From: an uncultured Actinomycetes bacterium
Lineage (GTDB): Bacteria > Actinomycetota > Actinomycetes > Nanopelagicales > Nanopelagicaceae
NCBI GenBank assembly: GCA_903822425.1
Contig: CAIJOY010000031.1
Coordinates: forward strand, 1 to 64,000
Direction: 5' to 3'
DNA: 64,000 nucleotides
The notes beneath the pieces are model-generated. The model ran no database searches, was not told the DNA's origin, and saw nothing but the letters and a program-made list of their open reading frames with translations. The position numbers were made by a program, and so were the translations under genes. Shown one piece after another: positions 1 through 64,000 of this stretch (position 1 is its first letter; the number at the start of each line of letters is the position of its first letter).

Positions 1-934
1 AAACTTCCTTACCAAAGAGCTCGGCAGCAATCGCCTCCTGTTTTGTGAATACTTTGGCCTGTTCACCCAGAAATTGCTGCATTTTTGAAGCCGCTGCATC
101 TGGTGAAGATAGATGCAACTGATCCAAATATAAATGACGTGCGCGTGGCTCTCCTGCAATCACTTCAATTCCTTCAAGCAAAGGGTTGTCCTCGCCCAAC
201 ACTATCTTTTCGCTGCTATTAATCATTCCGTGATCGGCAGTTAACCAAATACGAACTCCAGATGGAAGTTGGCTCATGAGAGCTCCAACCATCTGATCGA
301 TGTATGCCAAAGCCCCAAGCCAGGTGGCCGAACCCACACCATCGCTATGACCTGCAACATCTAACTCATTAGCGTAGACATAGGTAAATGAGGGGGAATT
401 CTTTACGGCAATTTTTGTTTGGGCAATCAGATCGGCAAGGACATTTGCGCCGCGATATGTTGCTCCGCGAAAAACCGCTCTAGTAAATCCCGAATTTTCG
501 TATCTATGTGCTGCTACATGTGACACATCAATCTGCGCAGCAGCAGCGCGCTCAAATAGAGTGGGTACAGGTTGCCAGATTTGTGGATCAACGCGTTCAT
601 CCCATTTCAAAGTATTGAGGATGCGCCCTCCACTTCTGGGAACGCGTACGGTGTAACCCAACATCCCGTGCACCCCCGGCAACTCCCCTGTCATGAGAGT
701 GGGAAGACTTGTTGCGGTCGTGGACGGAAAGGATGTCGTTGCGCTAGCAAATTGTTTCATCGCACAAATATTCGGGATAACCGCTGCGAAATCTCTGATT
801 GCATCTGCACCGAGTCCGTCAACAAGAAATAAACATTCGCGGCCACTTGGGCTGGGGGCAAATGCGTTACGGCCATATGGATCGGCAAGCCCAAGGCCAA
901 CAAGAATTGAGGGCGCGATATCTGCCAAATGCAC
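1..934 (-). CDS. Alkaline phosphatase family / type I phosphodiesterase-nucleotide pyrophosphatase (C-terminus beyond window start)
   Basis: Not in the ORF track because it is open at the window edge. Manual minus-strand translation from GTG at 934: VHLADIAPSILVGLGLADPYGRNAFAPSPSGRECLFLVDGLGADAI...TSFPSTTATSLPTLMTG...TADHGM. Upstream GAGAGG resembles a ribosome-binding site. Confidence 0.82.
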   Translation of the reverse strand, partial: MHLADIAPSILVGLGLADPYGRNAFAPSPSGRECLFLVDGLGADAIRDFAAVIPNICAMKQFASATTSFPSTTATSLPTLMTGELPGVHGMLGYTVRVPRSGGRILNTLKWDERVDPQIWQPVPTLFERAAAAQIDVSHVAAHRYENSGFTRAVFRGATYRGANVLADLIAQTKIAVKNSPSFTYVYANELDVAGHSDGVGSATWLGALAYIDQMVGALMSQLPSGVRIWLTADHGMINSSEKIVLGEDNPLLEGIEVIAGEPRARHLYLDQLHLSSPDAAASKMQQFLGEQAKVFTKQEAIAAELFGKEV

Positions 935-971
935 GGTGACATCCTCTCATCAAATCCACTATCGTGAGCCA

Positions 972-1886
972 ATGGCGAAAGAAAATAACTCCATCAAATT
1001 TTCCGATGAAGTAAGGCGCGCTTTAGATCTCAAAACACCAATCGTCGCCCTGGAATCTACGATCATCAGCCATGGATTGCCCCGTCCACAAAATCTAGAA
1101 GTAGCGCGAGAAGTAGAAGAAATCGTGCGTACCGCCGGCGCGACTCCAGCCACCATCGCACTCTTGGATGGAATCGTCTATATCGGATTATCTGATGATC
1201 AACTCCAACAAATTGCGCAACGAGATGACATCGCTAAGGCATCTACTCGAGATCTAGCAATCATTCTTGCTTCTAAGAAAAGCGCTGCAACCACAGTCGC
1301 TGCCACAGCTCACCTTGCTGCACAATCTGGAATCAGGGTTTTTGCGACTGGTGGATTAGGTGGTGTACATCGCGGAGCAAACGAATCATTTGATGAATCT
1401 GCCGACCTGACCGCGTTATCTGGTCTTGATATCACCGTTGTGTGTGCAGGCGTAAAATCAATTCTTGATGTCGGTGCCACATTGGAGCGCCTTGAATCTC
1501 TGGCTATCCCAGTTGTCGGTTACCAAACTAAAGATTTTCCTGGTTTCTATTTAACCGACTCTGGATTTGACTTGGAATACAGTGTGGATTCTCCCCAGCA
1601 AGTAGCCGCGATTATTAGAGAACGCACAAACGTCATGACTAATAAATCGGCTTTAATCATTGCAAATCCAGTAATTCATCAATTAGATAAAACCCTCCAC
1701 GATCAAATCCTTGCCAGCGGACTCAATCTTGCGGCATCTCAAGGTATTACCGGCAAGGCTGTTACTCCATTCTTGCTTGAGCACTTTCATACGGCAAGCA
1801 AGGGCGAGTCAATTCGTGTCAACATCGACATCATCAAATCCAATAGCGCACTTGCTGCTGCAATCGCTGTTGCGTGCAACCAATAG
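972..1886 (+). CDS. psuG: Pseudouridine-5'-phosphate glycosidase
   Basis: MAKENNSIKFSDEVRRALDLKTPIVALESTIISHGLPRPQNLEVAREVE... and GLGGVHRGA are typical PsuG motifs. Start moved from 693 to ATG 972 because the N-terminal extension does not match the family. Confidence 0.93.
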   Translation: MAKENNSIKFSDEVRRALDLKTPIVALESTIISHGLPRPQNLEVAREVEEIVRTAGATPATIALLDGIVYIGLSDDQLQQIAQRDDIAKASTRDLAIILASKKSAATTVAATAHLAAQSGIRVFATGGLGGVHRGANESFDESADLTALSGLDITVVCAGVKSILDVGATLERLESLAIPVVGYQTKDFPGFYLTDSGFDLEYSVDSPQQVAAIIRERTNVMTNKSALIIANPVIHQLDKTLHDQILASGLNLAASQGITGKAVTPFLLEHFHTASKGESIRVNIDIIKSNSALAAAIAVACNQ

Positions 1887-1892
1887 ATTCCT

Positions 1893-2786
1893 ATGCTCAA
1901 AGTTCTCTGCATCGGTGATCTTATGCTCGATGTCATTGCCCAAATTCCTGCATCGGTGAGATATGGTGAAGATAACTTATCAACCATCACCACGCGAAGT
2001 GGCGGAGCGGGTGGAAATGTTGCATCGTGGATTAAAGCCGCTGGCGGAGAAAGTTTTGTTCTTGCGCGAGTAGGAGATGATTCTGCAGGCAAGACTCTCC
2101 TATCTGATCTAGATTTATTAGGCGTTGAGTACTCTCAAACAGTTATGCCCAAGAGCGCATCGGGAGTGGTCATAGTTCTAGTTGATCCTGACGGACAGCG
2201 GACAATGTTCCCCCAAACGGGCGCGAATGCCGGATTATCAATTAAAGATCTTCCTTCACTAGAGGGCTTCGGAGCGCTCTACCTATCTGGCTACGCACTT
2301 CTCAACGAAGAATCACGTTCGGCGGTTTTGAAAATGATTGAAGCTGTCAACGAAAAGGGTTTGCCAATATTTTTTGACCCCACAACGATCGCAAGTATGA
2401 CTCGTGTGAATATAGCCATCATGCGCGATTGGCTTGCACGTATGTCAACAGTGATCATGAATGAAGAAGAAGCACTTTTCCTCTCTGGTGCATCCACCGT
2501 GGAGGATGCTTTAGCGACTTTATTAAGGCATTCTCATAACGTAGTCATCAAACGTGGAGCCCTTGGAGCAATTGGACAAAATCGCCTAGGAGTAGCAATT
2601 TCAAAAGCAGCTCTTGATACCTCGGTCGTGGATACAACTGGTGCTGGAGATTCATTTGCCGGAGGATTTATCGCTGCATGGATGCAGAATCCAGATCTCG
2701 ATTCGTGTATCGAGGCTGGAATCGCAACTGCAGCCCAATGTGTTGCAATCGTGGGGGCACGCCCGCAGGTCACTCCCAACATATAG
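1893..2786 (+). CDS. PfkB-family carbohydrate kinase, probably pseudouridine kinase (PsuK-like)
   Basis: GGAGGNVASW substrate motif and DTTGAGDSFAGGF PfkB signature; 6 nt downstream of psuG. Confidence 0.87.
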   Translation: MLKVLCIGDLMLDVIAQIPASVRYGEDNLSTITTRSGGAGGNVASWIKAAGGESFVLARVGDDSAGKTLLSDLDLLGVEYSQTVMPKSASGVVIVLVDPDGQRTMFPQTGANAGLSIKDLPSLEGFGALYLSGYALLNEESRSAVLKMIEAVNEKGLPIFFDPTTIASMTRVNIAIMRDWLARMSTVIMNEEEALFLSGASTVEDALATLLRHSHNVVIKRGALGAIGQNRLGVAISKAALDTSVVDTTGAGDSFAGGFIAAWMQNPDLDSCIEAGIATAAQCVAIVGARPQVTPNI

Positions 2787-2812
2787 GCCATTGTGTTGGC
2801 ATAATCGCCGCC

Positions 2813-4348
2813 ATGGCTACAGCAAAGACCCCAGCAAAAAGCGCTGCAAAAGGTAAGAAACCAGTAGGACCAAAACCTGGTGAATATCCGGGCAAGATCA
2901 TTGATATCGATGTCTCATCTGAGATGTCGGAATCATTTCTTGAATATGCCTACTCAGTAATTTATTCGCGTGCACTTCCTGATGCACGAGATGGTCTTAA
3001 GCCAGTTCATCGCCGCATTTTGCACCAGATGGCAGATATGGGATTGCGGCCAGAACGAGGTCACGTAAAGAGTGCACGTGTTGTTGGAGAAGTAATGGGT
3101 AAATTACATCCTCACGGTGATGGTGCAATTTATGATGCGTTGGTTCGCATGGCTCAATCATTTTCTATGCGCCTACCACTCATCGATGGACATGGAAATT
3201 TTGGATCTCTCGATGCCGGTCCTGCAGCAATGCGTTATACCGAGGCCAGACTGGCACTGCCGGCTATGGCAATGGTTGCCGAAGCAGATGAGGACACCGT
3301 TGATTTCGGTGCTAACTATGACGGTCAACTCATGGAGCCACTGGTTTTGCCGGCGGCCTATCCCAACCTTTTAGTCAATGGTGGATCTGGCATTGCAGTG
3401 GGCATGGCAACCAATATGGCTCCTCATAACTTGGGTGAAGTAATCGCTGCAACAAAGCACCTCATTGAAAATCCATCTGCCACGTTAAAGCAACTCATGA
3501 AATTTGTTCCTGGGCCAGACTTTCCAACCGGTGGTGAACTAGTAGGTAGCGAGGGCGTACGTGAAGCCTATGCAACCGGCAAGGGCAGTTTCAAAGTCAG
3601 AGCCACCGTTGAAATTAGCAAGGTAACTTCGCGCAAGATGGGACTCATCATTCGTGAACTCCCATTTACTATCGGTCCAGAAAAGATTGTTGAGCGCATT
3701 GCCGATCTTGCAAAAGCTAAGAAAATTCAAGGAATATCAGACATTATCGATCTCACGGATGGTAAAACTGGCACCAACGTGGTCATTGAGTTAAAAAATG
3801 GCTTTGAGCCTGAAGAAGTACTGGCCCAGCTCTTCAAACTCACCCCCATGGAAGATGCATTTGCAATCAACGCAGTGGCACTTGTGAACGGCAAACCTCA
3901 AACTCTGGGCCTTAAAGAGTTACTCCAAGTGTTTATTGGCCATCGCATCGAAGTTGTCCGTCGTCGATCAGAATTTCGTAAAGCTAAAGCAACTGCCCGC
4001 CTTACTCTGGTAGATGGTTTGCTCAAAGCGATCATCGATATTGACAAGGTCATCAAAATAATTCGTGGAAGTGAAGATGCTGCGGCCGCAAAGGATGCAC
4101 TGATAAAAGGTTTCAAACTCAACGAAGAGCAAGTTACATACATTCTAGATATGCCACTTCGTAGACTCACCAAGATGTCCAAACTCGAACTTGAAAGTGA
4201 GCAGAAAGAATTAAAATCCACAATCGCTGCATTAGTCACTCTGCTCAAGAGTGAGGAAAATATTAAAGTTCAGGTTTCTGAGGAACTCACTGCTGTCGGA
4301 AAATCTTTTGCTACTCCTCGTAAAACAAAGATTTTGACAGAGGTTTGA
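2813..4348 (+). CDS. parC: DNA topoisomerase IV/gyrase subunit A-like protein lacking the C-terminal beta-pinwheel domain
   Basis: DARDGLKPVHRRIL, HPHGDGAIYDALVRMAQ and AAMRYTEARL (catalytic Tyr). Start moved to ATG 2813 (MATAKTPAKSAAKGKK). Ends at about 511 aa. Confidence 0.9.
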   Translation: MATAKTPAKSAAKGKKPVGPKPGEYPGKIIDIDVSSEMSESFLEYAYSVIYSRALPDARDGLKPVHRRILHQMADMGLRPERGHVKSARVVGEVMGKLHPHGDGAIYDALVRMAQSFSMRLPLIDGHGNFGSLDAGPAAMRYTEARLALPAMAMVAEADEDTVDFGANYDGQLMEPLVLPAAYPNLLVNGGSGIAVGMATNMAPHNLGEVIAATKHLIENPSATLKQLMKFVPGPDFPTGGELVGSEGVREAYATGKGSFKVRATVEISKVTSRKMGLIIRELPFTIGPEKIVERIADLAKAKKIQGISDIIDLTDGKTGTNVVIELKNGFEPEEVLAQLFKLTPMEDAFAINAVALVNGKPQTLGLKELLQVFIGHRIEVVRRRSEFRKAKATARLTLVDGLLKAIIDIDKVIKIIRGSEDAAAAKDALIKGFKLNEEQVTYILDMPLRRLTKMSKLELESEQKELKSTIAALVTLLKSEENIKVQVSEELTAVGKSFATPRKTKILTEV

Positions 4349-4374
4349 TTAGTTAGGAATTAAATCCTAATCAA
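4345..4374. terminator. Putative bidirectional hairpin between convergent genes
   Basis: TTGATTAGTTAGGAATTAAATCCTAATCAA: TTAGGA/TCCTAA stem or alternative TTGATTAG/CTAATCAA stem, at the stop codons of the convergent parC and deacetylase genes. Confidence 0.45.
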
Positions 4375-5050
4375 GCAACTGCGAAAGAGTCACAGGAGTT
4401 AACCCCTTTGCGTGAAGAGCATCCAATAAAAGCGGAATAGCCTTAATGGTACTTGTATAGCCAAAGTGCATTCCAACGATACTTCCTGGTTTTATTTTTT
4501 TCATGATCGTCGAGACCACTTTTGTTGCTCCTGGGTCGGTATAGTCGAATGAGTCCACCTCATAAGTTATACATGGCCCATAACCAGCTTTCAACGCAGC
4601 AGCTCGAATGGCTGAATTCGAAACTGTGGTGCCCGAAGGCCTGAAATACTTTCCTTGATTCCCCGTTTCCTTCTTCAATAGCGCAGCACATTCTAGGATT
4701 TCTGACTCAATCTTTGATTTGGCCAAAGTGGTCATTACCAAGTGATGCATTGAGTGATTCCCAAGTTCGTGTCCAGCATCCAAAATTAGCTTTGCGATAT
4801 CTGGTTGCTGTTGTAGAAAAGTTCCAACGGCAAAAACCGTGATTGGCGTCTTAGTTTTAGCTAGTTCACTCAAAATCGAATCTGCTAACTTACGCGTGCC
4901 GCCTCCGTGGAAAGTTAGCGCTACATTTTTTTTATTGCGGGGGCCATGAGTAATATCAGTGTTGGTGGCAGCAATCGCACTTGCTGGATAAAGACTCAGA
5001 GCCGTGGATGTTGCGCCTACCTTCAAGAAATCTCTACGTGAAAGGCTCAT
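4367..5050 (-). CDS. Exported polysaccharide deacetylase-family protein (Tat-like signal, degenerate NodB motif 1)
   Basis: MSLSRRDFLKVGATSTALSLYPASAIA signal; GNHSMHH, FRPSGT and DSFDYTDP correspond to NodB motifs; motif 1 reads TFHGGG. Confidence 0.85.
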   Translation of the reverse strand: MSLSRRDFLKVGATSTALSLYPASAIAATNTDITHGPRNKKNVALTFHGGGTRKLADSILSELAKTKTPITVFAVGTFLQQQPDIAKLILDAGHELGNHSMHHLVMTTLAKSKIESEILECAALLKKETGNQGKYFRPSGTTVSNSAIRAAALKAGYGPCITYEVDSFDYTDPGATKVVSTIMKKIKPGSIVGMHFGYTSTIKAIPLLLDALHAKGLTPVTLSQLLD

Positions 5051-5055
5051 CTATT

Positions 5056-6117
5056 TCACGCACCTGCCAGGACCATAAGTGAATTGGGCGGGAGAAAATC
5101 CAAACCATCTGGGTTGCTGATATAGCCAGCATCTTTTCCGGGAATTCCCTTGTGGCCATATTGCCAGACAATTTTATTTGTCTTGGGGTCTACAACTATT
5201 ACACGATGGTTGGCGTCATCTGTGGCAATCACATCACCATTAGGAAGGGCATGTGCCAGAGAGGGATGATCTAGCGCGGCGCTACCAGTTGGCTTGTATC
5301 TCCAAAGCGCTTTGCCTTTGGCATTGAATTCGACAATTTGGCCCGGGCTTTTGAAATCAACAGTGAGATACACATCTTTTGAAACTTGGTTGGTATCTGA
5401 AGGGTAGCTAACTCCGGGCGCATGTACTTTCCAGTACACCTTTCCAGTCAAATCTATGGCATCAATCCAGTCTCCACCGATTTCTGTGACCAGAAATTTT
5501 CCATCTGGCATTGGAAATGAACCGTTGGGGCTCGCGTAGGCTTTTCCAGATTTATGGGCGCATGATCCAGGACTACCAAATTGGGTGTGTTTGGAAGTTT
5601 TTGGATTAATAAAAAGAATTCGGCAATTTTTAATATCTGCAATCATGATTCTGCCATCTTTTAATAGCATCGCATCATCGGGATTATTGAGGTGCCCTTC
5701 CTTGCTAGATCCTTGCCCCGGGACGCCGTATTGAAAGGTAATTTTTCTGGTAGCAATATCAATAACACTGATTGTCTTATTATGAGATTCAGTGGCAACA
5801 ATCGACTTTCCATCCCCTGAAAAAAAGATGTCATCCGGAGTTTTGAAACTCTGACCCGGTTTTAAGTCACCTTTTTGAGGAAAAATCCAGAGCACTTGAC
5901 CTTTCGGATTAATAACAAGAATTCGATTATTACCCTCATCTGCGATTGCAATGGCACCTGGCAATACGCTGGCATCAGAGCCAGGTGCAAGTGAAGCAGC
6001 GGTCTGTGGTGGCAAGGATGAAATATCCGAAGAGGACCCAGAAGCGTTAGCTAACGGAAAGGTGGAAAGAATTAGGGCTGCTGTTAGAAAAAGTCCGAGA
6101 CGCCTTGCGATCTGCAT
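5056..6117 (-). CDS. Secreted NHL-repeat/beta-propeller protein
   Basis: N-terminal signal peptide; repeated IADEGNNRILVINPKGQVLWIFP, IADIKNCRILFINPKT, ATDDANHRVIVVDPKTNKIVWQYG blades. Confidence 0.8.
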   Translation of the reverse strand: MQIARRLGLFLTAALILSTFPLANASGSSSDISSLPPQTAASLAPGSDASVLPGAIAIADEGNNRILVINPKGQVLWIFPQKGDLKPGQSFKTPDDIFFSGDGKSIVATESHNKTISVIDIATRKITFQYGVPGQGSSKEGHLNNPDDAMLLKDGRIMIADIKNCRILFINPKTSKHTQFGSPGSCAHKSGKAYASPNGSFPMPDGKFLVTEIGGDWIDAIDLTGKVYWKVHAPGVSYPSDTNQVSKDVYLTVDFKSPGQIVEFNAKGKALWRYKPTGSAALDHPSLAHALPNGDVIATDDANHRVIVVDPKTNKIVWQYGHKGIPGKDAGYISNPDGLDFLPPNSLMVLAGA

Positions 6118-6164
6118 AGTATAAGTCTAATCACTTCATGCGATTATCCACACCTGGAGCAAAC

Positions 6165-8240
6165 TTAAGCATCGATCCGATCTCGATCAATATCTGCAGT
6201 GGCGATAAAGTCTTTACGTGGAGCAACATCATTTCCCATGAGAAGGTCGAACATGGCATCGGCGGCCTTTGCATCATTGACAGTCACCCTGCGCAAAGTA
6301 CGGTGATCTGGATCCATTGTAGTTTCACGCAACTGATCGGCATCCATTTCCCCCAGACCTTTATAGCGTTGCAATGGTTCTTTCCATTTCTTGCCAGCTT
6401 TAGTCAGGTCCGTTAAAACTTTCTTCATTTCTTCATCAGAATACGTATAGTAGAAATCGCCCTTTTTTCCGCCTGATCCCATGACTTCAATGCGGTGCAG
6501 CGGCGGAATCGCAGCAAAAACTCGGCCAGCATCAATAAGGGGGCGCATGTAGCGATAGAGCAAAGTCAGTAGCAAGCAGCGGATGTGAGCTCCATCCACA
6601 TCAGCATCCGACATTAAAATAATGCGGCCATAACGCGCCTCATCCAGGCTAAATGAATGACCAGAGCCAGCGCCAATCACTTGAATGATGGATGCGCACT
6701 CGGTGTTTTCTAGCATCTGAGAAAGAGTGGCTTTTTGAACGTTCAAAATTTTTCCACGAATAGGCAAGATTGCTTGGAATTCAGAGTTTCTAGCAGCTTT
6801 GGTAGTACCCAATGCTGATTCGCCTTCGACAATGAAAAGTTCTGTGCGCGAAACATCTTCGGAACGACAATCTGAGAGCTTGGTGGGAAGAGAGGAATTT
6901 TCTAGGGCATTCTTGCGGCGTTGCAAATCTTTATGAGCACGAGCAGATATGCGTGTGCGAGATGCGGCCGCAACTTTCTCCAGGATGAGGCGACCATTGG
7001 CTTTATCAATTCGCTTTGTTGTGGAGAAAAATGCCTTCATTTCATCAGCTACAACGGTTGCCACAATCTTTGTGGCAGCTGCTGTGCCCAAAACTTCTTT
7101 GGTCTGACCTTCGAACTGGGGCTCTGACATGCGCACGGTGACAACGGCTGTGAGTCCTTCCATGATGTCATCTTTGATGACATCGGCTTCAGAATTCTTC
7201 AGAGTCTTGGTTGAGCGCAGCGCTTCGTTAAATGCCTTAGTGATGGCGCGTTCAAATCCAAGGATGTGAGATCCACCCTTAGGTGTGGCGATAATGTTTA
7301 CGAAAGAGCGCATCGTCGTGTCAAAACCATTGCCCCACTTCATTGCAATGTCCACGCCCATATCGCGCTCAACTTCAGTTGAAACCATATGCCCTTGATC
7401 ATCCAAAACCGGCACAGTTTCGGTGTAATGCCCACTGCCTGAAAGGCGGATAACTTCACCCACTGGTTCATCTGGTTGAAGGAATGTGCAGTATTCGGAA
7501 ATGCCACCTTTATGGAAGAAAGTTTCTGAAGTCTTAGTTTTTGTGCGATTGTCATTGACTACTAATGTCAGCCCGGGCACCAAATAAGAAGTTTGGCGGG
7601 CGCGGGCATAAATCTCTTCTAATTCAAGCTCTGCTTCTTTAAGAAAAATTTGTTTATCACTCCACCATTTGATGCGGGTGCCAGTGACTTTATGTGGAAC
7701 TTTTCCTACAACGCGCAATCCAGATGCTGGCGTAAATGGCGCTTTAGGGCCTTCACCATCAAATATTCCAGCTGCGCCGCGTTGAAATGACATCCAATAA
7801 ATCTTTCCATCGCGATCAACTTCAGCATCCAAACGAGAAGCAAGGGCATTCACAACGGATGCTCCAACACCGTGGAGTCCACCAGAGGCAGCGTATGAGC
7901 CTCCACCAAATTTTCCACCTGCGTGCAATTTTGTAAGAACAACTTCAACGCCAGTAAGGCCTGTCTTGGGTTCTTTATCTACAGGAATTCCACGTCCATC
8001 ATCATGTACTTCAACTGAGCCATCGGATTCAAGATTAATTTCAATTTTCTTACAATGTCCTGCAAGTGCTTCATCTACTGAGTTATCGATGATCTCCCAG
8101 AGGCAATGCATAAGCCCGCGTGAATCTGTAGAGCCGATATACATGCCGGGGCGCTTGCGAACAGCATCCAAACCTTCTAAAACGGCAAGGTCTTTGGCGG
8201 TGTAGCTCGCCTCAATTGAGTCATTATCTTTGGTAGCCAC
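6165..8240 (-). CDS. parE: DNA topoisomerase IV/gyrase subunit B (type IIA ATPase subunit)
   Basis: LEGLDAVRKRPGMYIGST, GLHGVGASVVNALS-like motif, EGESALG, MSDADVDGAHIRCLLLTLLYRYM, YKGLGEMDADQL. GTG start. Confidence 0.93.
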   Translation of the reverse strand: MATKDNDSIEASYTAKDLAVLEGLDAVRKRPGMYIGSTDSRGLMHCLWEIIDNSVDEALAGHCKKIEINLESDGSVEVHDDGRGIPVDKEPKTGLTGVEVVLTKLHAGGKFGGGSYAASGGLHGVGASVVNALASRLDAEVDRDGKIYWMSFQRGAAGIFDGEGPKAPFTPASGLRVVGKVPHKVTGTRIKWWSDKQIFLKEAELELEEIYARARQTSYLVPGLTLVVNDNRTKTKTSETFFHKGGISEYCTFLQPDEPVGEVIRLSGSGHYTETVPVLDDQGHMVSTEVERDMGVDIAMKWGNGFDTTMRSFVNIIATPKGGSHILGFERAITKAFNEALRSTKTLKNSEADVIKDDIMEGLTAVVTVRMSEPQFEGQTKEVLGTAAATKIVATVVADEMKAFFSTTKRIDKANGRLILEKVAAASRTRISARAHKDLQRRKNALENSSLPTKLSDCRSEDVSRTELFIVEGESALGTTKAARNSEFQAILPIRGKILNVQKATLSQMLENTECASIIQVIGAGSGHSFSLDEARYGRIILMSDADVDGAHIRCLLLTLLYRYMRPLIDAGRVFAAIPPLHRIEVMGSGGKKGDFYYTYSDEEMKKVLTDLTKAGKKWKEPLQRYKGLGEMDADQLRETTMDPDHRTLRRVTVNDAKAADAMFDLLMGNDVAPRKDFIATADIDRDRIDA

Positions 8241-8458
8241 GGGCGCAAAGGTTAGCCATGGAATGCCACTTGAAGAGTTAAGCGCGCCGCATCTGTCTCA
8301 AATAGTGAGTAAATAGAGAAAATGGGGCACGAATGTCGATTTTTTAGCAAAATTCACAGCAAAATAAAACTCGTTCAGCAAGCGGGGAATAACCAATACA
8401 TGGTTTGATGTTCACTACATCAGGACCCACACTGGGCCGTTTATGTGAGGAGAGCGTA

Positions 8459-8674
8459 ATGAATGAGCAAATGATTCTGGAGACCACTCCCCTCAACGCT
8501 GTCGATCGCTGTGATCGCTGCGGAGCACAAGCTTATGTTCGTGCAGTATTGCTATCAGGTGGCGAGCTTTTATTCTGCGGACATCACGCAAAAGAATATG
8601 CAGCTAACTTGAAACCAATCGTTGCCCACATTCAAGATGAAACTGAAAAGTTAGTCGATACTCCAGCTAATTAG
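8459..8674 (+). CDS. DUF7455-type small zinc-binding-like protein
   Basis: LNAVDRCDRCGAQAYVRAVLLSGGELLFCGHHAKEYAANL; start at ATG 8459 with GAGGAGAG upstream; located between parE and sigA as in other actinobacteria. Confidence 0.83.
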   Translation: MNEQMILETTPLNAVDRCDRCGAQAYVRAVLLSGGELLFCGHHAKEYAANLKPIVAHIQDETEKLVDTPAN

Positions 8675-8683
8675 TTTTCAGTT

Positions 8684-8881
8684 TTACAGAGCAGGTGCTT
8701 GGTAATCATGTGACTTATGCGCGCCATCACAAAATGGTTTATTTGCAGAATGTCCACATCGGCAAAGTGAAAAATCTGTCTCTGTCTTTACGACATTTCC
8801 ATCGGCATCCACAAAATCAACGGTTCCGGTAACACGGATAGAACCGTTTTCCTTCACACGCATAGTCACTTTTTCACTCAT
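8684..8881 (-). CDS. CDGSH iron-sulfur domain protein
   Basis: CRCGHSANKPFCDGAHKSHDY is a CDGSH 2Fe-2S motif. Confidence 0.87.
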   Translation of the reverse strand: MSEKVTMRVKENGSIRVTGTVDFVDADGNVVKTETDFSLCRCGHSANKPFCDGAHKSHDYQAPAL

Positions 8882-8892
8882 GGAGCTATTTC

Positions 8893-10491
8893 CTAATCTA
8901 GGTAATCGCGCAGAACTTGCGAACGCGATGGGTGGCGCAACTTCGACATGGTTTTGGATTCAATTTGGCGAATGCGTTCGCGAGTAACTCCATAAACTTT
9001 GCCAATTTCATCCAAAGTTTTTGGTTGGCCATCTGTTAGACCAAAGCGCATTTGGACTACACCAGACTCACGATCTGAAAGCGTGTCAAGAACTGAATGG
9101 AGTTGCTCTTGCAAGAGCGTGAAAGAAACCGCATCAGCGGGGACAACCGCCTCGGAGTCCTCGATCAAATCACCAAACTCTGAATCTCCTTCTTCGCCCA
9201 GCGGCGTGTGAAGTGAAATTGGTTCGCGCCCATATTTTTGAACTTCAACAACTTTTTCAGGGGTCATATCGAGCTCTTTTGCCAGCTCTTCTGGGGTTGG
9301 TTCGCGACCCAAATCTTGCAACATCTGTCGCTGAACACGTGCCAACTTGTTAATGACTTCAACCATGTGGACTGGAATACGAATCGTGCGAGCTTGATCT
9401 GCCATAGCGCGGGTAATAGCTTGGCGAATCCACCATGTTGCATAAGTCGAGAACTTATAACCCTTGGTGTAATCGAACTTCTCTACGGCACGAATCAAAC
9501 CTAAGTTACCTTCTTGAATTAAATCTAGGAAAAGCATTCCGCGGCCGGTATAGCGCTTTGCAAGAGAGACAACCAAACGCAAGTTGGCTTCAAGCAGGTG
9601 ATTTTTCGCGCGCTTACCGTCTTCAACAATCCACTCAAGTTCGCGCTTGAGTTTTTTATCGAGTTTCTTTTCAGTTGCAATCTTAAACTCAGCAAAAAGA
9701 CCAGCTTCGATACGAGTGGCCAGTTCCACTTCAAGTTCTGCATTAAGGAGTGCAACGCGACCGATCTGCTTCAGGTAATCCTTAACAGGGTCAGCCGTGG
9801 CACCAGCTGTCATAACAGTCTGTGCAGGAGCATCATCCTCCTCAGATGCCTTGAGGGTAAAGGCATCTTCTTCGTTACCGTTGCTCTCTTCTGCAAGGTT
9901 GACCACGCGTGGAGCATTTGCTTTATCTTCTGCGGGCTCATCAGAGGAAACTTCTGCCACGAGTGCTTCGAGATCTTCTAGTTCTACTTCTTCTAGTTCT
10001 ACTTCTTCGCCATCAATTTTTGCAGTCGAAACTTTCTCGGCTTTGAGCACAACTGGCTTCGTAGCCACAACTGGTGGGGCGACAAGTGCGTAGTCACTCT
10101 TTTTCAAGATCCGGCTAGGTGAACCCAATCCGCCCTTGCGAAGTTTCTCCGTAAGAGTTGTAACAGTTATAGCCAATTCTTTTGCTTCATCAATGAGTGG
10201 CTTATCAACTTTTTTAGGAATTCTATTAAGACTTGTAACGCCGCGGGATTCAAGCTCGTCCATAACTATCTTCTGACGTGCGACAGCTTCTTTTGCGGTA
10301 ATAATCATTTTAATATCGTTGACAGTGAGATCTTTTTTCAATTCAATCTTTTTGGCTGCAACCTTTTTAGCGGGAGCCTTCTTTGCAACAATTTTTTTCG
10401 CGGCGACTTTCTTTACCGCTGCTTTTTTTGCAGCAGGCTTCTTCTTAACTGAAGACTTTGCCCTGTTTTTGAGCGCACTAAGAGAAGCCAC
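8893..10491 (-). CDS. sigA: Primary RNA polymerase sigma factor (SigA/HrdB, RpoD type)
   Basis: Lys/Ala-rich N-terminus; [16 protein letters not shown] (region 1.2), [57 protein letters not shown] (region 2), [24 protein letters not shown] (region 4). GTG start with AAAGGA. Confidence 0.97.
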
Positions 10492-10618
10492 ATCAGTCCT
10501 TTGTTTTGACTTCGCCGATTAATCTCTGTCGATTAACCGCGAAGAAGCGATGGCTATATTATAATTTATCCACAGGGGTAAATGCACATCGAAAAGGCGA
10601 TTTTGCGCCGCAAACTCT

Positions 10619-11719
10619 CTACCCAAGCGTGAGAGCGTGTCGAATTACCTCTCCCACTGCTTCAACTTCCACTAAAAAGCCATCATGGCCAAAGGGCGAT
10701 GAGATTGTTTGGAGTTTCTGAGCTGTGGGAACCAACTCTGTGATCTCGGCTTGAAGGCGCGGAGGAAAGAGTCGGTCTGTATCGATGGAGACGACAACTA
10801 TCGGCACCGTGATCGCTGCCAGCGCAGCTGCTACCCCGCCCCGATCTCGGCCAATGTCGTGAGAGTTCATGGCTTCGGTTAAGGAGATGTAGGTATTGGC
10901 ATCAAAACGATGGGCCAGCTTGTGTGCTTGGTGATCTAAATAGGACTCAACGGCATAGCGCCCCGTGTCATCTCCCTGAAGCTCGCGACCAAATCGCACA
11001 TCCATCTCTGCTTCAGTTCGATAGGTCAAGTGAGCAATTCTGCGTGCTATGCCAAGTCCCTCAATGGGGCCTGTCTGCTGGTCGTAATAATCTCCACCGT
11101 GAAAATGTGGGTCACTTTTAATTGCACGAATTTGAATGGATGCTGTTCCAATTTGATCCCCCGTTGCAACCGCGGAAGAACCGATGGTGCAAATTGCTCC
11201 TACGCGATCTGGAAATTGGACCGCCCATTCCAGCGAACGCATTCCGCCTAAAGATGGACCCACTGCTAATCGATATTTTTTGATCCCCATCACATCGCTA
11301 AAAGCGACTTCCGCTGCAACCATGTCGCGAATGGTCAATATAGGAAAGCGCGATCCATATCTTTGCCCATCAGGTGCGATGCTTGATGGACCTGTACTGC
11401 CTTGGCATCCACCAATGACATTGGGGCAGATAACGAAATATTTATCCGTATCAAAAGGCAAACCAGGTCCAACCATTGACGGCCACCATCCAGGAACATC
11501 TGACCAGCCGGTGAGTGCATGATGCACTAAAATTGCATTATCGCGAGCGCTATTTAATGTGCCCCAGCTGTGATAGCAAATGTTGACATCTTCAAGGAGA
11601 TCACCACTTTCCAAAGTGAGCGAACCGATAGAAATAAATTGACGATCCCCTGGATCATCACCTTCTAACCATGCACCAGTGACGCTCTTGCGCCGATGCT
11701 CGGAGGTAGGGGTAACCAT
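10619..11719 (-). CDS. metX: Homoserine O-acetyltransferase
   Basis: Alpha/beta hydrolase fold; CYHSWGTLNSARDNAILVHHALTG, NVIGGCQGSTGPSS, AVGPSLGGMRSLEWA. Start moved from GTG 11749 to ATG 11719 (MVTPTSEHRRK) because the upstream segment is riboswitch. Confidence 0.92.
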   Translation of the reverse strand: MVTPTSEHRRKSVTGAWLEGDDPGDRQFISIGSLTLESGDLLEDVNICYHSWGTLNSARDNAILVHHALTGWSDVPGWWPSMVGPGLPFDTDKYFVICPNVIGGCQGSTGPSSIAPDGQRYGSRFPILTIRDMVAAEVAFSDVMGIKKYRLAVGPSLGGMRSLEWAVQFPDRVGAICTIGSSAVATGDQIGTASIQIRAIKSDPHFHGGDYYDQQTGPIEGLGIARRIAHLTYRTEAEMDVRFGRELQGDDTGRYAVESYLDHQAHKLAHRFDANTYISLTEAMNSHDIGRDRGGVAAALAAITVPIVVVSIDTDRLFPPRLQAEITELVPTAQKLQTISSPFGHDGFLVEVEAVGEVIRHALTLG

Positions 11720-11743
11720 GAAAAACCTTTCACGCTTGCCGAT

Positions 11744-11842
11744 GCTCACGACTCATCAACCTGGTCTTCACCCGGAGCACCCCGCCGCGATGGAGGGTTG
11801 CCGTCCAGTTAGCCGGGGCTGAAACCTGGAACTCGTGACCTA
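11744..11842 (-). ncRNA. SAM-IV riboswitch
   Basis: Minus strand GGTCACGAGTTCCAGGTTTCAGCCCCGGCTAACTGGACGGCAACCCTCCATCGCGGCGGGGTGCTCCGGGTGAAGACCAGGTTGA matches the remembered SAM-IV core (GAGTnCCAG...GCCCCGGCT...CGGCAACCCTCC...GGGGTGC..CGGGTGA), directly upstream of metX. Confidence 0.9.
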
Positions 11843-11896
11843 GCAATAATGGTACGCGATGTTGGCTTAGAAATGAAAATTATTTCCTGGCGCACA

Positions 11897-12919
11897 TTAG
11901 TGATCAAAGATGGTCGCGCAGACTTTAGGGTGCAGTTCTTTGCGCATTGCTGAAAATGACTCAGGCGGCCAACCTGCGCTAAAGACTCTGCCTAACAAGG
12001 TCGTCAAGGAATAGCTCGGATCATCGTGCGTGGCTCGTTCCAGTGCACGATTGGCCAAAGCGCCTTCGCCTCGTTCATAGGAGAGAACGGCGAGCAAACA
12101 TGCAATAGGTGCCACAAAACCTACCGGCGCGATACGTATGAGGTAGCGCCACATCATCGCGTAGATATCCCTAGTCGCCTCATCGTGTGCTCCAAGGGCA
12201 AAGTCTCGGATCTGGATGTCACTGAGTCGCCCAACTACCCGTGCAGAGAGCTCCTGATCGGCAGTGATATCTGTCCCCATAGAGCCGGCGATAAATCGCG
12301 ATACCAAATCGATAATGCATAACGCTCCATCTCGTTGGAGACCCCGAATATTGGGTGAGTTCTCATCCACGCGATTGAGATTCACTTGCGCTATGAACTG
12401 TGCATCGCGAGCAAGAGGCAATGATGCAATGGAATCTGACATCTCTTCCACAGTATTAAATGGCATCTGCCGTCCTTGAACTACCTGCTCTACAGCAAAG
12501 TTACTTGTGGCTAGTTCTGGAAGTTGGCGACCTTGGGGTGGACAACAATCAGTATCGGCGCAAAGAATTGAGCGCCAACGTCCTTGCCAAATCAATAATG
12601 ATTCACGGACCTCGATCTGCGCACGAAAAATCGCTGTAGCCATTGCGTTTAATATCTCTTCACCGTCTCCTCGAGTATCCGGAACGTAGGCAAGAATTAA
12701 TGCTCCATCGCCACCATCACGAACCAAATGATGTACGAGCAGATCAATCTGATCTTGGAAGCATGGGTCATCTATTTGGCATTCAGGGTAATCAACGCGC
12801 ATAGCCATACCTACAGATTCTTCTTTCAGAGAAACCATGACGAGAGAATTTGTAGGGTGATAGCCGATAAGGAAAGGTATTGCTGCTAATAAATCATGAG
12901 GTGAAGTCAATGTTGTCAT
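11897..12919 (-). CDS. DUF4192 domain-containing protein
   Basis: MTTLTSPHDLLAAIPFLIGYHPTNSLVMVSL is the typical DUF4192 N-terminus; start at ATG 12919. Confidence 0.85.
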   Translation of the reverse strand: MTTLTSPHDLLAAIPFLIGYHPTNSLVMVSLKEESVGMAMRVDYPECQIDDPCFQDQIDLLVHHLVRDGGDGALILAYVPDTRGDGEEILNAMATAIFRAQIEVRESLLIWQGRWRSILCADTDCCPPQGRQLPELATSNFAVEQVVQGRQMPFNTVEEMSDSIASLPLARDAQFIAQVNLNRVDENSPNIRGLQRDGALCIIDLVSRFIAGSMGTDITADQELSARVVGRLSDIQIRDFALGAHDEATRDIYAMMWRYLIRIAPVGFVAPIACLLAVLSYERGEGALANRALERATHDDPSYSLTTLLGRVFSAGWPPESFSAMRKELHPKVCATIFDH

Positions 12920-12985
12920 AGCAGGCAAGATTTCATTGCCCACCCACAGAAGGCGCAAAGATTACCAACGCCTGTGGAAGGAAAA

Positions 12986-13768
12986 TCACTGTGTTATCCG
13001 TGTAGGTCCATTGGCAACGTGCACCGTAGTGATGGAAACTTTACGTATTTCCCCCGTTATCGCACGGGCAACTCCATTGTGCGTCCAAGTCCCTCCCCAG
13101 GTAGCCAACATGGTGACAATAAATGTCCCTGCGTGGTTGTAGGTGTGAGTGATGACTTCGTGAGGAAATGCAGCACCAGCCTGAGTTGTAGCAAGAAATC
13201 CACCATCTCCGAAACTCCATAGAAATGATGGGCGCATCGTTACATCCACAATCTCGCCCACGATTGACACTGTGGAGGTGAATAAAGCCGGTAAGTCACA
13301 CCAATAAATCATCGGCATATTGACGATTGCATTGCTACTAGGTTCTTTGGCGATGGTTGCAACTGGCAACATTTTGACTAATCGATCATTGAGCGATGCA
13401 CTATTGCTCACCGGGGCTGTGATTTTCTTATGAACTACTGGTTTGCGAGGAATCGATCTATGTGCGACCACTGCTGCCGGTGATGGTTTGGGTTTCACGA
13501 TAACTTTTGGTTTGGGCTTTATCACCGGCTTTGCTTTGGCCGGTGCTGGCTTAGCTATTGCAGATGCAACCGGTTTGGGTGTGCTCGATGAGCCCGCCTT
13601 TTTGCCCACAATAATGATTTGTCCATCTTGGGTATAGACATCAATACAAGCCGAGTTAATGCAATCGGCGGCAACAGCAGGTATCGCATGAAAGGGCGAA
13701 AAGTTGTATGCAATGAAGAAGATAAAAGCGATAGGGGCAATGATTTTCTGCGGGAAATGAGAAGCCAT
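12986..13768 (-). CDS. Secreted protein with PKD-like domain
   Basis: N-terminal signal segment, Pro/Lys-rich linker (KPAPAKAKPVIKPKPKVIVKPKPS), then WSFGDGG...THTYNHAGTFIVTM PKD-like motif. Confidence 0.65.
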   Translation of the reverse strand: MASHFPQKIIAPIAFIFFIAYNFSPFHAIPAVAADCINSACIDVYTQDGQIIIVGKKAGSSSTPKPVASAIAKPAPAKAKPVIKPKPKVIVKPKPSPAAVVAHRSIPRKPVVHKKITAPVSNSASLNDRLVKMLPVATIAKEPSSNAIVNMPMIYWCDLPALFTSTVSIVGEIVDVTMRPSFLWSFGDGGFLATTQAGAAFPHEVITHTYNHAGTFIVTMLATWGGTWTHNGVARAITGEIRKVSITTVHVANGPTRITQ

Positions 13769-13855
13769 AGCGCGAGCCTAAAAGTCTGCAACTTTGCACT
13801 GTGAGGCCTTGCGCGTGGCTGTGCACGTAGCGCTCAAGAGTTCTACAGTGCGACC

Positions 13856-14317
13856 ATGGCACATCGCGATGGTGATGGATGGGTCCAATGTCGCTGCGGC
13901 GCTAAACATTGGGGGTTGCATGGTGCTGCCGGTTTACTCCTTGTCCGCAACGCAACACTGTTGCTACAACACCGCGCTGAATGGGTCCACAACGGTGATA
14001 CGTGGGGCGTTCCTGGCGGAGCCCGCGATTCCCATGAGACGCCAGTTCAGGCCGCAATTCGTGAAGCAGTAGAGGAAACTGGGATCGAACCAGAATTACT
14101 CACTGTTCATACAACTCACACAGATGACCACATGGATTGGCGCTATGACACCGTGATTGCATCTGCTGATCCTCTTTTAATTCCTCACCATATGAACGAG
14201 GAAGGTCAAGAATTGCGGTGGATTTCCTGGAATGAAATAAGTGCCATGAATCTGCATCCCAGCTTTGCTAAATCATGGCCTGCCGTAGAGCTACTTCTGC
14301 GTGAACTCTTCGGATAA
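13856..14317 (+). CDS. NUDIX hydrolase
   Basis: GGARDSHETPVQAAIREAVEETGIEPE corresponds to the Nudix box GX5EX7REUXEEXGU. Confidence 0.92.
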   Translation: MAHRDGDGWVQCRCGAKHWGLHGAAGLLLVRNATLLLQHRAEWVHNGDTWGVPGGARDSHETPVQAAIREAVEETGIEPELLTVHTTHTDDHMDWRYDTVIASADPLLIPHHMNEEGQELRWISWNEISAMNLHPSFAKSWPAVELLLRELFG

Positions 14318-16291
14318 ACGCTTCAGAGAATCTTTTACAACCGCAGCATCAGAGGTGCGCCACAGTGGCGGCATTGAATTAAGCAAGACCGAGCCATAGC
14401 GCTTTGTCACAATACGAGAGTCCAATATCGCAACAACACCGCGATCTTCCTCAGAGCGAATCAATCGACCCGTGCCCTGAGCCAATAAGAGCGCAGCTCG
14501 TGGCAAAGAAACTTGCATAAATCCACTTCCACCAGTTGCATCAATTTCTGCAGCACGCGCCGACATCACCGGATCATCTGGTCTGGGAAAAGGAATTCGA
14601 TCAATCGCCACCAAAATGCAAGAAGCGCCAGGAACATCAACTCCTTGCCACAAGCTCATCGTGCCTAAAAGAATTGATGTCTCATCTTTAATAAATCGCT
14701 CGACAAGGGGACCAACGGCATCGCCACGTTTTTGCGTGATAATTTTGATTGGCAGCTCTGCCAACACAGCGCGCAAATGCGCATCTGCTGCCTCCACTCC
14801 CCTCCAGGAGGAAAACAAAGCCAAGGTGCGTCCCCCAGCTGCATCGATAAGTTCGCCAAGTTCAGTTAACACTTCAACGCTAGGACCATCACGGCCAGGT
14901 TCAGGTAAATGTTTTGGCATATACAACATGCCTTGATTAGCAAAATCAAAAGGTGAACCCACATCGAGCATCTGCACATTTGCTGGGTCCAGATCACCAG
15001 CTTCTACTTCAGTATCTGCATCATCGCCCACCACAAAACCAATATTGCGGGCCATCGCATCAAAACCGTTACCCACGGTCAAAGTTGCCGACGTTGCAAT
15101 CACTGGCGTTTTGGTCAATAAATTAGCGCGCAGCACTGAAGAAACAGCCAGCGGAGCCAAGTGCAAAGTCGAAAATGTTGGTTCATACCAGAGCACTTGG
15201 CCTGCACCGAGTTTGAGTAACTTTGCGGCGGTAGTGGAAACTTCATTAACTGCACCCTTGACTCGAGCCCGCTCTGCCATCGAATCTGAGTCAACGATCA
15301 CTTCATCAGCACTAATCATTTGCACTAAGGCTTGTGCAGCTTCTCGCACTTTGCGAATAGGGGCCTCAAGTTCTGCAGGTAATTGATCAAGGCGGCCTTG
15401 CAAATTTGTTTCATACTTCACCCTAGAGCCGTAACCATCCATCGCATCATCAAATCCATCGGCAGCTTTAGTCAGTGCATCTGCCAACTTTCCAGGCATG
15501 TGTTTTCGAGCCATCGCAGCAGCTCGTGAAACACGAGGGCCAGTGAGTTCTTCTGTGACAGCTTGAGTGGTGCGATCCATAAATTCGTGTGCTTCATCCA
15601 AAATCACTGCATCGCGTTCGGGCAAGATGGGATGTGAATCTACGATTTCGATTGCAAGCAAAGTGTGATTGGTGACGACAACATCGGCACTTTGCGCTTT
15701 GGATTTTGCAATTGCTGCAAAACATTGTGGGCCGTAGGCGCACACTTCAGCACCTACACATTCACGCCCAGATAATGAATTAGCAGCCCACACTCTGCGA
15801 TCTACATCAGGGGCATCATCGCGATCTCCCGATACCCCCGGAGTCTTTGCCCAGGCAACTAAGCGTTTAGCATCCAAACCTAAACTGGAAACTTCAAGCA
15901 AGACATCTCCATCAGGATCAGGAGTTTCACTATTCATCTTTTGCAAGCAGATGTAGTTACCTACCCCTTTATAAATTCCATAAGAAATTTCTCGGCCGAG
16001 TACTTTCTCAAGTGCCGGAACTATGCGAGGTAAGTCGCGTTCAACCAATTGCCGCTGCAAAGCCAGCGTGGCCGTTGCTACCAATACTTTTTTGCCATGA
16101 ACCAAGGCAGGAACCAAATACGCTAAAGATTTTCCAGTACCCGTGCCCGCCTGCACCATCAAGTGATGCCGATCAGAAAGGGCATTGGCCACAGCTTCAG
16201 CCATTTCAACTTGTCCATCGCGCGATGTGCCACCAATAGCCTCAATGGCTGCATCTAAGGCTTTGCGCACTTGCGCCGATTGATCACTCAC
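14291..16291 (-). CDS. ATP-dependent DNA helicase, DinG/XPD family
   Basis: VQAGTGTGKSLAYLVPAL (Walker A), VILDEAHE (DEAH), MSLWQGVDVPG, QGTGRLIRSEEDRGVVAILDSR. Confidence 0.92.
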   Translation of the reverse strand: MSDQSAQVRKALDAAIEAIGGTSRDGQVEMAEAVANALSDRHHLMVQAGTGTGKSLAYLVPALVHGKKVLVATATLALQRQLVERDLPRIVPALEKVLGREISYGIYKGVGNYICLQKMNSETPDPDGDVLLEVSSLGLDAKRLVAWAKTPGVSGDRDDAPDVDRRVWAANSLSGRECVGAEVCAYGPQCFAAIAKSKAQSADVVVTNHTLLAIEIVDSHPILPERDAVILDEAHEFMDRTTQAVTEELTGPRVSRAAAMARKHMPGKLADALTKAADGFDDAMDGYGSRVKYETNLQGRLDQLPAELEAPIRKVREAAQALVQMISADEVIVDSDSMAERARVKGAVNEVSTTAAKLLKLGAGQVLWYEPTFSTLHLAPLAVSSVLRANLLTKTPVIATSATLTVGNGFDAMARNIGFVVGDDADTEVEAGDLDPANVQMLDVGSPFDFANQGMLYMPKHLPEPGRDGPSVEVLTELGELIDAAGGRTLALFSSWRGVEAADAHLRAVLAELPIKIITQKRGDAVGPLVERFIKDETSILLGTMSLWQGVDVPGASCILVAIDRIPFPRPDDPVMSARAAEIDATGGSGFMQVSLPRAALLLAQGTGRLIRSEEDRGVVAILDSRIVTKRYGSVLLNSMPPLWRTSDAAVVKDSLKRLSEEFTQK

Positions 16292-16354
16292 AGGGCCACC
16301 TTAGCCGTTATAGGAATAGTTGAAGATTCAACTACTTAGTACTACAGTGCGCAC

Positions 16355-17128
16355 ATGGAAAAGATGCCATCCCTCTACATCGGTCATGGAGCACCGATGT
16401 TGCTCGATGATGCCCTATGGAGCAGTGAGCTTGCCTCGATTGCATCCTCCATTGCAAGGCCGAAGGCAATCCTGATTATCTCTGCTCATTGGGAATCTGA
16501 ACCCATCACTTTAAGCAACGCCCAAGCCAATTCACCCGTGGTTTATGACTTCAGCGGATTTGATCGGAAGTTTTATGAAATGACATATAACACTCCAGAT
16601 GCAACACATTTAGCCGCGAAAGTGATCGCTCTCATGCCAAAAAATGTGCCCGTACATCAGAGCACTCGCGGATTAGATCACGGTGCATGGGTTCCACTTC
16701 GCGTGATGTATCCAAATGCTGATGTTCCGGTGCTGCAGATGTCCATGCCTACTCATGAACCGAATGCACTGATGGAACTTGGAAAGCGTTTACAACCATT
16801 GCGTGATGAGGGTGTACTCATTCTGGGTTCTGGTTTTCTCACACATGGTCTTCGCTACCTTCACGACTGGACTCCTGATGCCACCGCTCCAACATGGTCA
16901 AGTGATTTTGATCTATGGGCTGCAGATGCACTTGCTCGAGGCGATGTGGACACTCTCTCAAGGTTTAAAGAATTAGCACCCGGCATGCCCTACGCCCATC
17001 CCACTGTAGAACATTTCACACCACTATTTGTCACCCTAGGAACAGCGACAAAGGCTGATGCTGCCCCGAGTACATTGATCGATGGCTACTTCATGGGCCT
17101 TTCAAAGCGATCTATTCTTGTGGCATAA
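16355..17128 (+). CDS. Class III extradiol dioxygenase, 4,5-DOPA dioxygenase/YgiD family
   Basis: MPSLYIGHGAPMLL, ILIISAHWES, LDHGAWVPLRVMYP, GSGFLTHGLR. Confidence 0.92.
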   Translation: MEKMPSLYIGHGAPMLLDDALWSSELASIASSIARPKAILIISAHWESEPITLSNAQANSPVVYDFSGFDRKFYEMTYNTPDATHLAAKVIALMPKNVPVHQSTRGLDHGAWVPLRVMYPNADVPVLQMSMPTHEPNALMELGKRLQPLRDEGVLILGSGFLTHGLRYLHDWTPDATAPTWSSDFDLWAADALARGDVDTLSRFKELAPGMPYAHPTVEHFTPLFVTLGTATKADAAPSTLIDGYFMGLSKRSILVA

Positions 17129-17175
17129 ATCTTTTTAACCTTGACTTATTCCTGCATCTGCTAGAAGGTGTCGGA

Positions 17176-18561
17176 ATGATCTCATTGACCAAAGTCACCT
17201 TGCCCAAGTACGTAAAACCTTCATGTGCACCCGAGCTTCCAATCAGCACCTACAAGAAGCGACTAGAGGATGTGGCTCAAGCCCTGAGAGATCTCAGTAT
17301 GGATTACCTGGTTATTCACGCAGACCGGGAACATTCAGCCCATCAAGAATTCTTAATCGGTGTTGGACCTCGCTTTGAAGAGTCCATTCTCATCATCGGA
17401 GCAAACGGGAAACGAATGCTCCTGCTGGGTAATGAATGTATGTACATCCCACCAGATCCTGCCTTGGATATTGAGATTGAAATTTTTCAGGATTTCAGCC
17501 CGCCTAATCAGAAACGTGAAATCTCGCGCCCGATAGAGGCAATTTTGCGAAGTTCTGGCATTAGCGCAGGGCAGCGCATCGGCACTGCCAGCTGGAAAAC
17601 CTATTCATCCCACTTAGTAAATGATGTGGAGCATGCTCTAGATATCCCAAGTTTCCTCGCCGATGAGCTACGCCGCATCGTGGGATCAAGCGGGGATGTC
17701 TTAAACGCAAACTCAATTTTCATTGGGACAAGCAACGGTTTGCGCTTGATCAATGATGCCCATCAAATCGCTCAATTTGAATATGCCGCGGGCCTGGTTT
17801 CTCATTCAGTATTTGAAGCACTTTCTCATTTTGCTGTAGGTATTTCAGAGCGAGATGCGGCGAGCCACTTTGCCACTGAAGGCCAAGTGCAGAGCTGTCA
17901 CCCAATGATGAGTTTTGGTGAAAAAGCCCGTCGCGGACTTTCTAGCCCGAGTGATAACACAGCAAAACTTGGCGATCCCTTTTCGATGGCTCTAGGAGTT
18001 GCAGGTGCGCTCACGGCGCGAGCTGCGATGGTGGCACACAGCGAAAAGGATCTCAGCGCAGATCTGCAAACTTTCTTCCCAAAGTTTTCGCAAAACTATT
18101 GGTTATCCATTGTCACCTGGTATGAAAATATTGCAATCGGTGCCGTGGGTAAAGATGTCGTTGCGGCAGTTGAAAAAGTTATAGATAAGAGCCTCTACTC
18201 CCTATCTCTTAATCCAGGCCATAACTTGCATATCGAGGAATGGGTGCAATCGATCTTTACTCCAGATGGCACCGACACAGTGAAATCTGGAATGGTGATG
18301 CAGGCAGATCTCATTCCGGTCTCTGCTGGGCCCTTTTGCACAGGCAATGTCGAAGATGGCATTGCTGTTGCAGATGCGCAATTGCGAGCAGAAATTCACA
18401 ATCTCTATCCCGAAATGTGGGATCGTATGCAAAAGCGAAGAAGGTTTATGCACGAAGTGCTCGGAATTACCCTTGATGAATCGGTACTACCACTGAGTAA
18501 CTCATGTGGTCTCTATGCCCCATATGCCCTCACCTCCGATATGGTCTTTAGGAAGAAATAA
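17176..18561 (+). CDS. M24 (aminopeptidase P/creatinase-like) family protein, divergent metal site
   Basis: Creatinase-like N-terminal region (YKKRLEDVAQALRDLSMDYLVIHADREHSAHQEFLIG) and C-terminal GHNLHIEEW / VEDGIAVAD; AAGGTG precedes ATG. Confidence 0.6.
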   Translation: MISLTKVTLPKYVKPSCAPELPISTYKKRLEDVAQALRDLSMDYLVIHADREHSAHQEFLIGVGPRFEESILIIGANGKRMLLLGNECMYIPPDPALDIEIEIFQDFSPPNQKREISRPIEAILRSSGISAGQRIGTASWKTYSSHLVNDVEHALDIPSFLADELRRIVGSSGDVLNANSIFIGTSNGLRLINDAHQIAQFEYAAGLVSHSVFEALSHFAVGISERDAASHFATEGQVQSCHPMMSFGEKARRGLSSPSDNTAKLGDPFSMALGVAGALTARAAMVAHSEKDLSADLQTFFPKFSQNYWLSIVTWYENIAIGAVGKDVVAAVEKVIDKSLYSLSLNPGHNLHIEEWVQSIFTPDGTDTVKSGMVMQADLIPVSAGPFCTGNVEDGIAVADAQLRAEIHNLYPEMWDRMQKRRRFMHEVLGITLDESVLPLSNSCGLYAPYALTSDMVFRKK

Positions 18562-18623
18562 AGGTTGGTAACCCGCGCTTTTCACCCTTGCGCTCAGCAC
18601 CCTGCACTGCGATAGTGAGGCAC

Positions 18624-18646
18624 TACCCCATGTTCTGGGGTATTTC
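18624..18646 (+). terminator. Putative intrinsic terminator after the M24-like gene
   Basis: TACCCCA-TGTTC-TGGGGTA stem-loop followed by TTTCTGTGTTT. Confidence 0.55.
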
Positions 18647-18650
18647 TGTG

Positions 18651-18676
18651 TTTAGGTAGAGAGTTTAGGTAGAGAG
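18651..18676 (+). repeat. Two perfect 13-bp tandem copies of TTTAGGTAGAGAG upstream of the asparaginase gene
   Basis: Direct reading: TTTAGGTAGAGAG TTTAGGTAGAGAG GGGAATATGC-GTG. Confidence 0.85.
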
Positions 18677-18686
18677 GGGAATATGC

Positions 18687-19682
18687 GTGGATCTAGATTC
18701 CAGTAAACCCTTCTCCACTAATCCTGTTTTGATCGAAGTGGTTCGATCTGGATATCTTGAATCCATTCATCGCGGCTCAGTTGTCTTACATGATGCTGCA
18801 GGCAATGTGCGCACCTTCGGTCATCCTGAACGTAAAACTTTTCCTCGCTCTTCTCATAAACCGTTGCAAGCAGTCGGCATGGTGCGCAGCGGCTTAGATT
18901 TACCACCACATCTTTTAGCTTTAGTTGGCGCAAGTCATGAAGGAACTAAAAAACATGTAGAAACTGCGCGTGCCATTTTGGCCACAGCTGGTCTTGATGA
19001 TTCAGCCCTTGATAACACGATGAGCATGCCTGAATCCCCAAGCGCTGCTTATGAGTGGGCAATTGAAGGCGGAAGATCTGATCGCATTCACCACAATTGT
19101 TCGGGTAAACATTCAGGAATGGTGGCAACGTGCGTTGCGGCAGGTTGGCCCACCATTGGTTATCGCGATCCTTCCCACCCTTTGCAAAAAGCAATTTATG
19201 CAACGGTTGAAGATTTAGCGGAGGAAAAAATTGCTGCAACTGCAATAGATGGCTGCGGTGCACCGATCCACGCAATTTCAACGCTAGGTCTTGCTCGCGC
19301 ATTTAGAAAAATTCGCTTGGCGGCGCCCGGAACACCTGAGGCTCGCGTTGCAGATGCAATGTCTGCCTATCCATTCCTTGTGGGTGGGGAAGGTCGCGAC
19401 GTGACTGATTTGATGGTGGGTGCACCTGGAATTTTTTCTAAAGATGGCGCAGAAGCGGTGTACGGCGGCGCCCATCGCGATGGTCGAGCGATGGCATCTA
19501 AATTAGATGATGGCGCGTTTCGCGCAAATGGCACTGTCTTCGCAGCGGTATTGCACTCCTGGGGCTATGACACTCCAGAGGTAAGAAACTGGATCTCCTA
19601 CCCCGTCTATGGCGGTGGAAAGCAAGAAGGAGAAATTAGACCCTCAAAAGAATTTCTAGATTGGTTAGGGGCATCATCATGA
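18687..19682 (+). CDS. Type II-like asparaginase (PF06089-type family)
   Basis: [28 protein letters not shown]..., [44 protein letters not shown] start. Confidence 0.9.
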
Positions 19683-20431
19683 GTGCAACTTCAGTGCAAC
19701 CTCTAGTCTCCCTTAGGCACGTGGATAAACTCTTTGGAGATAATCAAGTTCTCTATGACATCAACTTGGATATCGCACCTGGTGAAGTAGTTGTTCTCGT
19801 TGGTCCCAGCGGATCTGGAAAATCAACACTCTGTCGTTGTATTAATCGCTTAGAAACCATCAACGCAGGTGAAGTTCATGTTAACGGAGAACTTCTCCCT
19901 CTTGAAGGCAAAGATCTCAGTCGAATTCGTGCCGATGTCGGTATGGTCTTTCAATCATTTAATCTCTTTGGTCATATGACTGCTCTTGAAAACATCACTG
20001 TTGCCCCCATCAAAGTGCGTGGCACTGATAAAAAAGAAGCTATCGAGCTAGGTATGAAACTTCTGACTCGAGTCGGCATTCCAGAAAAAGCTCATCAATA
20101 CCCAGCACAGCTATCTGGCGGACAACAACAGAGAGTTGCTATTGCACGCGCCCTTGCGATGAACCCCAAAGTCATGCTCTTTGATGAGCCAACATCAGCC
20201 CTTGATCCAGAAATGATCAATGAAGTGCTCGATGTTATGACCAGCCTCGCTCAAGATGGAATGACGATGCTCATCGTTACCCACGAGATGGGCTTTGCGC
20301 GCAGGGCCGCAAACAGAGTTATTTTCATGGACGAAGGTCGCATTGTTGAGCAAGCCCCACCTAGTGAGTTCTTCTCCAACCCTAAGACCGATAGAGCAAA
20401 AGATTTTCTTTCGAAGATTCTTCAGCATTAG
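19679..20431 (+). CDS. Polar amino acid ABC transporter ATP-binding protein (GlnQ/GluA-like)
   Basis: [44 protein letters not shown]. Start ATG 19679 overlaps the asparaginase stop (ATGA). Confidence 0.94.
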
Positions 20432-20479
20432 CTAGTTGAAGATTTCTCGCAAGGAATACCCAAACAGAGAGGGAGAGAA

Positions 20480-21349
20480 ATGCAGAAAAGAACCACAGTT
20501 AAAGTCCTAGGAAGTGTGCTCGCAATCGCGGCACTCTTGCTCAGCGGCTGTTCCAAGAGCGGAGGGTCTGCTGCAAACAGCTTCCCTGCCGATAGCACCA
20601 TGGCCAAGATTGCCGCAAAGGGCAAGCTCACTGTTGGCGTCGCTTTCGACACTGCTCTATTTTCGGTAAAGAATCCAACTACTGGCGCGATTGAAGGCTT
20701 CGATGCTGACTTCGCACGTTTAGTTGCAGAAAAACTCACAGGCAGCGCTGACAATATCGAATGGGTAGAAACAAGCGGCGAAAACCGTATGCCATTTATT
20801 GAGTCAGGCAAAGTAGATATGGTGATCAAGACTTTCACTATCACAGCAGAGCGCGATCTTCGCATCGACTTCGCTGGTCCTTACTACCTCGTTGGCCAGG
20901 ACATGATGGTCCGCAAGGATTACACAAAGGTTACAAAAGTTGATGACCTAAATGATCCAACAATCAAAGTTTGCGATGGAACAGGAACTGTTACTTCAGC
21001 AAATATTCGCAAGACTTCACCAAATGCCAATATCACTGAAGTTGACGACACCAATCTCTGCGTAGAGGGTGTTAAAGATGGACGTTTCGATGTGTATGTC
21101 GATGACGATTCATACATGGGTGGCGTAGTTGCCCAAGCTCCAGACAAGATCAAACTTGTTGGTGCTCCATTTACGAAAGAAGGTCTTGGCTGGGGTCTAG
21201 GAAACAATGACACCGTCTTTAAGACTTGGCTTAATGCACTCCTACAGACTGCAATCGATGATGGAACATGGAAGAAATTCTATGATGCCAACATTGGTTC
21301 AGTTCTAGGAACAGAGCCACAAATTCCTACGGTAGGAGTTCTTCCGTAA
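20480..21349 (+). CDS. Amino acid ABC transporter substrate-binding lipoprotein (GluB-like)
   Basis: Lipobox ALLLSGCSKSG; KLTVGVAFDTALFSVKNPTTGAIEGFDADFARLVAEKL; GENRMPFIESGKVDMVI. Confidence 0.92.
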   Translation: MQKRTTVKVLGSVLAIAALLLSGCSKSGGSAANSFPADSTMAKIAAKGKLTVGVAFDTALFSVKNPTTGAIEGFDADFARLVAEKLTGSADNIEWVETSGENRMPFIESGKVDMVIKTFTITAERDLRIDFAGPYYLVGQDMMVRKDYTKVTKVDDLNDPTIKVCDGTGTVTSANIRKTSPNANITEVDDTNLCVEGVKDGRFDVYVDDDSYMGGVVAQAPDKIKLVGAPFTKEGLGWGLGNNDTVFKTWLNALLQTAIDDGTWKKFYDANIGSVLGTEPQIPTVGVLP

Positions 21350-21365
21350 AGGATTGAATTAAAAC

Positions 21366-22019
21366 ATGGACCTTATTTACATAATTCGCGAATATTGGCC
21401 CATGTTTGCGCGGGGCGCGGAGATGACCCTCTTTTTGACGGTCACCTCCGCGCTCTTAGCTTTTCTCATTGGTTCCATCGTCGCAGTTATGCGCATCGGT
21501 CCTATCCCTCCATTGCGCGCCGCCGCAAGTGTGTACATCGAAATCATGCGAGCAATTCCATTATTGGCATTAATTATTTTGTTCTTAGTAGCGCTACCTA
21601 AAATCGGTATTTTTTACTCCACTACAATTTCTGCAATTCTTACCTTGGGCATTTACACCGGCGCCTATGTTGCCGAGGCACTTCGAGCAGGGTTTAGAAC
21701 AGTGCCCAAAGGCCAAATCGAAGCAGCGCGCGCTCTAGGTATGACATTTAGAGGAATGTTTCTCAATGTCTTATTGCCTCAATCTATTCGTAGTGTGATT
21801 CCTCCGATGGGCAACTTACTCATCAGCAATATCAAAGCAACTGCCTTGGCTGGCGCTGTTGGAGTTCAAGAAATCTACTGGGCAGCAGCTAGAGTCAACT
21901 TCGATTCAGCCCGCTCTATCGCCGTTTTTACTCTTGCCGCTATTTGTTATCTTTGCATCGCACTTCCTACTGGATTTTTGTGGCGCAAACTTGAAGCCAG
22001 AATGAAGATAGTGCGATGA
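21366..22019 (+). CDS. Amino acid ABC transporter permease (GluC-like)
   Basis: YIEIMRAIPLLALIILF, YTGAYVAEALRAGFRTVPKGQIEAARALGM HisM-type motif. Confidence 0.92.
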   Translation: MDLIYIIREYWPMFARGAEMTLFLTVTSALLAFLIGSIVAVMRIGPIPPLRAAASVYIEIMRAIPLLALIILFLVALPKIGIFYSTTISAILTLGIYTGAYVAEALRAGFRTVPKGQIEAARALGMTFRGMFLNVLLPQSIRSVIPPMGNLLISNIKATALAGAVGVQEIYWAAARVNFDSARSIAVFTLAAICYLCIALPTGFLWRKLEARMKIVR

Positions 22020-22870
22020 GCAAAGATTCGAACTTTCTCTTTGATGACATGGGTCCACGAGCCAAACGCCGAGTGCGCATTGGAAGCGCTATTGCAACAC
22101 TCTTAATCATATGGTCACTCTGGGTTATTTATAACCGTCTAGAGAGCAACGGCCAATTTGAAGGTCGCCGATGGGCGCTCTTTACTCACCATGGCACTTG
22201 GTTATTTCTACTTGGCGGCCTTGGTAACACCATGCTGGCTGCGGTGCTCACTGCCTGCATTTCATTTCCTTTATCCATATTGATGGCACTGGCTCGCCTT
22301 TCCAAGAATCCGATTTTGTCAAAACCCGCTGTTGCATTTGTGGAATTTTTCCGATCTATGCCACTAGTCATTCTCATCCTCTTCATCGCAGTAACCGCAC
22401 CTGCATCAGGAATTTTTAAGATGTCTGGGCTCTGGGTTTTAGTGACTGGCATGACGATGTATTACATCTCGGTTTTTTCAGAAGTAGTCAGAGCCGGAAT
22501 CATCTCTTTGCCGTCTGGTCAACGAGAGGCAGCAAAAGCCCTTGGCATGGATTACAAACAAACTATGAGATTAGTTGAATTGCCTCAAGCTTTATACGCG
22601 ATGACCCCTGCCATCATGAGCCAACTCTTATTCTTAGTACAGGACACCAGTATTGGTTACATCATTCCTTATGAAGAGCTTCTGCGCCGAGGGCGCGATA
22701 TTGAGTCCTATCTACCAATATCAATCTTGCAGACATACCTAGTCGTTACCTTGGTTTATGCAATCGTCAGCCTAAGCATGCTCGCATTAACAAATCGTAT
22801 CGAGCGCAACCGCAACATATCTACACCCCGTGCCCCTAAAGGCACGCCGAAAGTTGCTGCTAGCGCCTAG
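22016..22870 (+). CDS. Amino acid ABC transporter permease (GluD-like)
   Basis: FVEFFRSMPLVILILF, FSEVVRAGIISLPSGQREAAKALGMDYKQTM; overlaps the previous gene. Confidence 0.92.
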   Translation: MSKDSNFLFDDMGPRAKRRVRIGSAIATLLIIWSLWVIYNRLESNGQFEGRRWALFTHHGTWLFLLGGLGNTMLAAVLTACISFPLSILMALARLSKNPILSKPAVAFVEFFRSMPLVILILFIAVTAPASGIFKMSGLWVLVTGMTMYYISVFSEVVRAGIISLPSGQREAAKALGMDYKQTMRLVELPQALYAMTPAIMSQLLFLVQDTSIGYIIPYEELLRRGRDIESYLPISILQTYLVVTLVYAIVSLSMLALTNRIERNRNISTPRAPKGTPKVAASA

Positions 22871-23894
22871 AAGTATTCTGAGCGATATGTACGAGGGCAA
22901 CAGAAATTTCCATTACCAAACGTAATACCAAGACAAAGAGCGCTCCCGCTATTAGACCTAGTGCGAATCCGGCTGGAAAGATTGCTAAAAATTGTGGATG
23001 GAAACTACCTTCGTAACCGCCCTTGAGGTATCCATACACCGTGTAAGTCTGCATAGGTACTATGACAGCAAAGATTCCAACCGCTAACACTACGTAGAAA
23101 CCATAGATATATCCGGCAATTTTGCGAGTGATGTAATCGTTAAATCGGAAGTCTTTGAGTTGGCCTAGAAGTTGACTAATTTCTCTAGCCCACGCAGGGG
23201 CAGTCATATAGAACAAAACAAAAACTAGAGAAAAGATTGCAACCTGAAGCAAAGCTTGGATTAATCCAATTGGCCAGTACCAGAAAAGTGTCCATTGAAA
23301 TCCCGCATCATAATTTATGCCTTGAGTCGAAACTGCATCTTTTGTAGATTGAAAATCGATATAGCAGATCAAAAGCACAACTATTGAAGCAAATACGAGA
23401 GCCAAAATTGTTCCAGCAGATTTCAAATGGATTCGAATTCGATTGAGTGCACCAGTTAACTGCATACGGATTGGCCCAAACTCCTTCATGACGAGCACAG
23501 CAAAGGGAACCAGTGCAAAAGTTGAAAATAATTGAATCGGCGCTGTGCCATCAAAATTAATAAAAACATCTTGAAAAAGTCGGCCTAAGCTGCGGTCGGT
23601 GCGCCAATTATTAAGTGATGTGACCAGGTGGAGTATCTCAACAAGGGCGGCGATATAAATCAAGTAGGGCCGCAGAAGAAGGTTTCTTTTTACTATCCAT
23701 GCATAAACCAATAGAACGTAGACCAACAGAATCATTTTGAGATAGATATTTGAGGCGAGGTAGCTCAACGAGGATGTGACATCACTCCAACTGCCAATGT
23801 CAGAGTGCGAATACCAGTAAAAGGTATTGGGGATGTTGAGCAGGATTACTACAGCCAACAGCAGACGTGTGTTGAGTCGAGTGAGTGTATTCAT
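22860..23894 (-). CDS. Polytopic membrane protein of unknown function
   Basis: Several hydrophobic segments, no recognised motif. Start moved to Met36 at 23894 because the track start lies inside the DsbA-like gene; exact start uncertain. Confidence 0.6.
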   Translation of the reverse strand: MNTLTRLNTRLLLAVVILLNIPNTFYWYSHSDIGSWSDVTSSLSYLASNIYLKMILLVYVLLVYAWIVKRNLLLRPYLIYIAALVEILHLVTSLNNWRTDRSLGRLFQDVFINFDGTAPIQLFSTFALVPFAVLVMKEFGPIRMQLTGALNRIRIHLKSAGTILALVFASIVVLLICYIDFQSTKDAVSTQGINYDAGFQWTLFWYWPIGLIQALLQVAIFSLVFVLFYMTAPAWAREISQLLGQLKDFRFNDYITRKIAGYIYGFYVVLAVGIFAVIVPMQTYTVYGYLKGGYEGSFHPQFLAIFPAGFALGLIAGALFVLVLRLVMEISVALVHIAQNTSRR

Positions 23895-23964
23895 GAGGTA
23901 AGCCTTGAGGATGAACTCCCCCCTCTCCAGCAAACACACCGCACAAAAAAGTGAAATCTTTACA

Positions 23965-24609
23965 TCATGCTGGAATTTGAGGGTGATCTTTCCAAGCACT
24001 CTCTAGCGTCTGTGTAAATGCCTCAAGCGGTTGAGCACCAGAAATCCCGTATTTCATATCCACCACGAAAAAGGGAACCCCTGTTGCCCCGAGCTCTGAT
24101 GCCAAATTGCGATCGGCAATTACTTCTTCAGTAAATTTTCCAGATAGTAGAACATCCTCGACAACATCTGCATCAAAGCCGACCGAGAGTGCAACGCTTA
24201 CTAAATCAGCATGCGAAAACATTGGCTTAGATTTTTCGAAATATCCCGAATACATCGCCTCTAAAAGTAGATCTTGCTTGCCAACAGTGGCAGCCCACAA
24301 TAAAAGGCGATGGGCATCAAAAGTATTTCCAGAAAGTGTTTCATCCAGGTTATAGCAAAGGCCTTCCCCATCAGCGATAGCGCAGACATTTGCCTGCATC
24401 TGCTTAACGGCAGTAGGTGCCATCTGATATTTATGGGCAAGAAGTTCGGTAGTAGATACAGTGTCGGTGATATCTGGTTGTAACTGAAATGCACGGTGGC
24501 GAATAGTGACTTGATCTTTATGGGCAAAAGTAGAGAGCGCTTTTTCTAGGCGCCTTTTGCCGATGTAACACCAAGGACAGACAACATCAGACCAGACATC
24601 AATAATCAT
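23965..24609 (-). CDS. DsbA family (FrnE-like) oxidoreductase
   Basis: MIIDVWSDVVCPWCYIGKRRLEKAL and GVPFFVVDMKYGISGAQP are FrnE/2-hydroxychromene isomerase-like motifs. Confidence 0.92.
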   Translation of the reverse strand: MIIDVWSDVVCPWCYIGKRRLEKALSTFAHKDQVTIRHRAFQLQPDITDTVSTTELLAHKYQMAPTAVKQMQANVCAIADGEGLCYNLDETLSGNTFDAHRLLLWAATVGKQDLLLEAMYSGYFEKSKPMFSHADLVSVALSVGFDADVVEDVLLSGKFTEEVIADRNLASELGATGVPFFVVDMKYGISGAQPLEAFTQTLESAWKDHPQIPA

Positions 24610-24640
24610 GAGTTCAGTTTAATCTCAGATTCAAGCTGCC

Positions 24641-26071
24641 CTACGCCAAGAAATTGGTGAACTGCCAAGGATCTTGGGTGTCGTATTCGCGACCATTCCA
24701 GCCCTTGAACAAATCATTACGAGTGCTGATGGGATCCCAGTCAGACTGAACTGAGACGAAATTCCAGTATTTTTGTGCATATGCCAAAACTTCTCGCCAT
24801 GGCAAATCATCCGGAACCAGGTAACCACGGTCTGGGTGGTGCATCGCCCAGGCCACAGCAGAGAAAACTGCAGAACCCACTTGAACTGTCGTAGCTGATT
24901 GACCAGGAATTAGCTTACGAGCATCGTGAATATTTAATAGTGAACCAGTCCACCAACATTTGTATTGGTGACCCATCAATAAGACACCTAGGCGATCTTC
25001 ACCATCAATGATTTCATCATTCATGATGCGTTGATTAGTTGTGATATCCCACTGCATCTGCTCAAGCTCGCGCATGGATGCGATTGCTGCATCTGTTGGC
25101 CGATAGGCGTAATGCACGGTAGGGCGATAGATCGCCTTTCCTTCTTCCCATACAGTCAGATGATCTGAGATCGTAAATGCTTCCCCGTGACGAACCACCA
25201 TCCCTGTATTTTCTTGATTAGGAACCCAGGATCGAACCCATGTAGTTGCCCCTGGTTGTGCGATTCCTATTTGATTTTGTGGTCCACCTTCATGAGTAAA
25301 TGCCCCACGTGGCAACTTCTTTTCGTGAGTTCCGCAACCCATTTCCGCTGGCGCAATTCCTTCCTCATAAAATCCTTCAACGCTCCAAGTATTGACGAAT
25401 TCATTGAGCAATTTAGGTTTATCAGAGATTTGAGTATCTAATTCGGCAATATGAATTACCTTGACTCCCAAAGTCTGTGCCAGCTTGGGATAGTTCTCTG
25501 ATGCAAGTGCTTGTTTTACTCCAGGCAGATCAGCATTTTCTGCAATTGATTTCTCTGCAATCTCTACAAGGGCTTTTTTGGTAAGACTGGAAACCAAACC
25601 AGGATTAGCCCCATGCTCAACAATTGCAGTAGGTCCGCCACCTTTCCAAGTGTCGGTGAGTTTGCGCAATTTCATATGACGGTAATACAGCGTTCGCTCT
25701 TGCGGGGTACGGGCCGAAGGATTGGAATTCGGATCCCACAATTCTAAAGAGGTGTTGAGGTAGATGACACCGTGATTGTGTGCCCATTCAATAATGTCAT
25801 TAGCGTCGATATTCCATGCCAGGTCAAGAAGAAAATCTCCAGTGGCTAAATATTTCGACAGGAATTGGTCCATGTTTTCACGAGTGAGTTCATCGTTAAT
25901 ATATGTGGCACCTTTGGCAATCGACTCCAGGAAGCGAAAACGAGTATCTCGCATATCCACGATCGTGATCTGTTTACCTTCCACTTCATGTTCGATAAGA
26001 AGTGGGACTACGGTCTGTGCAACAGATCCGCCGCCAAGTACAAGAACGCGATTGTGGAATTTCTCTGGCAA
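24641..26071 (-). CDS. hss: Homospermidine synthase (saccharopine-dehydrogenase-like fold)
   Basis: VLVLGGGSVAQTVVPLLIEHEVEGKQITIVDMRD; VEHGANPGLVSSLTKKALVEIA; length about 476 aa typical of bacterial HSS; TTG start with GAGGT. Confidence 0.85.
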   Translation of the reverse strand: MPEKFHNRVLVLGGGSVAQTVVPLLIEHEVEGKQITIVDMRDTRFRFLESIAKGATYINDELTRENMDQFLSKYLATGDFLLDLAWNIDANDIIEWAHNHGVIYLNTSLELWDPNSNPSARTPQERTLYYRHMKLRKLTDTWKGGGPTAIVEHGANPGLVSSLTKKALVEIAEKSIAENADLPGVKQALASENYPKLAQTLGVKVIHIAELDTQISDKPKLLNEFVNTWSVEGFYEEGIAPAEMGCGTHEKKLPRGAFTHEGGPQNQIGIAQPGATTWVRSWVPNQENTGMVVRHGEAFTISDHLTVWEEGKAIYRPTVHYAYRPTDAAIASMRELEQMQWDITTNQRIMNDEIIDGEDRLGVLLMGHQYKCWWTGSLLNIHDARKLIPGQSATTVQVGSAVFSAVAWAMHHPDRGYLVPDDLPWREVLAYAQKYWNFVSVQSDWDPISTRNDLFKGWNGREYDTQDPWQFTNFLA

Positions 26072-26166
26072 TTAATTACCTCTTATCTACTTGGCTGCTC
26101 GGATGGGCCAAATAAGCCTGCTCAGGTTATCTAGATTCGGCTAGGAATCAAAAGCCAAGGGCAAGC

Positions 26167-26202
26167 AAAATCCCCGACCCAATGATCTGGGCCGGGGATT
26201 TT
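26167..26202 (-). terminator. Rho-independent terminator downstream of nrdJ
   Basis: AAAATCCCCGaCCCA-atgatc-TGGGcCGGGGATTTT stem-loop. Confidence 0.85.
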
Positions 26203-26216
26203 GTACTTCTAGCAGA

Positions 26217-29048
26217 TTAGCTACAGCCTGATGTGCTGCCGCAACCTTCGCAGACATAGCAAGCACCAGATGCACGCATCTTGACGCCGCACGTCATGCA
26301 CAGTGGAGCATCAGATTTGATACCTGAGATTGCCTCAAGTAATTCAGTAGATGAGCCGAATGTGATCGGAGCTGATTCAATCTTGACTGCTACTGGCTTT
26401 GGAGCCGGTGCAACAGGTGCAACAGGTGCAATTGTTTCAGTGCGTTCGAACTCATCGACTTCTTCGCTGACATCTTCTGTGTAGGTACCGGTTTCGAGGG
26501 CGCGAGCGCGCTCTGAAGCGGTGTAGAGACCGATGCCTGCGCGAGATTCAAAGGGCAAGTAATCAAGTGCTAGGCGGCGGAAGATGTAATCCATCATGGA
26601 TTGTGCGATACGGATATCGGCATCATCTGTCATTCCACTTGGCTCAAAGCGCAAGTTGGTGAACTTCTCAACAAATGTTTGTAGCGGAACGCCGTATTGC
26701 AAGCCAATGGAGACAGCAATCGAGAAAGCATCCATAACACCGGCAAGAGTGGAACCTTGCTTGCCAAGCTTGAGGAAAACTTCACCAAGTGCGCCATCTG
26801 CATAAGCACCAGAGGTCATGTACCCCTCGGCACCGCCCACAGAGAAGGATGTGGTCATAGATGGACGTGACTTAGGCAAACGCTTACGAACAGCATGTGC
26901 TGGAGCAGTTGCTGCAGGAGCATCGGTTTTAGCTGCTTTGCCATCAGAGAGTGGTTGTCCAACTTTGCAATTGTCGCGATAGACGGCAAGTGCCTTAAGT
27001 CCTAACTTCCAACCTTCGTAGTAAACCTCTTCAACTTCCTCCACTGTTGCCTCAGCTGGCAAGTTAACAGTCTTGGAAATTGCACCAGATAGGAAAGGCT
27101 GGCATGCAGCCATCATGCGCACATGGCCCATAGGTGCGATTGAACGAGCACCGAGAGCACAATCAAAAACGTCGTAGTGCTCTGGCTTAAGGCCAGGTGC
27201 ATCAATGACATGGCCATGAGTTGAGATGAATTCGACAATGGCTTCAATGGTTTCTTCTGTATATCCAAGTTTGCGAAGTGCTGCAGGAACAGTTTGGTTA
27301 ACGATCTGCATAGATCCGCCACCGACAAGTTTCTTAAACTTCACCAAGGAGAAATCAGGTTCGATACCTGTTGTATCGCAATCCATCATCAAACCGATGG
27401 TTCCAGTTGGAGCAAGTACGGAGATCTGCGCGTTGCGCCATCCGTTCTTTTCGCCAATTGATAGACAAGCATCCCAAGCCTTGTTTGCTTCAGTCCAGAC
27501 ATCACGATCAAGTGTTGTCGATGACTTGGCAGAAATTGATGCAGAGGCATGCTTGCGCATAACGCGAGCATGTGGAGCTGCGTTGCGTGCAAAGCCGTCA
27601 TATGGTCCGACGATGCCAGAGAGTTCAGCAGAGCGCTTGTAGGTAATACCGCTCATCAAAGATGTAATAGCACCGGCAAGTGCGCGGCCACCATCTGAAT
27701 CATAGGCAAGACCAGATGCCATAAGGAGAGCACCTAAGTTTGCATAACCAATACCCAGTTGGCGATAAGCACGAGTTGTGTCACCAATTGCTGTTGTTGG
27801 GAAATCTGCGAAACAGATCGAGATATCCATCGCGGTGATGATCATCTCTGCTGCGCGAGCAAAAGTCTTCGAATCAAATGATCCATCGGACTTAAGGAAT
27901 TTCATCAAGTTAATCGATGCCAAGTTACATGATGAGTTATCAAGTGACATGTACTCAGAGCAAGGATTGGATGCATTAATGCGTCCAGTCTCTGGGTTGG
28001 TGTGCCAATCATTGATCGTGTCATCGTATTGAATTCCTGGATCAGCACATGCCCAAGCAGCTTGTGCCATCTTGCGGAACAACCCACGTGCATCGATTGT
28101 CTCGATGATTTCGCCAGTTGAACGTGCTTTCAAACCAAATTCTGTTCCGCCTTCATATGCGCGCATGAAATCATCACTCACGCGAACAGAGTTATTAGCG
28201 TTCTGATATTGCACAGAAATAATGTCTTTGCCGCCGAGGTCCATATCAAAGCCCGCATCACGAAGTGCACGGATCTTGTTCTCTTCATTGACCTTGGTCT
28301 CGATAAATTCTTCGATATCTGGATGATCCACATCAAGAACAACCATCTTGGCTGCGCGACGTGTTGCACCGCCTGATTTGATTGTGCCAGCAGATGCATC
28401 AGCACCACGCATAAAGGAGACAGGTCCTGATGCTGTGCCACCTGATTTAAGAAGTTCTTTGGACGAACGAATGCGAGACAAGTTTAGACCTGCACCGGAT
28501 CCGCCTTTAAAGATCATTCCCTCTTCGCGATACCAGTTAAGGATCGAATCCATTGTGTCATCAACAGAGAGGATGAAACATGCGCTCACTTGTTGTGGAG
28601 CAGCTGTTCCAACGTTAAACCAGACAGGTGAGTTAAATGAGAAGATCTGGTGCAAGAGCATATGTGTGAGTTCGTGTTCGAAAACTTCAGCATCTACATC
28701 ATTTGCAAAGTAACCAAATTCTTTTCCGGCCTTTACGTAAGTTAAAACAACGCGGTCGATAACTTGCTTCAAAGACCATTCGCGGTTTTCAGCACCTACT
28801 GCGCCACGGAAATACTTGGTGGTCACGATCATGGATGCATTGACTGACCAGAAATCAGGGTATTCAACACCGCGTTGTTCGAAAACAACATCCCCGCTCT
28901 TCCAGTTTGTCTGGACGACATCTCGACGCTCCCAGTTCACTTCGTCGTAAGGGTGTACTCCAGCTTTTGTGTAAATCCGCTCGAGTGTTAAACCCTTGCC
29001 TGACTTAGTGGTGGACTTGCTAGGTCGATTGATGACCGTCTCTGACAT
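26217..29048 (-). CDS. nrdJ: Vitamin B12-dependent (class II) ribonucleoside-diphosphate reductase
   Basis: About 943 aa; QQVSACFILSVDDTMDSILNWYREEGMIFKGGSGAGLNLSRIRS; NPCSEYMSLDNSSCNLASINL; CMTCGVKM...CEGCGSTSGCS zinc-ribbon C-terminus. Confidence 0.96.
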   Translation of the reverse strand: MSETVINRPSKSTTKSGKGLTLERIYTKAGVHPYDEVNWERRDVVQTNWKSGDVVFEQRGVEYPDFWSVNASMIVTTKYFRGAVGAENREWSLKQVIDRVVLTYVKAGKEFGYFANDVDAEVFEHELTHMLLHQIFSFNSPVWFNVGTAAPQQVSACFILSVDDTMDSILNWYREEGMIFKGGSGAGLNLSRIRSSKELLKSGGTASGPVSFMRGADASAGTIKSGGATRRAAKMVVLDVDHPDIEEFIETKVNEENKIRALRDAGFDMDLGGKDIISVQYQNANNSVRVSDDFMRAYEGGTEFGLKARSTGEIIETIDARGLFRKMAQAAWACADPGIQYDDTINDWHTNPETGRINASNPCSEYMSLDNSSCNLASINLMKFLKSDGSFDSKTFARAAEMIITAMDISICFADFPTTAIGDTTRAYRQLGIGYANLGALLMASGLAYDSDGGRALAGAITSLMSGITYKRSAELSGIVGPYDGFARNAAPHARVMRKHASASISAKSSTTLDRDVWTEANKAWDACLSIGEKNGWRNAQISVLAPTGTIGLMMDCDTTGIEPDFSLVKFKKLVGGGSMQIVNQTVPAALRKLGYTEETIEAIVEFISTHGHVIDAPGLKPEHYDVFDCALGARSIAPMGHVRMMAACQPFLSGAISKTVNLPAEATVEEVEEVYYEGWKLGLKALAVYRDNCKVGQPLSDGKAAKTDAPAATAPAHAVRKRLPKSRPSMTTSFSVGGAEGYMTSGAYADGALGEVFLKLGKQGSTLAGVMDAFSIAVSIGLQYGVPLQTFVEKFTNLRFEPSGMTDDADIRIAQSMMDYIFRRLALDYLPFESRAGIGLYTASERARALETGTYTEDVSEEVDEFERTETIAPVAPVAPAPKPVAVKIESAPITFGSSTELLEAISGIKSDAPLCMTCGVKMRASGACYVCEGCGSTSGCS

Positions 29049-29091
29049 TTATATGTTCCCCATCTTCTTCTAGTAAATTCGTTATTCGTAC

Positions 29092-29685
29092 TTAAATACT
29101 TACGGAACTTCTTGCTGCACTTTTTGGCGCAGGTGAAACAGCATTTCTTGGTGCAGTGTTTGTTACTGAGTTAGCACTGGGGAGAGCGCTCTTTGCTGGG
29201 GAACTACTTGTTAGGGAATTACTTTGTGTGGTGGCACTCGAAGGAACAGCTCGCAATAATGCGATCTCTCCTTCGAAATCTTCAAGGGAGTTAAAGTTAC
29301 GGTACACAGAGGCATAACGCAGGTAGGCGACCTCATCGAGTTCGCGAAGTGGCGCAAGAATTGCCAAGCCCACCTCTTGTGCTTCAATCTCTGCTTGGCC
29401 TGATGCGCGCAATGTTTCTTCCACTCGTTGAGCAAGAAGAGCTAGATCATCAGAATTCACTGGACGTCCCTGGCAGGCCTTGCCCACACCAGCAATTACT
29501 TTCTCGCGACTAAAAGGTTCAGTGGCGCCGGAGCGCTTGATGATGTTGAGCAACGTGGTCTCTTGGGTAGAAAAGCGAGCGCCACAATCTGGGCACTCCC
29601 GGCGACGGCGAATTTGGGTGCCATCTTCTACTTGGCGAGAATCGACAACGCGAGAATCATCATGTCGGCAAAATGGGCAGATCAT
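29092..29685 (-). CDS. nrdR: Transcriptional repressor NrdR
   Basis: [67 protein letters not shown]. Carries a Ser/Ala-rich C-terminal extension. Confidence 0.96.
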
Positions 29686-29762
29686 GCGGCGCGTCGTCCT
29701 TTCTAATCCAGTGTGCGGGTGTATCAGCGAGTTTCGTTAAGACCCATCAATAGTGCGTAAAA

Positions 29763-29809
29763 CCACTACGTATGGAACTATAGCGCGCTTTGACCCCTAC
29801 ATCTAGTGG
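29763..29809 (-). promoter_or_regulatory. Putative tandem NrdR boxes flanking a -10 element of the nrdR-nrdJ operon
   Basis: CCACTACGTATGGAAC (29763-29778) and CCCCTACATCTAGTGG (29794-29809), starts 31 bp apart; minus-strand TATAGT (29777-29782) at the proximal box edge. Match to the remembered consensus ACACWATATATWGTGT is partial. Confidence 0.5.
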
Positions 29810-29916
29810 TAACTGTAAAGGGGCACTCAAGGCTTGGCCTGTATTGGGCAGATGAATTCTTTTCTGGCGTGTCGAGGCGACCCCCAGGAGGCAAGGTCGG
29901 AAATTGCTGGCGCGAA

Positions 29917-30282
29917 TTAAGCAGGAACGCGCAGAACCTGTCCTGCAGCCACATCGGGCACGGCTAGTGCATTGGCGCTCATGATCGCATCCACCATAGA
30001 AAGAACATCAGAGCTGCCAGAGACTTTCACTGCATCACTAGCAATAGACCAGAGAGTTTCACCAGGGGCGACAACAACACTGACATAGCTAGCGTGATCT
30101 GTATGTGTCACAACAGCGCCTGCTCCAGCTTTCATCGAAAAAGCAGCGCCCAGCACTATCGCCAGAGACAACACCACGAGTGAGCGCGCTAACCGACCAC
30201 GACGCGTGATCCCTGAAGTGCTCACAGCAATCGAGGAAATACGTAGTGATTGGGACGGATAATTCAGTGCAACTGCGCTCAT
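29917..30282 (-). CDS. LysM-domain membrane-anchored protein divergent from lexA; candidate SOS cell-division inhibitor
   Basis: One TM segment (SLVVLSLAIVLGAAFS) then VVVAPGETLWSIASDAVKVSGSSDVLSMVDAIMSANALAVPDVAAGQVLRVPA (LysM). Strong SD GGAGG. Confidence 0.83.
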   Translation of the reverse strand: MSAVALNYPSQSLRISSIAVSTSGITRRGRLARSLVVLSLAIVLGAAFSMKAGAGAVVTHTDHASYVSVVVAPGETLWSIASDAVKVSGSSDVLSMVDAIMSANALAVPDVAAGQVLRVPA

Positions 30283-30320
30283 GGTCTAGCCTCCTGCGAA
30301 TACAACCTTGGGGAAGGTTT

Positions 30321-30336
30321 TCGAACACTTGTTCGA
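30321..30336. promoter_or_regulatory. LexA/SOS box (perfect palindrome), LysM-gene side
   Basis: TCGAACACTTGTTCGA, perfect TCGAAC-N4-GTTCGA. Confidence 0.9.
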
Positions 30337-30379
30337 TAGGACATTTATAGCCCACCCCACCGACAAAAGCAAGAATAAT

Positions 30380-30395
30380 TCGAACAGATGTTTGA
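30380..30395. promoter_or_regulatory. Second LexA/SOS box, overlapping the putative -35 of lexA
   Basis: TCGAACAGATGTTTGA, 1 mismatch from the palindrome; overlaps TTGAAT at 30392-30397. Confidence 0.82.
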
Positions 30396-30426
30396 ATTTT
30401 TCCCCAATCTGCTCTACCCTCTACCC

Positions 30427-31074
30427 ATGAGCAAAGAAGCCCTTCCCCAGATCCCCGCAGGCCTGAGCGCCCGCCAGTTCTCAATCTTGACCGCCATTAA
30501 AGAGGCGATCGATACCAACGGCTATCCACCCAGCATGCGTGAGATTGGCCTGGCTGCCGGCCTTGCCAGCCCTGCCTCGGTCAAATATCAACTTGAAACA
30601 CTTGAAGCGAAAGGTTTTATCCGTCGCGATGTATCAAAAGGTCGCGCCCTAGAAGTGCTTCTGCCTGAATCAGATACACCTGCCTATCCTGCTGATGTGA
30701 CTCGTCAGGTACCACTTGTGGGTCGGATTGCAGCAGGTGGACCCATTCTTGCTGAGCAATCTATTGAGGAAACTTTCCCTCTTCCTGAATCCATCGTCGG
30801 TCAAGGCGAACTCTTCATGCTCAAAGTAGTGGGAGATTCCATGATCAATGCCGCTATTTGTGATGGCGACTATGTCGTGATCCGTTCGCAAAAAGATTGC
30901 AACAAAGGTGAAATCGTTGCAGCGATGATTGATGGTGAAGCAACGGTTAAAACTTTCTCACGCAAAGATGGTCACATCTGGTTGCTGCCAGCCAATGATG
31001 ACTTTGCGCCGATCAATGGCGATGACTGCGAAATCTTAGGCAAAGTCACTGCAGTATTGCGCAGCGTCAACTAG
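30427..31074 (+). CDS. lexA: LexA repressor
   Basis: [89 protein letters not shown]. Start at ATG 30427. Confidence 0.97.
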
Positions 31075-31094
31075 AGCGCTAGTTGCTTGGAAAA

Positions 31095-31922
31095 CTATCC
31101 ATAAATAGCGTCGCGACTCGTATTTCCTAAAATAGTCACCACTTCGAAACAACGCAGTGCTTGCTCCATCTTCTCGCACGTGTAGGTAACTTCGCGCGTT
31201 CCTGTTTGTTGTACGCCAGGAATATGCGTAGCAGCAATGACTTGATTCGCTGCTGCAAATTCGATGCGGAATGTGAATGGTCCCTTGAGCGGTTCTGGTT
31301 TACGCAAACGAGATAGACCATCGCGAGCAGCACTCTTGATGATCTCAAATGTCTTTTCAGGTGCAATGCACTCTGCAGTAAAACGATCTACACATCTTTT
31401 AACTGCAGCAAATCCTGCATCTGCTGCATACCGCTTAGCATCTTCAATCGTCAGATCATCTCCACTCACAAGAACAACAGGCACTCCAAGTTCTGCAGCA
31501 AAGAGTGCGTTCATATATCCCTCACTGCAAACCTCACCATTGAGCCATACTGCATTGTAAATATCCCCCGAGTAGGTATGGGACATGATTCCTTGCTGAC
31601 CTGCAGCAGTGTGATAGCCAATAAATGCCACTGCATCAGTGGACTTAGTGACCCCTTCGACCATGCAATGTTTCTTGTGCCTACCGGAAATGAGTGTCGC
31701 ACGTGGGTCTAGAAGATCGTAAACCACGTTGTGCATATTGGCGTGTGAATCATTCACGACAATATTGCGCGCTCCTGCTTCATAAAAACCTTCCACAGCT
31801 GCATTAACATCGGCAGTCATGATCTTTCGAAAGTGATCCCATCCTGGAGTACCAGGGTGAACATCTGCTGGTGAGGTAACTCCGCTAATGCCTTCCATAT
31901 CTGCTGAGATCAGAACGTTCAT
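31095..31922 (-). CDS. M55 family D-aminopeptidase (DppA-like)
   Basis: MNVLISADMEGISGVTSPADV, NDSHANMHNV, FIGYHTAAGQQGIMSHTYSG. Confidence 0.92.
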   Translation of the reverse strand: MNVLISADMEGISGVTSPADVHPGTPGWDHFRKIMTADVNAAVEGFYEAGARNIVVNDSHANMHNVVYDLLDPRATLISGRHKKHCMVEGVTKSTDAVAFIGYHTAAGQQGIMSHTYSGDIYNAVWLNGEVCSEGYMNALFAAELGVPVVLVSGDDLTIEDAKRYAADAGFAAVKRCVDRFTAECIAPEKTFEIIKSAARDGLSRLRKPEPLKGPFTFRIEFAAANQVIAATHIPGVQQTGTREVTYTCEKMEQALRCFEVVTILGNTSRDAIYG

Positions 31923-33373
31923 GCTTCCGCCTTCTTAACATTGAGGGTTTGAATACGTATAGGAGTGATGGGATTTAAGCGGATTTCACATCGCAGCGAC
32001 CCGCTTTTGCCTGGAATATCCCAAACAAAGTGCAACGGAGAATCCGAAGCAGTTTTTACTTCATTAAGCATTGATGAAGCACTGAGTCCGCCAACTTCAG
32101 CGATCAGCGCTGTGATGGAACTCTGTCGTTCGCCATACGGAACATCCATGTCAACATTTTCTTCAAAGATTTCATCTGCCAGAGTTGAGCTCCAATTACG
32201 AACAAGGAGATCAGCCTGCTTTGCTAACTCAAGTGTGTGTGGCCACTTATCCTCAAGTGGCAGCTCATACCCCATTTTCTCCAGCGCATAATCCAAGATT
32301 CCAGTGGCAGTTGCCCATGCACCCGAATACGTAGCATTCTCAAGAACAACAACAGAGAGTCCTGTTGGCACATGCCAGCGCATGTGAGAACTAAAGCCAG
32401 GATAGCCACCAGAGTGTGATACAAATTGACCATACTTTGGATCAAACTCCACGAAAAGTCCCAAACCATAACCAAAAGCACGATGTGCGTTTGAAGGAAC
32501 TGTTGCTAAGTGAGTATTAAAAGGCGATGAGGTCACAATTTGTTGCATGCTGTGGCGCGATTGAGCAGATAGCGGCCCAGAATTTTTAGCATTAGGAACT
32601 AAAGCCGAATGCATCCACTGTGCCCAGGTGCGCAGATCTCGTGCACTGCTAAAGAGTCCACCGATACATGAGAAAGCACCAGATGAAGTAAATGGCAATT
32701 CAAGCCAGTTTTCCCCGCTCTTTCGATAGCCAACAGCAACGCGATCTGGGGCAAAGAGTTCTTTATCGAAACCAGAACCACTCATGCCTAAAGGTTTCAA
32801 GATTTCGCTGGTAACAAATTCCCGGAAATCGCGGCCAGATGCTCTTTCAATTACTTGGCCCAAAAGTGCAAAACCTAAATTGGAGTATTGATATATCGCT
32901 CCTGGATTACTCGTGGTGTGCACACCGCGACTCACGATCTCTCGTAGTGCTTGCCCCGAAATTGATTCTTGCCGATCAGCCCATGGATCATCAGATGGCA
33001 ATCCCGATGACATGGCCGCAAGTTGGCCAACAGTAGGAATAGTTTTATAGGTGCTGATCTGGCTGAAGCGATACTCCTCCACAAAATCTGTGATCGGCTG
33101 ATTCAGATCAAGGGCTCCCCGATCACGCAATACCAGCAACGCTGCGATTGTAAAACTCTTGGTGCACGAGGCAATGCGAAAAGAAGTATCTGCAGTAGGT
33201 GCGCCTTGACCAACTTTGTACTGACCGATTCCTTTTTCTATAAGTACTTCTTCGCCTTGAAAGAGCGTGGCATAAATTCCGGGGCACTTGCCATCAATAA
33301 CTGGTTTGTTCATCAGCTCTTCAACGCCCTTTAAGAGTTCTTGATCTATCTTCACTCCGGACTTAGCACTCAT
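31919..33373 (-). CDS. Serine hydrolase of the beta-lactamase/S12 family (AmpC/DD-peptidase-like)
   Basis: FRIASCTKSFTIAALLVL (SxxK), YQYSNLGFALLGQVIE (YxN), FGYGLGLFVEF and HSGGYPGFSS. Confidence 0.88.
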   Translation of the reverse strand: MSAKSGVKIDQELLKGVEELMNKPVIDGKCPGIYATLFQGEEVLIEKGIGQYKVGQGAPTADTSFRIASCTKSFTIAALLVLRDRGALDLNQPITDFVEEYRFSQISTYKTIPTVGQLAAMSSGLPSDDPWADRQESISGQALREIVSRGVHTTSNPGAIYQYSNLGFALLGQVIERASGRDFREFVTSEILKPLGMSGSGFDKELFAPDRVAVGYRKSGENWLELPFTSSGAFSCIGGLFSSARDLRTWAQWMHSALVPNAKNSGPLSAQSRHSMQQIVTSSPFNTHLATVPSNAHRAFGYGLGLFVEFDPKYGQFVSHSGGYPGFSSHMRWHVPTGLSVVVLENATYSGAWATATGILDYALEKMGYELPLEDKWPHTLELAKQADLLVRNWSSTLADEIFEENVDMDVPYGERQSSITALIAEVGGLSASSMLNEVKTASDSPLHFVWDIPGKSGSLRCEIRLNPITPIRIQTLNVKKAEA

Positions 33374-33382
33374 CTAATCCTC

Positions 33383-34177
33383 CTAGTTTGCGTTTCGAAC
33401 GATTGCATCAAGTTTGGGCACAGCTGAAATCAATTGTCTTGTGTAGGCATGCTGAGGATTATCAAATAAAGAAAGTGTTGGGGAGGATTCCACAATCTCT
33501 CCAAGATTGATCACATTGACTCGATCACAGAGCAAGCGCACAATGGCAAGGTCGTGTGAGATAAAAAGAATTGAAAGTTTCAGTGAATCACGAAGATCCG
33601 AGAGCAAGTTAATAATCGAGGCTTGTACAGAAACATCTAGGGCAGATACTGCTTCATCTGCGATGAGAAATTGTGGGTTCAGGGAGAGAGCCCGTGCAAT
33701 AGCCACGCGTTGCCTTTGACCGCCCGACATTGCATAAGGGCGACTATCGAGCAAACTCTCTGGGAGTTTCACTAGTGAAAGAAGTTCTTTACAACGATCT
33801 AAACGTTTCTCCTTGGGAAGAACGTTATGTGTATCGAGTAGCTCAAAAATCGCTTGTTTCACACTCATGCGCGGATCCAAAGAGGAATACGGATCTTGGA
33901 AAATCATTTGCATCTTGCGTCGATCCTCTAGTGTGCGCACCTTTGGAAGGGCTTGCCCAGCATAGAAAAGCTCACCAGAGTTCTGTTTTTGCAAGCCGAT
34001 GGCAACCCGTGCCAAAGTAGATTTGCCGGAACCAGATTCACCGACAAGTCCAACAATTTCGCCCTCATTCACATCAAGGGATACCTTCTTGAGTGCATGT
34101 ACTTGGCTCTTATTCCGGCCACGACCAACATTAAATGTCACACTGACATCTCTGGCTTCAAATATTGGTTTACTCAT
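33383..34177 (-). CDS. Oligo/dipeptide ABC transporter ATP-binding protein (DppF-like)
   Basis: [57 protein letters not shown]. Start ATG 34177. Confidence 0.92.
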   Translation of the reverse strand: MSKPIFEARDVSVTFNVGRGRNKSQVHALKKVSLDVNEGEIVGLVGESGSGKSTLARVAIGLQKQNSGELFYAGQALPKVRTLEDRRKMQMIFQDPYSSLDPRMSVKQAIFELLDTHNVLPKEKRLDRCKELLSLVKLPESLLDSRPYAMSGGQRQRVAIARALSLNPQFLIADEAVSALDVSVQASIINLLSDLRDSLKLSILFISHDLAIVRLLCDRVNVINLGEIVESSPTLSLFDNPQHAYTRQLISAVPKLDAIVRNAN

Positions 34178-35150
34178 GAGAACTCGCACTCCAGAGGGCA
34201 TCTAAATCAGCAAATTCAAAAGGAGCAATCTGCCAACCAGGTTCGACGTTTGTCATGGGCGGTGCCAATTCTTGGGATCTTTGAGTCAAGGACGGCCCCG
34301 TGTTATCCAAACCTTTAAGGCGCTGAATAGGTCCATCAATGCGTGGAATCGCACTGAGCAAGGCTTTTGTATAAGGATGGCGAGGATGTGAAAAAACCTT
34401 ATTGATGTCATCTGCTTGCTCAACAATGCGGCCTGAATACATCACTGAAATTGCATCACATAATTCGGCCACCACACCGATGTCATGGGTGACATAAAGC
34501 AAGCTAACTTTGAGCTCGCTACGTAACTTCTTAAATAGTTCAATGATCTGGGCTTGGATCGTGACATCTAATGCAGTGGTTGGTTCATCACACAAAATCA
34601 GCTCAGGTCCACATGCCAAGGCAGCTGCGATCATCACGCGCTGTTTCATTCCGCCAGAGAGTTGGAAAGGGAAATCATCAACGCGTTTACTTGCTTCACG
34701 AATGCCCACTTGATCCATCAGATCAATGGCACGCTCTCTTGCTTGCTTGCGGTTGAGATCAGAATGCTGCATCAAACTATCTGTGATCTGCTTGCCAATT
34801 TTCATCACCGGATTCAACGCGACAGATGGTTCTTGGAAAACCATGGATATGCCGGTACCTAAAACACTCTTGCGATACTTGCCACCTTCGGCGAGTAAGT
34901 CTTGACCTTGGAACTTGATGACTCCCGATGTGACGCGAACATTTGCAGGCAAAAGCCCCATGATTGCTCGCAAAGTCAAACTCTTGCCAGATCCGGATTC
35001 ACCTACAAGCCCGCGTGCGTGACCCTCCGCAACACTAAAACTGATGTTGTCGATTGCAATGTAATCACGGCCAGCAATGCGAGCAACGATTTGAAGGTCC
35101 TCTACCTCTAATACGTTAGAAGTCATTGCTCCAGAATTCATGGCGTTCAT
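34170..35150 (-). CDS. Oligo/dipeptide ABC transporter ATP-binding protein (DppD-like)
   Basis: GLVGESGSGKSLTLRAIMGLLP, LSGGMKQRVMIAAALACGPELILCDEPTTALDVTIQAQ. Start reassigned to ATG 35150, overlapping the upstream stop (ATGA). Confidence 0.91.
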   Translation of the reverse strand: MNAMNSGAMTSNVLEVEDLQIVARIAGRDYIAIDNISFSVAEGHARGLVGESGSGKSLTLRAIMGLLPANVRVTSGVIKFQGQDLLAEGGKYRKSVLGTGISMVFQEPSVALNPVMKIGKQITDSLMQHSDLNRKQARERAIDLMDQVGIREASKRVDDFPFQLSGGMKQRVMIAAALACGPELILCDEPTTALDVTIQAQIIELFKKLRSELKVSLLYVTHDIGVVAELCDAISVMYSGRIVEQADDINKVFSHPRHPYTKALLSAIPRIDGPIQRLKGLDNTGPSLTQRSQELAPPMTNVEPGWQIAPFEFADLDALWSASSHE

Positions 35151-36007
35151 CGCTTTACCCGCAGTGCTACGGCAAGACCATCTCCGATAAAGGAAAGTCC
35201 CAAACTCGTGATCACAACTGCTAGCGCAGGCAGGATGGTCAACGCGTAATACCCGCCAGCTAAGAATTGTTGCCCCTCTGCGATCATGCGTCCCCAATCT
35301 GGCGTGGGTGGCACGATTCCTAAACCGAAATAACTCAATGTCACGATGACGCCGATATTGAGGACGATGTCACTCATCGCATAAACAATCGCCTGCGTAA
35401 TCACGTTAGGCAGAACATGGCGCGTAATGATTTTCTGGTTGGAAATTCCACCAGTTTGGGCTGCTTCAATGAATTCCTTGGAACGAACAATCATCGTCTC
35501 GGCACGCACGATACGAGCGTATGCAACCCAACTCACTAGTGAAATTGCAATGAATATGCTTCCTACGCCATTACCTAAAATGAAGACCAAGCTAATAACC
35601 AAAACATAAAAAGGAAATGCGACAACTACATCGGCAATACGCATCACCAAGGTATCTACCCACCCAGAGAAATACCCGCATATAGCACCTACCACTGTGC
35701 CGATAACGAAGGGTGCTAGAACTGCGATGGAGGCTAGAAATAGATCTGTACGCCCGCCATAAAGTAGGCGACTCCACACATCGCGCCCCAAGTTATCGGT
35801 ACCCAAGAAATGCTCGGCAGTGCCGCCTTGTAAAGTGTTGAGTAAATCTTGTGAAATAGGATCGAATTTCGTTAAATGGGAAGCCAGTACGGCCATCGCT
35901 ACTACTACAAAAATAATGAATATACCTAAATAAAGTCGGAAGTTATTAACGCGAAATCCCCTAAGACGGCTTAATATATTTGGTCGCAGGGAAAGTGAGG
36001 TACTCAT
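35147..36007 (-). CDS. Oligo/dipeptide ABC transporter permease (DppC-like)
   Basis: LGTDNLGRDVWSRLLYGGRTDL, SWVAYARIVRAETMIVRSKEFIEAAQTGG. Confidence 0.92.
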   Translation of the reverse strand: MSTSLSLRPNILSRLRGFRVNNFRLYLGIFIIFVVVAMAVLASHLTKFDPISQDLLNTLQGGTAEHFLGTDNLGRDVWSRLLYGGRTDLFLASIAVLAPFVIGTVVGAICGYFSGWVDTLVMRIADVVVAFPFYVLVISLVFILGNGVGSIFIAISLVSWVAYARIVRAETMIVRSKEFIEAAQTGGISNQKIITRHVLPNVITQAIVYAMSDIVLNIGVIVTLSYFGLGIVPPTPDWGRMIAEGQQFLAGGYYALTILPALAVVITSLGLSFIGDGLAVALRVKR

Positions 36008-36942
36008 TATTTAAACCTCGCCCGTGGGTCAAGGAGTGCGTACGACACATCCGTGAGCAAATAGACCAAAACTACGAGCATCGCAAAAGTCAGCGTTGCA
36101 CCTTGTATCACCGGGAAATCTCTATTCAAAATTCCCGTCATTAAAAAAGAACCCATCCCTGGAATTCCGAAAACATTTTCTATAACCAAAGAACCGCCTG
36201 CTAGGTATCCCACTTGAATTCCCAAAATACTAATTCCCGAAATGCTTCCGTTCCGTAACGCGTATTTCAACCACACCGAGCGATTTTTTAGACCTTTCGA
36301 ACGGGCGAATGCAACGTATTCACTATCCAAAGATTCGATCACTGAAGTACGCAAACTTCTCACCAATAGCGGCACTAGCCCCAAACCAATCGTGAGGCTG
36401 GGAAGAACAAGAGACCATAGGTGTTGCAAATTGGTCTCCCCGTATCCCCCAACCGGGAATATTTGAACTTTCAAAGCAAGAAACAAGATCCCCATAGCGC
36501 CAATAAAGAATATTGGCATTCCTAAGATCACTGCATTTAAAAGGCTCACAAGATGATCAATAAATTTGTCTTTACGTATTGCTGTCCAAATGGCCAGAGG
36601 AAGAGCAAAAATGATTCCAAAAAGAGAGCCCATGATCATCAACATCAGCGTTGGAGGTAATTTCAAGCTAATCAATTTAACAATTGTTTCATTGTAGAAA
36701 AGTGAGTTACCCAAATCGCCAGTAAAGAGACCGCCAATAAAATCTAGGTACTGCTGAGTGACGGGTTTATCTAAGCCCCATTGGTGATGCAGCGCGGCAA
36801 TCGCCGCAGGTTCTGGGTGATTGCCTAAATAAGTAAGAGCTGGATCTCCCGGAGTAGCATGCATCAAGAGAAAAGTAGCGGTGATGATGCCAAAAACGAC
36901 AGGTACTAAGAGTGCAATTCTCTTGATCAAGAACCGAGTCAT
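36007..36942 (-). CDS. Oligo/dipeptide ABC transporter permease (DppB-like)
   Basis: MTRFLIKRIALLVPVVFGIITATFLLMHATPGDPA; EYVAFARSKGLKNRSVWLKYALRNGSISGISILGIQVGYLAGGSLVIENVFGIPGMG. Confidence 0.93.
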   Translation of the reverse strand: MTRFLIKRIALLVPVVFGIITATFLLMHATPGDPALTYLGNHPEPAAIAALHHQWGLDKPVTQQYLDFIGGLFTGDLGNSLFYNETIVKLISLKLPPTLMLMIMGSLFGIIFALPLAIWTAIRKDKFIDHLVSLLNAVILGMPIFFIGAMGILFLALKVQIFPVGGYGETNLQHLWSLVLPSLTIGLGLVPLLVRSLRTSVIESLDSEYVAFARSKGLKNRSVWLKYALRNGSISGISILGIQVGYLAGGSLVIENVFGIPGMGSFLMTGILNRDFPVIQGATLTFAMLVVLVYLLTDVSYALLDPRARFK

Positions 36943-36996
36943 TCTTTCTGCACCCTCCCCTAGGTCGTAGATTGATCTTTACTCTAGTTATTCAAC

Positions 36997-37032
36997 ACGC
37001 GGTGCTCAAGAACCATCTCTTGAACACCGCGT
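36997..37032 (-). other. Intercistronic stem-loop between SBP1 and dppB, without U-tract
   Basis: ACGCGGTGcTCAAGA-accatc-TCTTGAaCACCGCGT; 14 paired positions with one mismatch. Confidence 0.8.
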
Positions 37033-37058
37033 ATCGAATTACTTTTTTAAGTCATTTA

Positions 37059-38609
37059 CTACTTTGACAACCAAACATTCCGGAAATTGTAATTTCCCGT
37101 TACGAATGGGTGGAAAGCTTGTACCTTGGTTGAGTACGAGTACAAGTTTGGTGCGTAGTACAAAGGCACCATTGGTTGATCGTTATCAAAGGCAACTTGG
37201 ATCTTGTCATAGATCGCTTTGCGCTTTGTTTGATTGTCAATGAGAACCGCGTCATTAGCTAACTTGGCACTCTTTTGATTATCGTAATAAGACCATAGCG
37301 ATGATCCGCCGCCATCGATGAGCCCTGTGAATCGAATCAATTCATCAGGATCGATGATGTCAGTGGTGTCATATCCGAACATGATGTCATATGACTTGTT
37401 ATCACGAGCTGCAGTCCATGCTGATGGATCTAGCTGACTGATCTGAAGAGTGACACCAATTTTGGCAGCTTCACTCTGGAGAATTTGAGCCATTGAGTTC
37501 TGATCAGCGTTTCCGGATGAAACCATGATGGTGGCGCTGAAACCGTTTGGTTGTGTTGAAAGTGCTAGTTCAGCTTTTGCCTTTGTTAAGTCATATGGCA
37601 AGCCCTTGATGCTGGCATTATGTGACCAAGATGAAGGAGACATGTAAGCACCAGCTGGAGTTCCATTACCAAACAGAACAGCTGTAATGATTGCTTTCTT
37701 GTCCACTAACGAAGCAAGTGCTTTGCGGACATGCACATCACTCAATGGCGCCTTGGTGTTGTTGAAAATCAAAAAGTTCACAGCACTGGAATCAAATGCC
37801 GTGACCTTTACGCCAGGAACGTTCTTAAGTGTCTTCACACTTGAAAAGGATGGGAACTCATTAATCTGAGCTTGTCCGCCTTGTACCTGGTTAGCGCGGG
37901 TATTTGCATCAGGAACCAATTTAAATGTTATTGAATCCAAATACGGTTTTCCAGCTTCCCAGTAGTAAGGGTTGCGGACAATCTTAATGAGTTGACCCTT
38001 AGTCCAAGTTGCTAATTTAAATGGCCCTGTTCCGATTGGATGTTTGCCAAATTCATCTTTTGTCTTACCACCGTAGTTATTAGGAATGATGGAATTGGCA
38101 AAGATAGCCATAACAGCAGGAAGTGGTGAGTAAGGAGTCTTTGTTGTGATCGTGACTGTCAATGGGTCTGGTGTTCCAATTTTAGAAATTGAGGAGTTAA
38201 TGAATCCCCAGTTACCAGCGGGATTTGAATTCTCCTGCAATGAAAACTTTACATCTTTGGAAGTCATTGGAGTGCCATCGGAGAACTTCACTCCGCTGCG
38301 AAGTTTGAAAGTCCATGTCAAACCATCTTTAGATGCAGACCATGATGTTGCAAGACTTGGCTTCAAGCTCTTGGCATCCGCTGCTGGTACTAAGAGTGTG
38401 TCGAAGATTTCTTCTACAACCCAGATACCTGCGTTATCAGGTGGGATGCTTGGAGTTAAACTTGATTCAAGATCACCGCGCAAGATTGTGAGATCTCCGC
38501 CTTTGACCGGTGTTGCAGCCGAGGCCACTTGTGAAAAAGTGAACGACACTGGCAGAGCAAGTGCAACAGTAACTGCAGTAACAAGCAGCTTCTTGGAAAC
38601 GATCCTCAT
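37059..38609 (-). CDS. Oligo/dipeptide ABC transporter substrate-binding protein (SBP1)
   Basis: Signal peptide; SBP_bac_5-type motifs WTFKLRSGVKFSDGTPMTSKDVKFSL, PIGTGPFKLATWTKGQLIKIVRNPYYW. Start ATG 38609 with GGAGAGG. Confidence 0.92.
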   Translation of the reverse strand: MRIVSKKLLVTAVTVALALPVSFTFSQVASAATPVKGGDLTILRGDLESSLTPSIPPDNAGIWVVEEIFDTLLVPAADAKSLKPSLATSWSASKDGLTWTFKLRSGVKFSDGTPMTSKDVKFSLQENSNPAGNWGFINSSISKIGTPDPLTVTITTKTPYSPLPAVMAIFANSIIPNNYGGKTKDEFGKHPIGTGPFKLATWTKGQLIKIVRNPYYWEAGKPYLDSITFKLVPDANTRANQVQGGQAQINEFPSFSSVKTLKNVPGVKVTAFDSSAVNFLIFNNTKAPLSDVHVRKALASLVDKKAIITAVLFGNGTPAGAYMSPSSWSHNASIKGLPYDLTKAKAELALSTQPNGFSATIMVSSGNADQNSMAQILQSEAAKIGVTLQISQLDPSAWTAARDNKSYDIMFGYDTTDIIDPDELIRFTGLIDGGGSSLWSYYDNQKSAKLANDAVLIDNQTKRKAIYDKIQVAFDNDQPMVPLYYAPNLYSYSTKVQAFHPFVTGNYNFRNVWLSK

Positions 38610-38670
38610 TTGAAACCAACCTCTCCTTGGTCTTGCCCCTGGGGCTACCCCCCGAGGAATTTCTTGCCCA

Positions 38671-38699
38671 TGTCTATTGGGGTTAATACCTGAAGTCAA
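38671..38699 (-). promoter_or_regulatory. SigA-type promoter of the SBP1-dppBCDF-S12-M55 operon
   Basis: Minus strand TTGACT-N17-TAGACA, upstream of SBP1. Confidence 0.55.
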
Positions 38700-38704
38700 T
38701 AGAT

Positions 38705-39862
38705 CTAACTCAGGAAATTAACGATCGTGGCCTTTAATACTTCAACAGTCTTCACGACTTCAGCTATTTCTACCCATTCATTGGGTGAATGCAAATTGCC
38801 ACCGGTTGGTCCAATAAGAACTGTCGGAACTCCAGCTGATTGCAAGAGTGCGGCATCGGTCCATGCATTCCAACCAATGTCTTGTATGGGCATACCTAAT
38901 ACTTCTTGCGTTGCCCCGTTAAGTGCCTTCAGCAGTGGTTCGCGACCCTGGCCCACAAATGGTTGTCTCTCCATTTTGATGTCAATCTTGGCACGAAAAT
39001 TTGGAAACTCTTTGCGCACTTCATCAAAAATCTTTTCGATATCACTGACACGATTTGCTAAGACTTCACCCGGTTGTGTCCCAATTTCAATTCCCAAAAC
39101 AGTCTGGCTTGGATAGGTCGCATAATCAGTGCCGCCATGAATCGTTGATGTATGGAAAACAGTTACGCCATTTCGTGCATCAGGATGTTTGCGCCATTGA
39201 GTTTCACTCAGGCGATGTAGGCCAAGGACTACAGCCGAAGCGTGAACAATGGAATCAATACCTTCCTCAGGTGCGCAACCATGTGATGCTTTTCCAAAGA
39301 TAGTGATATCGATCCAACCAAAACCTTGATGCTCGGTAACAACAGTAGGTAGAACTGAAGGTTCAATCACAATCGCTGCATCCATTTTGTGATGTTTGAT
39401 CAAGTGTTCGGTACCAATCGAAGCTGCTTCTTCATCGACGACGCACGCTAACAAAACATCGCCTTTAAGCCTTGTGCCACTTCGGACAAGGTCGCGAAGT
39501 GCCAGCATCGCTGCTGCGCACCCAGCTTTGTCATCGACAACCCCAAGTCCATACATGCGATCTCCATCGATCCACGGCTTGAGTGCAACATCTGCCCAAT
39601 TTTGATAACCCACGGTGTCGCTATGAGCATTAATACACAACGTTGGTCCAGATTCTGACCCACGCAAACGTGCCAACATATTAGGACGACCTGGCGTGAC
39701 TTCCTCCAGAGTTACTTCAACACCGGCCTTTGTGAGCCAATCTCCGATGAACTCGGCGATTGCTTTCTCACCCGAACCATCCTTGATTAACCATGGAGTA
39801 ACCGATTCGATTCGAACAAGTTGATCCAGTAAATCAATAACTTCTTGGCGGTCTGTTGTCAT
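38705..39862 (-). CDS. M20 family peptidase (ArgE/DapE/CPG2-like)
   Basis: LCINAHSDTVGYQNW, YGLGVVDDKAGCAAAMLAL, VVDEEAASIGTEHLI. Start ATG 39862 overlaps the kinase stop (ATGA). Confidence 0.9.
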   Translation of the reverse strand: MTTDRQEVIDLLDQLVRIESVTPWLIKDGSGEKAIAEFIGDWLTKAGVEVTLEEVTPGRPNMLARLRGSESGPTLCINAHSDTVGYQNWADVALKPWIDGDRMYGLGVVDDKAGCAAAMLALRDLVRSGTRLKGDVLLACVVDEEAASIGTEHLIKHHKMDAAIVIEPSVLPTVVTEHQGFGWIDITIFGKASHGCAPEEGIDSIVHASAVVLGLHRLSETQWRKHPDARNGVTVFHTSTIHGGTDYATYPSQTVLGIEIGTQPGEVLANRVSDIEKIFDEVRKEFPNFRAKIDIKMERQPFVGQGREPLLKALNGATQEVLGMPIQDIGWNAWTDAALLQSAGVPTVLIGPTGGNLHSPNEWVEIAEVVKTVEVLKATIVNFLS

Positions 39863-41316
39863 TTTTTCCACTTCATCCGTTCGGTGTCGTTGATATTTTT
39901 GCGTTGGATCCAATAAGCATCGGATCCATCATGCGGGAAAGTGCTTTCTAACTTCATCAAAGCATGTGAGATGTTCAACCCGATTGATTGCGCTGCAACT
40001 ATTGCTGCACCCAGTGCTGAACGATCGGGTTCTTGGCTGATGTTGGCTTCAATCGTGCGCTGGACAGCATTGGCTAATTGTTGGCGGAACCATGGATCAC
40101 TGGCACTCCCACCTGAAACACGAATAGACCCATTGTGCAAACCGATTTCATGCAGTGTTTGTATGCATCGCGCGCTTTCAACAAGAATGCCATCAATTAA
40201 TGATCGAGCGATTTCGGCGCTGGTGTGGCCCACATCTAAACCAGTGAGTGTTCCAGTCAAAGTTGGATCCCATAGAGCACCTTGCTCCCCCGGTGCCAGA
40301 TAGGGCAAAAATGTTGGTAGACGTGAATCATCTGCAGATATTGCCAAAGCGATCAAACTCTCTTCATCTTTAATGTTGAGCAAATTTGCAAGCCATCGAA
40401 TGGCACTACCTGTAGAGAGTAAATCCATTTCCAATCCCCAAGAATCACTATCCACCATTGGCGTGATCAAATATCGGTGTTGCACATCATGGATCGGTGT
40501 ATTGCTAATTCCCAAAATGATCGTACTTGTTCCGCCAACGTAGGCAATATCCCCTGGCGAATCAACACCCATACCAATCGCACCCAGCACCGAATCTGCA
40601 GCGCCAACGCAAACTGCAATATCTCCTTGCAGCCCCAGCGCATCTGCAGCTCTGGCAGTGATGGCAGAAGTGGTTCGTGATGATGCAATTTCCGGAAGTT
40701 CTAGCAGCTTTGAGGTAGTCAAATGTTTGGCGATAATTTCAAAATCCCATTCACCTGTATGGATATCAAAACATCCAAAGCCTGTTGCAGTGCTGGGATC
40801 GGTTAAGTATTTTCCCGTGAGATAAAAGAACAGGTAGTCCTTAGCTCCCAGCAACCGTGTAGAGCGAGCAATACGTTCAGGGTCCACTTTGCACAAGCGC
40901 GCCAACATAGGAAGCAAGTAGCGACCATCAACCCATTGACCAGTAATTTTATAAATATCATCAGCCCCGATGCCGTTGCGAAGTGCATCCCCCTCTGCTT
41001 CGGCTCGACCATCCTCCCACGTGATGGCAGCACCGACTGGGACGCCTTCTCCGTCAACTGTTACTAGCGTTGGCAACATTCCGGAAAGACCGATCGCTTT
41101 CCATTCTTGATCCCCGGTCGAATTTTTAATCTGCGCAACGATTTCTTTGACGCTAGATATCCAATCGCTGGGATTTTGTTCTGATGCCCCAAGTTCTGGA
41201 CGAGCGGTGGGATATTTCGAACTAGCGCGCGCAACAATCTCGCCTGCATCATTGATCGCAACAGCCTTAAGCCCTGAAGTTCCTAAATCAAGGCCTACGA
41301 TCAACCTATTGCTCAT
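39859..41316 (-). CDS. FGGY-family carbohydrate kinase (xylulokinase-like)
   Basis: LIVGLDLGTSGLKAVAINDAGEIVARAS; VSGGSASDPWFRQQLANA; WEDGRAEAEGDAL. Confidence 0.9.
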   Translation of the reverse strand: MSNRLIVGLDLGTSGLKAVAINDAGEIVARASSKYPTARPELGASEQNPSDWISSVKEIVAQIKNSTGDQEWKAIGLSGMLPTLVTVDGEGVPVGAAITWEDGRAEAEGDALRNGIGADDIYKITGQWVDGRYLLPMLARLCKVDPERIARSTRLLGAKDYLFFYLTGKYLTDPSTATGFGCFDIHTGEWDFEIIAKHLTTSKLLELPEIASSRTTSAITARAADALGLQGDIAVCVGAADSVLGAIGMGVDSPGDIAYVGGTSTIILGISNTPIHDVQHRYLITPMVDSDSWGLEMDLLSTGSAIRWLANLLNIKDEESLIALAISADDSRLPTFLPYLAPGEQGALWDPTLTGTLTGLDVGHTSAEIARSLIDGILVESARCIQTLHEIGLHNGSIRVSGGSASDPWFRQQLANAVQRTIEANISQEPDRSALGAAIVAAQSIGLNISHALMKLESTFPHDGSDAYWIQRKNINDTERMKWKK

Positions 41317-41340
41317 ATGCGCACCTTAGAGCCCCTGGTA

Positions 41341-42711
41341 TTACTTATTGCGCGCAATTGCACTCAGAGCGCCTTGGGCTGCCTCAAGTGTCTTGTTAAT
41401 GTCATCTTCTGAATGAACCAGGGAAACAAAGAGATTCTCCAGGTGGTTAGGGTGGAATAGCACCCCTCTTTGTAACATTTCGCGATACCAACGAGTGAAG
41501 AGTTCCTCACTTGCAAACTTTTCTGCCTCGCGCCAGTTATGAATTGGTTTTTCAGAAAACCACATCTGGAAGACCGTACCGATACCTTCAACGATTACAG
41601 GAATTCCAACATCATTAGCGATTTTGGCTAAGCCATCAGTAAGTTTAAAACCAAGGTTGCGTTGGCGCTCATACAGACCAGGTTCTGCAAGAAGATCCAT
41701 CGTCGCAGAAACCGCTGCGCATTGAATGACGTTGGCGTTATATGTTCCAGAATGTGAATAGCGGCCTTCTGCAATGATGGACATGACCTCTTTGCTTCCA
41801 CCGATTGCTGCAACTGGAAAGCCTCCACCTAATCCTTTAGCAAGTGTGGTCAGATCCGGTGTGACGCCAAACCATTCTTGAGCCCCACCTCGCGAGAATC
41901 TAAATCCAGTAATGACCTCATCAAATATCAATAGCGCGCCGTACTTCTTGGTCTCTGAACGAAGTAGTTCAAGGTATCCCGGCAAAGGCATGATGCAACC
42001 AGTGTTGAGAACTGCAGGTTCTGTAATTACTGCAGCGACTTCATGACCGCGTTCTGCCATTACTTTGATGAAGCTTTCAGGATCATTCCAACTTAAAACA
42101 ATTAACGTATCTTCCAATTCAATAGGCACACCGGGTCCTGACGGGATTGCGCGAGGACGGCGAGCATCTCCGGCAGCTGCAGGATCCACGTGATTACTCC
42201 AATACACAGTGTCTTGCCAGCCGTGATAGTGACCTTCAAATCGAATAATCAATCGGCGCTTAGTGACAGCACGAGATATGCGGATTGCTGAGCCCACTGC
42301 TTCACTGCCCGAGTTGGTAAAGCGAACCATCTCAATGCCAGGAACTGCATCCACAACTTTCTGCGCAGCTTCAATTTCCAATTCATATGGCAAACCAAAA
42401 CAGGTTCCCAGCGATCGAACAGCTTCAACAACGGCCTCTGTTACAACGGGGTTTCTGTGACCCAAAATCATTGGCCCAAGGCCTAGGAGGTAGTCGATGT
42501 ATTCGTGGCCATCGATATCGGTAATTTTAGAACCTAAACCTTGAGCGATAAAAAGCGGATAAGGCTTCCAACCAAAGGGCACAGTGCGCGCACTGCTACC
42601 AGCCCCGCCTGGGATTACCTTGCTAGCTTTAGCAAAAGTTTCCCCAGAGTGTGGTGCCCATTGGGAATACTTCTGGAGAAAATCCGCATCTTCTGCTGCT
42701 CTCGAATTCAA
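41341..42711 (-). CDS. Class III aminotransferase, glutamate-1-semialdehyde 2,1-aminomutase-like
   Basis: PGGAGSSARTVPFG, YIDYLLGLGPMILGHRNP, FTNSGSEAVGSAIRISRAVTKR, LIFDEVITGFRF, LAKGLGGGFPVAAIGG. Confidence 0.9.
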   Translation of the reverse strand: MNSRAAEDADFLQKYSQWAPHSGETFAKASKVIPGGAGSSARTVPFGWKPYPLFIAQGLGSKITDIDGHEYIDYLLGLGPMILGHRNPVVTEAVVEAVRSLGTCFGLPYELEIEAAQKVVDAVPGIEMVRFTNSGSEAVGSAIRISRAVTKRRLIIRFEGHYHGWQDTVYWSNHVDPAAAGDARRPRAIPSGPGVPIELEDTLIVLSWNDPESFIKVMAERGHEVAAVITEPAVLNTGCIMPLPGYLELLRSETKKYGALLIFDEVITGFRFSRGGAQEWFGVTPDLTTLAKGLGGGFPVAAIGGSKEVMSIIAEGRYSHSGTYNANVIQCAAVSATMDLLAEPGLYERQRNLGFKLTDGLAKIANDVGIPVIVEGIGTVFQMWFSEKPIHNWREAEKFASEELFTRWYREMLQRGVLFHPNHLENLFVSLVHSEDDINKTLEAAQGALSAIARNK

Positions 42712-42763
42712 GTGATGACCTCATCCTTAGTTAAGTGAAATAGTAAAACCGTGGCAAGTGCCT

Positions 42764-42826
42764 GGGGTGGAGTTGCAGGGAGTTTAGATCTCGTAAATCC
42801 AAACGCCCTGCAACTTGTCCTACCCC
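42764..42826 (-). other. Long intercistronic stem-loop between SBP2 and the GSA-like aminotransferase gene
   Basis: GTTGCAGGG (42772-42780) pairs with CCCTGCAAC (42806-42814); GTTT/AAAC extends inward and GGGGT/ACCCC outward. No U-tract. Confidence 0.75.
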
Positions 42827-42854
42827 CGTTTAACCTACGGAACGAACTTATTGC

Positions 42855-44405
42855 TTACTTAGACAACCAAACATTGCGTAGGTTGTAATTTCCAGTCACA
42901 TAGCTATGGAAATTTTGGACTTTCTTGGAGTATGAATACATCTCAGGTGCGTAGTAAAGAGGAACCATTGGAGCGTCAGCTTCGAATTGAACCTGAATCT
43001 TGTCATAGATGACTTTACGCTTTGCTTGGTCTTGAGTCTTCACAGCATCTGCTGCCCACTTAGAAATATTCTTATTGTCATAGTAGGAGAACAAGGAGAA
43101 TGCTCCACCTGTATAAACGGCGTCCACATTGATAATTTCATCTGGATCCATCATGTCTGTCGTAACAGGGACATAGCAGATATCAAATGTCTTATTCATG
43201 CGGGCATCATTCATCGCTGAAGGATCCAACTGTTGGATGTTCAATGTAACGCCAATTTGTGCTGCAGCATTTTGCATGATCTGCGCCAATGAGTTCTGAT
43301 CAACGTTTCCAGAAGCCACTGCAATATTTGCAGTCAAACCTGTTGGAGTTGTTGAAAGAGCTAATTCAGCTTTTGCTTTTGCAACATCAAATTCGCGACC
43401 CTTGATCGCAGCATTGTGTGCCCAACCTGATGGCCACATAAATGCTCCGGCAGGAGTTCCTGCGCCAGCCAAGATAGCGGTGTTGATTGCTTTTTTGTCG
43501 ATGACGTAAGCCAACGCTTTTCTCAAGTGAGGATCGTTGAATGGCGCCTTAGAGTTATTGAAAACCATAAACATTGTGGCGCTAGATGGGAATGCCGAAA
43601 CAGTTACTTTCGACTGACCCTTAAGGGCCTTAACGCTTGAATATGGTGGGAACTCATTAATCTGTGCTTGCCCACCAAGAAGTTGGTTGGCACGCGTATT
43701 TGAATCTGGAACCAAGTTGAAAGTGATTGAGTTCAGATATGGCTTGCCAGCTTCCCAATAGTAAGGATTTTTGACGAGCTTGATCTGTTGTCCGAGAGTC
43801 CACTTACTAATCTTGAAAGGACCAGTTCCAATTGGGTTCTTGCCAAACTCTTCTTGAGTTTTTCCACCATAGTTATATGGGAGAACAGAGTTAGCAAAAG
43901 TAGCAATCGCTGCTGGAAGTGGTGAATACGGATACTTTGTTTTGATCAATACAGTATCTGCGTTAGGTGTTGTAATTTTTGAAATAGAAGCGTTGAGGAA
44001 TCCCCAGTTACTGCCCTTTGTGTTTTCTTCAATAGAGAATTTGACATCCTTTGAAGTCATGGCAGTTCCATCAGAGAACTTCACTCCTTTGCGAAGATTA
44101 AATGTCCAGGTAAGGCCATCCTTAGATTGGCTCCACGTAGTTGCAAGGCCTGGCACAAGGGATTTGCCATCGGCTGCTGGGAATAGCAAAGTGTCGAACA
44201 ATTCCTCTAGCACCCAGATGGATGCATTATCTGGCGGAATGCTTGGCACAAGACTTGTTTCAATATCACCACGTACGACAACTAAGTCGCCACCTTTCAC
44301 AGGTGTACCGGCAGCAGTTGAGGGGCTAGGAATAATGAAGTTCAGCGATGTCACCAAGGAAAGGGCGAAAAACCCAGTCAATGATTTCTTAGTTAGCAAT
44401 TGCAT
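42855..44405 (-). CDS. Oligo/dipeptide ABC transporter substrate-binding protein (SBP2), paralogue of SBP1
   Basis: Signal peptide; VVRGDIETSLVPSIPPDNASIWVLEELFDTLLFPAADGKSLVPGLATTWSQSKDGLTWTFNLRKGVKFSDG; collinear with SBP1 along its length. AGGAG before ATG. Confidence 0.92.
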   Translation of the reverse strand: MQLLTKKSLTGFFALSLVTSLNFIIPSPSTAAGTPVKGGDLVVVRGDIETSLVPSIPPDNASIWVLEELFDTLLFPAADGKSLVPGLATTWSQSKDGLTWTFNLRKGVKFSDGTAMTSKDVKFSIEENTKGSNWGFLNASISKITTPNADTVLIKTKYPYSPLPAAIATFANSVLPYNYGGKTQEEFGKNPIGTGPFKISKWTLGQQIKLVKNPYYWEAGKPYLNSITFNLVPDSNTRANQLLGGQAQINEFPPYSSVKALKGQSKVTVSAFPSSATMFMVFNNSKAPFNDPHLRKALAYVIDKKAINTAILAGAGTPAGAFMWPSGWAHNAAIKGREFDVAKAKAELALSTTPTGLTANIAVASGNVDQNSLAQIMQNAAAQIGVTLNIQQLDPSAMNDARMNKTFDICYVPVTTDMMDPDEIINVDAVYTGGAFSLFSYYDNKNISKWAADAVKTQDQAKRKVIYDKIQVQFEADAPMVPLYYAPEMYSYSKKVQNFHSYVTGNYNLRNVWLSK

Positions 44406-44456
44406 CGTTTCTCCTAAACGTCGATGTAGAGGGCACGGTGGGGATCCCGAAACATG

Positions 44457-44485
44457 ATGTTATACTGAGTATAGATAGGGGTCAA
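44457..44485 (-). promoter_or_regulatory. SigA-type promoter of SBP2 with a palindromic operator in its spacer
   Basis: Minus strand TTGACC-N17-TAACAT; plus-strand GTTATACTGAGTATAGA at 44459-44475. Confidence 0.72.
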
Positions 44486-44531
44486 TGCTCCAACACGCCT
44501 ATAGATCAAGCCTTAAATGAGCCTATCTCTC

Positions 44532-45344
44532 CTAGTTGAAGACGCCTTCGGTCAGTCCTCTGACGATCTGCTTCTGGGCCAAAGTGGAAAAAATCAGCAC
44601 CGGAATGACTGAGAGCAAGATCGCCGCACTGAGTTGATCCCATCGTAAAGCGGCATAACCCTTATATGCAGAGACCACGATCGGCACTGTCGGGTTTGAA
44701 GATGTGAGAGCAAGTGAGATGGTGACTTCATTCCAAACATTGATTGCCACCAATATCGCAACCGTTGCCACACCAGGTCGAATCAGCGGCAGGTAAATCC
44801 GGCGCAGTGTCACCCATTCACTGCAGCCATCAATTTTGGCAGCTTGTCCTAATTCCTCTGGAATCGTTTTAAAAAATGCCATCAGCAACCACATGCTCAG
44901 CGGTGCCATAAATCCTTGATAAGCAAGTGCCAGACCAATTGCAGTGTCATAAAGCCCCATGTTTTGCAGCACCGAATATAAAGGTAAGGCGATGATGAAA
45001 TCAGGAAAGAGATAGGCAACAAAGAACCAACCTAATAGCCCACTTTTTCTGCGTACTTGTCGCTTGGTCAAAATATATGCTGCAGGAATCGTGACCAAGA
45101 GAGCGATGCTCACGGTGAATAAACCAGTGGCAATGCTCATACGAGTTGCTGCTATGAAATCGCGATCAGACCAGACTGTTGAAAAAGCAGAGAAATTCGG
45201 GTGGTAAAAGAATTTAGGTTGGCCAAAAGATGCTGCTGGATCTTGCGTAGAGAGAATAAATATCCAATACAACGGCGCAATCGTTGCAATGAGTGCGCCA
45301 GCAATCGCGATGACCTTGGCAAAAGGCGAGATGAATTTAAACAT
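44532..45344 (-). CDS. Carbohydrate ABC transporter permease (MalG-like)
   Basis: MFKFISPFAKV start; IPEELGQAAKIDGCSEWVTLRRIYLPLIRPGVATVAI is the EAA loop. Confidence 0.92.
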   Translation of the reverse strand: MFKFISPFAKVIAIAGALIATIAPLYWIFILSTQDPAASFGQPKFFYHPNFSAFSTVWSDRDFIAATRMSIATGLFTVSIALLVTIPAAYILTKRQVRRKSGLLGWFFVAYLFPDFIIALPLYSVLQNMGLYDTAIGLALAYQGFMAPLSMWLLMAFFKTIPEELGQAAKIDGCSEWVTLRRIYLPLIRPGVATVAILVAINVWNEVTISLALTSSNPTVPIVVSAYKGYAALRWDQLSAAILLSVIPVLIFSTLAQKQIVRGLTEGVFN

Positions 45345-46242
45345 GGCGCCTGCGCCAACGAGCAATGCCCAACACACAGACCACTGCAAGAGCGGTAATA
45401 AATACATAGATGACCAGCATCGTCATGCTCATGCTCATCTGGCTGGCTTTAAATCCCGTGCGATATGCCAAGAGTTGAACAGATTCACTCGATTGTCCCG
45501 GTCCTCCCCCGGTTGCTCCATAGACCAAAGCAAAAAGCTTCAAGCAATCAATCGAGCGGATACCTGCCACGATAAAGATCAGCGGCAACATCAATGGCAG
45601 CGTTATATAACGAAAACTTTTCCATGCGGAGGCACCATCAATTTGAGCGGCTTCGAATGGATCCTTCGGAAGTGCTTGAAGCCCCGCACTTAAAATAATG
45701 AAGACAAATCCGGTTTGCCACCATGTATCCAGCCCTGCAACAGATGTCAGAACTATCTTGGGATCTCCCAAGAGATTCAAATGATCTATCCCTAAGTGAC
45801 CGAGCAATCGGGGAAGTACTCCAATGGTGGGATCCAAAATGATTTTCCATGTCAGAGATACTGCAATTCCAGAGACCATCAAGGGAGCAATCAATATGGA
45901 GCGCACCCACCCAGCATGCCTGCCGATTTTGTGAACTAAGAGAGCCAGAGCAAATCCAATGGTAGTTTCAAAGGTGACAGCCAAGACAGTAAAAAATCCC
46001 GTGCGCCACATGCTCGCCCAGTACTCATGGTTGGCAAAGACATCGGTGTAATTTCTTAGCCCAATAAAGGAGAAGCGATTACCCCAGTTCCAATTAAAGA
46101 AACTCATATAGATCGAGTAGATCAATGGAAATGCGGTGGCAAAGAAGAGCACGGCAACCAGCGGTGCAAGAAAGATCCAAGTCGGCGTATCCGAAGGACT
46201 CGTTCCTGCTTGCCTTGCTTGCCTAAACTTTGCCACCGTCAA
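45337..46242 (-). CDS. Carbohydrate ABC transporter permease (MalF-like)
   Basis: FLAPLVAVLFFATAFPLIYSIYMSF; LPKDPFEAAQIDGASAWKSFRYITLPLMLP. Confidence 0.92.
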   Translation of the reverse strand: MTVAKFRQARQAGTSPSDTPTWIFLAPLVAVLFFATAFPLIYSIYMSFFNWNWGNRFSFIGLRNYTDVFANHEYWASMWRTGFFTVLAVTFETTIGFALALLVHKIGRHAGWVRSILIAPLMVSGIAVSLTWKIILDPTIGVLPRLLGHLGIDHLNLLGDPKIVLTSVAGLDTWWQTGFVFIILSAGLQALPKDPFEAAQIDGASAWKSFRYITLPLMLPLIFIVAGIRSIDCLKLFALVYGATGGGPGQSSESVQLLAYRTGFKASQMSMSMTMLVIYVFITALAVVCVLGIARWRRRHV

Positions 46243-46247
46243 TTAAA

Positions 46248-47639
46248 TCACTTCATTAACGACTGCAAGCTCGCTTGAGCATCCTTCATGACTTGGGTTG
46301 GATTCTTTCCATTGGCCATCGCCAGAACCGCATCGACGACAACCAAGAGAATCGGTTCTGCGTCAGATTTGATCACAGCAGTTGGACGGGCAGTAGACAT
46401 TGCCTTCTGAACAGTCTTGACATAATCAGCATTTAGCTTTGAACTAAAAGAAGAAAGATCGGCAGATGATTGCCGTGGTGGTCCGCCAGTAAAAGCACCA
46501 ATTGCTGCGGTGTTTTCGCTATTGGTAAACCATTGAGTAAATAACCATGCAGCCTCTTTATGCTTACTGGCACTTGCAATGGCAATGCCCCAACTCCACA
46601 AACCAGTTCCGCCGCCGGCGGCACCAACTGGAAGTGGCATGTAACCAACTTTGCCGGCAATAGTGGACTTCTTTGCATCTTCAAAGCTAGGCCCAAAGAC
46701 ACTTGCATCTAGATAGAAAGCAGCTTTACCTTGAGTAAACAAGGTATTTGCATCTGGCCAATCAAGACTAAAACGATTTGGTGGGCCAGCAGAAATGAGT
46801 TCGGCATAATCGCTCAAACCTTTAACAATTGCCGGGTTGGTCAAACGAGGCTTATTCCATGCTCCGTCAAACCAGACGTTAAAGGGAAGTTCAATTTTTC
46901 CGCCATCGGCAGGCCATTCATTGAATACAAGCCCTGTTGGTGTATCAACAATTCCTGTTGCGCGCACGCCACGAACAACTGATCCAAAGACATCGCCTTT
47001 GCCTGCCTTGGTAATGAGTTTGGCATCAGCAATGAGCTCTGCCATTGTTGCGGGTACCTTGCCGCCCAAATACTTATCTACTAAATCTTTGTTATAAAAG
47101 AGTATGTAGCACTCAGTGGAAATTGGAACCCCGTAGAGCTGAGTTGAACTATCTGCACCAGGGAATTGCCCTGTTGCCAATACACCAGAGGGAAAGTCTG
47201 CCAAATTGTAATCTGGAGATGTCAACGCCGCATTATCAATAAACGGTGTGAGGGGCTCAACAAGGCCAGCATCTTTTTGCGTTGCAATCGTGTAATCCAT
47301 ACCGGTCATAAATACATCTGGAGATGTGGTGGTGCGGATCGCTTGGTTCATCTTGTCAAAATAAAGATCTTCACCGTAGGACTGCACATCAACAGTGATA
47401 CCTGTTGCATCCTGAAATGCTGCTAAACCTTGCTTCATCCCATTCGTCCAAGGATGCTCATCCATCAAAACTTGGATGCTGGTGCCTGAATACTTCTTCC
47501 AATCAAAGGCACCTGTGGCACCTGAGCCAGATGATGCCGAGTTAGATCCTGTTCCAGCACCGCAGGCACTGAGAGCAAAGACCGCTGTGGTGATAAGTGC
47601 AACTGCACGAAACTTTCGGCTTGCGAAGTTCTTGATCAT
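46248..47639 (-). CDS. Carbohydrate ABC transporter substrate-binding lipoprotein
   Basis: Lipobox VFALSACGAG; WTNGMKQGLAAFQDATGITVDVQSYGEDLYFDKMNQAI; WLFTQWFTNSENTAAIG. Start ATG 47639 with GGGAGAGG. Confidence 0.92.
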   Translation of the reverse strand: MIKNFASRKFRAVALITTAVFALSACGAGTGSNSASSGSGATGAFDWKKYSGTSIQVLMDEHPWTNGMKQGLAAFQDATGITVDVQSYGEDLYFDKMNQAIRTTTSPDVFMTGMDYTIATQKDAGLVEPLTPFIDNAALTSPDYNLADFPSGVLATGQFPGADSSTQLYGVPISTECYILFYNKDLVDKYLGGKVPATMAELIADAKLITKAGKGDVFGSVVRGVRATGIVDTPTGLVFNEWPADGGKIELPFNVWFDGAWNKPRLTNPAIVKGLSDYAELISAGPPNRFSLDWPDANTLFTQGKAAFYLDASVFGPSFEDAKKSTIAGKVGYMPLPVGAAGGGTGLWSWGIAIASASKHKEAAWLFTQWFTNSENTAAIGAFTGGPPRQSSADLSSFSSKLNADYVKTVQKAMSTARPTAVIKSDAEPILLVVVDAVLAMANGKNPTQVMKDAQASLQSLMK

Positions 47640-47656
47640 GATGACCTCTCCCACTC

Positions 47657-47705
47657 GTTATACTGACTATAACTTGATTAAAGCGCAGCCAATTTAGGCT
47701 GTCAA
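47657..47705 (-). promoter_or_regulatory. SigA-type promoter plus palindromic operator at the sugar SBP gene
   Basis: Minus strand TTGACA-N17-TTTAAT (47677-47705), operator GTTATACTGACTATAAC at 47657-47673 near the expected transcription start. Confidence 0.77.
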
Positions 47706-47758
47706 GGAGTTTGCACACTTATTTTCCACTCGGTACCTAACTTCAATGTACTAATGAA

Positions 47759-48556
47759 TCACCCTTGAAGTGGTTTCACGCTCCAGTCATCAACTCCTGG
47801 AAAGCCCAGCAGTTTATGTTCTTTAGAGCCTGAGACATAAAAGATAAAACGTCGTGCAGGGTATGTCTGTTGAAAACAGTCAAAAGGAATTCCATTTTCA
47901 TTAAAACTCACGCCTTTAACTGTCACGGCCATCTCGCGAGCCGGCAAGTTTAACCACGATCGCTCAAGGGAATCTGGCAGTGATACTTCTAGGTACTGTT
48001 CCTCTGAATGATCAACAATGCCGTGCTTATCTGCCAAGAACTTATACAGGGACCCACCTTTTGCTAAAAGCTTTTCATCAAGGGACGGAACCATATGCAG
48101 CGGCAAGATCGCACGCTCAACTATTGCAGGCTCACCTGCAACACGGCGCCCACGGACAACTTCCCAGACCGGGTTACCCTCTTCAATGCGTAGTGTCTTT
48201 GCAATTGTTGATCCTGGCAATCCCACACGCAAACTTATCAGCTCGGTTGTTAAATCATTGGTGGAGTTACCTTCACCCAAAGTTGCAAGCAGATCGCCCA
48301 ATCGCGACGGCTCACTTTTAATACGCGGCTGTGCAACGAAGGTACCAATACCTTGGTGGCGCTGAATAATGCCTTCACGCTCTAACTCATCTAGTGCCCT
48401 GCGCACAGAAATCAAACTCACATTAGCCAGCGATGTTAACTCTGTCGTGGCTGGTAATCGATCTCCCGGTTTCAACTTCTGGCTCGCAATGAGCTTGATG
48501 ACAAACTCCTTGACTGCTTCATAGCGCAGTTGTTTCGGAGCCTCTTTGTTACCCAT
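47759..48556 (-). CDS. GntR-family regulator, HutC/UTRA subfamily
   Basis: LKPGDRLPATTELTSLANVSLISVRRALDELEREGIIQRHQGIGTFVAQPR wHTH followed by UTRA-like domain (NPVWEVVRGRRVAGEPAIVERAILPL). Start probably ATG 48556. Confidence 0.9.
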   Translation of the reverse strand: MGNKEAPKQLRYEAVKEFVIKLIASQKLKPGDRLPATTELTSLANVSLISVRRALDELEREGIIQRHQGIGTFVAQPRIKSEPSRLGDLLATLGEGNSTNDLTTELISLRVGLPGSTIAKTLRIEEGNPVWEVVRGRRVAGEPAIVERAILPLHMVPSLDEKLLAKGGSLYKFLADKHGIVDHSEEQYLEVSLPDSLERSWLNLPAREMAVTVKGVSFNENGIPFDCFQQTYPARRFIFYVSGSKEHKLLGFPGVDDWSVKPLQG

Positions 48557-48623
48557 AATCCCGAACGCTACCTGAAGTAGCAATTTTCAGCCAGCAATCC
48601 CTTCAGAGATAGGCACTTCCTTG

Positions 48624-49154
48624 TTATTTCAGCGCCTTAGCAACTGCCACTAATTGGGCATAGGTAATACCGCCCACACCTTGAACTTGAATCTCCGTTG
48701 CTTTCAGATTCTTCTTCGCTTTGCTGGTAAACATCAAATATCCACCCACTCGTGCAATATCGCCACTAGTGCAGGCTTTAAAAGCTTTGGCATCCATCGG
48801 ATCGCAATAAACAAAGACGTTTGCTTTAGCGCCATTAATCGTGGTGGCAGCCAACTTCTTAGATAAGCCTGGATTTGAACACTTATCCCCTGCCATAGTC
48901 TGATAAATATCTAATTTCTTTTTTCCCGTGCCATAACTCACCGCGACCCATTGCTCTTTGCCTGCAGCACAATCAATCAATTGAAAGGTAGCTAACTTCA
49001 AACTCAGAGAATTACTTGGCTTATAAACCCCATAAGTCAGTCCCGTTTGTGCATCAACAAACTTATCTCGTGACCCCATTGCAAAGGCACTCACCGGTGA
49101 AAGCAACCCAGCAAGGACTGCCAACACCAAGAGCTTTCTGCCTAAAGATTTCAT
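48624..49154 (-). CDS. Secreted protein of unknown function
   Basis: Signal peptide MKSLGRKLLVLAVLAGLLSPVSAFA; conserved Cys residues; no recognised family. Confidence 0.6.
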   Translation of the reverse strand: MKSLGRKLLVLAVLAGLLSPVSAFAMGSRDKFVDAQTGLTYGVYKPSNSLSLKLATFQLIDCAAGKEQWVAVSYGTGKKKLDIYQTMAGDKCSNPGLSKKLAATTINGAKANVFVYCDPMDAKAFKACTSGDIARVGGYLMFTSKAKKNLKATEIQVQGVGGITYAQLVAVAKALK

Positions 49155-49243
49155 ACCCTCAACTCTACTAAGAGTTACTGAGAAAGATCAGGGATTGCAC
49201 TGGGTATTAGGTGCCCATTTATATATAAGTGCCGTAGTGCTAG

Positions 49244-50209
49244 CTAGGACACTTTCCAGTTGAGTGATGTCGCACTGGGTACTCGTGCAGAAAAACCTGC
49301 ACCATAGGAAACCACTGTAGGAGATATACTCTTTAAAAACTCCCACGTGTAACTACGATCCAGGGATCCTGCCGGAAAGAGATAGTTAAAAAATCCATAT
49401 TGTGGTTCATAGGTGCCATCAGCAAAGAAAAGACCAAATTGTCCTTCATCGAGTTTCTGATCGGTTGTGAGGTTTTGCAAGCGATAATTAATCGTCAGTT
49501 GAATTGATCCTGCAAGTTCCCGACTACTCATGCTCAACAACGTCACTGTTGTGTTATCTGCAGCTTTTGTTGGCACTCCTATCTCTGAATACGTTATGGG
49601 AGCAATGGTTTTAGTAGGAGTTGGTGTTGGTGTGGGTTTCACCGGAATTACATAGTTTGCTGCTAATCCAGTTTTCAATCCAGCTTTGCTCATCGCTGAA
49701 TATAAAGATCCCTGCCAAGTCAGAGAAGTGTATGAAGCACCACTCGTTGCATGGATTGCAGCGCTTTGGATTTTCAGCGCCTCATTTGTCAGTTTATACG
49801 CTGCAAACTCGGCAAGCTTATTCTTGGGAATCATGGGTGTAGTAATCCCGGTCATGCGTCCTCCAGCAACCGTGATGGATACTTGTGTCGAGCCCCACCG
49901 ATCTTCCACAACATCACCCAGAAATGTTGTACTCGTTAATGGTGATGGTGATGGCGCTACAGGTTTAGTTCCTGGTTTTTGACTTGGCACAGCACTCACA
50001 GGTGCCTGCGGAACATCAAGCCAGATCATTTTCTTTCCTACTTTGGCACAGAGCACGACATGCTTCACATGATCTTGCGTAAAACTCTTCTGTGTTCCCG
50101 CAGGTTTACACGCACCTCCCACAGTGGGAGCTGCAGCTTGTGCTTGTGTGGGATCTACCAAGCCCACCAAGGCAGCAAGAGTTGCAAGGTGCCCACGTGA
50201 AAACTTCAT
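49244..50209 (-). CDS. Secreted FMN-binding-domain protein with C-terminal unknown domain
   Basis: DVVEDRWGSTQVSITVAGGRMTGITTPMIPKNK...AIHATSGASYTSLTWQGSLYSAMSKAG resembles FMN_bind (PF04205); PTPTPTKT linker. Confidence 0.75.
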   Translation of the reverse strand: MKFSRGHLATLAALVGLVDPTQAQAAAPTVGGACKPAGTQKSFTQDHVKHVVLCAKVGKKMIWLDVPQAPVSAVPSQKPGTKPVAPSPSPLTSTTFLGDVVEDRWGSTQVSITVAGGRMTGITTPMIPKNKLAEFAAYKLTNEALKIQSAAIHATSGASYTSLTWQGSLYSAMSKAGLKTGLAANYVIPVKPTPTPTPTKTIAPITYSEIGVPTKAADNTTVTLLSMSSRELAGSIQLTINYRLQNLTTDQKLDEGQFGLFFADGTYEPQYGFFNYLFPAGSLDRSYTWEFLKSISPTVVSYGAGFSARVPSATSLNWKVS

Positions 50210-50267
50210 GCTTCTCACTCTCCGTTGTACATCCTAAAATCCATGTGCGAGAAGGTACCTATAACTT

Positions 50268-50891
50268 TTAGTACTCGCGCTGCAAGATCTCTCGCTTCTT
50301 ACGAGAAAACTCCTCATCGGTAATAAGCCCCTTGGATCTCATATCAATCAAACTATCAATGAGGTCATCTGTCTTTTTCTCAAAGCCAGCACCGCGCACG
50401 CTGCCCTGCTTTGCACTACCCACCGTATCTCCGGCATTGCGTCTGCCTAGTCCGGTGGGATTTCCCACCACAGGATCAATGAGGGATTTCTCAGAAGGAA
50501 AGATTGCCCAGATCATGGCAAGTGCCCAACCAATTCCTGTAAAGCCAAAGACTAGGTTGATCACCAAGATGATGTTCTTATAGGCATGCCCGCGCTTATA
50601 AGCAATCAGTGATGGATAGAAAAAGATAAGGGCCATAAGAATAATTGCTGCCAAACCTAAGGGATACCCCACGCAAGCCAACAAGATTCCCTTAATAATC
50701 AAAGCAGGCATAGCTTCAACAACTGCGCCGTACTCGCCACTGCGTGATACCGCATCAGCATGAGCTAAATAGCCATAGAGAATTCCACCAAAGAACGCTA
50801 GGACTTCATAGCCAATGATCAATCTCCTAGCCCCAAGTACCCGGCCCTTGATATCGGCAACTATTAAGGAGCTAACCTCTTGAAATTCCAT
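50268..50891 (-). CDS. Membrane protein with superinfection-immunity-like region and C-terminal SHOCT domain
   Basis: ALIFFYPSLIAYKRGHAYKNIILVINLVFGFTGIGWALAMIWA; DDLIDSLIDMRSKGLITDEEFSRKKREIL (SHOCT). SD AGGAGG. Confidence 0.75.
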   Translation of the reverse strand: MEFQEVSSLIVADIKGRVLGARRLIIGYEVLAFFGGILYGYLAHADAVSRSGEYGAVVEAMPALIIKGILLACVGYPLGLAAIILMALIFFYPSLIAYKRGHAYKNIILVINLVFGFTGIGWALAMIWAIFPSEKSLIDPVVGNPTGLGRRNAGDTVGSAKQGSVRGAGFEKKTDDLIDSLIDMRSKGLITDEEFSRKKREILQREY

Positions 50892-50996
50892 CGCATCCTC
50901 CTGTAATCAATGTAGGCAGATTAGCAAATACCCCTGCCCCACGCTGCAAACCCGCATAGACCATGAAATGTCACCCCCACCCAATACATTCATTTC

Positions 50997-51206
50997 ATGC
51001 CTACCAAGTGTTGTCCTTACTGCTCATCGGAGACAGCCATACGCACAATCCTCTATGGCCTAGCAGATAAAGAGCCCGATCCCAATGTCTACCTCATTGG
51101 TGGATGTATGCCCAGTGATGCTCAGATGGAATGCATCGCATGTGGGTGGCAAGGAAGTAAGGCGCAGGTACGGAAAGGTGCATCATTTCAATGGACTTTT
51201 CTTTAG
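50997..51206 (+). CDS. Small zinc-ribbon-like protein of unknown function
   Basis: CCPYC...CIACGW cysteine pairs; promoter-like TACATT 6 nt upstream of ATG. Confidence 0.55.
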   Translation: MPTKCCPYCSSETAIRTILYGLADKEPDPNVYLIGGCMPSDAQMECIACGWQGSKAQVRKGASFQWTFL

Positions 51207-51478
51207 AACGCATTCGCTCCCTAGAACCTTCGTGGGGCAGTAACGAATACCTACTTGAAATTGCCTGGTTATATAACCGGATCGTTCTTACTGGATCACA
51301 AATGCCAGTTATTGACCTGGCTTTTGAACTAGTCCTTCCTCAGGAATTTGTTGGCGATTGTGTTTCAGAGGCAATAGACCGTGGTTACATCACCAACCCT
51401 AAGCGTGGATCATTCGGAGGCAAGATCACTCCCAAAGCACTGCGAGGATTAAAGCAAGTGGGAAAGCATCGGCAGTGA
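51191..51478 (+). CDS. Small protein of unknown function
   Basis: 95-aa ORF overlapping the previous gene in the same direction; followed by a terminator-like hairpin. Confidence 0.55.
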   Translation: MDFSLERIRSLEPSWGSNEYLLEIAWLYNRIVLTGSQMPVIDLAFELVLPQEFVGDCVSEAIDRGYITNPKRGSFGGKITPKALRGLKQVGKHRQ

Positions 51479-51500
51479 GAGTCCGTTAACTCTTAATCGT

Positions 51501-51534
51501 CAGGTCGGGGACCTGAGAACAGGTTTTATTTTCT
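51501..51534 (+). terminator. Terminator-like hairpin with a competing upstream hairpin
   Basis: ACCTG-AGAA-CAGGT followed by TTTATTTTC; alternative CAGGTC-GGG-GACCTG at 51501-51515. Confidence 0.6.
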
Positions 51535-51888
51535 TGGGTTTACGTTTGCCCACAGATCTAATTCGACAAGAGCCTTACGAGGAAGTTCAACGACTGCCAC
51601 TGTAGTTCTAACCGGCCGTGGTTCATTGAAGAAATCTATCCAAATTTCGTTTACTTCTGCGAGCTTTTCTAAAGAGGTAAGGTAAAGATTGGCTTTGAAA
51701 ACATCATGTCTGGTGCACCCAGCATCCTTAAGGATTAGTTCAGCATTTTTGAGAGCGGCTTTCAATTGCTCTAAGACACCGCCCTCGACTAGCGATGCGC
51801 CATGTTGATCAGGGAAAAGTCCTAAGGCTCCTGATGTAACAACAATTCCATCAATCTTTCTAAAGAGTGAATAAGGTTTTTGAGACAT
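51526..51888 (-). CDS. RidA (YjgF/YER057c/UK114) family protein
   Basis: VVTSGALGLFPDQ, QLKAALKNAELILKDAGCTRHDVFKANLYLTSLEKLAEVNEIWIDFF, VRTTVAVVELPRKALVELDLWA. Confidence 0.9.
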   Translation of the reverse strand: MSQKPYSLFRKIDGIVVTSGALGLFPDQHGASLVEGGVLEQLKAALKNAELILKDAGCTRHDVFKANLYLTSLEKLAEVNEIWIDFFNEPRPVRTTVAVVELPRKALVELDLWANVNPRK

Positions 51889-51904
51889 AACTTAGCAGCC
51901 TCTA

Positions 51905-53131
51905 TTAAATTCTAATCAAGCTAGTAATTTTATCTACGGATGTCTTAATCAATTCAAAATGCTGGGAGAAATTGATTCGGAAACTTCCCTTTCCAGCAAA
52001 TCCAGATTGATAGCCAGGGCTGACAAGCACTCCCGAAAGTTTTAAATCCTTAACGAATGAGAAGTCATTTTTATAATCGTTCCCACTAACTGAAGCGCAA
52101 TCTGCCACTGAAGGGAAAATATATGAACTTCCACCAGGAGAGCAGACTTTTAGCCCAGGAATTGTTGAGAGCCCCTGAACTAAGTAGTCCCTGATCTCTT
52201 GATGCAAGACAGTCCGCTCTTCGAGCCAACCAGGTTCTTCGTCTAGCCAGCCTGCTAGTGCATGTTGTGAATAGCCAGCCGCACGAAGTGAAGTCATTGA
52301 TTGCAAAGTTTCCATGGAATTTATAATCGGTGCTGAAGCAACTGCGACACCAACGCGGTAGCCGCTCATAGATTCAGTTTTAGAGGGACCAAGAAGTGTT
52401 ATCGATTGCTCCTTCATGCCAGCAAGCGCGCTGAAGTGCGTGTAGTTGCGATTGTCGTAAATAAGGCGGCAGTAGAGCTGATCGGCGATGACCGAGATTT
52501 CATATTTCTTCGCCCAGCGAGCAATTTTTTCGGACATTTCACGAGTGTAGATTCCACCAGTTGGATTATTTGGATTTGAGAATACGAAGACAGTTGCACC
52601 GGCCTTGTGGGCTGATTCAAGATCCTCCTCTTTAATTTCTATAAAACCTTCGGGGGTGATTGCTGCTGGAACTCGAATCGATTCGCCACCAAGAAATGCA
52701 ACAATTCTTTCATTCATGAAGTATTCCATTGCTGGAAAAGCAACAATTGTCCCCAAGCCAACAAATGCGGACAGCGCACCGAAAAGGGCACCTTGGGTTC
52801 CGGGCATGATGATTAATTCTTTGGTTGGGTCAACATCGATACCGAGCAACGTGGAGATACGTGGGGCGAGCAAGTTACGTACAGTCGCACTGCCCCGATA
52901 GACGGAGTATGCCTCAGTATTTTCCGTTACCGCTCGGGTGAAATTCTTAAATGCTGATGCTGGCGGAAGAAATGCTCTAGTGTCGCCGTGCGTTAGGTCG
53001 ATCTGATCTTCTTTTCTAGGCAACGCTGCGACTGCTTGATCCATTTCAGCAACGCTCTGTCCGTAAAGGCCTCGATAATTTTCTAGGGCAACGCTTTGTA
53101 AGCGTCCTGGCTTGATATAGGAATAACTCAT
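51905..53131 (-). CDS. Class I/II pyridoxal-phosphate aminotransferase
   Basis: FVFSNPNNPTGGIYTREM, SVIADQLYCRLIYD, LLGPSKTESMSGYRVGVAVAS. Confidence 0.91.
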   Translation of the reverse strand: MSYSYIKPGRLQSVALENYRGLYGQSVAEMDQAVAALPRKEDQIDLTHGDTRAFLPPASAFKNFTRAVTENTEAYSVYRGSATVRNLLAPRISTLLGIDVDPTKELIIMPGTQGALFGALSAFVGLGTIVAFPAMEYFMNERIVAFLGGESIRVPAAITPEGFIEIKEEDLESAHKAGATVFVFSNPNNPTGGIYTREMSEKIARWAKKYEISVIADQLYCRLIYDNRNYTHFSALAGMKEQSITLLGPSKTESMSGYRVGVAVASAPIINSMETLQSMTSLRAAGYSQHALAGWLDEEPGWLEERTVLHQEIRDYLVQGLSTIPGLKVCSPGGSSYIFPSVADCASVSGNDYKNDFSFVKDLKLSGVLVSPGYQSGFAGKGSFRINFSQHFELIKTSVDKITSLIRI

Positions 53132-53844
53132 TTACTCTTTCTCCCTTTGCTCTTCGGCTTTACGTCTTCTGGTTGCTCAATAATTACATCTTCAACTGGA
53201 ATGTAGTGATGCTTAAGTGCTTGCCTGATCTCCTGTGGTTTCTTCCCTTTTAAAACTTCTAGTAACTCTTTGTGCCGTGTTACTACTTCTTTTAAATCAA
53301 TCTTCTGCGAATCCATAGAGGAGCGCATCAAGCTTCCCATTTGCCCATCTAGCGTATGCCAAAGCTGCTGAATTCGCTCTCGCCCAGCTAGGTTGACGAT
53401 CAGACTGTGAAATTCGGTATCCAAATAAACCAAAGAGGCAAGATCTTGGGCTTTTGCTGCCGCAGACATCTGGTCAATAATAGTTTCAAATTCTGAAACT
53501 AGTTCTTGTGAAAGGGTTATCGAATTACCTTCAACAGCACTTGACTCTAAAAAGTAACGAGCAAAACATGCTTCTGCGATCGCTGTCTTACTCATACGCG
53601 TCACGTAAGCACCGCGCCTTACTGAAATCTCGATTAGACCCTGTGCACGCAGCTCTGTGAGAGCGGAACGTAGAGTTGTACGGCTAATGCCATATTCGGC
53701 AGCCAATTTCGCTTCTAACAGACGCTCTCCGGCAACGAAATCATTATTTAATATCCGTTTTCGGATTTCACTCTGCACTGCTTGCGGAAGTGAAATATGT
53801 TGAATTACATTTTTTTTGGTCACCTTAAGTTGCCTTACCACCAA
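53128..53844 (-). CDS. GntR-family regulator (FCD-like)
   Basis: LPQAVQSEIRKRILNNDFVAGERLLEAKLAAEYGISRTTLRSALTELRAQGLIEISVRRGAYVTRM wHTH plus a helical C-terminal domain (YLDTEFHSLIVNLAGRERI). Confidence 0.88.
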   Translation of the reverse strand: MVVRQLKVTKKNVIQHISLPQAVQSEIRKRILNNDFVAGERLLEAKLAAEYGISRTTLRSALTELRAQGLIEISVRRGAYVTRMSKTAIAEACFARYFLESSAVEGNSITLSQELVSEFETIIDQMSAAAKAQDLASLVYLDTEFHSLIVNLAGRERIQQLWHTLDGQMGSLMRSSMDSQKIDLKEVVTRHKELLEVLKGKKPQEIRQALKHHYIPVEDVIIEQPEDVKPKSKGRKSK

Positions 53845-54691
53845 GAGCCAACAGAGTGGCTTCAGTCAATCCCACATGCTGTTGCGGATCGCTCAATAAC
53901 TCGAACTCATTCTCTGGACCAGATAAGAAAATTGTTACACCAGGGCCATGACCAGGTTGCGGGCTTGCACCATGAACGATTACTCCGACACTTATCCAAC
54001 CTTTACGATAGCCAGCGTTAAAGCGCGCATCGAGGTTGCTGATAGCAACAAAGTCACCAATTTTGATATCACTTACTCCTGCTGGAAGTTCATAGACCTG
54101 AAGGTCGACATCCCAAAGAGGCATTGGTCGTCCAATTCCATTTCCGACATACTTGCTTTCAAAGATTGTGCGAACTGGGATTTTGAACTTCTTTTCGTCG
54201 CTCTTTTTAAAAGAGAGCGCACTGAAAAGATTGCTTGAAATATTGAAGATTCGACTCTCCATCTGGTCATCTGCTAAACCTTGTCCCTCAGTTTCAATTG
54301 AGATTTGGTCATCAGGTCTTATCAGCTTCATAACTTCTGGTGCGAAGAGAACTAGGACTCGACATCCTTCTCCGCGTTTTCCAAGTACGACCCCGGTTGC
54401 GCCGATGGCTGCGCCAGTACGAACTTTTGCAGTATTTCCAATGCAAGATTGTGCGACAAGTGAATATGCTGCATCTGAATTTGGGTGACTTACTGAAACA
54501 CCAGGTGACGCATGATCGGCGTCCAAAGCAAAAATGCTATCCCCGACGCGATAATTCAAAACGATTCCACCATCTCCAGTTGGCACATATGTATGGCCAT
54601 GGCGGTCGATTTTAAATGGATCGCTTAAAGACTCGGAGTGTCCGACAAAACCGAGAGAATTTACTGCAGCAGTGACTCTGAAATTTGTCAT
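53825..54691 (-). CDS. DUF4438 domain-containing protein, copy B
   Basis: ALDADHASPGVSVSHPN...SCIGNTAKVRTGAAIGATGVVLGK; GYRKGWISVGVIVHGASPQPGHGPGVTIFLSGP; collinear with copy A. Confidence 0.8.
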   Translation of the reverse strand: MTNFRVTAAVNSLGFVGHSESLSDPFKIDRHGHTYVPTGDGGIVLNYRVGDSIFALDADHASPGVSVSHPNSDAAYSLVAQSCIGNTAKVRTGAAIGATGVVLGKRGEGCRVLVLFAPEVMKLIRPDDQISIETEGQGLADDQMESRIFNISSNLFSALSFKKSDEKKFKIPVRTIFESKYVGNGIGRPMPLWDVDLQVYELPAGVSDIKIGDFVAISNLDARFNAGYRKGWISVGVIVHGASPQPGHGPGVTIFLSGPENEFELLSDPQQHVGLTEATLLALGGKAT

Positions 54692-55563
54692 GATTTCACC
54701 TTTATTAAATCTGTTAGGAATTTGATGTTAGATTTTTCATCAAGAATCACATTAAATGCACTTGCTGGTCCACTCATTATGGTTGACGGACCAGGTCCAT
54801 GTCCAAAGAGTGATGCGCTGCCGGTTGAAATAACTCCAATAGAGATCCAATCTTTGCGATAGCCACGACCAAAACTATGATCCTGATCAATCATCGCTAC
54901 GACATCTCCGATTCTGAGATCTTCTAAACCTAACGAAAAGCTCGGATCAAGATCCGGATAAGTGCCCATTAGATCGGTATTTGCATACTCGGAAACCATT
55001 CCAGAACCAGCGCCGATCGCTTCTGGTGGAACAATTCGAGCGACATGAATATCTAAGACGCCAGAACTATTGGTGCCACCACCCAAGCCATGCAAGAGCT
55101 CGGGCGAAAGATTTTTTACGTGAATATCTTTGTGATCGAGCAACTTCAAACCTTGTCCTACAGCTCGGATACTTACGCGATCACCGGTAGTAACTTCTGC
55201 CATATCTTCTTCTAACATATCAACAAGCACATAGGCGTGCTGCCCGATTACAAAACCCTGCTTGCCTTCTGCTGGGCCGGACATAACAGTGACAATATTT
55301 CCAATACATGTCAGAAATTGGAGAGCATAGTTAACTGACTCTTTCGCGCTTCGAACTGATAGGCCCGGTTCAACGTGATCCCCCAGGAGTCGCGTTGCAA
55401 TATCTCCGCAATGCACTCCTAGGGTTACCCCGCCCATTCCCGGAAGGAAGAACGCTTGGCCATTTGCATCCACGCGAAAACCGTTACGGTCCGCCAAGGC
55501 TGGCCACACTTCCCCAACAACTATCTGTGAGACGAGCCTTGAAGCATTAGTCGTAACTTTCAT
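54688..55563 (-). CDS. DUF4438 domain-containing protein, copy A
   Basis: LLGDHVEPGLSVRSAKESVNYALQFLTCIGNIVTVMSGPAEGKQGFVIGQHAYVLVDM; GYRKDWISIGVISTGSASLFGHGPGPSTIMSGP. Confidence 0.83.
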   Translation of the reverse strand: MKVTTNASRLVSQIVVGEVWPALADRNGFRVDANGQAFFLPGMGGVTLGVHCGDIATRLLGDHVEPGLSVRSAKESVNYALQFLTCIGNIVTVMSGPAEGKQGFVIGQHAYVLVDMLEEDMAEVTTGDRVSIRAVGQGLKLLDHKDIHVKNLSPELLHGLGGGTNSSGVLDIHVARIVPPEAIGAGSGMVSEYANTDLMGTYPDLDPSFSLGLEDLRIGDVVAMIDQDHSFGRGYRKDWISIGVISTGSASLFGHGPGPSTIMSGPASAFNVILDEKSNIKFLTDLIKVKS

Positions 55564-55592
55564 CGTAATCTCTCCAACTTTCTTTTTTTAAG

Positions 55593-56723
55593 TTACGCGC
55601 CTTTTACTTCACTGAAATTAATCCACTTACGTTCACGATATGAACGCTCAAAGGCATTGATGGTTCGTTGCACCAAGGCACCTTGCGAGAAGTCGCCTTG
55701 TGCCTGTGGCGCAGCACCAAGAATTTCGTCGGTGAAATTCTTGATCAAATTGGAATAGAAGAGAAATGGCCAAGGTTCGAGGCTGTTTCCGCCTTCTGGG
55801 AAATACTTTTGAGGTATTTCCTGTTCAACAAACTCCACGGAATCTTTGGTCGCTATTTTGATGGTCTGGCAGATGCCAAACTCTTCTACGAGTCTGACAA
55901 TGATCGCACCTTTAGAGCCATAAATCCGTGCTTCTACTCCAGGATAATTTCCTACAGTCACATATGACGACTGAATAGAGGCGATGGTAGGACTTTCAAA
56001 CTCGCAGAGCCACATATCGCCATCATCTATATTCATACGTTCCATCGTGCCGGTCGCCCGAATCATCCGGGTAGGTACAAAGTTCCTCATTGTCCCAACA
56101 ACTTGTGTCATTGGACTATCAACCCACCAATGCATAATGTCGATGATTGGTGCGCCATATCCTTCGATTGATGAGACAGCAATTACACCTTCGCCCAATT
56201 CGGTTTGTTCGGCTTGGCGAAGTGGAGTGGCTGGGTCAATCCACTGGCTGTTCTGTTCATAACCGTTGAAAACGTATGGTTCACCGATGAAGCCTGAGTC
56301 AATCAGGTCTTTAGCCATCTGAACCGCTGGGGCGTAACGGAAGGTGAATCCCAACTTGGTCTTAACACCTTTACTCTTCGCAAGATCAGCCAAACGTTGA
56401 GTTTCTCTGGCATCACGGTTTACCGGCTTCTCACACAAGACATGCTTGCCAGCGTTGATTGCATCCATGGAAACTTGGAAGTGCGCATCGTTGCCAGTTG
56501 CAACGTCAATCACATCAATTGTTGGATCCTTTAATATTTCCTCATAACTGTCGGTGATCAAAGGAATATTAAATTTCGCTCCAACCTCTTGCGCCATAGC
56601 TAAATTCAAGTCAACCAGAGCTACAACTTCAGCTCGAGAGTCCCGCTGCCATCCTGGAATGTGTGCCCGTTCGGCCCATGCTCCTGCGCCAATTACAGCA
56701 ACTCGTAGCTTTTTCTTTTCCAT
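55593..56723 (-). CDS. Gfo/Idh/MocA family oxidoreductase
   Basis: KLRVAVIGAGAWAERAHIPGWQRD; DVATGNDAHFQVSMDAINAGKHVLCEKPVNRDARET. Confidence 0.93.
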   Translation of the reverse strand: MEKKKLRVAVIGAGAWAERAHIPGWQRDSRAEVVALVDLNLAMAQEVGAKFNIPLITDSYEEILKDPTIDVIDVATGNDAHFQVSMDAINAGKHVLCEKPVNRDARETQRLADLAKSKGVKTKLGFTFRYAPAVQMAKDLIDSGFIGEPYVFNGYEQNSQWIDPATPLRQAEQTELGEGVIAVSSIEGYGAPIIDIMHWWVDSPMTQVVGTMRNFVPTRMIRATGTMERMNIDDGDMWLCEFESPTIASIQSSYVTVGNYPGVEARIYGSKGAIIVRLVEEFGICQTIKIATKDSVEFVEQEIPQKYFPEGGNSLEPWPFLFYSNLIKNFTDEILGAAPQAQGDFSQGALVQRTINAFERSYRERKWINFSEVKGA

Positions 56724-56735
56724 TTTTTTCTCCTT

Positions 56736-57674
56736 TTAGTTGTTTCTCTGAAGTCTGACTCGTGGGTCGATGAAGGTATATAAAACATCGACAATAAAAT
56801 TCATGATGACCATGAAGACTGATGCGACAAGTACAGTCCCGGTAATCATCGGCACATCTAGGGTAGAAATCGATCGGAAAGCGAGCTGACCAATTCCTGG
56901 GATTCCAAAGATTGATTCGACAATCAAAACTCCGCCAAGGAAGTAGCCGAGATCCATTCCAATCATCGTCACAATTGGCATCAGTGCATGACGAATAACA
57001 TGTCGTCTTAGAATCAGACCGGAAGGCATTCCCTTAAGTTGAGCAAACTCAATGAATGGTGATTGCAAAACATTTATGACGGTAGTTCGAACGATTCTGG
57101 AGTAAAACGCTGCCCCGCCAACGCCAAGAGTGAAACTTGGCAAAATGAGATACCAAATCAGTGGATGACCAACGCCATTTAATGGGAAGACTGAAAGTTT
57201 GAATGCTAGAAAGTAGAGAAGAATAAGTCCGAGCCAGAATGGTGGAGTTGAGAGTCCAAAGAGCGCAGAAAAGGTAGAAACGCGATCAAAGAAACTTTTT
57301 GGGCGATAGGCCGAAATAATTCCAAAGGGAACCCCCAGCAGAATTTCCCAAAGTACACCAGCAACAGCGAGAATTGCGGTGAATGGAAGAGCGCGCCAAA
57401 TTTCACTTCCAACAGTTTGATTCTGCAACGCAAATGAAACGCCTAAATCGCCTCGAAGTAACCGGCCCAGGAAGTGCATGTATTGAGTCAAAAGTGATTG
57501 ATCAAGCCCCAATTGATGACGAATATTTGCCACGGCTTCTGGGCTCGCATTAGTACCGGCAACCATGCGTGCAGGATCTCCAGGCACAATGAATGCAAGT
57601 ATGAATGCCAAAGTCATGACACCCCATACGACTGCAAGCATCTGTGCAGTACGTCGGACTATCCAACGACTCAT
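56736..57674 (-). CDS. Oligo/dipeptide ABC transporter permease (DppB-like)
   Basis: MSRWIVRRTAQMLAVVWGVMTLAFILAFIVPGDPARM; FIEFAQLKGMPSGLILRRHVIRHALMPIVTMIGMDLGYFLGGVLIVESIFGIPGIG. Confidence 0.93.
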   Translation of the reverse strand: MSRWIVRRTAQMLAVVWGVMTLAFILAFIVPGDPARMVAGTNASPEAVANIRHQLGLDQSLLTQYMHFLGRLLRGDLGVSFALQNQTVGSEIWRALPFTAILAVAGVLWEILLGVPFGIISAYRPKSFFDRVSTFSALFGLSTPPFWLGLILLYFLAFKLSVFPLNGVGHPLIWYLILPSFTLGVGGAAFYSRIVRTTVINVLQSPFIEFAQLKGMPSGLILRRHVIRHALMPIVTMIGMDLGYFLGGVLIVESIFGIPGIGQLAFRSISTLDVPMITGTVLVASVFMVIMNFIVDVLYTFIDPRVRLQRNN

Positions 57675-58576
57675 CGCTTTACCCCCATGGAAGACGTATC
57701 AAATAAATCAGTAAGCCAATCTCCCATTAAGTTGAATGCCAAGACGGCGATAATCATTGTTACTCCTGGCGCAACAAGCAGCCATGGTGCAGATTGAAAA
57801 TACTTTTGACCTTCCGAAATCATTTCGCCCCAAGAAGGTTGTGGCAATGGAACGCCGATTCCAAGGAAAGATAAGGAAGCTTCAATCAAAATCGATGTCG
57901 CTACGCCAAGTGTTGAGTAAACAATGATCGTTGGAATTAGGTGAGGAATTATGTGGCGCCGAATGATCTGAGGCGTTGTGAGTCCAAGACTGCGCGCGGC
58001 GATAACAAATTCTCGTTCTTTCAACGAGAGAACTTGGCTTCGGATAATTCGCGCAAGATAGGTCCAATATGCGAAGGCAATAACTAGGACCACATTCTTT
58101 GTGCTTGGTCCCGTAACTGCAATCAGGGCTATGCAGAAAAGTAGAATTGGGAATGAAAGCACAATATCGGTTAAGCGCATGAGTATTGATTCAACCCAAC
58201 CACCCAGATAGCCAGAGATCGCACCGATGGTTACCCCGATAAAGGATGCCAGTGCAGTTGCGACAACTCCGACTGTGAGCGAAACTCGAGCGCCAAAGAT
58301 CAATCGCGAAAGCACATCCCTACCATTTTGGTCGGCGCCAAGTAAGAAATGTTTTCCTGGCCCTTGCGGCGCACCAATTTCTGAAAGTCCATCAGGATAT
58401 TGATACAAGGGTTTCTTAGGGGCAAACCAAGGAGCGAAGATGGCGATAAAAATCAAGAGAAGCACGATCACAACAGAAGCGAAGGCAATTTTATCTGCCT
58501 TTAGCGAACTCCAAGCCCTTGATCGTAGCGAAACGGAATCCAGTGATGATTCTACTTCTTCAAATTGATCATGCAT
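57671..58576 (-). CDS. Oligo/dipeptide ABC transporter permease (DppC-like)
   Basis: FLLGADQNGRDVLSRLIFGARVSL; REFVIAARSLGLTTPQIIRRHIIPHL. Start reassigned to ATG 58576. Confidence 0.92.
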   Translation of the reverse strand: MHDQFEEVESSLDSVSLRSRAWSSLKADKIAFASVVIVLLLIFIAIFAPWFAPKKPLYQYPDGLSEIGAPQGPGKHFLLGADQNGRDVLSRLIFGARVSLTVGVVATALASFIGVTIGAISGYLGGWVESILMRLTDIVLSFPILLFCIALIAVTGPSTKNVVLVIAFAYWTYLARIIRSQVLSLKEREFVIAARSLGLTTPQIIRRHIIPHLIPTIIVYSTLGVATSILIEASLSFLGIGVPLPQPSWGEMISEGQKYFQSAPWLLVAPGVTMIIAVLAFNLMGDWLTDLFDTSSMGVKR

Positions 58577-59579
58577 GATTCTCACCGCCCTTATGAAATC
58601 CAGAGTCTTCATATGGCTTAATTAAGTGACATGCGGCTTGTGAGCCCGACAAAGTTGTAACAAGTTTTGGTGCTTCACTCGAACAGGTTGCTAATGACTC
58701 TTTGCAGCGTGGATTAAATGCACAACCTGAGGGCAGGTTCGCTAGGTCGGGCGGCTCGCCGACGCTCTTAAACTTTTCACCTTTTTGACCTGAAATATTT
58801 GGGACGGCGCTTACCAGCGCACGGGTGTATGGATGCTGTGGATTTGTTAGAACTTCATCACTGTTTCCATACTCGACGATCTTGCCGGCATACATGATTG
58901 CGACATTCTTAGATATGTATCGCAGGGTCGATAAGTCATGCGAGATGAATATATAACTTATGCCAGTTTGCACTTGAATATCCTGCAGCAGATTCAGAAT
59001 TTGCGCTCTAACCGAAACATCGAGAGCTGCCACGGCCTCATCACAAATAATAAGATCTGGCTTTGTTGCTAGCGCCCGCGCTATCGCTACCCGTTGACGT
59101 TGTCCGCCCGACAACTCCTTCGGAAATCTAGTTGCCAACGAGGCGGGAAGCTTTACCGTTTCGAGTAGGGCGCGAACTTCATCTTTTATTTCTGACTTTG
59201 GTAGGTTGCGAATCTGCAAGCCTTCGGCGATTGACTCGGCAATAGTGAAGCGTGGATCTAGAGAATCGTAGGGATCCTGAAAAACCATTTGCAGCTTCTT
59301 TCGGATTGGCCGCAGAGCTGAATTACTGAAATTTGAAATTGTGTTACCGCGTACCGAGATACTTCCAGAGTTAGGTTTATTTATACCAATAAGTGCTCGG
59401 GCTAGCGTGCTCTTTCCAGAACCAGATTCACCAGCTATACCTAAGGTTTCCCCTTCAAAGATTTCAAAAGTTACGCCATCAACTGCCTTAACGGGTTGAG
59501 ATGCGAATAAGCCGCCTTTGCCTTTGAAGTGAACCGTTAAGTCAGCCACGGAAAGTAGTGAGTTAGATTGAGCGCTCAT
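58569..59579 (-). CDS. Oligo/dipeptide ABC transporter ATP-binding protein (DppF-like)
   Basis: [70 protein letters not shown]. Start ATG 59579 overlaps the upstream stop (ATGA). Confidence 0.92.
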   Translation of the reverse strand: MSAQSNSLLSVADLTVHFKGKGGLFASQPVKAVDGVTFEIFEGETLGIAGESGSGKSTLARALIGINKPNSGSISVRGNTISNFSNSALRPIRKKLQMVFQDPYDSLDPRFTIAESIAEGLQIRNLPKSEIKDEVRALLETVKLPASLATRFPKELSGGQRQRVAIARALATKPDLIICDEAVAALDVSVRAQILNLLQDIQVQTGISYIFISHDLSTLRYISKNVAIMYAGKIVEYGNSDEVLTNPQHPYTRALVSAVPNISGQKGEKFKSVGEPPDLANLPSGCAFNPRCKESLATCSSEAPKLVTTLSGSQAACHLIKPYEDSGFHKGGENHA

Positions 59580-60580
59580 GAAGAAACTCGCGGTATCGGA
59601 TTGTGACAAGCATAATTCTGGGAACTATCGTGATTGGAGCTCAAGGTTGGCGATTGCGTTATACAAAGTTCAGTTGTCCGATTACATCTTGGCGCAAAAG
59701 AACATCCAGAAAATATCCGTCCCGCAATCGGCGGACTTCCGGGAATAGTTTGCAGCCGTTCGCGTCCAGTGTCATAAAGATCAGGAACAGATGCAATAAG
59801 AGCCTGGGTATAAGGATGCTTGGGATGATTCACAATATCGTCTACTAATCCAGATTCAACGATGCGGCCGTTATACATAACAATTATTCGACTGCAAAAA
59901 TTTGCAACAACAGCAAGATCATGACTAATCAACAAAACCGCCATCTTGTCTTCGCGCGAGATGGATTCCATCAAATCTAATACTTGCGATTGAATTGTGA
60001 CATCGAGGGATGTCGTTGGTTCATCAGCAATCAACAATTTAGGTTTACAACTTATTGCAATCGCTATTGCAACACGTTGACGCATTCCGCCGGAAAGGGA
60101 GTTTGGATATTGCTTCATGGTGCGTTCAGGATTTGGCAAGCCAACGGATTTTAGTAACGAAATACTCTCGCGCTCGGCATCATTCTTACTTAAACCTTTA
60201 TGGTAAGTAAGCATCTCCATTATTTGTAAGCCAATTTTTACCAATGGATTTAGACTTGTCAGTGGATCCTGCGAAACAATCGCAATCTCAGAGCCACGCC
60301 AATTTTTCTTTCCAGTAAAAGTCTCGGTGTTTCGACCTTGAATTGCTATTGACCCAGATGTCATAACACCCGGTTTCGGAATCAATTTCATAATTGCTCG
60401 AGCAGTAAGTGATTTTCCAGAACCAGATTCACCGACCAGCCCGACCCGTTCAGCCGGAGCAATGGAGAAAGAGATGGAATGGACAACTTCGTCCATCCCA
60501 CCTCTCGTTGGGAAACCTACTGACACTGAAGCAACATCCACAACAGGATCACTGCTGTTTACGTCCACTTCGAGGTTCAC
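59576..60580 (-). CDS. Oligo/dipeptide ABC transporter ATP-binding protein (DppD-like)
   Basis: GLVGESGSGKSLTARAIMKLIP; LSGGMRQRVAIAIAISCKPKLLIADEPTTSLDVTIQSQ; SGCSFAPRCNRTTELC. GTG start with AAGGAG. Confidence 0.92.
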   Translation of the reverse strand: MNLEVDVNSSDPVVDVASVSVGFPTRGGMDEVVHSISFSIAPAERVGLVGESGSGKSLTARAIMKLIPKPGVMTSGSIAIQGRNTETFTGKKNWRGSEIAIVSQDPLTSLNPLVKIGLQIMEMLTYHKGLSKNDAERESISLLKSVGLPNPERTMKQYPNSLSGGMRQRVAIAIAISCKPKLLIADEPTTSLDVTIQSQVLDLMESISREDKMAVLLISHDLAVVANFCSRIIVMYNGRIVESGLVDDIVNHPKHPYTQALIASVPDLYDTGRERLQTIPGSPPIAGRIFSGCSFAPRCNRTTELCITQSPTLSSNHDSSQNYACHNPIPRVSS

Positions 60581-60633
60581 TTATCTCCTTTTATCCTTTG
60601 TTCTTCACTAATACAAGAAATACAAACCACTAA

Positions 60634-62238
60634 TTAACTCTTGAGAGAGTAATTACTGATCATGTATCCCCAGATTGGGTTCTCAACAAAGTTTCCTACA
60701 TTACTTCCATACACAGTTGTGTTCTTGCCGAAGTAAAGAGGTATTACAGGATTATCCGCTTGCATTAGCTTCGCAGCTGATTCGTAATAAGACTGAACCT
60801 TGGTTGGCTTTGCCAATCCTTGGTTCACCAAATCATCGAACTTTTTATTGCAGTAGAACGGATAGTTTTGACCACCCGGAATCGCAGATGCGCAACCGAG
60901 TAGTGCCTGGAAGAAGTCACTACCATCTGGATAATCAGCAATCCAGAAAGTAAGTGTCATTGGAGTCTTATTTGGAGTTGCTGCTACTGTGAAGAATGTG
61001 CTCATTTGCACTGCCTTCACATTAATCTTGATTCCGATAGCAGCAAGTTGTTGTTGAATTACAGCATCAAGGTTTGTCCAAGGCTGTGTATTCCAACTGT
61101 AGAGATCAGTACTGAATCCCTTTGGATAGCCAGCCTTAGCAAGTAGAGCCTTGGCGCGAGAAACGTTCAAAGGATTAACCATGCTCTTTGAGACATAACC
61201 TGTAACCCCTGGTGGAATGAAACCAGTTGCCGGATCTCCCTGACCATTTACCGCACGTAGCAATCCAGCGCGATCGATAGCGTAGGAAACTGCTTGACGT
61301 ACAAGTGGGTTATCGAATGGCTTCATTTTGACATTGAGTGTTAAGAAGTAAGTTGAAAGTCCAACGCGGTGGCTTATCTGACTCTTCAATTTAGGATCAT
61401 TGATAACTGAAAGGAAGCTTGAGTTAGGCAACTTGTCGCCCATCAAATCCAATTCACCCTTTTGTAGTTGTAGCAATTGAACTTCAGGTGTTACACCTAA
61501 AGCTTCATTTACGCCATCCAAAAGTGGGTGTCCTGGATTCCAATAGTTAGCGTTCTTGGTCAATACGATTGATTGGCCAGGAGTGAAGCTGACAAACTTA
61601 AATGGACCAGAGCCCAGTGGAGATTTAGCTTGATCGGCTCCAGTTCCTGAAGGAATGATTGAAGCGTGTGGCATTGCCATTACATAAACGAATGCTGAGT
61701 TAGGTGCCGTGAGTGTCAAGGTCAGTTGAGTTGGAGATTTCACAGTTATTCCAGAAACCGTTCCAACTGGATTCTTTGAATACTCTTGACAGCCTTTCAC
61801 TGCATTCCAGAAGCTAACGACCGGTGATTTCGTCGCCGGGTCGCAAATTCTCGAGAATGTGTAGGCAACATCGTCAGCAGTTACGGCTTTGCCGTCTGCA
61901 AATTTCATGCCAGCTCGAATATTTATTGTGTAAGTCAACTTATCCGCAGAAAGCGTTGGCAGAGTTGCGGCGGCCTGAGGGACCAAAGTTGTTCCACTTG
62001 GCGTGTAGTCATATAGACGGTTGAAAAGCATTTCCATGTTGTCCCAGCAAGTAGCGTCATAGCAAACCTGAGGGTCAAATGTTGTTGGATCTGATGAAAA
62101 TGCAATCTTTAAGATTCCACCAGAATTGGCTGCGTTAGCAGATCCATCCCCGATAGCGACTGGGACGATTACCAAGGCAGCGCCAAGTCCCATGACTAAG
62201 GATGATCTGAGTAACTTTGATCGTATCGAAATTTTCAT
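60634..62238 (-). CDS. Oligo/dipeptide ABC transporter substrate-binding protein (SBP3)
   Basis: Signal peptide; AATLPTLSADKLTYTINIRAGMKFADGKAVTADDVAYTFSRICD; LGSGPFKFVSFTPGQSIVLTKNANYW. Start ATG 62238 with AAGGAG. Confidence 0.92.
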   Translation of the reverse strand: MKISIRSKLLRSSLVMGLGAALVIVPVAIGDGSANAANSGGILKIAFSSDPTTFDPQVCYDATCWDNMEMLFNRLYDYTPSGTTLVPQAAATLPTLSADKLTYTINIRAGMKFADGKAVTADDVAYTFSRICDPATKSPVVSFWNAVKGCQEYSKNPVGTVSGITVKSPTQLTLTLTAPNSAFVYVMAMPHASIIPSGTGADQAKSPLGSGPFKFVSFTPGQSIVLTKNANYWNPGHPLLDGVNEALGVTPEVQLLQLQKGELDLMGDKLPNSSFLSVINDPKLKSQISHRVGLSTYFLTLNVKMKPFDNPLVRQAVSYAIDRAGLLRAVNGQGDPATGFIPPGVTGYVSKSMVNPLNVSRAKALLAKAGYPKGFSTDLYSWNTQPWTNLDAVIQQQLAAIGIKINVKAVQMSTFFTVAATPNKTPMTLTFWIADYPDGSDFFQALLGCASAIPGGQNYPFYCNKKFDDLVNQGLAKPTKVQSYYESAAKLMQADNPVIPLYFGKNTTVYGSNVGNFVENPIWGYMISNYSLKS

Positions 62239-62281
62239 TTCTAGCTCCTTTGTATCTTGTCGACATTCAACAATTAGCGTG

Positions 62282-62310
62282 AATTTAGACCCGTATATGG
62301 GTGGAGTCAA
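62282..62310 (-). promoter_or_regulatory. SigA-type promoter of the SBP3/DUF4438 operon with a palindrome in its spacer
   Basis: Minus strand TTGACT-N17-TAAATT; spacer contains ACCCATATACGGGT (62289-62302). Confidence 0.7.
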
Positions 62311-62353
62311 TAGATTCCGCAAACCCTTTTAGGCGTGGCGTGGTAGCGAAGTG

Positions 62354-63409
62354 TTAGTAGCCCCGCGAAGGCACGTAAAGATTCTTTGGTATTTTCTTAC
62401 TTTCGAGCAGGGCTAGGTTCTCAAGGAAGAGATCCACGAGCGCTTTATTCTCTGTTTCAACCGTTGAGGCTGAGTGTGGTGAAATTATGACGTTTGGCAA
62501 TTGCCACAACGGGTTGCCTTTTGGAAGCGGCTCCTCAGTAAATACATCAAGGCAGGCTCCTAGCAGCGTGCCATCGCCAAGGGCCTCAATCATGCACGCT
62601 TCATCAACCACCTGTCCCCTAGATATGTTGATCAAAATGGTTTCAGGTTTCATTACTGCAAAAGATTCCTTGCCGATTAACCCTTCAGTCTCAGTAGTCA
62701 GTGGACAGCAGACCACAATCAGATCAACGGATGGGAGAACTGAAATCAGTTGATCTGCCGTGATTAGTCGATTGATATGTGGATTTTCGGAGCCGGTTCT
62801 AGTCCTTCCTAAACCGACAACATCCATTCCAAGATCGGAAAAGGTCTGGGCCATTTTACGCCCGATGCCACCAAGGCCAACGATCAAGATTCGCTTCCCG
62901 GCTAATTGTCTAGTTGTGTAACGCTGCCAATGCTCATCCTTTTTCCAACGATCGAGAAGTGGAACAGATTTAATAAAGTGGAGCGCTCCCATCAGAGCGA
63001 ATTCGGTCAAGGGAATCGCATGAATTCCACCGGCTGTCGTAACTGTTATGTCTTCTAAATCCAAACCAGAACGTTTCATGAAGCTACCGATTCCAGCACT
63101 CGTAGCTTGAATCCACTTAACGTTCGGATTGCGTTTGATCATCTCTGATGGTTTGTACCAATCAAAGTCAAAATATGCATCCACGTTCGAAGTGGCCGCG
63201 AGCCACTTATTCAATTCCTTATCAGTGAGTTCGCGCGCTGGCGCACTGTGATCACACTTGTACCGAGGAGGCGGAAGAATCTCTGGCTCGTAAACAATGC
63301 TCAAATTTGGGAGGGCTTGGCTTATTACATTAACTAACTCGGGTTCTAAATAAGTCCCAATAGCGATTGAGTTTATCTTCAACTTTGCCCTCTCTGAATT
63401 GAACTCCAT
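62354..63409 (-). CDS. D-isomer-specific 2-hydroxyacid dehydrogenase family protein
   Basis: LAGKRILIVGLGGIGRKMAQTFSDLGMDVVGLGRT; LINISRGQVVDEACMIEAL; LDVFTEEPLPKGNPLWQLPNVIISPHSAS. Start likely ATG 63409. Confidence 0.9.
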   Translation of the reverse strand: MEFNSERAKLKINSIAIGTYLEPELVNVISQALPNLSIVYEPEILPPPRYKCDHSAPARELTDKELNKWLAATSNVDAYFDFDWYKPSEMIKRNPNVKWIQATSAGIGSFMKRSGLDLEDITVTTAGGIHAIPLTEFALMGALHFIKSVPLLDRWKKDEHWQRYTTRQLAGKRILIVGLGGIGRKMAQTFSDLGMDVVGLGRTRTGSENPHINRLITADQLISVLPSVDLIVVCCPLTTETEGLIGKESFAVMKPETILINISRGQVVDEACMIEALGDGTLLGACLDVFTEEPLPKGNPLWQLPNVIISPHSASTVETENKALVDLFLENLALLESKKIPKNLYVPSRGY

Positions 63410-63530
63410 AACTCCTGCGAGCCATTGCTTGCAGGACTCTACCCGCAAGCTTACGGACAAGTAAACATTATTGATCAATCAGATTAGTTAACTCCTTTAC
63501 TAACATCCCCCAACCCCTTAAAATCGAATC

Positions 63531-64000
63531 ATGAGCGATCAAATGAAATGGGAACATGGCAACACCTGGTATCGCGTAATTGGCGATCTCCACAATGGGA
63601 AGACCCCTGTGCTTGTGCTGCATGGTGGACCTGGTGCCGGACATAACTATGTAATTCCTATCGCAGAGATGATCGCGCAATCTGGTCGCGCTGCGGTTCT
63701 TTACGATCAAATTGGATGCGGAAATTCAACACACCTGGCAAGTGCTCCTAAAGAATTCTGGACCCCTGAACTATTTATGCAAGAGCTCATATTGCTGACG
63801 CAACATCTAGGGATTGCAGATAACTTTGCCATTGTTGGGCAATCATGGGGTGGCATGCTTGGAATGCAATTTGCGATTTCACGGCCAAAAGGATTGAAGG
63901 CACTTGTTGTTGCTGACTCACCAGCAAGCATGGAGGTCTGGGTAACCGAGGCGAATAAGTTGCGGGCACAACTTCCGGCTGATGTTGAAGCAACGCTTAT
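63531..64000 (+). CDS. Alpha/beta hydrolase, proline iminopeptidase-like (S33), C-terminus beyond window end
   Basis: Not in the ORF track because it is open at the edge. Manual translation: MSDQMKWEHGNTWYRVIGDLHNGKTPVLVLHGGPGAGHNYVIPIAEMIAQSGRAAVLYDQIGCGNSTHL...FAIVGQSWGGMLGMQFAISRP. Confidence 0.88.
   Translation, partial: MSDQMKWEHGNTWYRVIGDLHNGKTPVLVLHGGPGAGHNYVIPIAEMIAQSGRAAVLYDQIGCGNSTHLASAPKEFWTPELFMQELILLTQHLGIADNFAIVGQSWGGMLGMQFAISRPKGLKALVVADSPASMEVWVTEANKLRAQLPADVEATL

Follow-up and report, generated by a model that had tools for sequence, protein, structure and literature searches.

Two regulators of the GntR/HutC group offer the closest comparison for the locus described here. 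NagR/YvoA represses GlcNAc utilisation in Bacillus subtilis, and DasR is the master regulator of aminosugar uptake in Streptomyces. In NagR, Arg38 and Arg48 contact guanines, two per half-site, and the effector phosphate is bound by Arg133, Arg135, and Ser165-Ile166-Tyr167 (PMC4333415).

The window, which is the whole 64,000-nucleotide stretch of DNA analysed, encodes a proposed repressor of this group at 47759..48556 on the minus strand. The original prediction described it as a HutC/UTRA-type GntR protein, and both domains score above their Pfam cut-offs: an N-terminal GntR winged helix-turn-helix (PF00392, 60.1 bits, cut-off 27, E 1.6e-16) and a C-terminal UTRA domain (PF07702, residues 102-237, 91.9 bits, cut-off 23.8, E 4.1e-26). 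It is the sole UTRA protein in the genome. The same two domains are found in NagR, which it matches across nearly the full length in phmmer (E 2.8e-12), and in DasR, its best PDB match (E 1.5e-13). Like NagR, it would control importer and catabolic genes via dyad sites at promoters, and like DasR it is actinobacterial and would govern importers; unlike that of DasR, its regulon appears small and local, with two strong genomic sites. NCBIfam models for the TreR, HutC, and PhnF/PhnR types match its UTRA architecture (E 5e-19 to 5e-23). However, the scores lie far under the curated cut-offs (82 versus 212 for TreR, 78 versus 220 for HutC, and 69 versus 157 for PhnF), and an equivalog assignment was rejected.

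The counterparts of the NagR phosphate-binding residues (R135, R137, and S169-L170-Y171) are invariant in all seven aligned orthologs, so the regulator carries the effector-phosphate residues of NagR/DasR-type proteins; the wing glycine, Gly69, is also kept. This invariance suggests that the effector is likely phosphorylated. The two guanine-reading arginines of NagR/DasR-type proteins are absent. In NagR numbering, position 38 is Thr, Ser, or Ala and position 48 is Leu or Ser in all seven orthologs, whereas DasR retains both arginines. Their absence agrees with the lack of a customary GG/CC core and is the reason that the predicted operator differs from the usual HutC kind. Its TATAC-N3-GTATA core is an odd-centred palindrome lacking the GGTC/GACC core of NagR/DasR sites, whereas the dre site of NagR contains guanines and has 6-nt spacing (PMC4333415).

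Palindromic sites, promoters, and genes of the locus

The two sites are GTTATACTGAGTATAGA (44459-44475) and GTTATACTGACTATAAC (47657-47673) as read in the window; on the coding, minus strand they correspond to predicted operator 1, TCTATACTCAGTATAAC, and predicted operator 2, GTTATAGTCAGTATAAC. The 17-mers agree at 14 of 17 positions, which bears out the original description of them as near-identical. The second had been called an almost perfect palindrome, and 7 of its 8 dyad positions do pair, as compared to 6 of 8 in the first. A search of the window allowing 3 mismatches returns these two places only, against 0.20 matches expected, and none of 100 shuffles reaches the count. Across the 1.43 Mb genome, no other place comes within 1 mismatch of TTATACTNAGTATAA, and the runners-up have 3. 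Thus, the genome-wide search leaves two strong sites, both at these promoters, and the prediction stands. Dyad sites at promoters presumed to be regulated, the feature expected of HutC/UTRA operators, were in this way found computationally. No matching site was found when the region 5' of gntR itself was searched, and autoregulation of gntR is unsupported.

Site 1 had been placed within the spacer of TTGACC-N17-TAACAT (44457..44485, minus strand), the promoter of the SBP2a operon, which was recovered by promoter scan and in the sequence; it overlaps both the spacer and the -10. Site 2 had been placed just 3' of TTGACA-N17-TTTAAT (47677..47705, minus strand), the promoter that serves the sugar ABC operon, which was read off the sequence itself. 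It starts 3 nt past the -10 and covers the expected transcription start. The promoter scan returns fewer promoter-like sites than shuffled sequence does and, of these two promoters, lists only that of SBP2a; a T at position 2 of its -10 kept the other off the list. Therefore, the promoter assignments draw on position and conservation. At the sugar ABC promoter of the related locus L083, TTGACA, the -10, and the operator are kept, and L084 retains TTGACA, with TTTACT as its -10 and a degenerate operator. In both, the spacer between the hexamers diverges more than the hexamers and operator. The spacer of the SBP1 promoter also holds a short dyad, AGCC-N6-GGCT (47683-47699), which reaches into the -35. 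CC/GG-type dyads occur at the same place in L083 and L084, and the dyad is possibly a second regulatory site.

All genes of the locus lie on the minus strand, in the order gntR, SBP1, two permeases, site 1, SBP2a, and then the aminotransferase through M55, with gntR upstream of operator 2 and ending 85 bp from it. The sugar ABC operon (44532-47654) encodes SBP1, a sugar-type solute-binding protein (SBP_bac_1; 46248..47654, with a likely ATG start near 47639 judging from the GAGAGG before it), and two permeases, one MalF/UgpA-like (45337..46242) and one MalG/UgpE-like (44532..45407). It has no ATPase gene of its own, so the importer presumably borrows a shared ATPase from elsewhere. The second operon opens with SBP2a, a peptide/opine-type binding protein (SBP_bac_5; 42855..44405). 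The HemL/GSAM-like class III aminotransferase (41341..42711), the most conserved enzyme of the cluster, is followed by a xylulokinase-like FGGY carbohydrate kinase (39859..41316), an M20 ArgE/DapE-family deacylase (38705..39862), and SBP2b, a second SBP_bac_5 protein (37059..38699). Next come a Dpp-type ABC transporter with two permeases and two ATPases (33383..36942, from open reading frames and homology to DppBCDF-type genes of relatives), a beta-lactamase-family hydrolase (31919..33373), and an M55 D-aminopeptidase of the DppA type (31095..31922), at which the operon ends, adjoining a LexA-like gene.

A second transport and catabolism cluster neighbours the locus (51526-58612). It contains a RidA-like protein, an aminotransferase, an FCD-type GntR protein (53128-53844), two adjacent DUF4438 paralogs, a Gfo/Idh oxidoreductase, and Dpp-type permeases. 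The FCD-type regulator is without an ortholog in the 20 other genomes of the genus, and the cluster may therefore be a recent acquisition.

Conservation of the sites and gene clusters

Orthologs of the regulator were searched for among relatives and at the levels of family, order, class, and phylum; one further locus, L052, came from a contig scan (L053, listed with it, is the contig of G491; L048 is a short contig). The orthologs stand well apart from other UTRA proteins in these searches. Their clusters, spread over several actinobacterial families, contain GntR, the class III aminotransferase, the FGGY kinase, SBP_bac_5, and DppBCDF-type genes, often with M20 and beta-lactamase-family genes; the sugar ABC genes are absent from them, and the L072 cluster lacks a close aminotransferase. 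In most of these clusters, aminotransferase identity is 70-90%, as compared to 43-63% for the FGGY kinase. The aminotransferase is thus far better conserved than its neighbours and may define the pathway.

The original prediction linked the adjacent UTRA regulator to both sites, and this link is strongly supported in silico, having withstood tests capable of overturning it, by the recurrence of the operators in the ortholog clusters. At the distant loci, searches at up to 2-3 mismatches gave little outside nearer relatives, and direct promoter reading and half-site ranking were then used. Sites lie 5' of the aminotransferase in L049-L051 (ATATGCAGAGTATAA), L052 (TTATGCAGAGTATAC), L067 and L068 (GCATGCAGAGTATAA), and L066 (GTATACAGAGTATGA), with more degenerate ones in L071 and L073. 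Among the promoters examined, no convincing site was found in L070 or L072, or 5' of this gene in L069; L070 shows a loosely similar GTATAGGAAACATAC 5' of its aminotransferase. Further sites occur at the SBP start in L052 (TTATGGTGAGTATAG), L049 and L050 (TCATGGTCAGTATAG), L067 and L068 (TAATGGTGAGTATAG), and L073 (TCATGGTGAGTATGC), and TTATACTGAGCAGAC lies 91 nt upstream of it in L066. The sites of distant relatives are degenerate. The core drawn from nineteen sites is NATRSWSAGTATR, its right half being much better conserved.

For the ranking, each seven-base half-site was modelled as half, N, and reverse complement, and TTATACT was derived from the window alone. By summed match in 17 held-out promoter windows, TTATACT ranks 1 of 16,384, with 160 against a mean of 135.6 (sd 4.9) for all half-sites. 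A Fisher combination of background p over the non-redundant windows gives about 1e-11, a value that assumes independence though the clusters are related. The SBP genes of L049, L052, L067, L071, and L073 are seemingly transcribed with little or no leader, and at these loci the operator overlaps the SBP start codon (ATGGTNAGTAT) and hence also coding sequence. Part of the conservation at several SBP sites could therefore be coding.

Within the genus, 4 of 21 genomes have the exact 13-bp pattern TATRCWGAGTATA, each with a single copy located at the cluster. They are exactly the genomes with a GntR ortholog, as compared to none of the 17 others (chance 1.7e-4). Because sites in three of these four genomes supplied the R and W letters of the pattern, what is informative, and independent, is that it is missing from the 17 others and from everywhere else in the four. 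This restriction of the motif to GntR-bearing genomes, alongside a single UTRA protein in the genome, further favours the link between regulator and sites.

Two relatives, G009 and G014, carry SBP1 orthologs at about 80% on contigs other than their GntR contigs. Both are draft assemblies of many contigs, so this separation tells us no more than that the assembly did not join the loci. The order at this locus is SBP1, two permeases, SBP2a, M20, SBP2b, and Dpp genes, continuing in G009 with a beta-lactamase-family hydrolase, M55, and an S58 peptidase. The S58 (DmpA-type) peptidase closes the G009 operon (L086:7022-8152), and none was seen in the window operon. GntR, the aminotransferase, and the FGGY kinase were not found in the sugar-ABC stretches read in either genome, nor was a regulator among the genes scanned upstream of the locus in G009. 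The operators remain recognisable here with no GntR nearby, clearly in G009 and partially in G014, which adds to the support for the predicted link. In G009, the SBP1 -10 is followed by TTTATAATCAGTATAAC, and GATGCTGAGTATAA lies at the -10 of SBP2a; in G014, the SBP2a site is clear and the SBP1 site, AATAGTAGGTATACC, is degenerate. The operator 2 core is kept at 11 of 13 positions in L083 and 9 of 13 in L084 (degenerate), and operator 1 is conserved in position in both (12481 and 12714). Around the sites, flanking sequence has diverged at both promoters. The window has GntR 5' of SBP1, with the aminotransferase and FGGY kinase placed between SBP2a and M20. Set beside G009 and G014, the window has the look of one regulon whose two parts have merged, and the change would presumably have run from the split state of the relatives to the merged state of the window.

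Proposed regulon and competing explanations

The two operons appear to form a single metabolic regulon and not to be unrelated. It is a well-evidenced local regulon, with a known kind of regulator, an atypical operator, and an ordinary type of regulation. The adjacent GntR-type repressor almost certainly reads both sites. From sequence, we infer GntR binding, repression rather than activation, and the identity of the effector. Very probably, the sites are GntR/UTRA operators through which a dimer represses both co-oriented operons, with release probably by a phosphorylated intermediate, most likely the FGGY product. By covering the -10 and spacer at the SBP2a promoter and the start region at the sugar ABC promoter, the dimer would shut off two sets of genes: SBP1 with its two permeases, which make up a sugar-type ABC importer, and the operon of SBP2a, aminotransferase, FGGY kinase, M20 deacylase, Dpp-type importer, and hydrolases. 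A phosphorylated pathway intermediate would lift repression, and the conserved FGGY kinase offers a natural source of it. The enzymes are consistent with a route in which an amine would be freed from an acylated or peptide-like compound and transaminated, and the product phosphorylated. A substrate that is acylated or contains D-amino acids, and that yields an amine for the aminotransferase, is suggested by the peptide-type uptake system together with the hydrolases of the M20, M55, and beta-lactamase families.

The geometry of the two sites is unlike, one lying in the spacer and -10 and the other over the start, as might be expected if GntR mainly activates or acts oppositely at the two promoters. 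However, both sites overlap RNA polymerase contacts, where HutC-type proteins such as NagR and DasR usually repress, and the aminotransferase promoter site of L049-L051 coincides in part with a TATAAA element immediately 5' of the start codon. Either mode is unlikely.

It is quite improbable that another regulator, such as the FCD-type GntR protein (53128-53844) or an unlinked TetR or LacI protein, reads the sites while the UTRA protein controls something else. The odd-centred palindrome without a GGTC/GACC core, a GntR protein without the matching arginines, and a second complete GntR protein 5 kb away would all suit such a reader. Half-site spacing, however, already differs between NagR (6 nt) and FadR (5 nt) (PMC4333415), and the motif and UTRA regulator occur together in 4 of 4 versus 0 of 17 genomes and across families, a co-occurrence that unlinked regulators of other families would need to match. 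The FCD-type protein, which is the one complete GntR protein that the genome has besides the UTRA regulator, was rejected as the reader because G009, G010, and G014, all of which keep the operator, lack its ortholog. Short AT-rich palindromes resembling -10 elements do arise by chance, but a functionless chance or duplicated pair has a negligible likelihood and is already contradicted by the comparative sequence data, given the shuffle and genome counts, the held-out ranking, and conservation of both G009/G014 promoter sites amid diverged flanks.

The proposed repression of both operons by the UTRA regulator can be extended, tentatively and with some doubt, to a broader proposal. A UTRA clade that lacks the guanine-reading arginines and uses a TATAC-N3-GTATA code of its own may run an undescribed actinobacterial pathway, from an acylated amine or peptide-like compound through an amine and a keto sugar to a phosphosugar, with the FGGY product as inducer. 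The recipient operon, controlled in relatives from another contig, would have taken in the regulator and two enzymes in the streamlined genome studied here. Literature searches found no matching description among UTRA operators and nothing on an FGGY/class III aminotransferase cluster.

These results provide a regulator, the code of its operator, and a set of conserved genes for a putative catabolic route in several families of Actinobacteria. Because it lacks both base-reading arginines and has a shifted operator, this regulator is a test case for specificity change among GntR proteins. The operator code makes the regulon findable in other genomes, and the list of candidate nutrients is shortened by having importers of the peptide and sugar types under a single regulator that probably senses phosphate.
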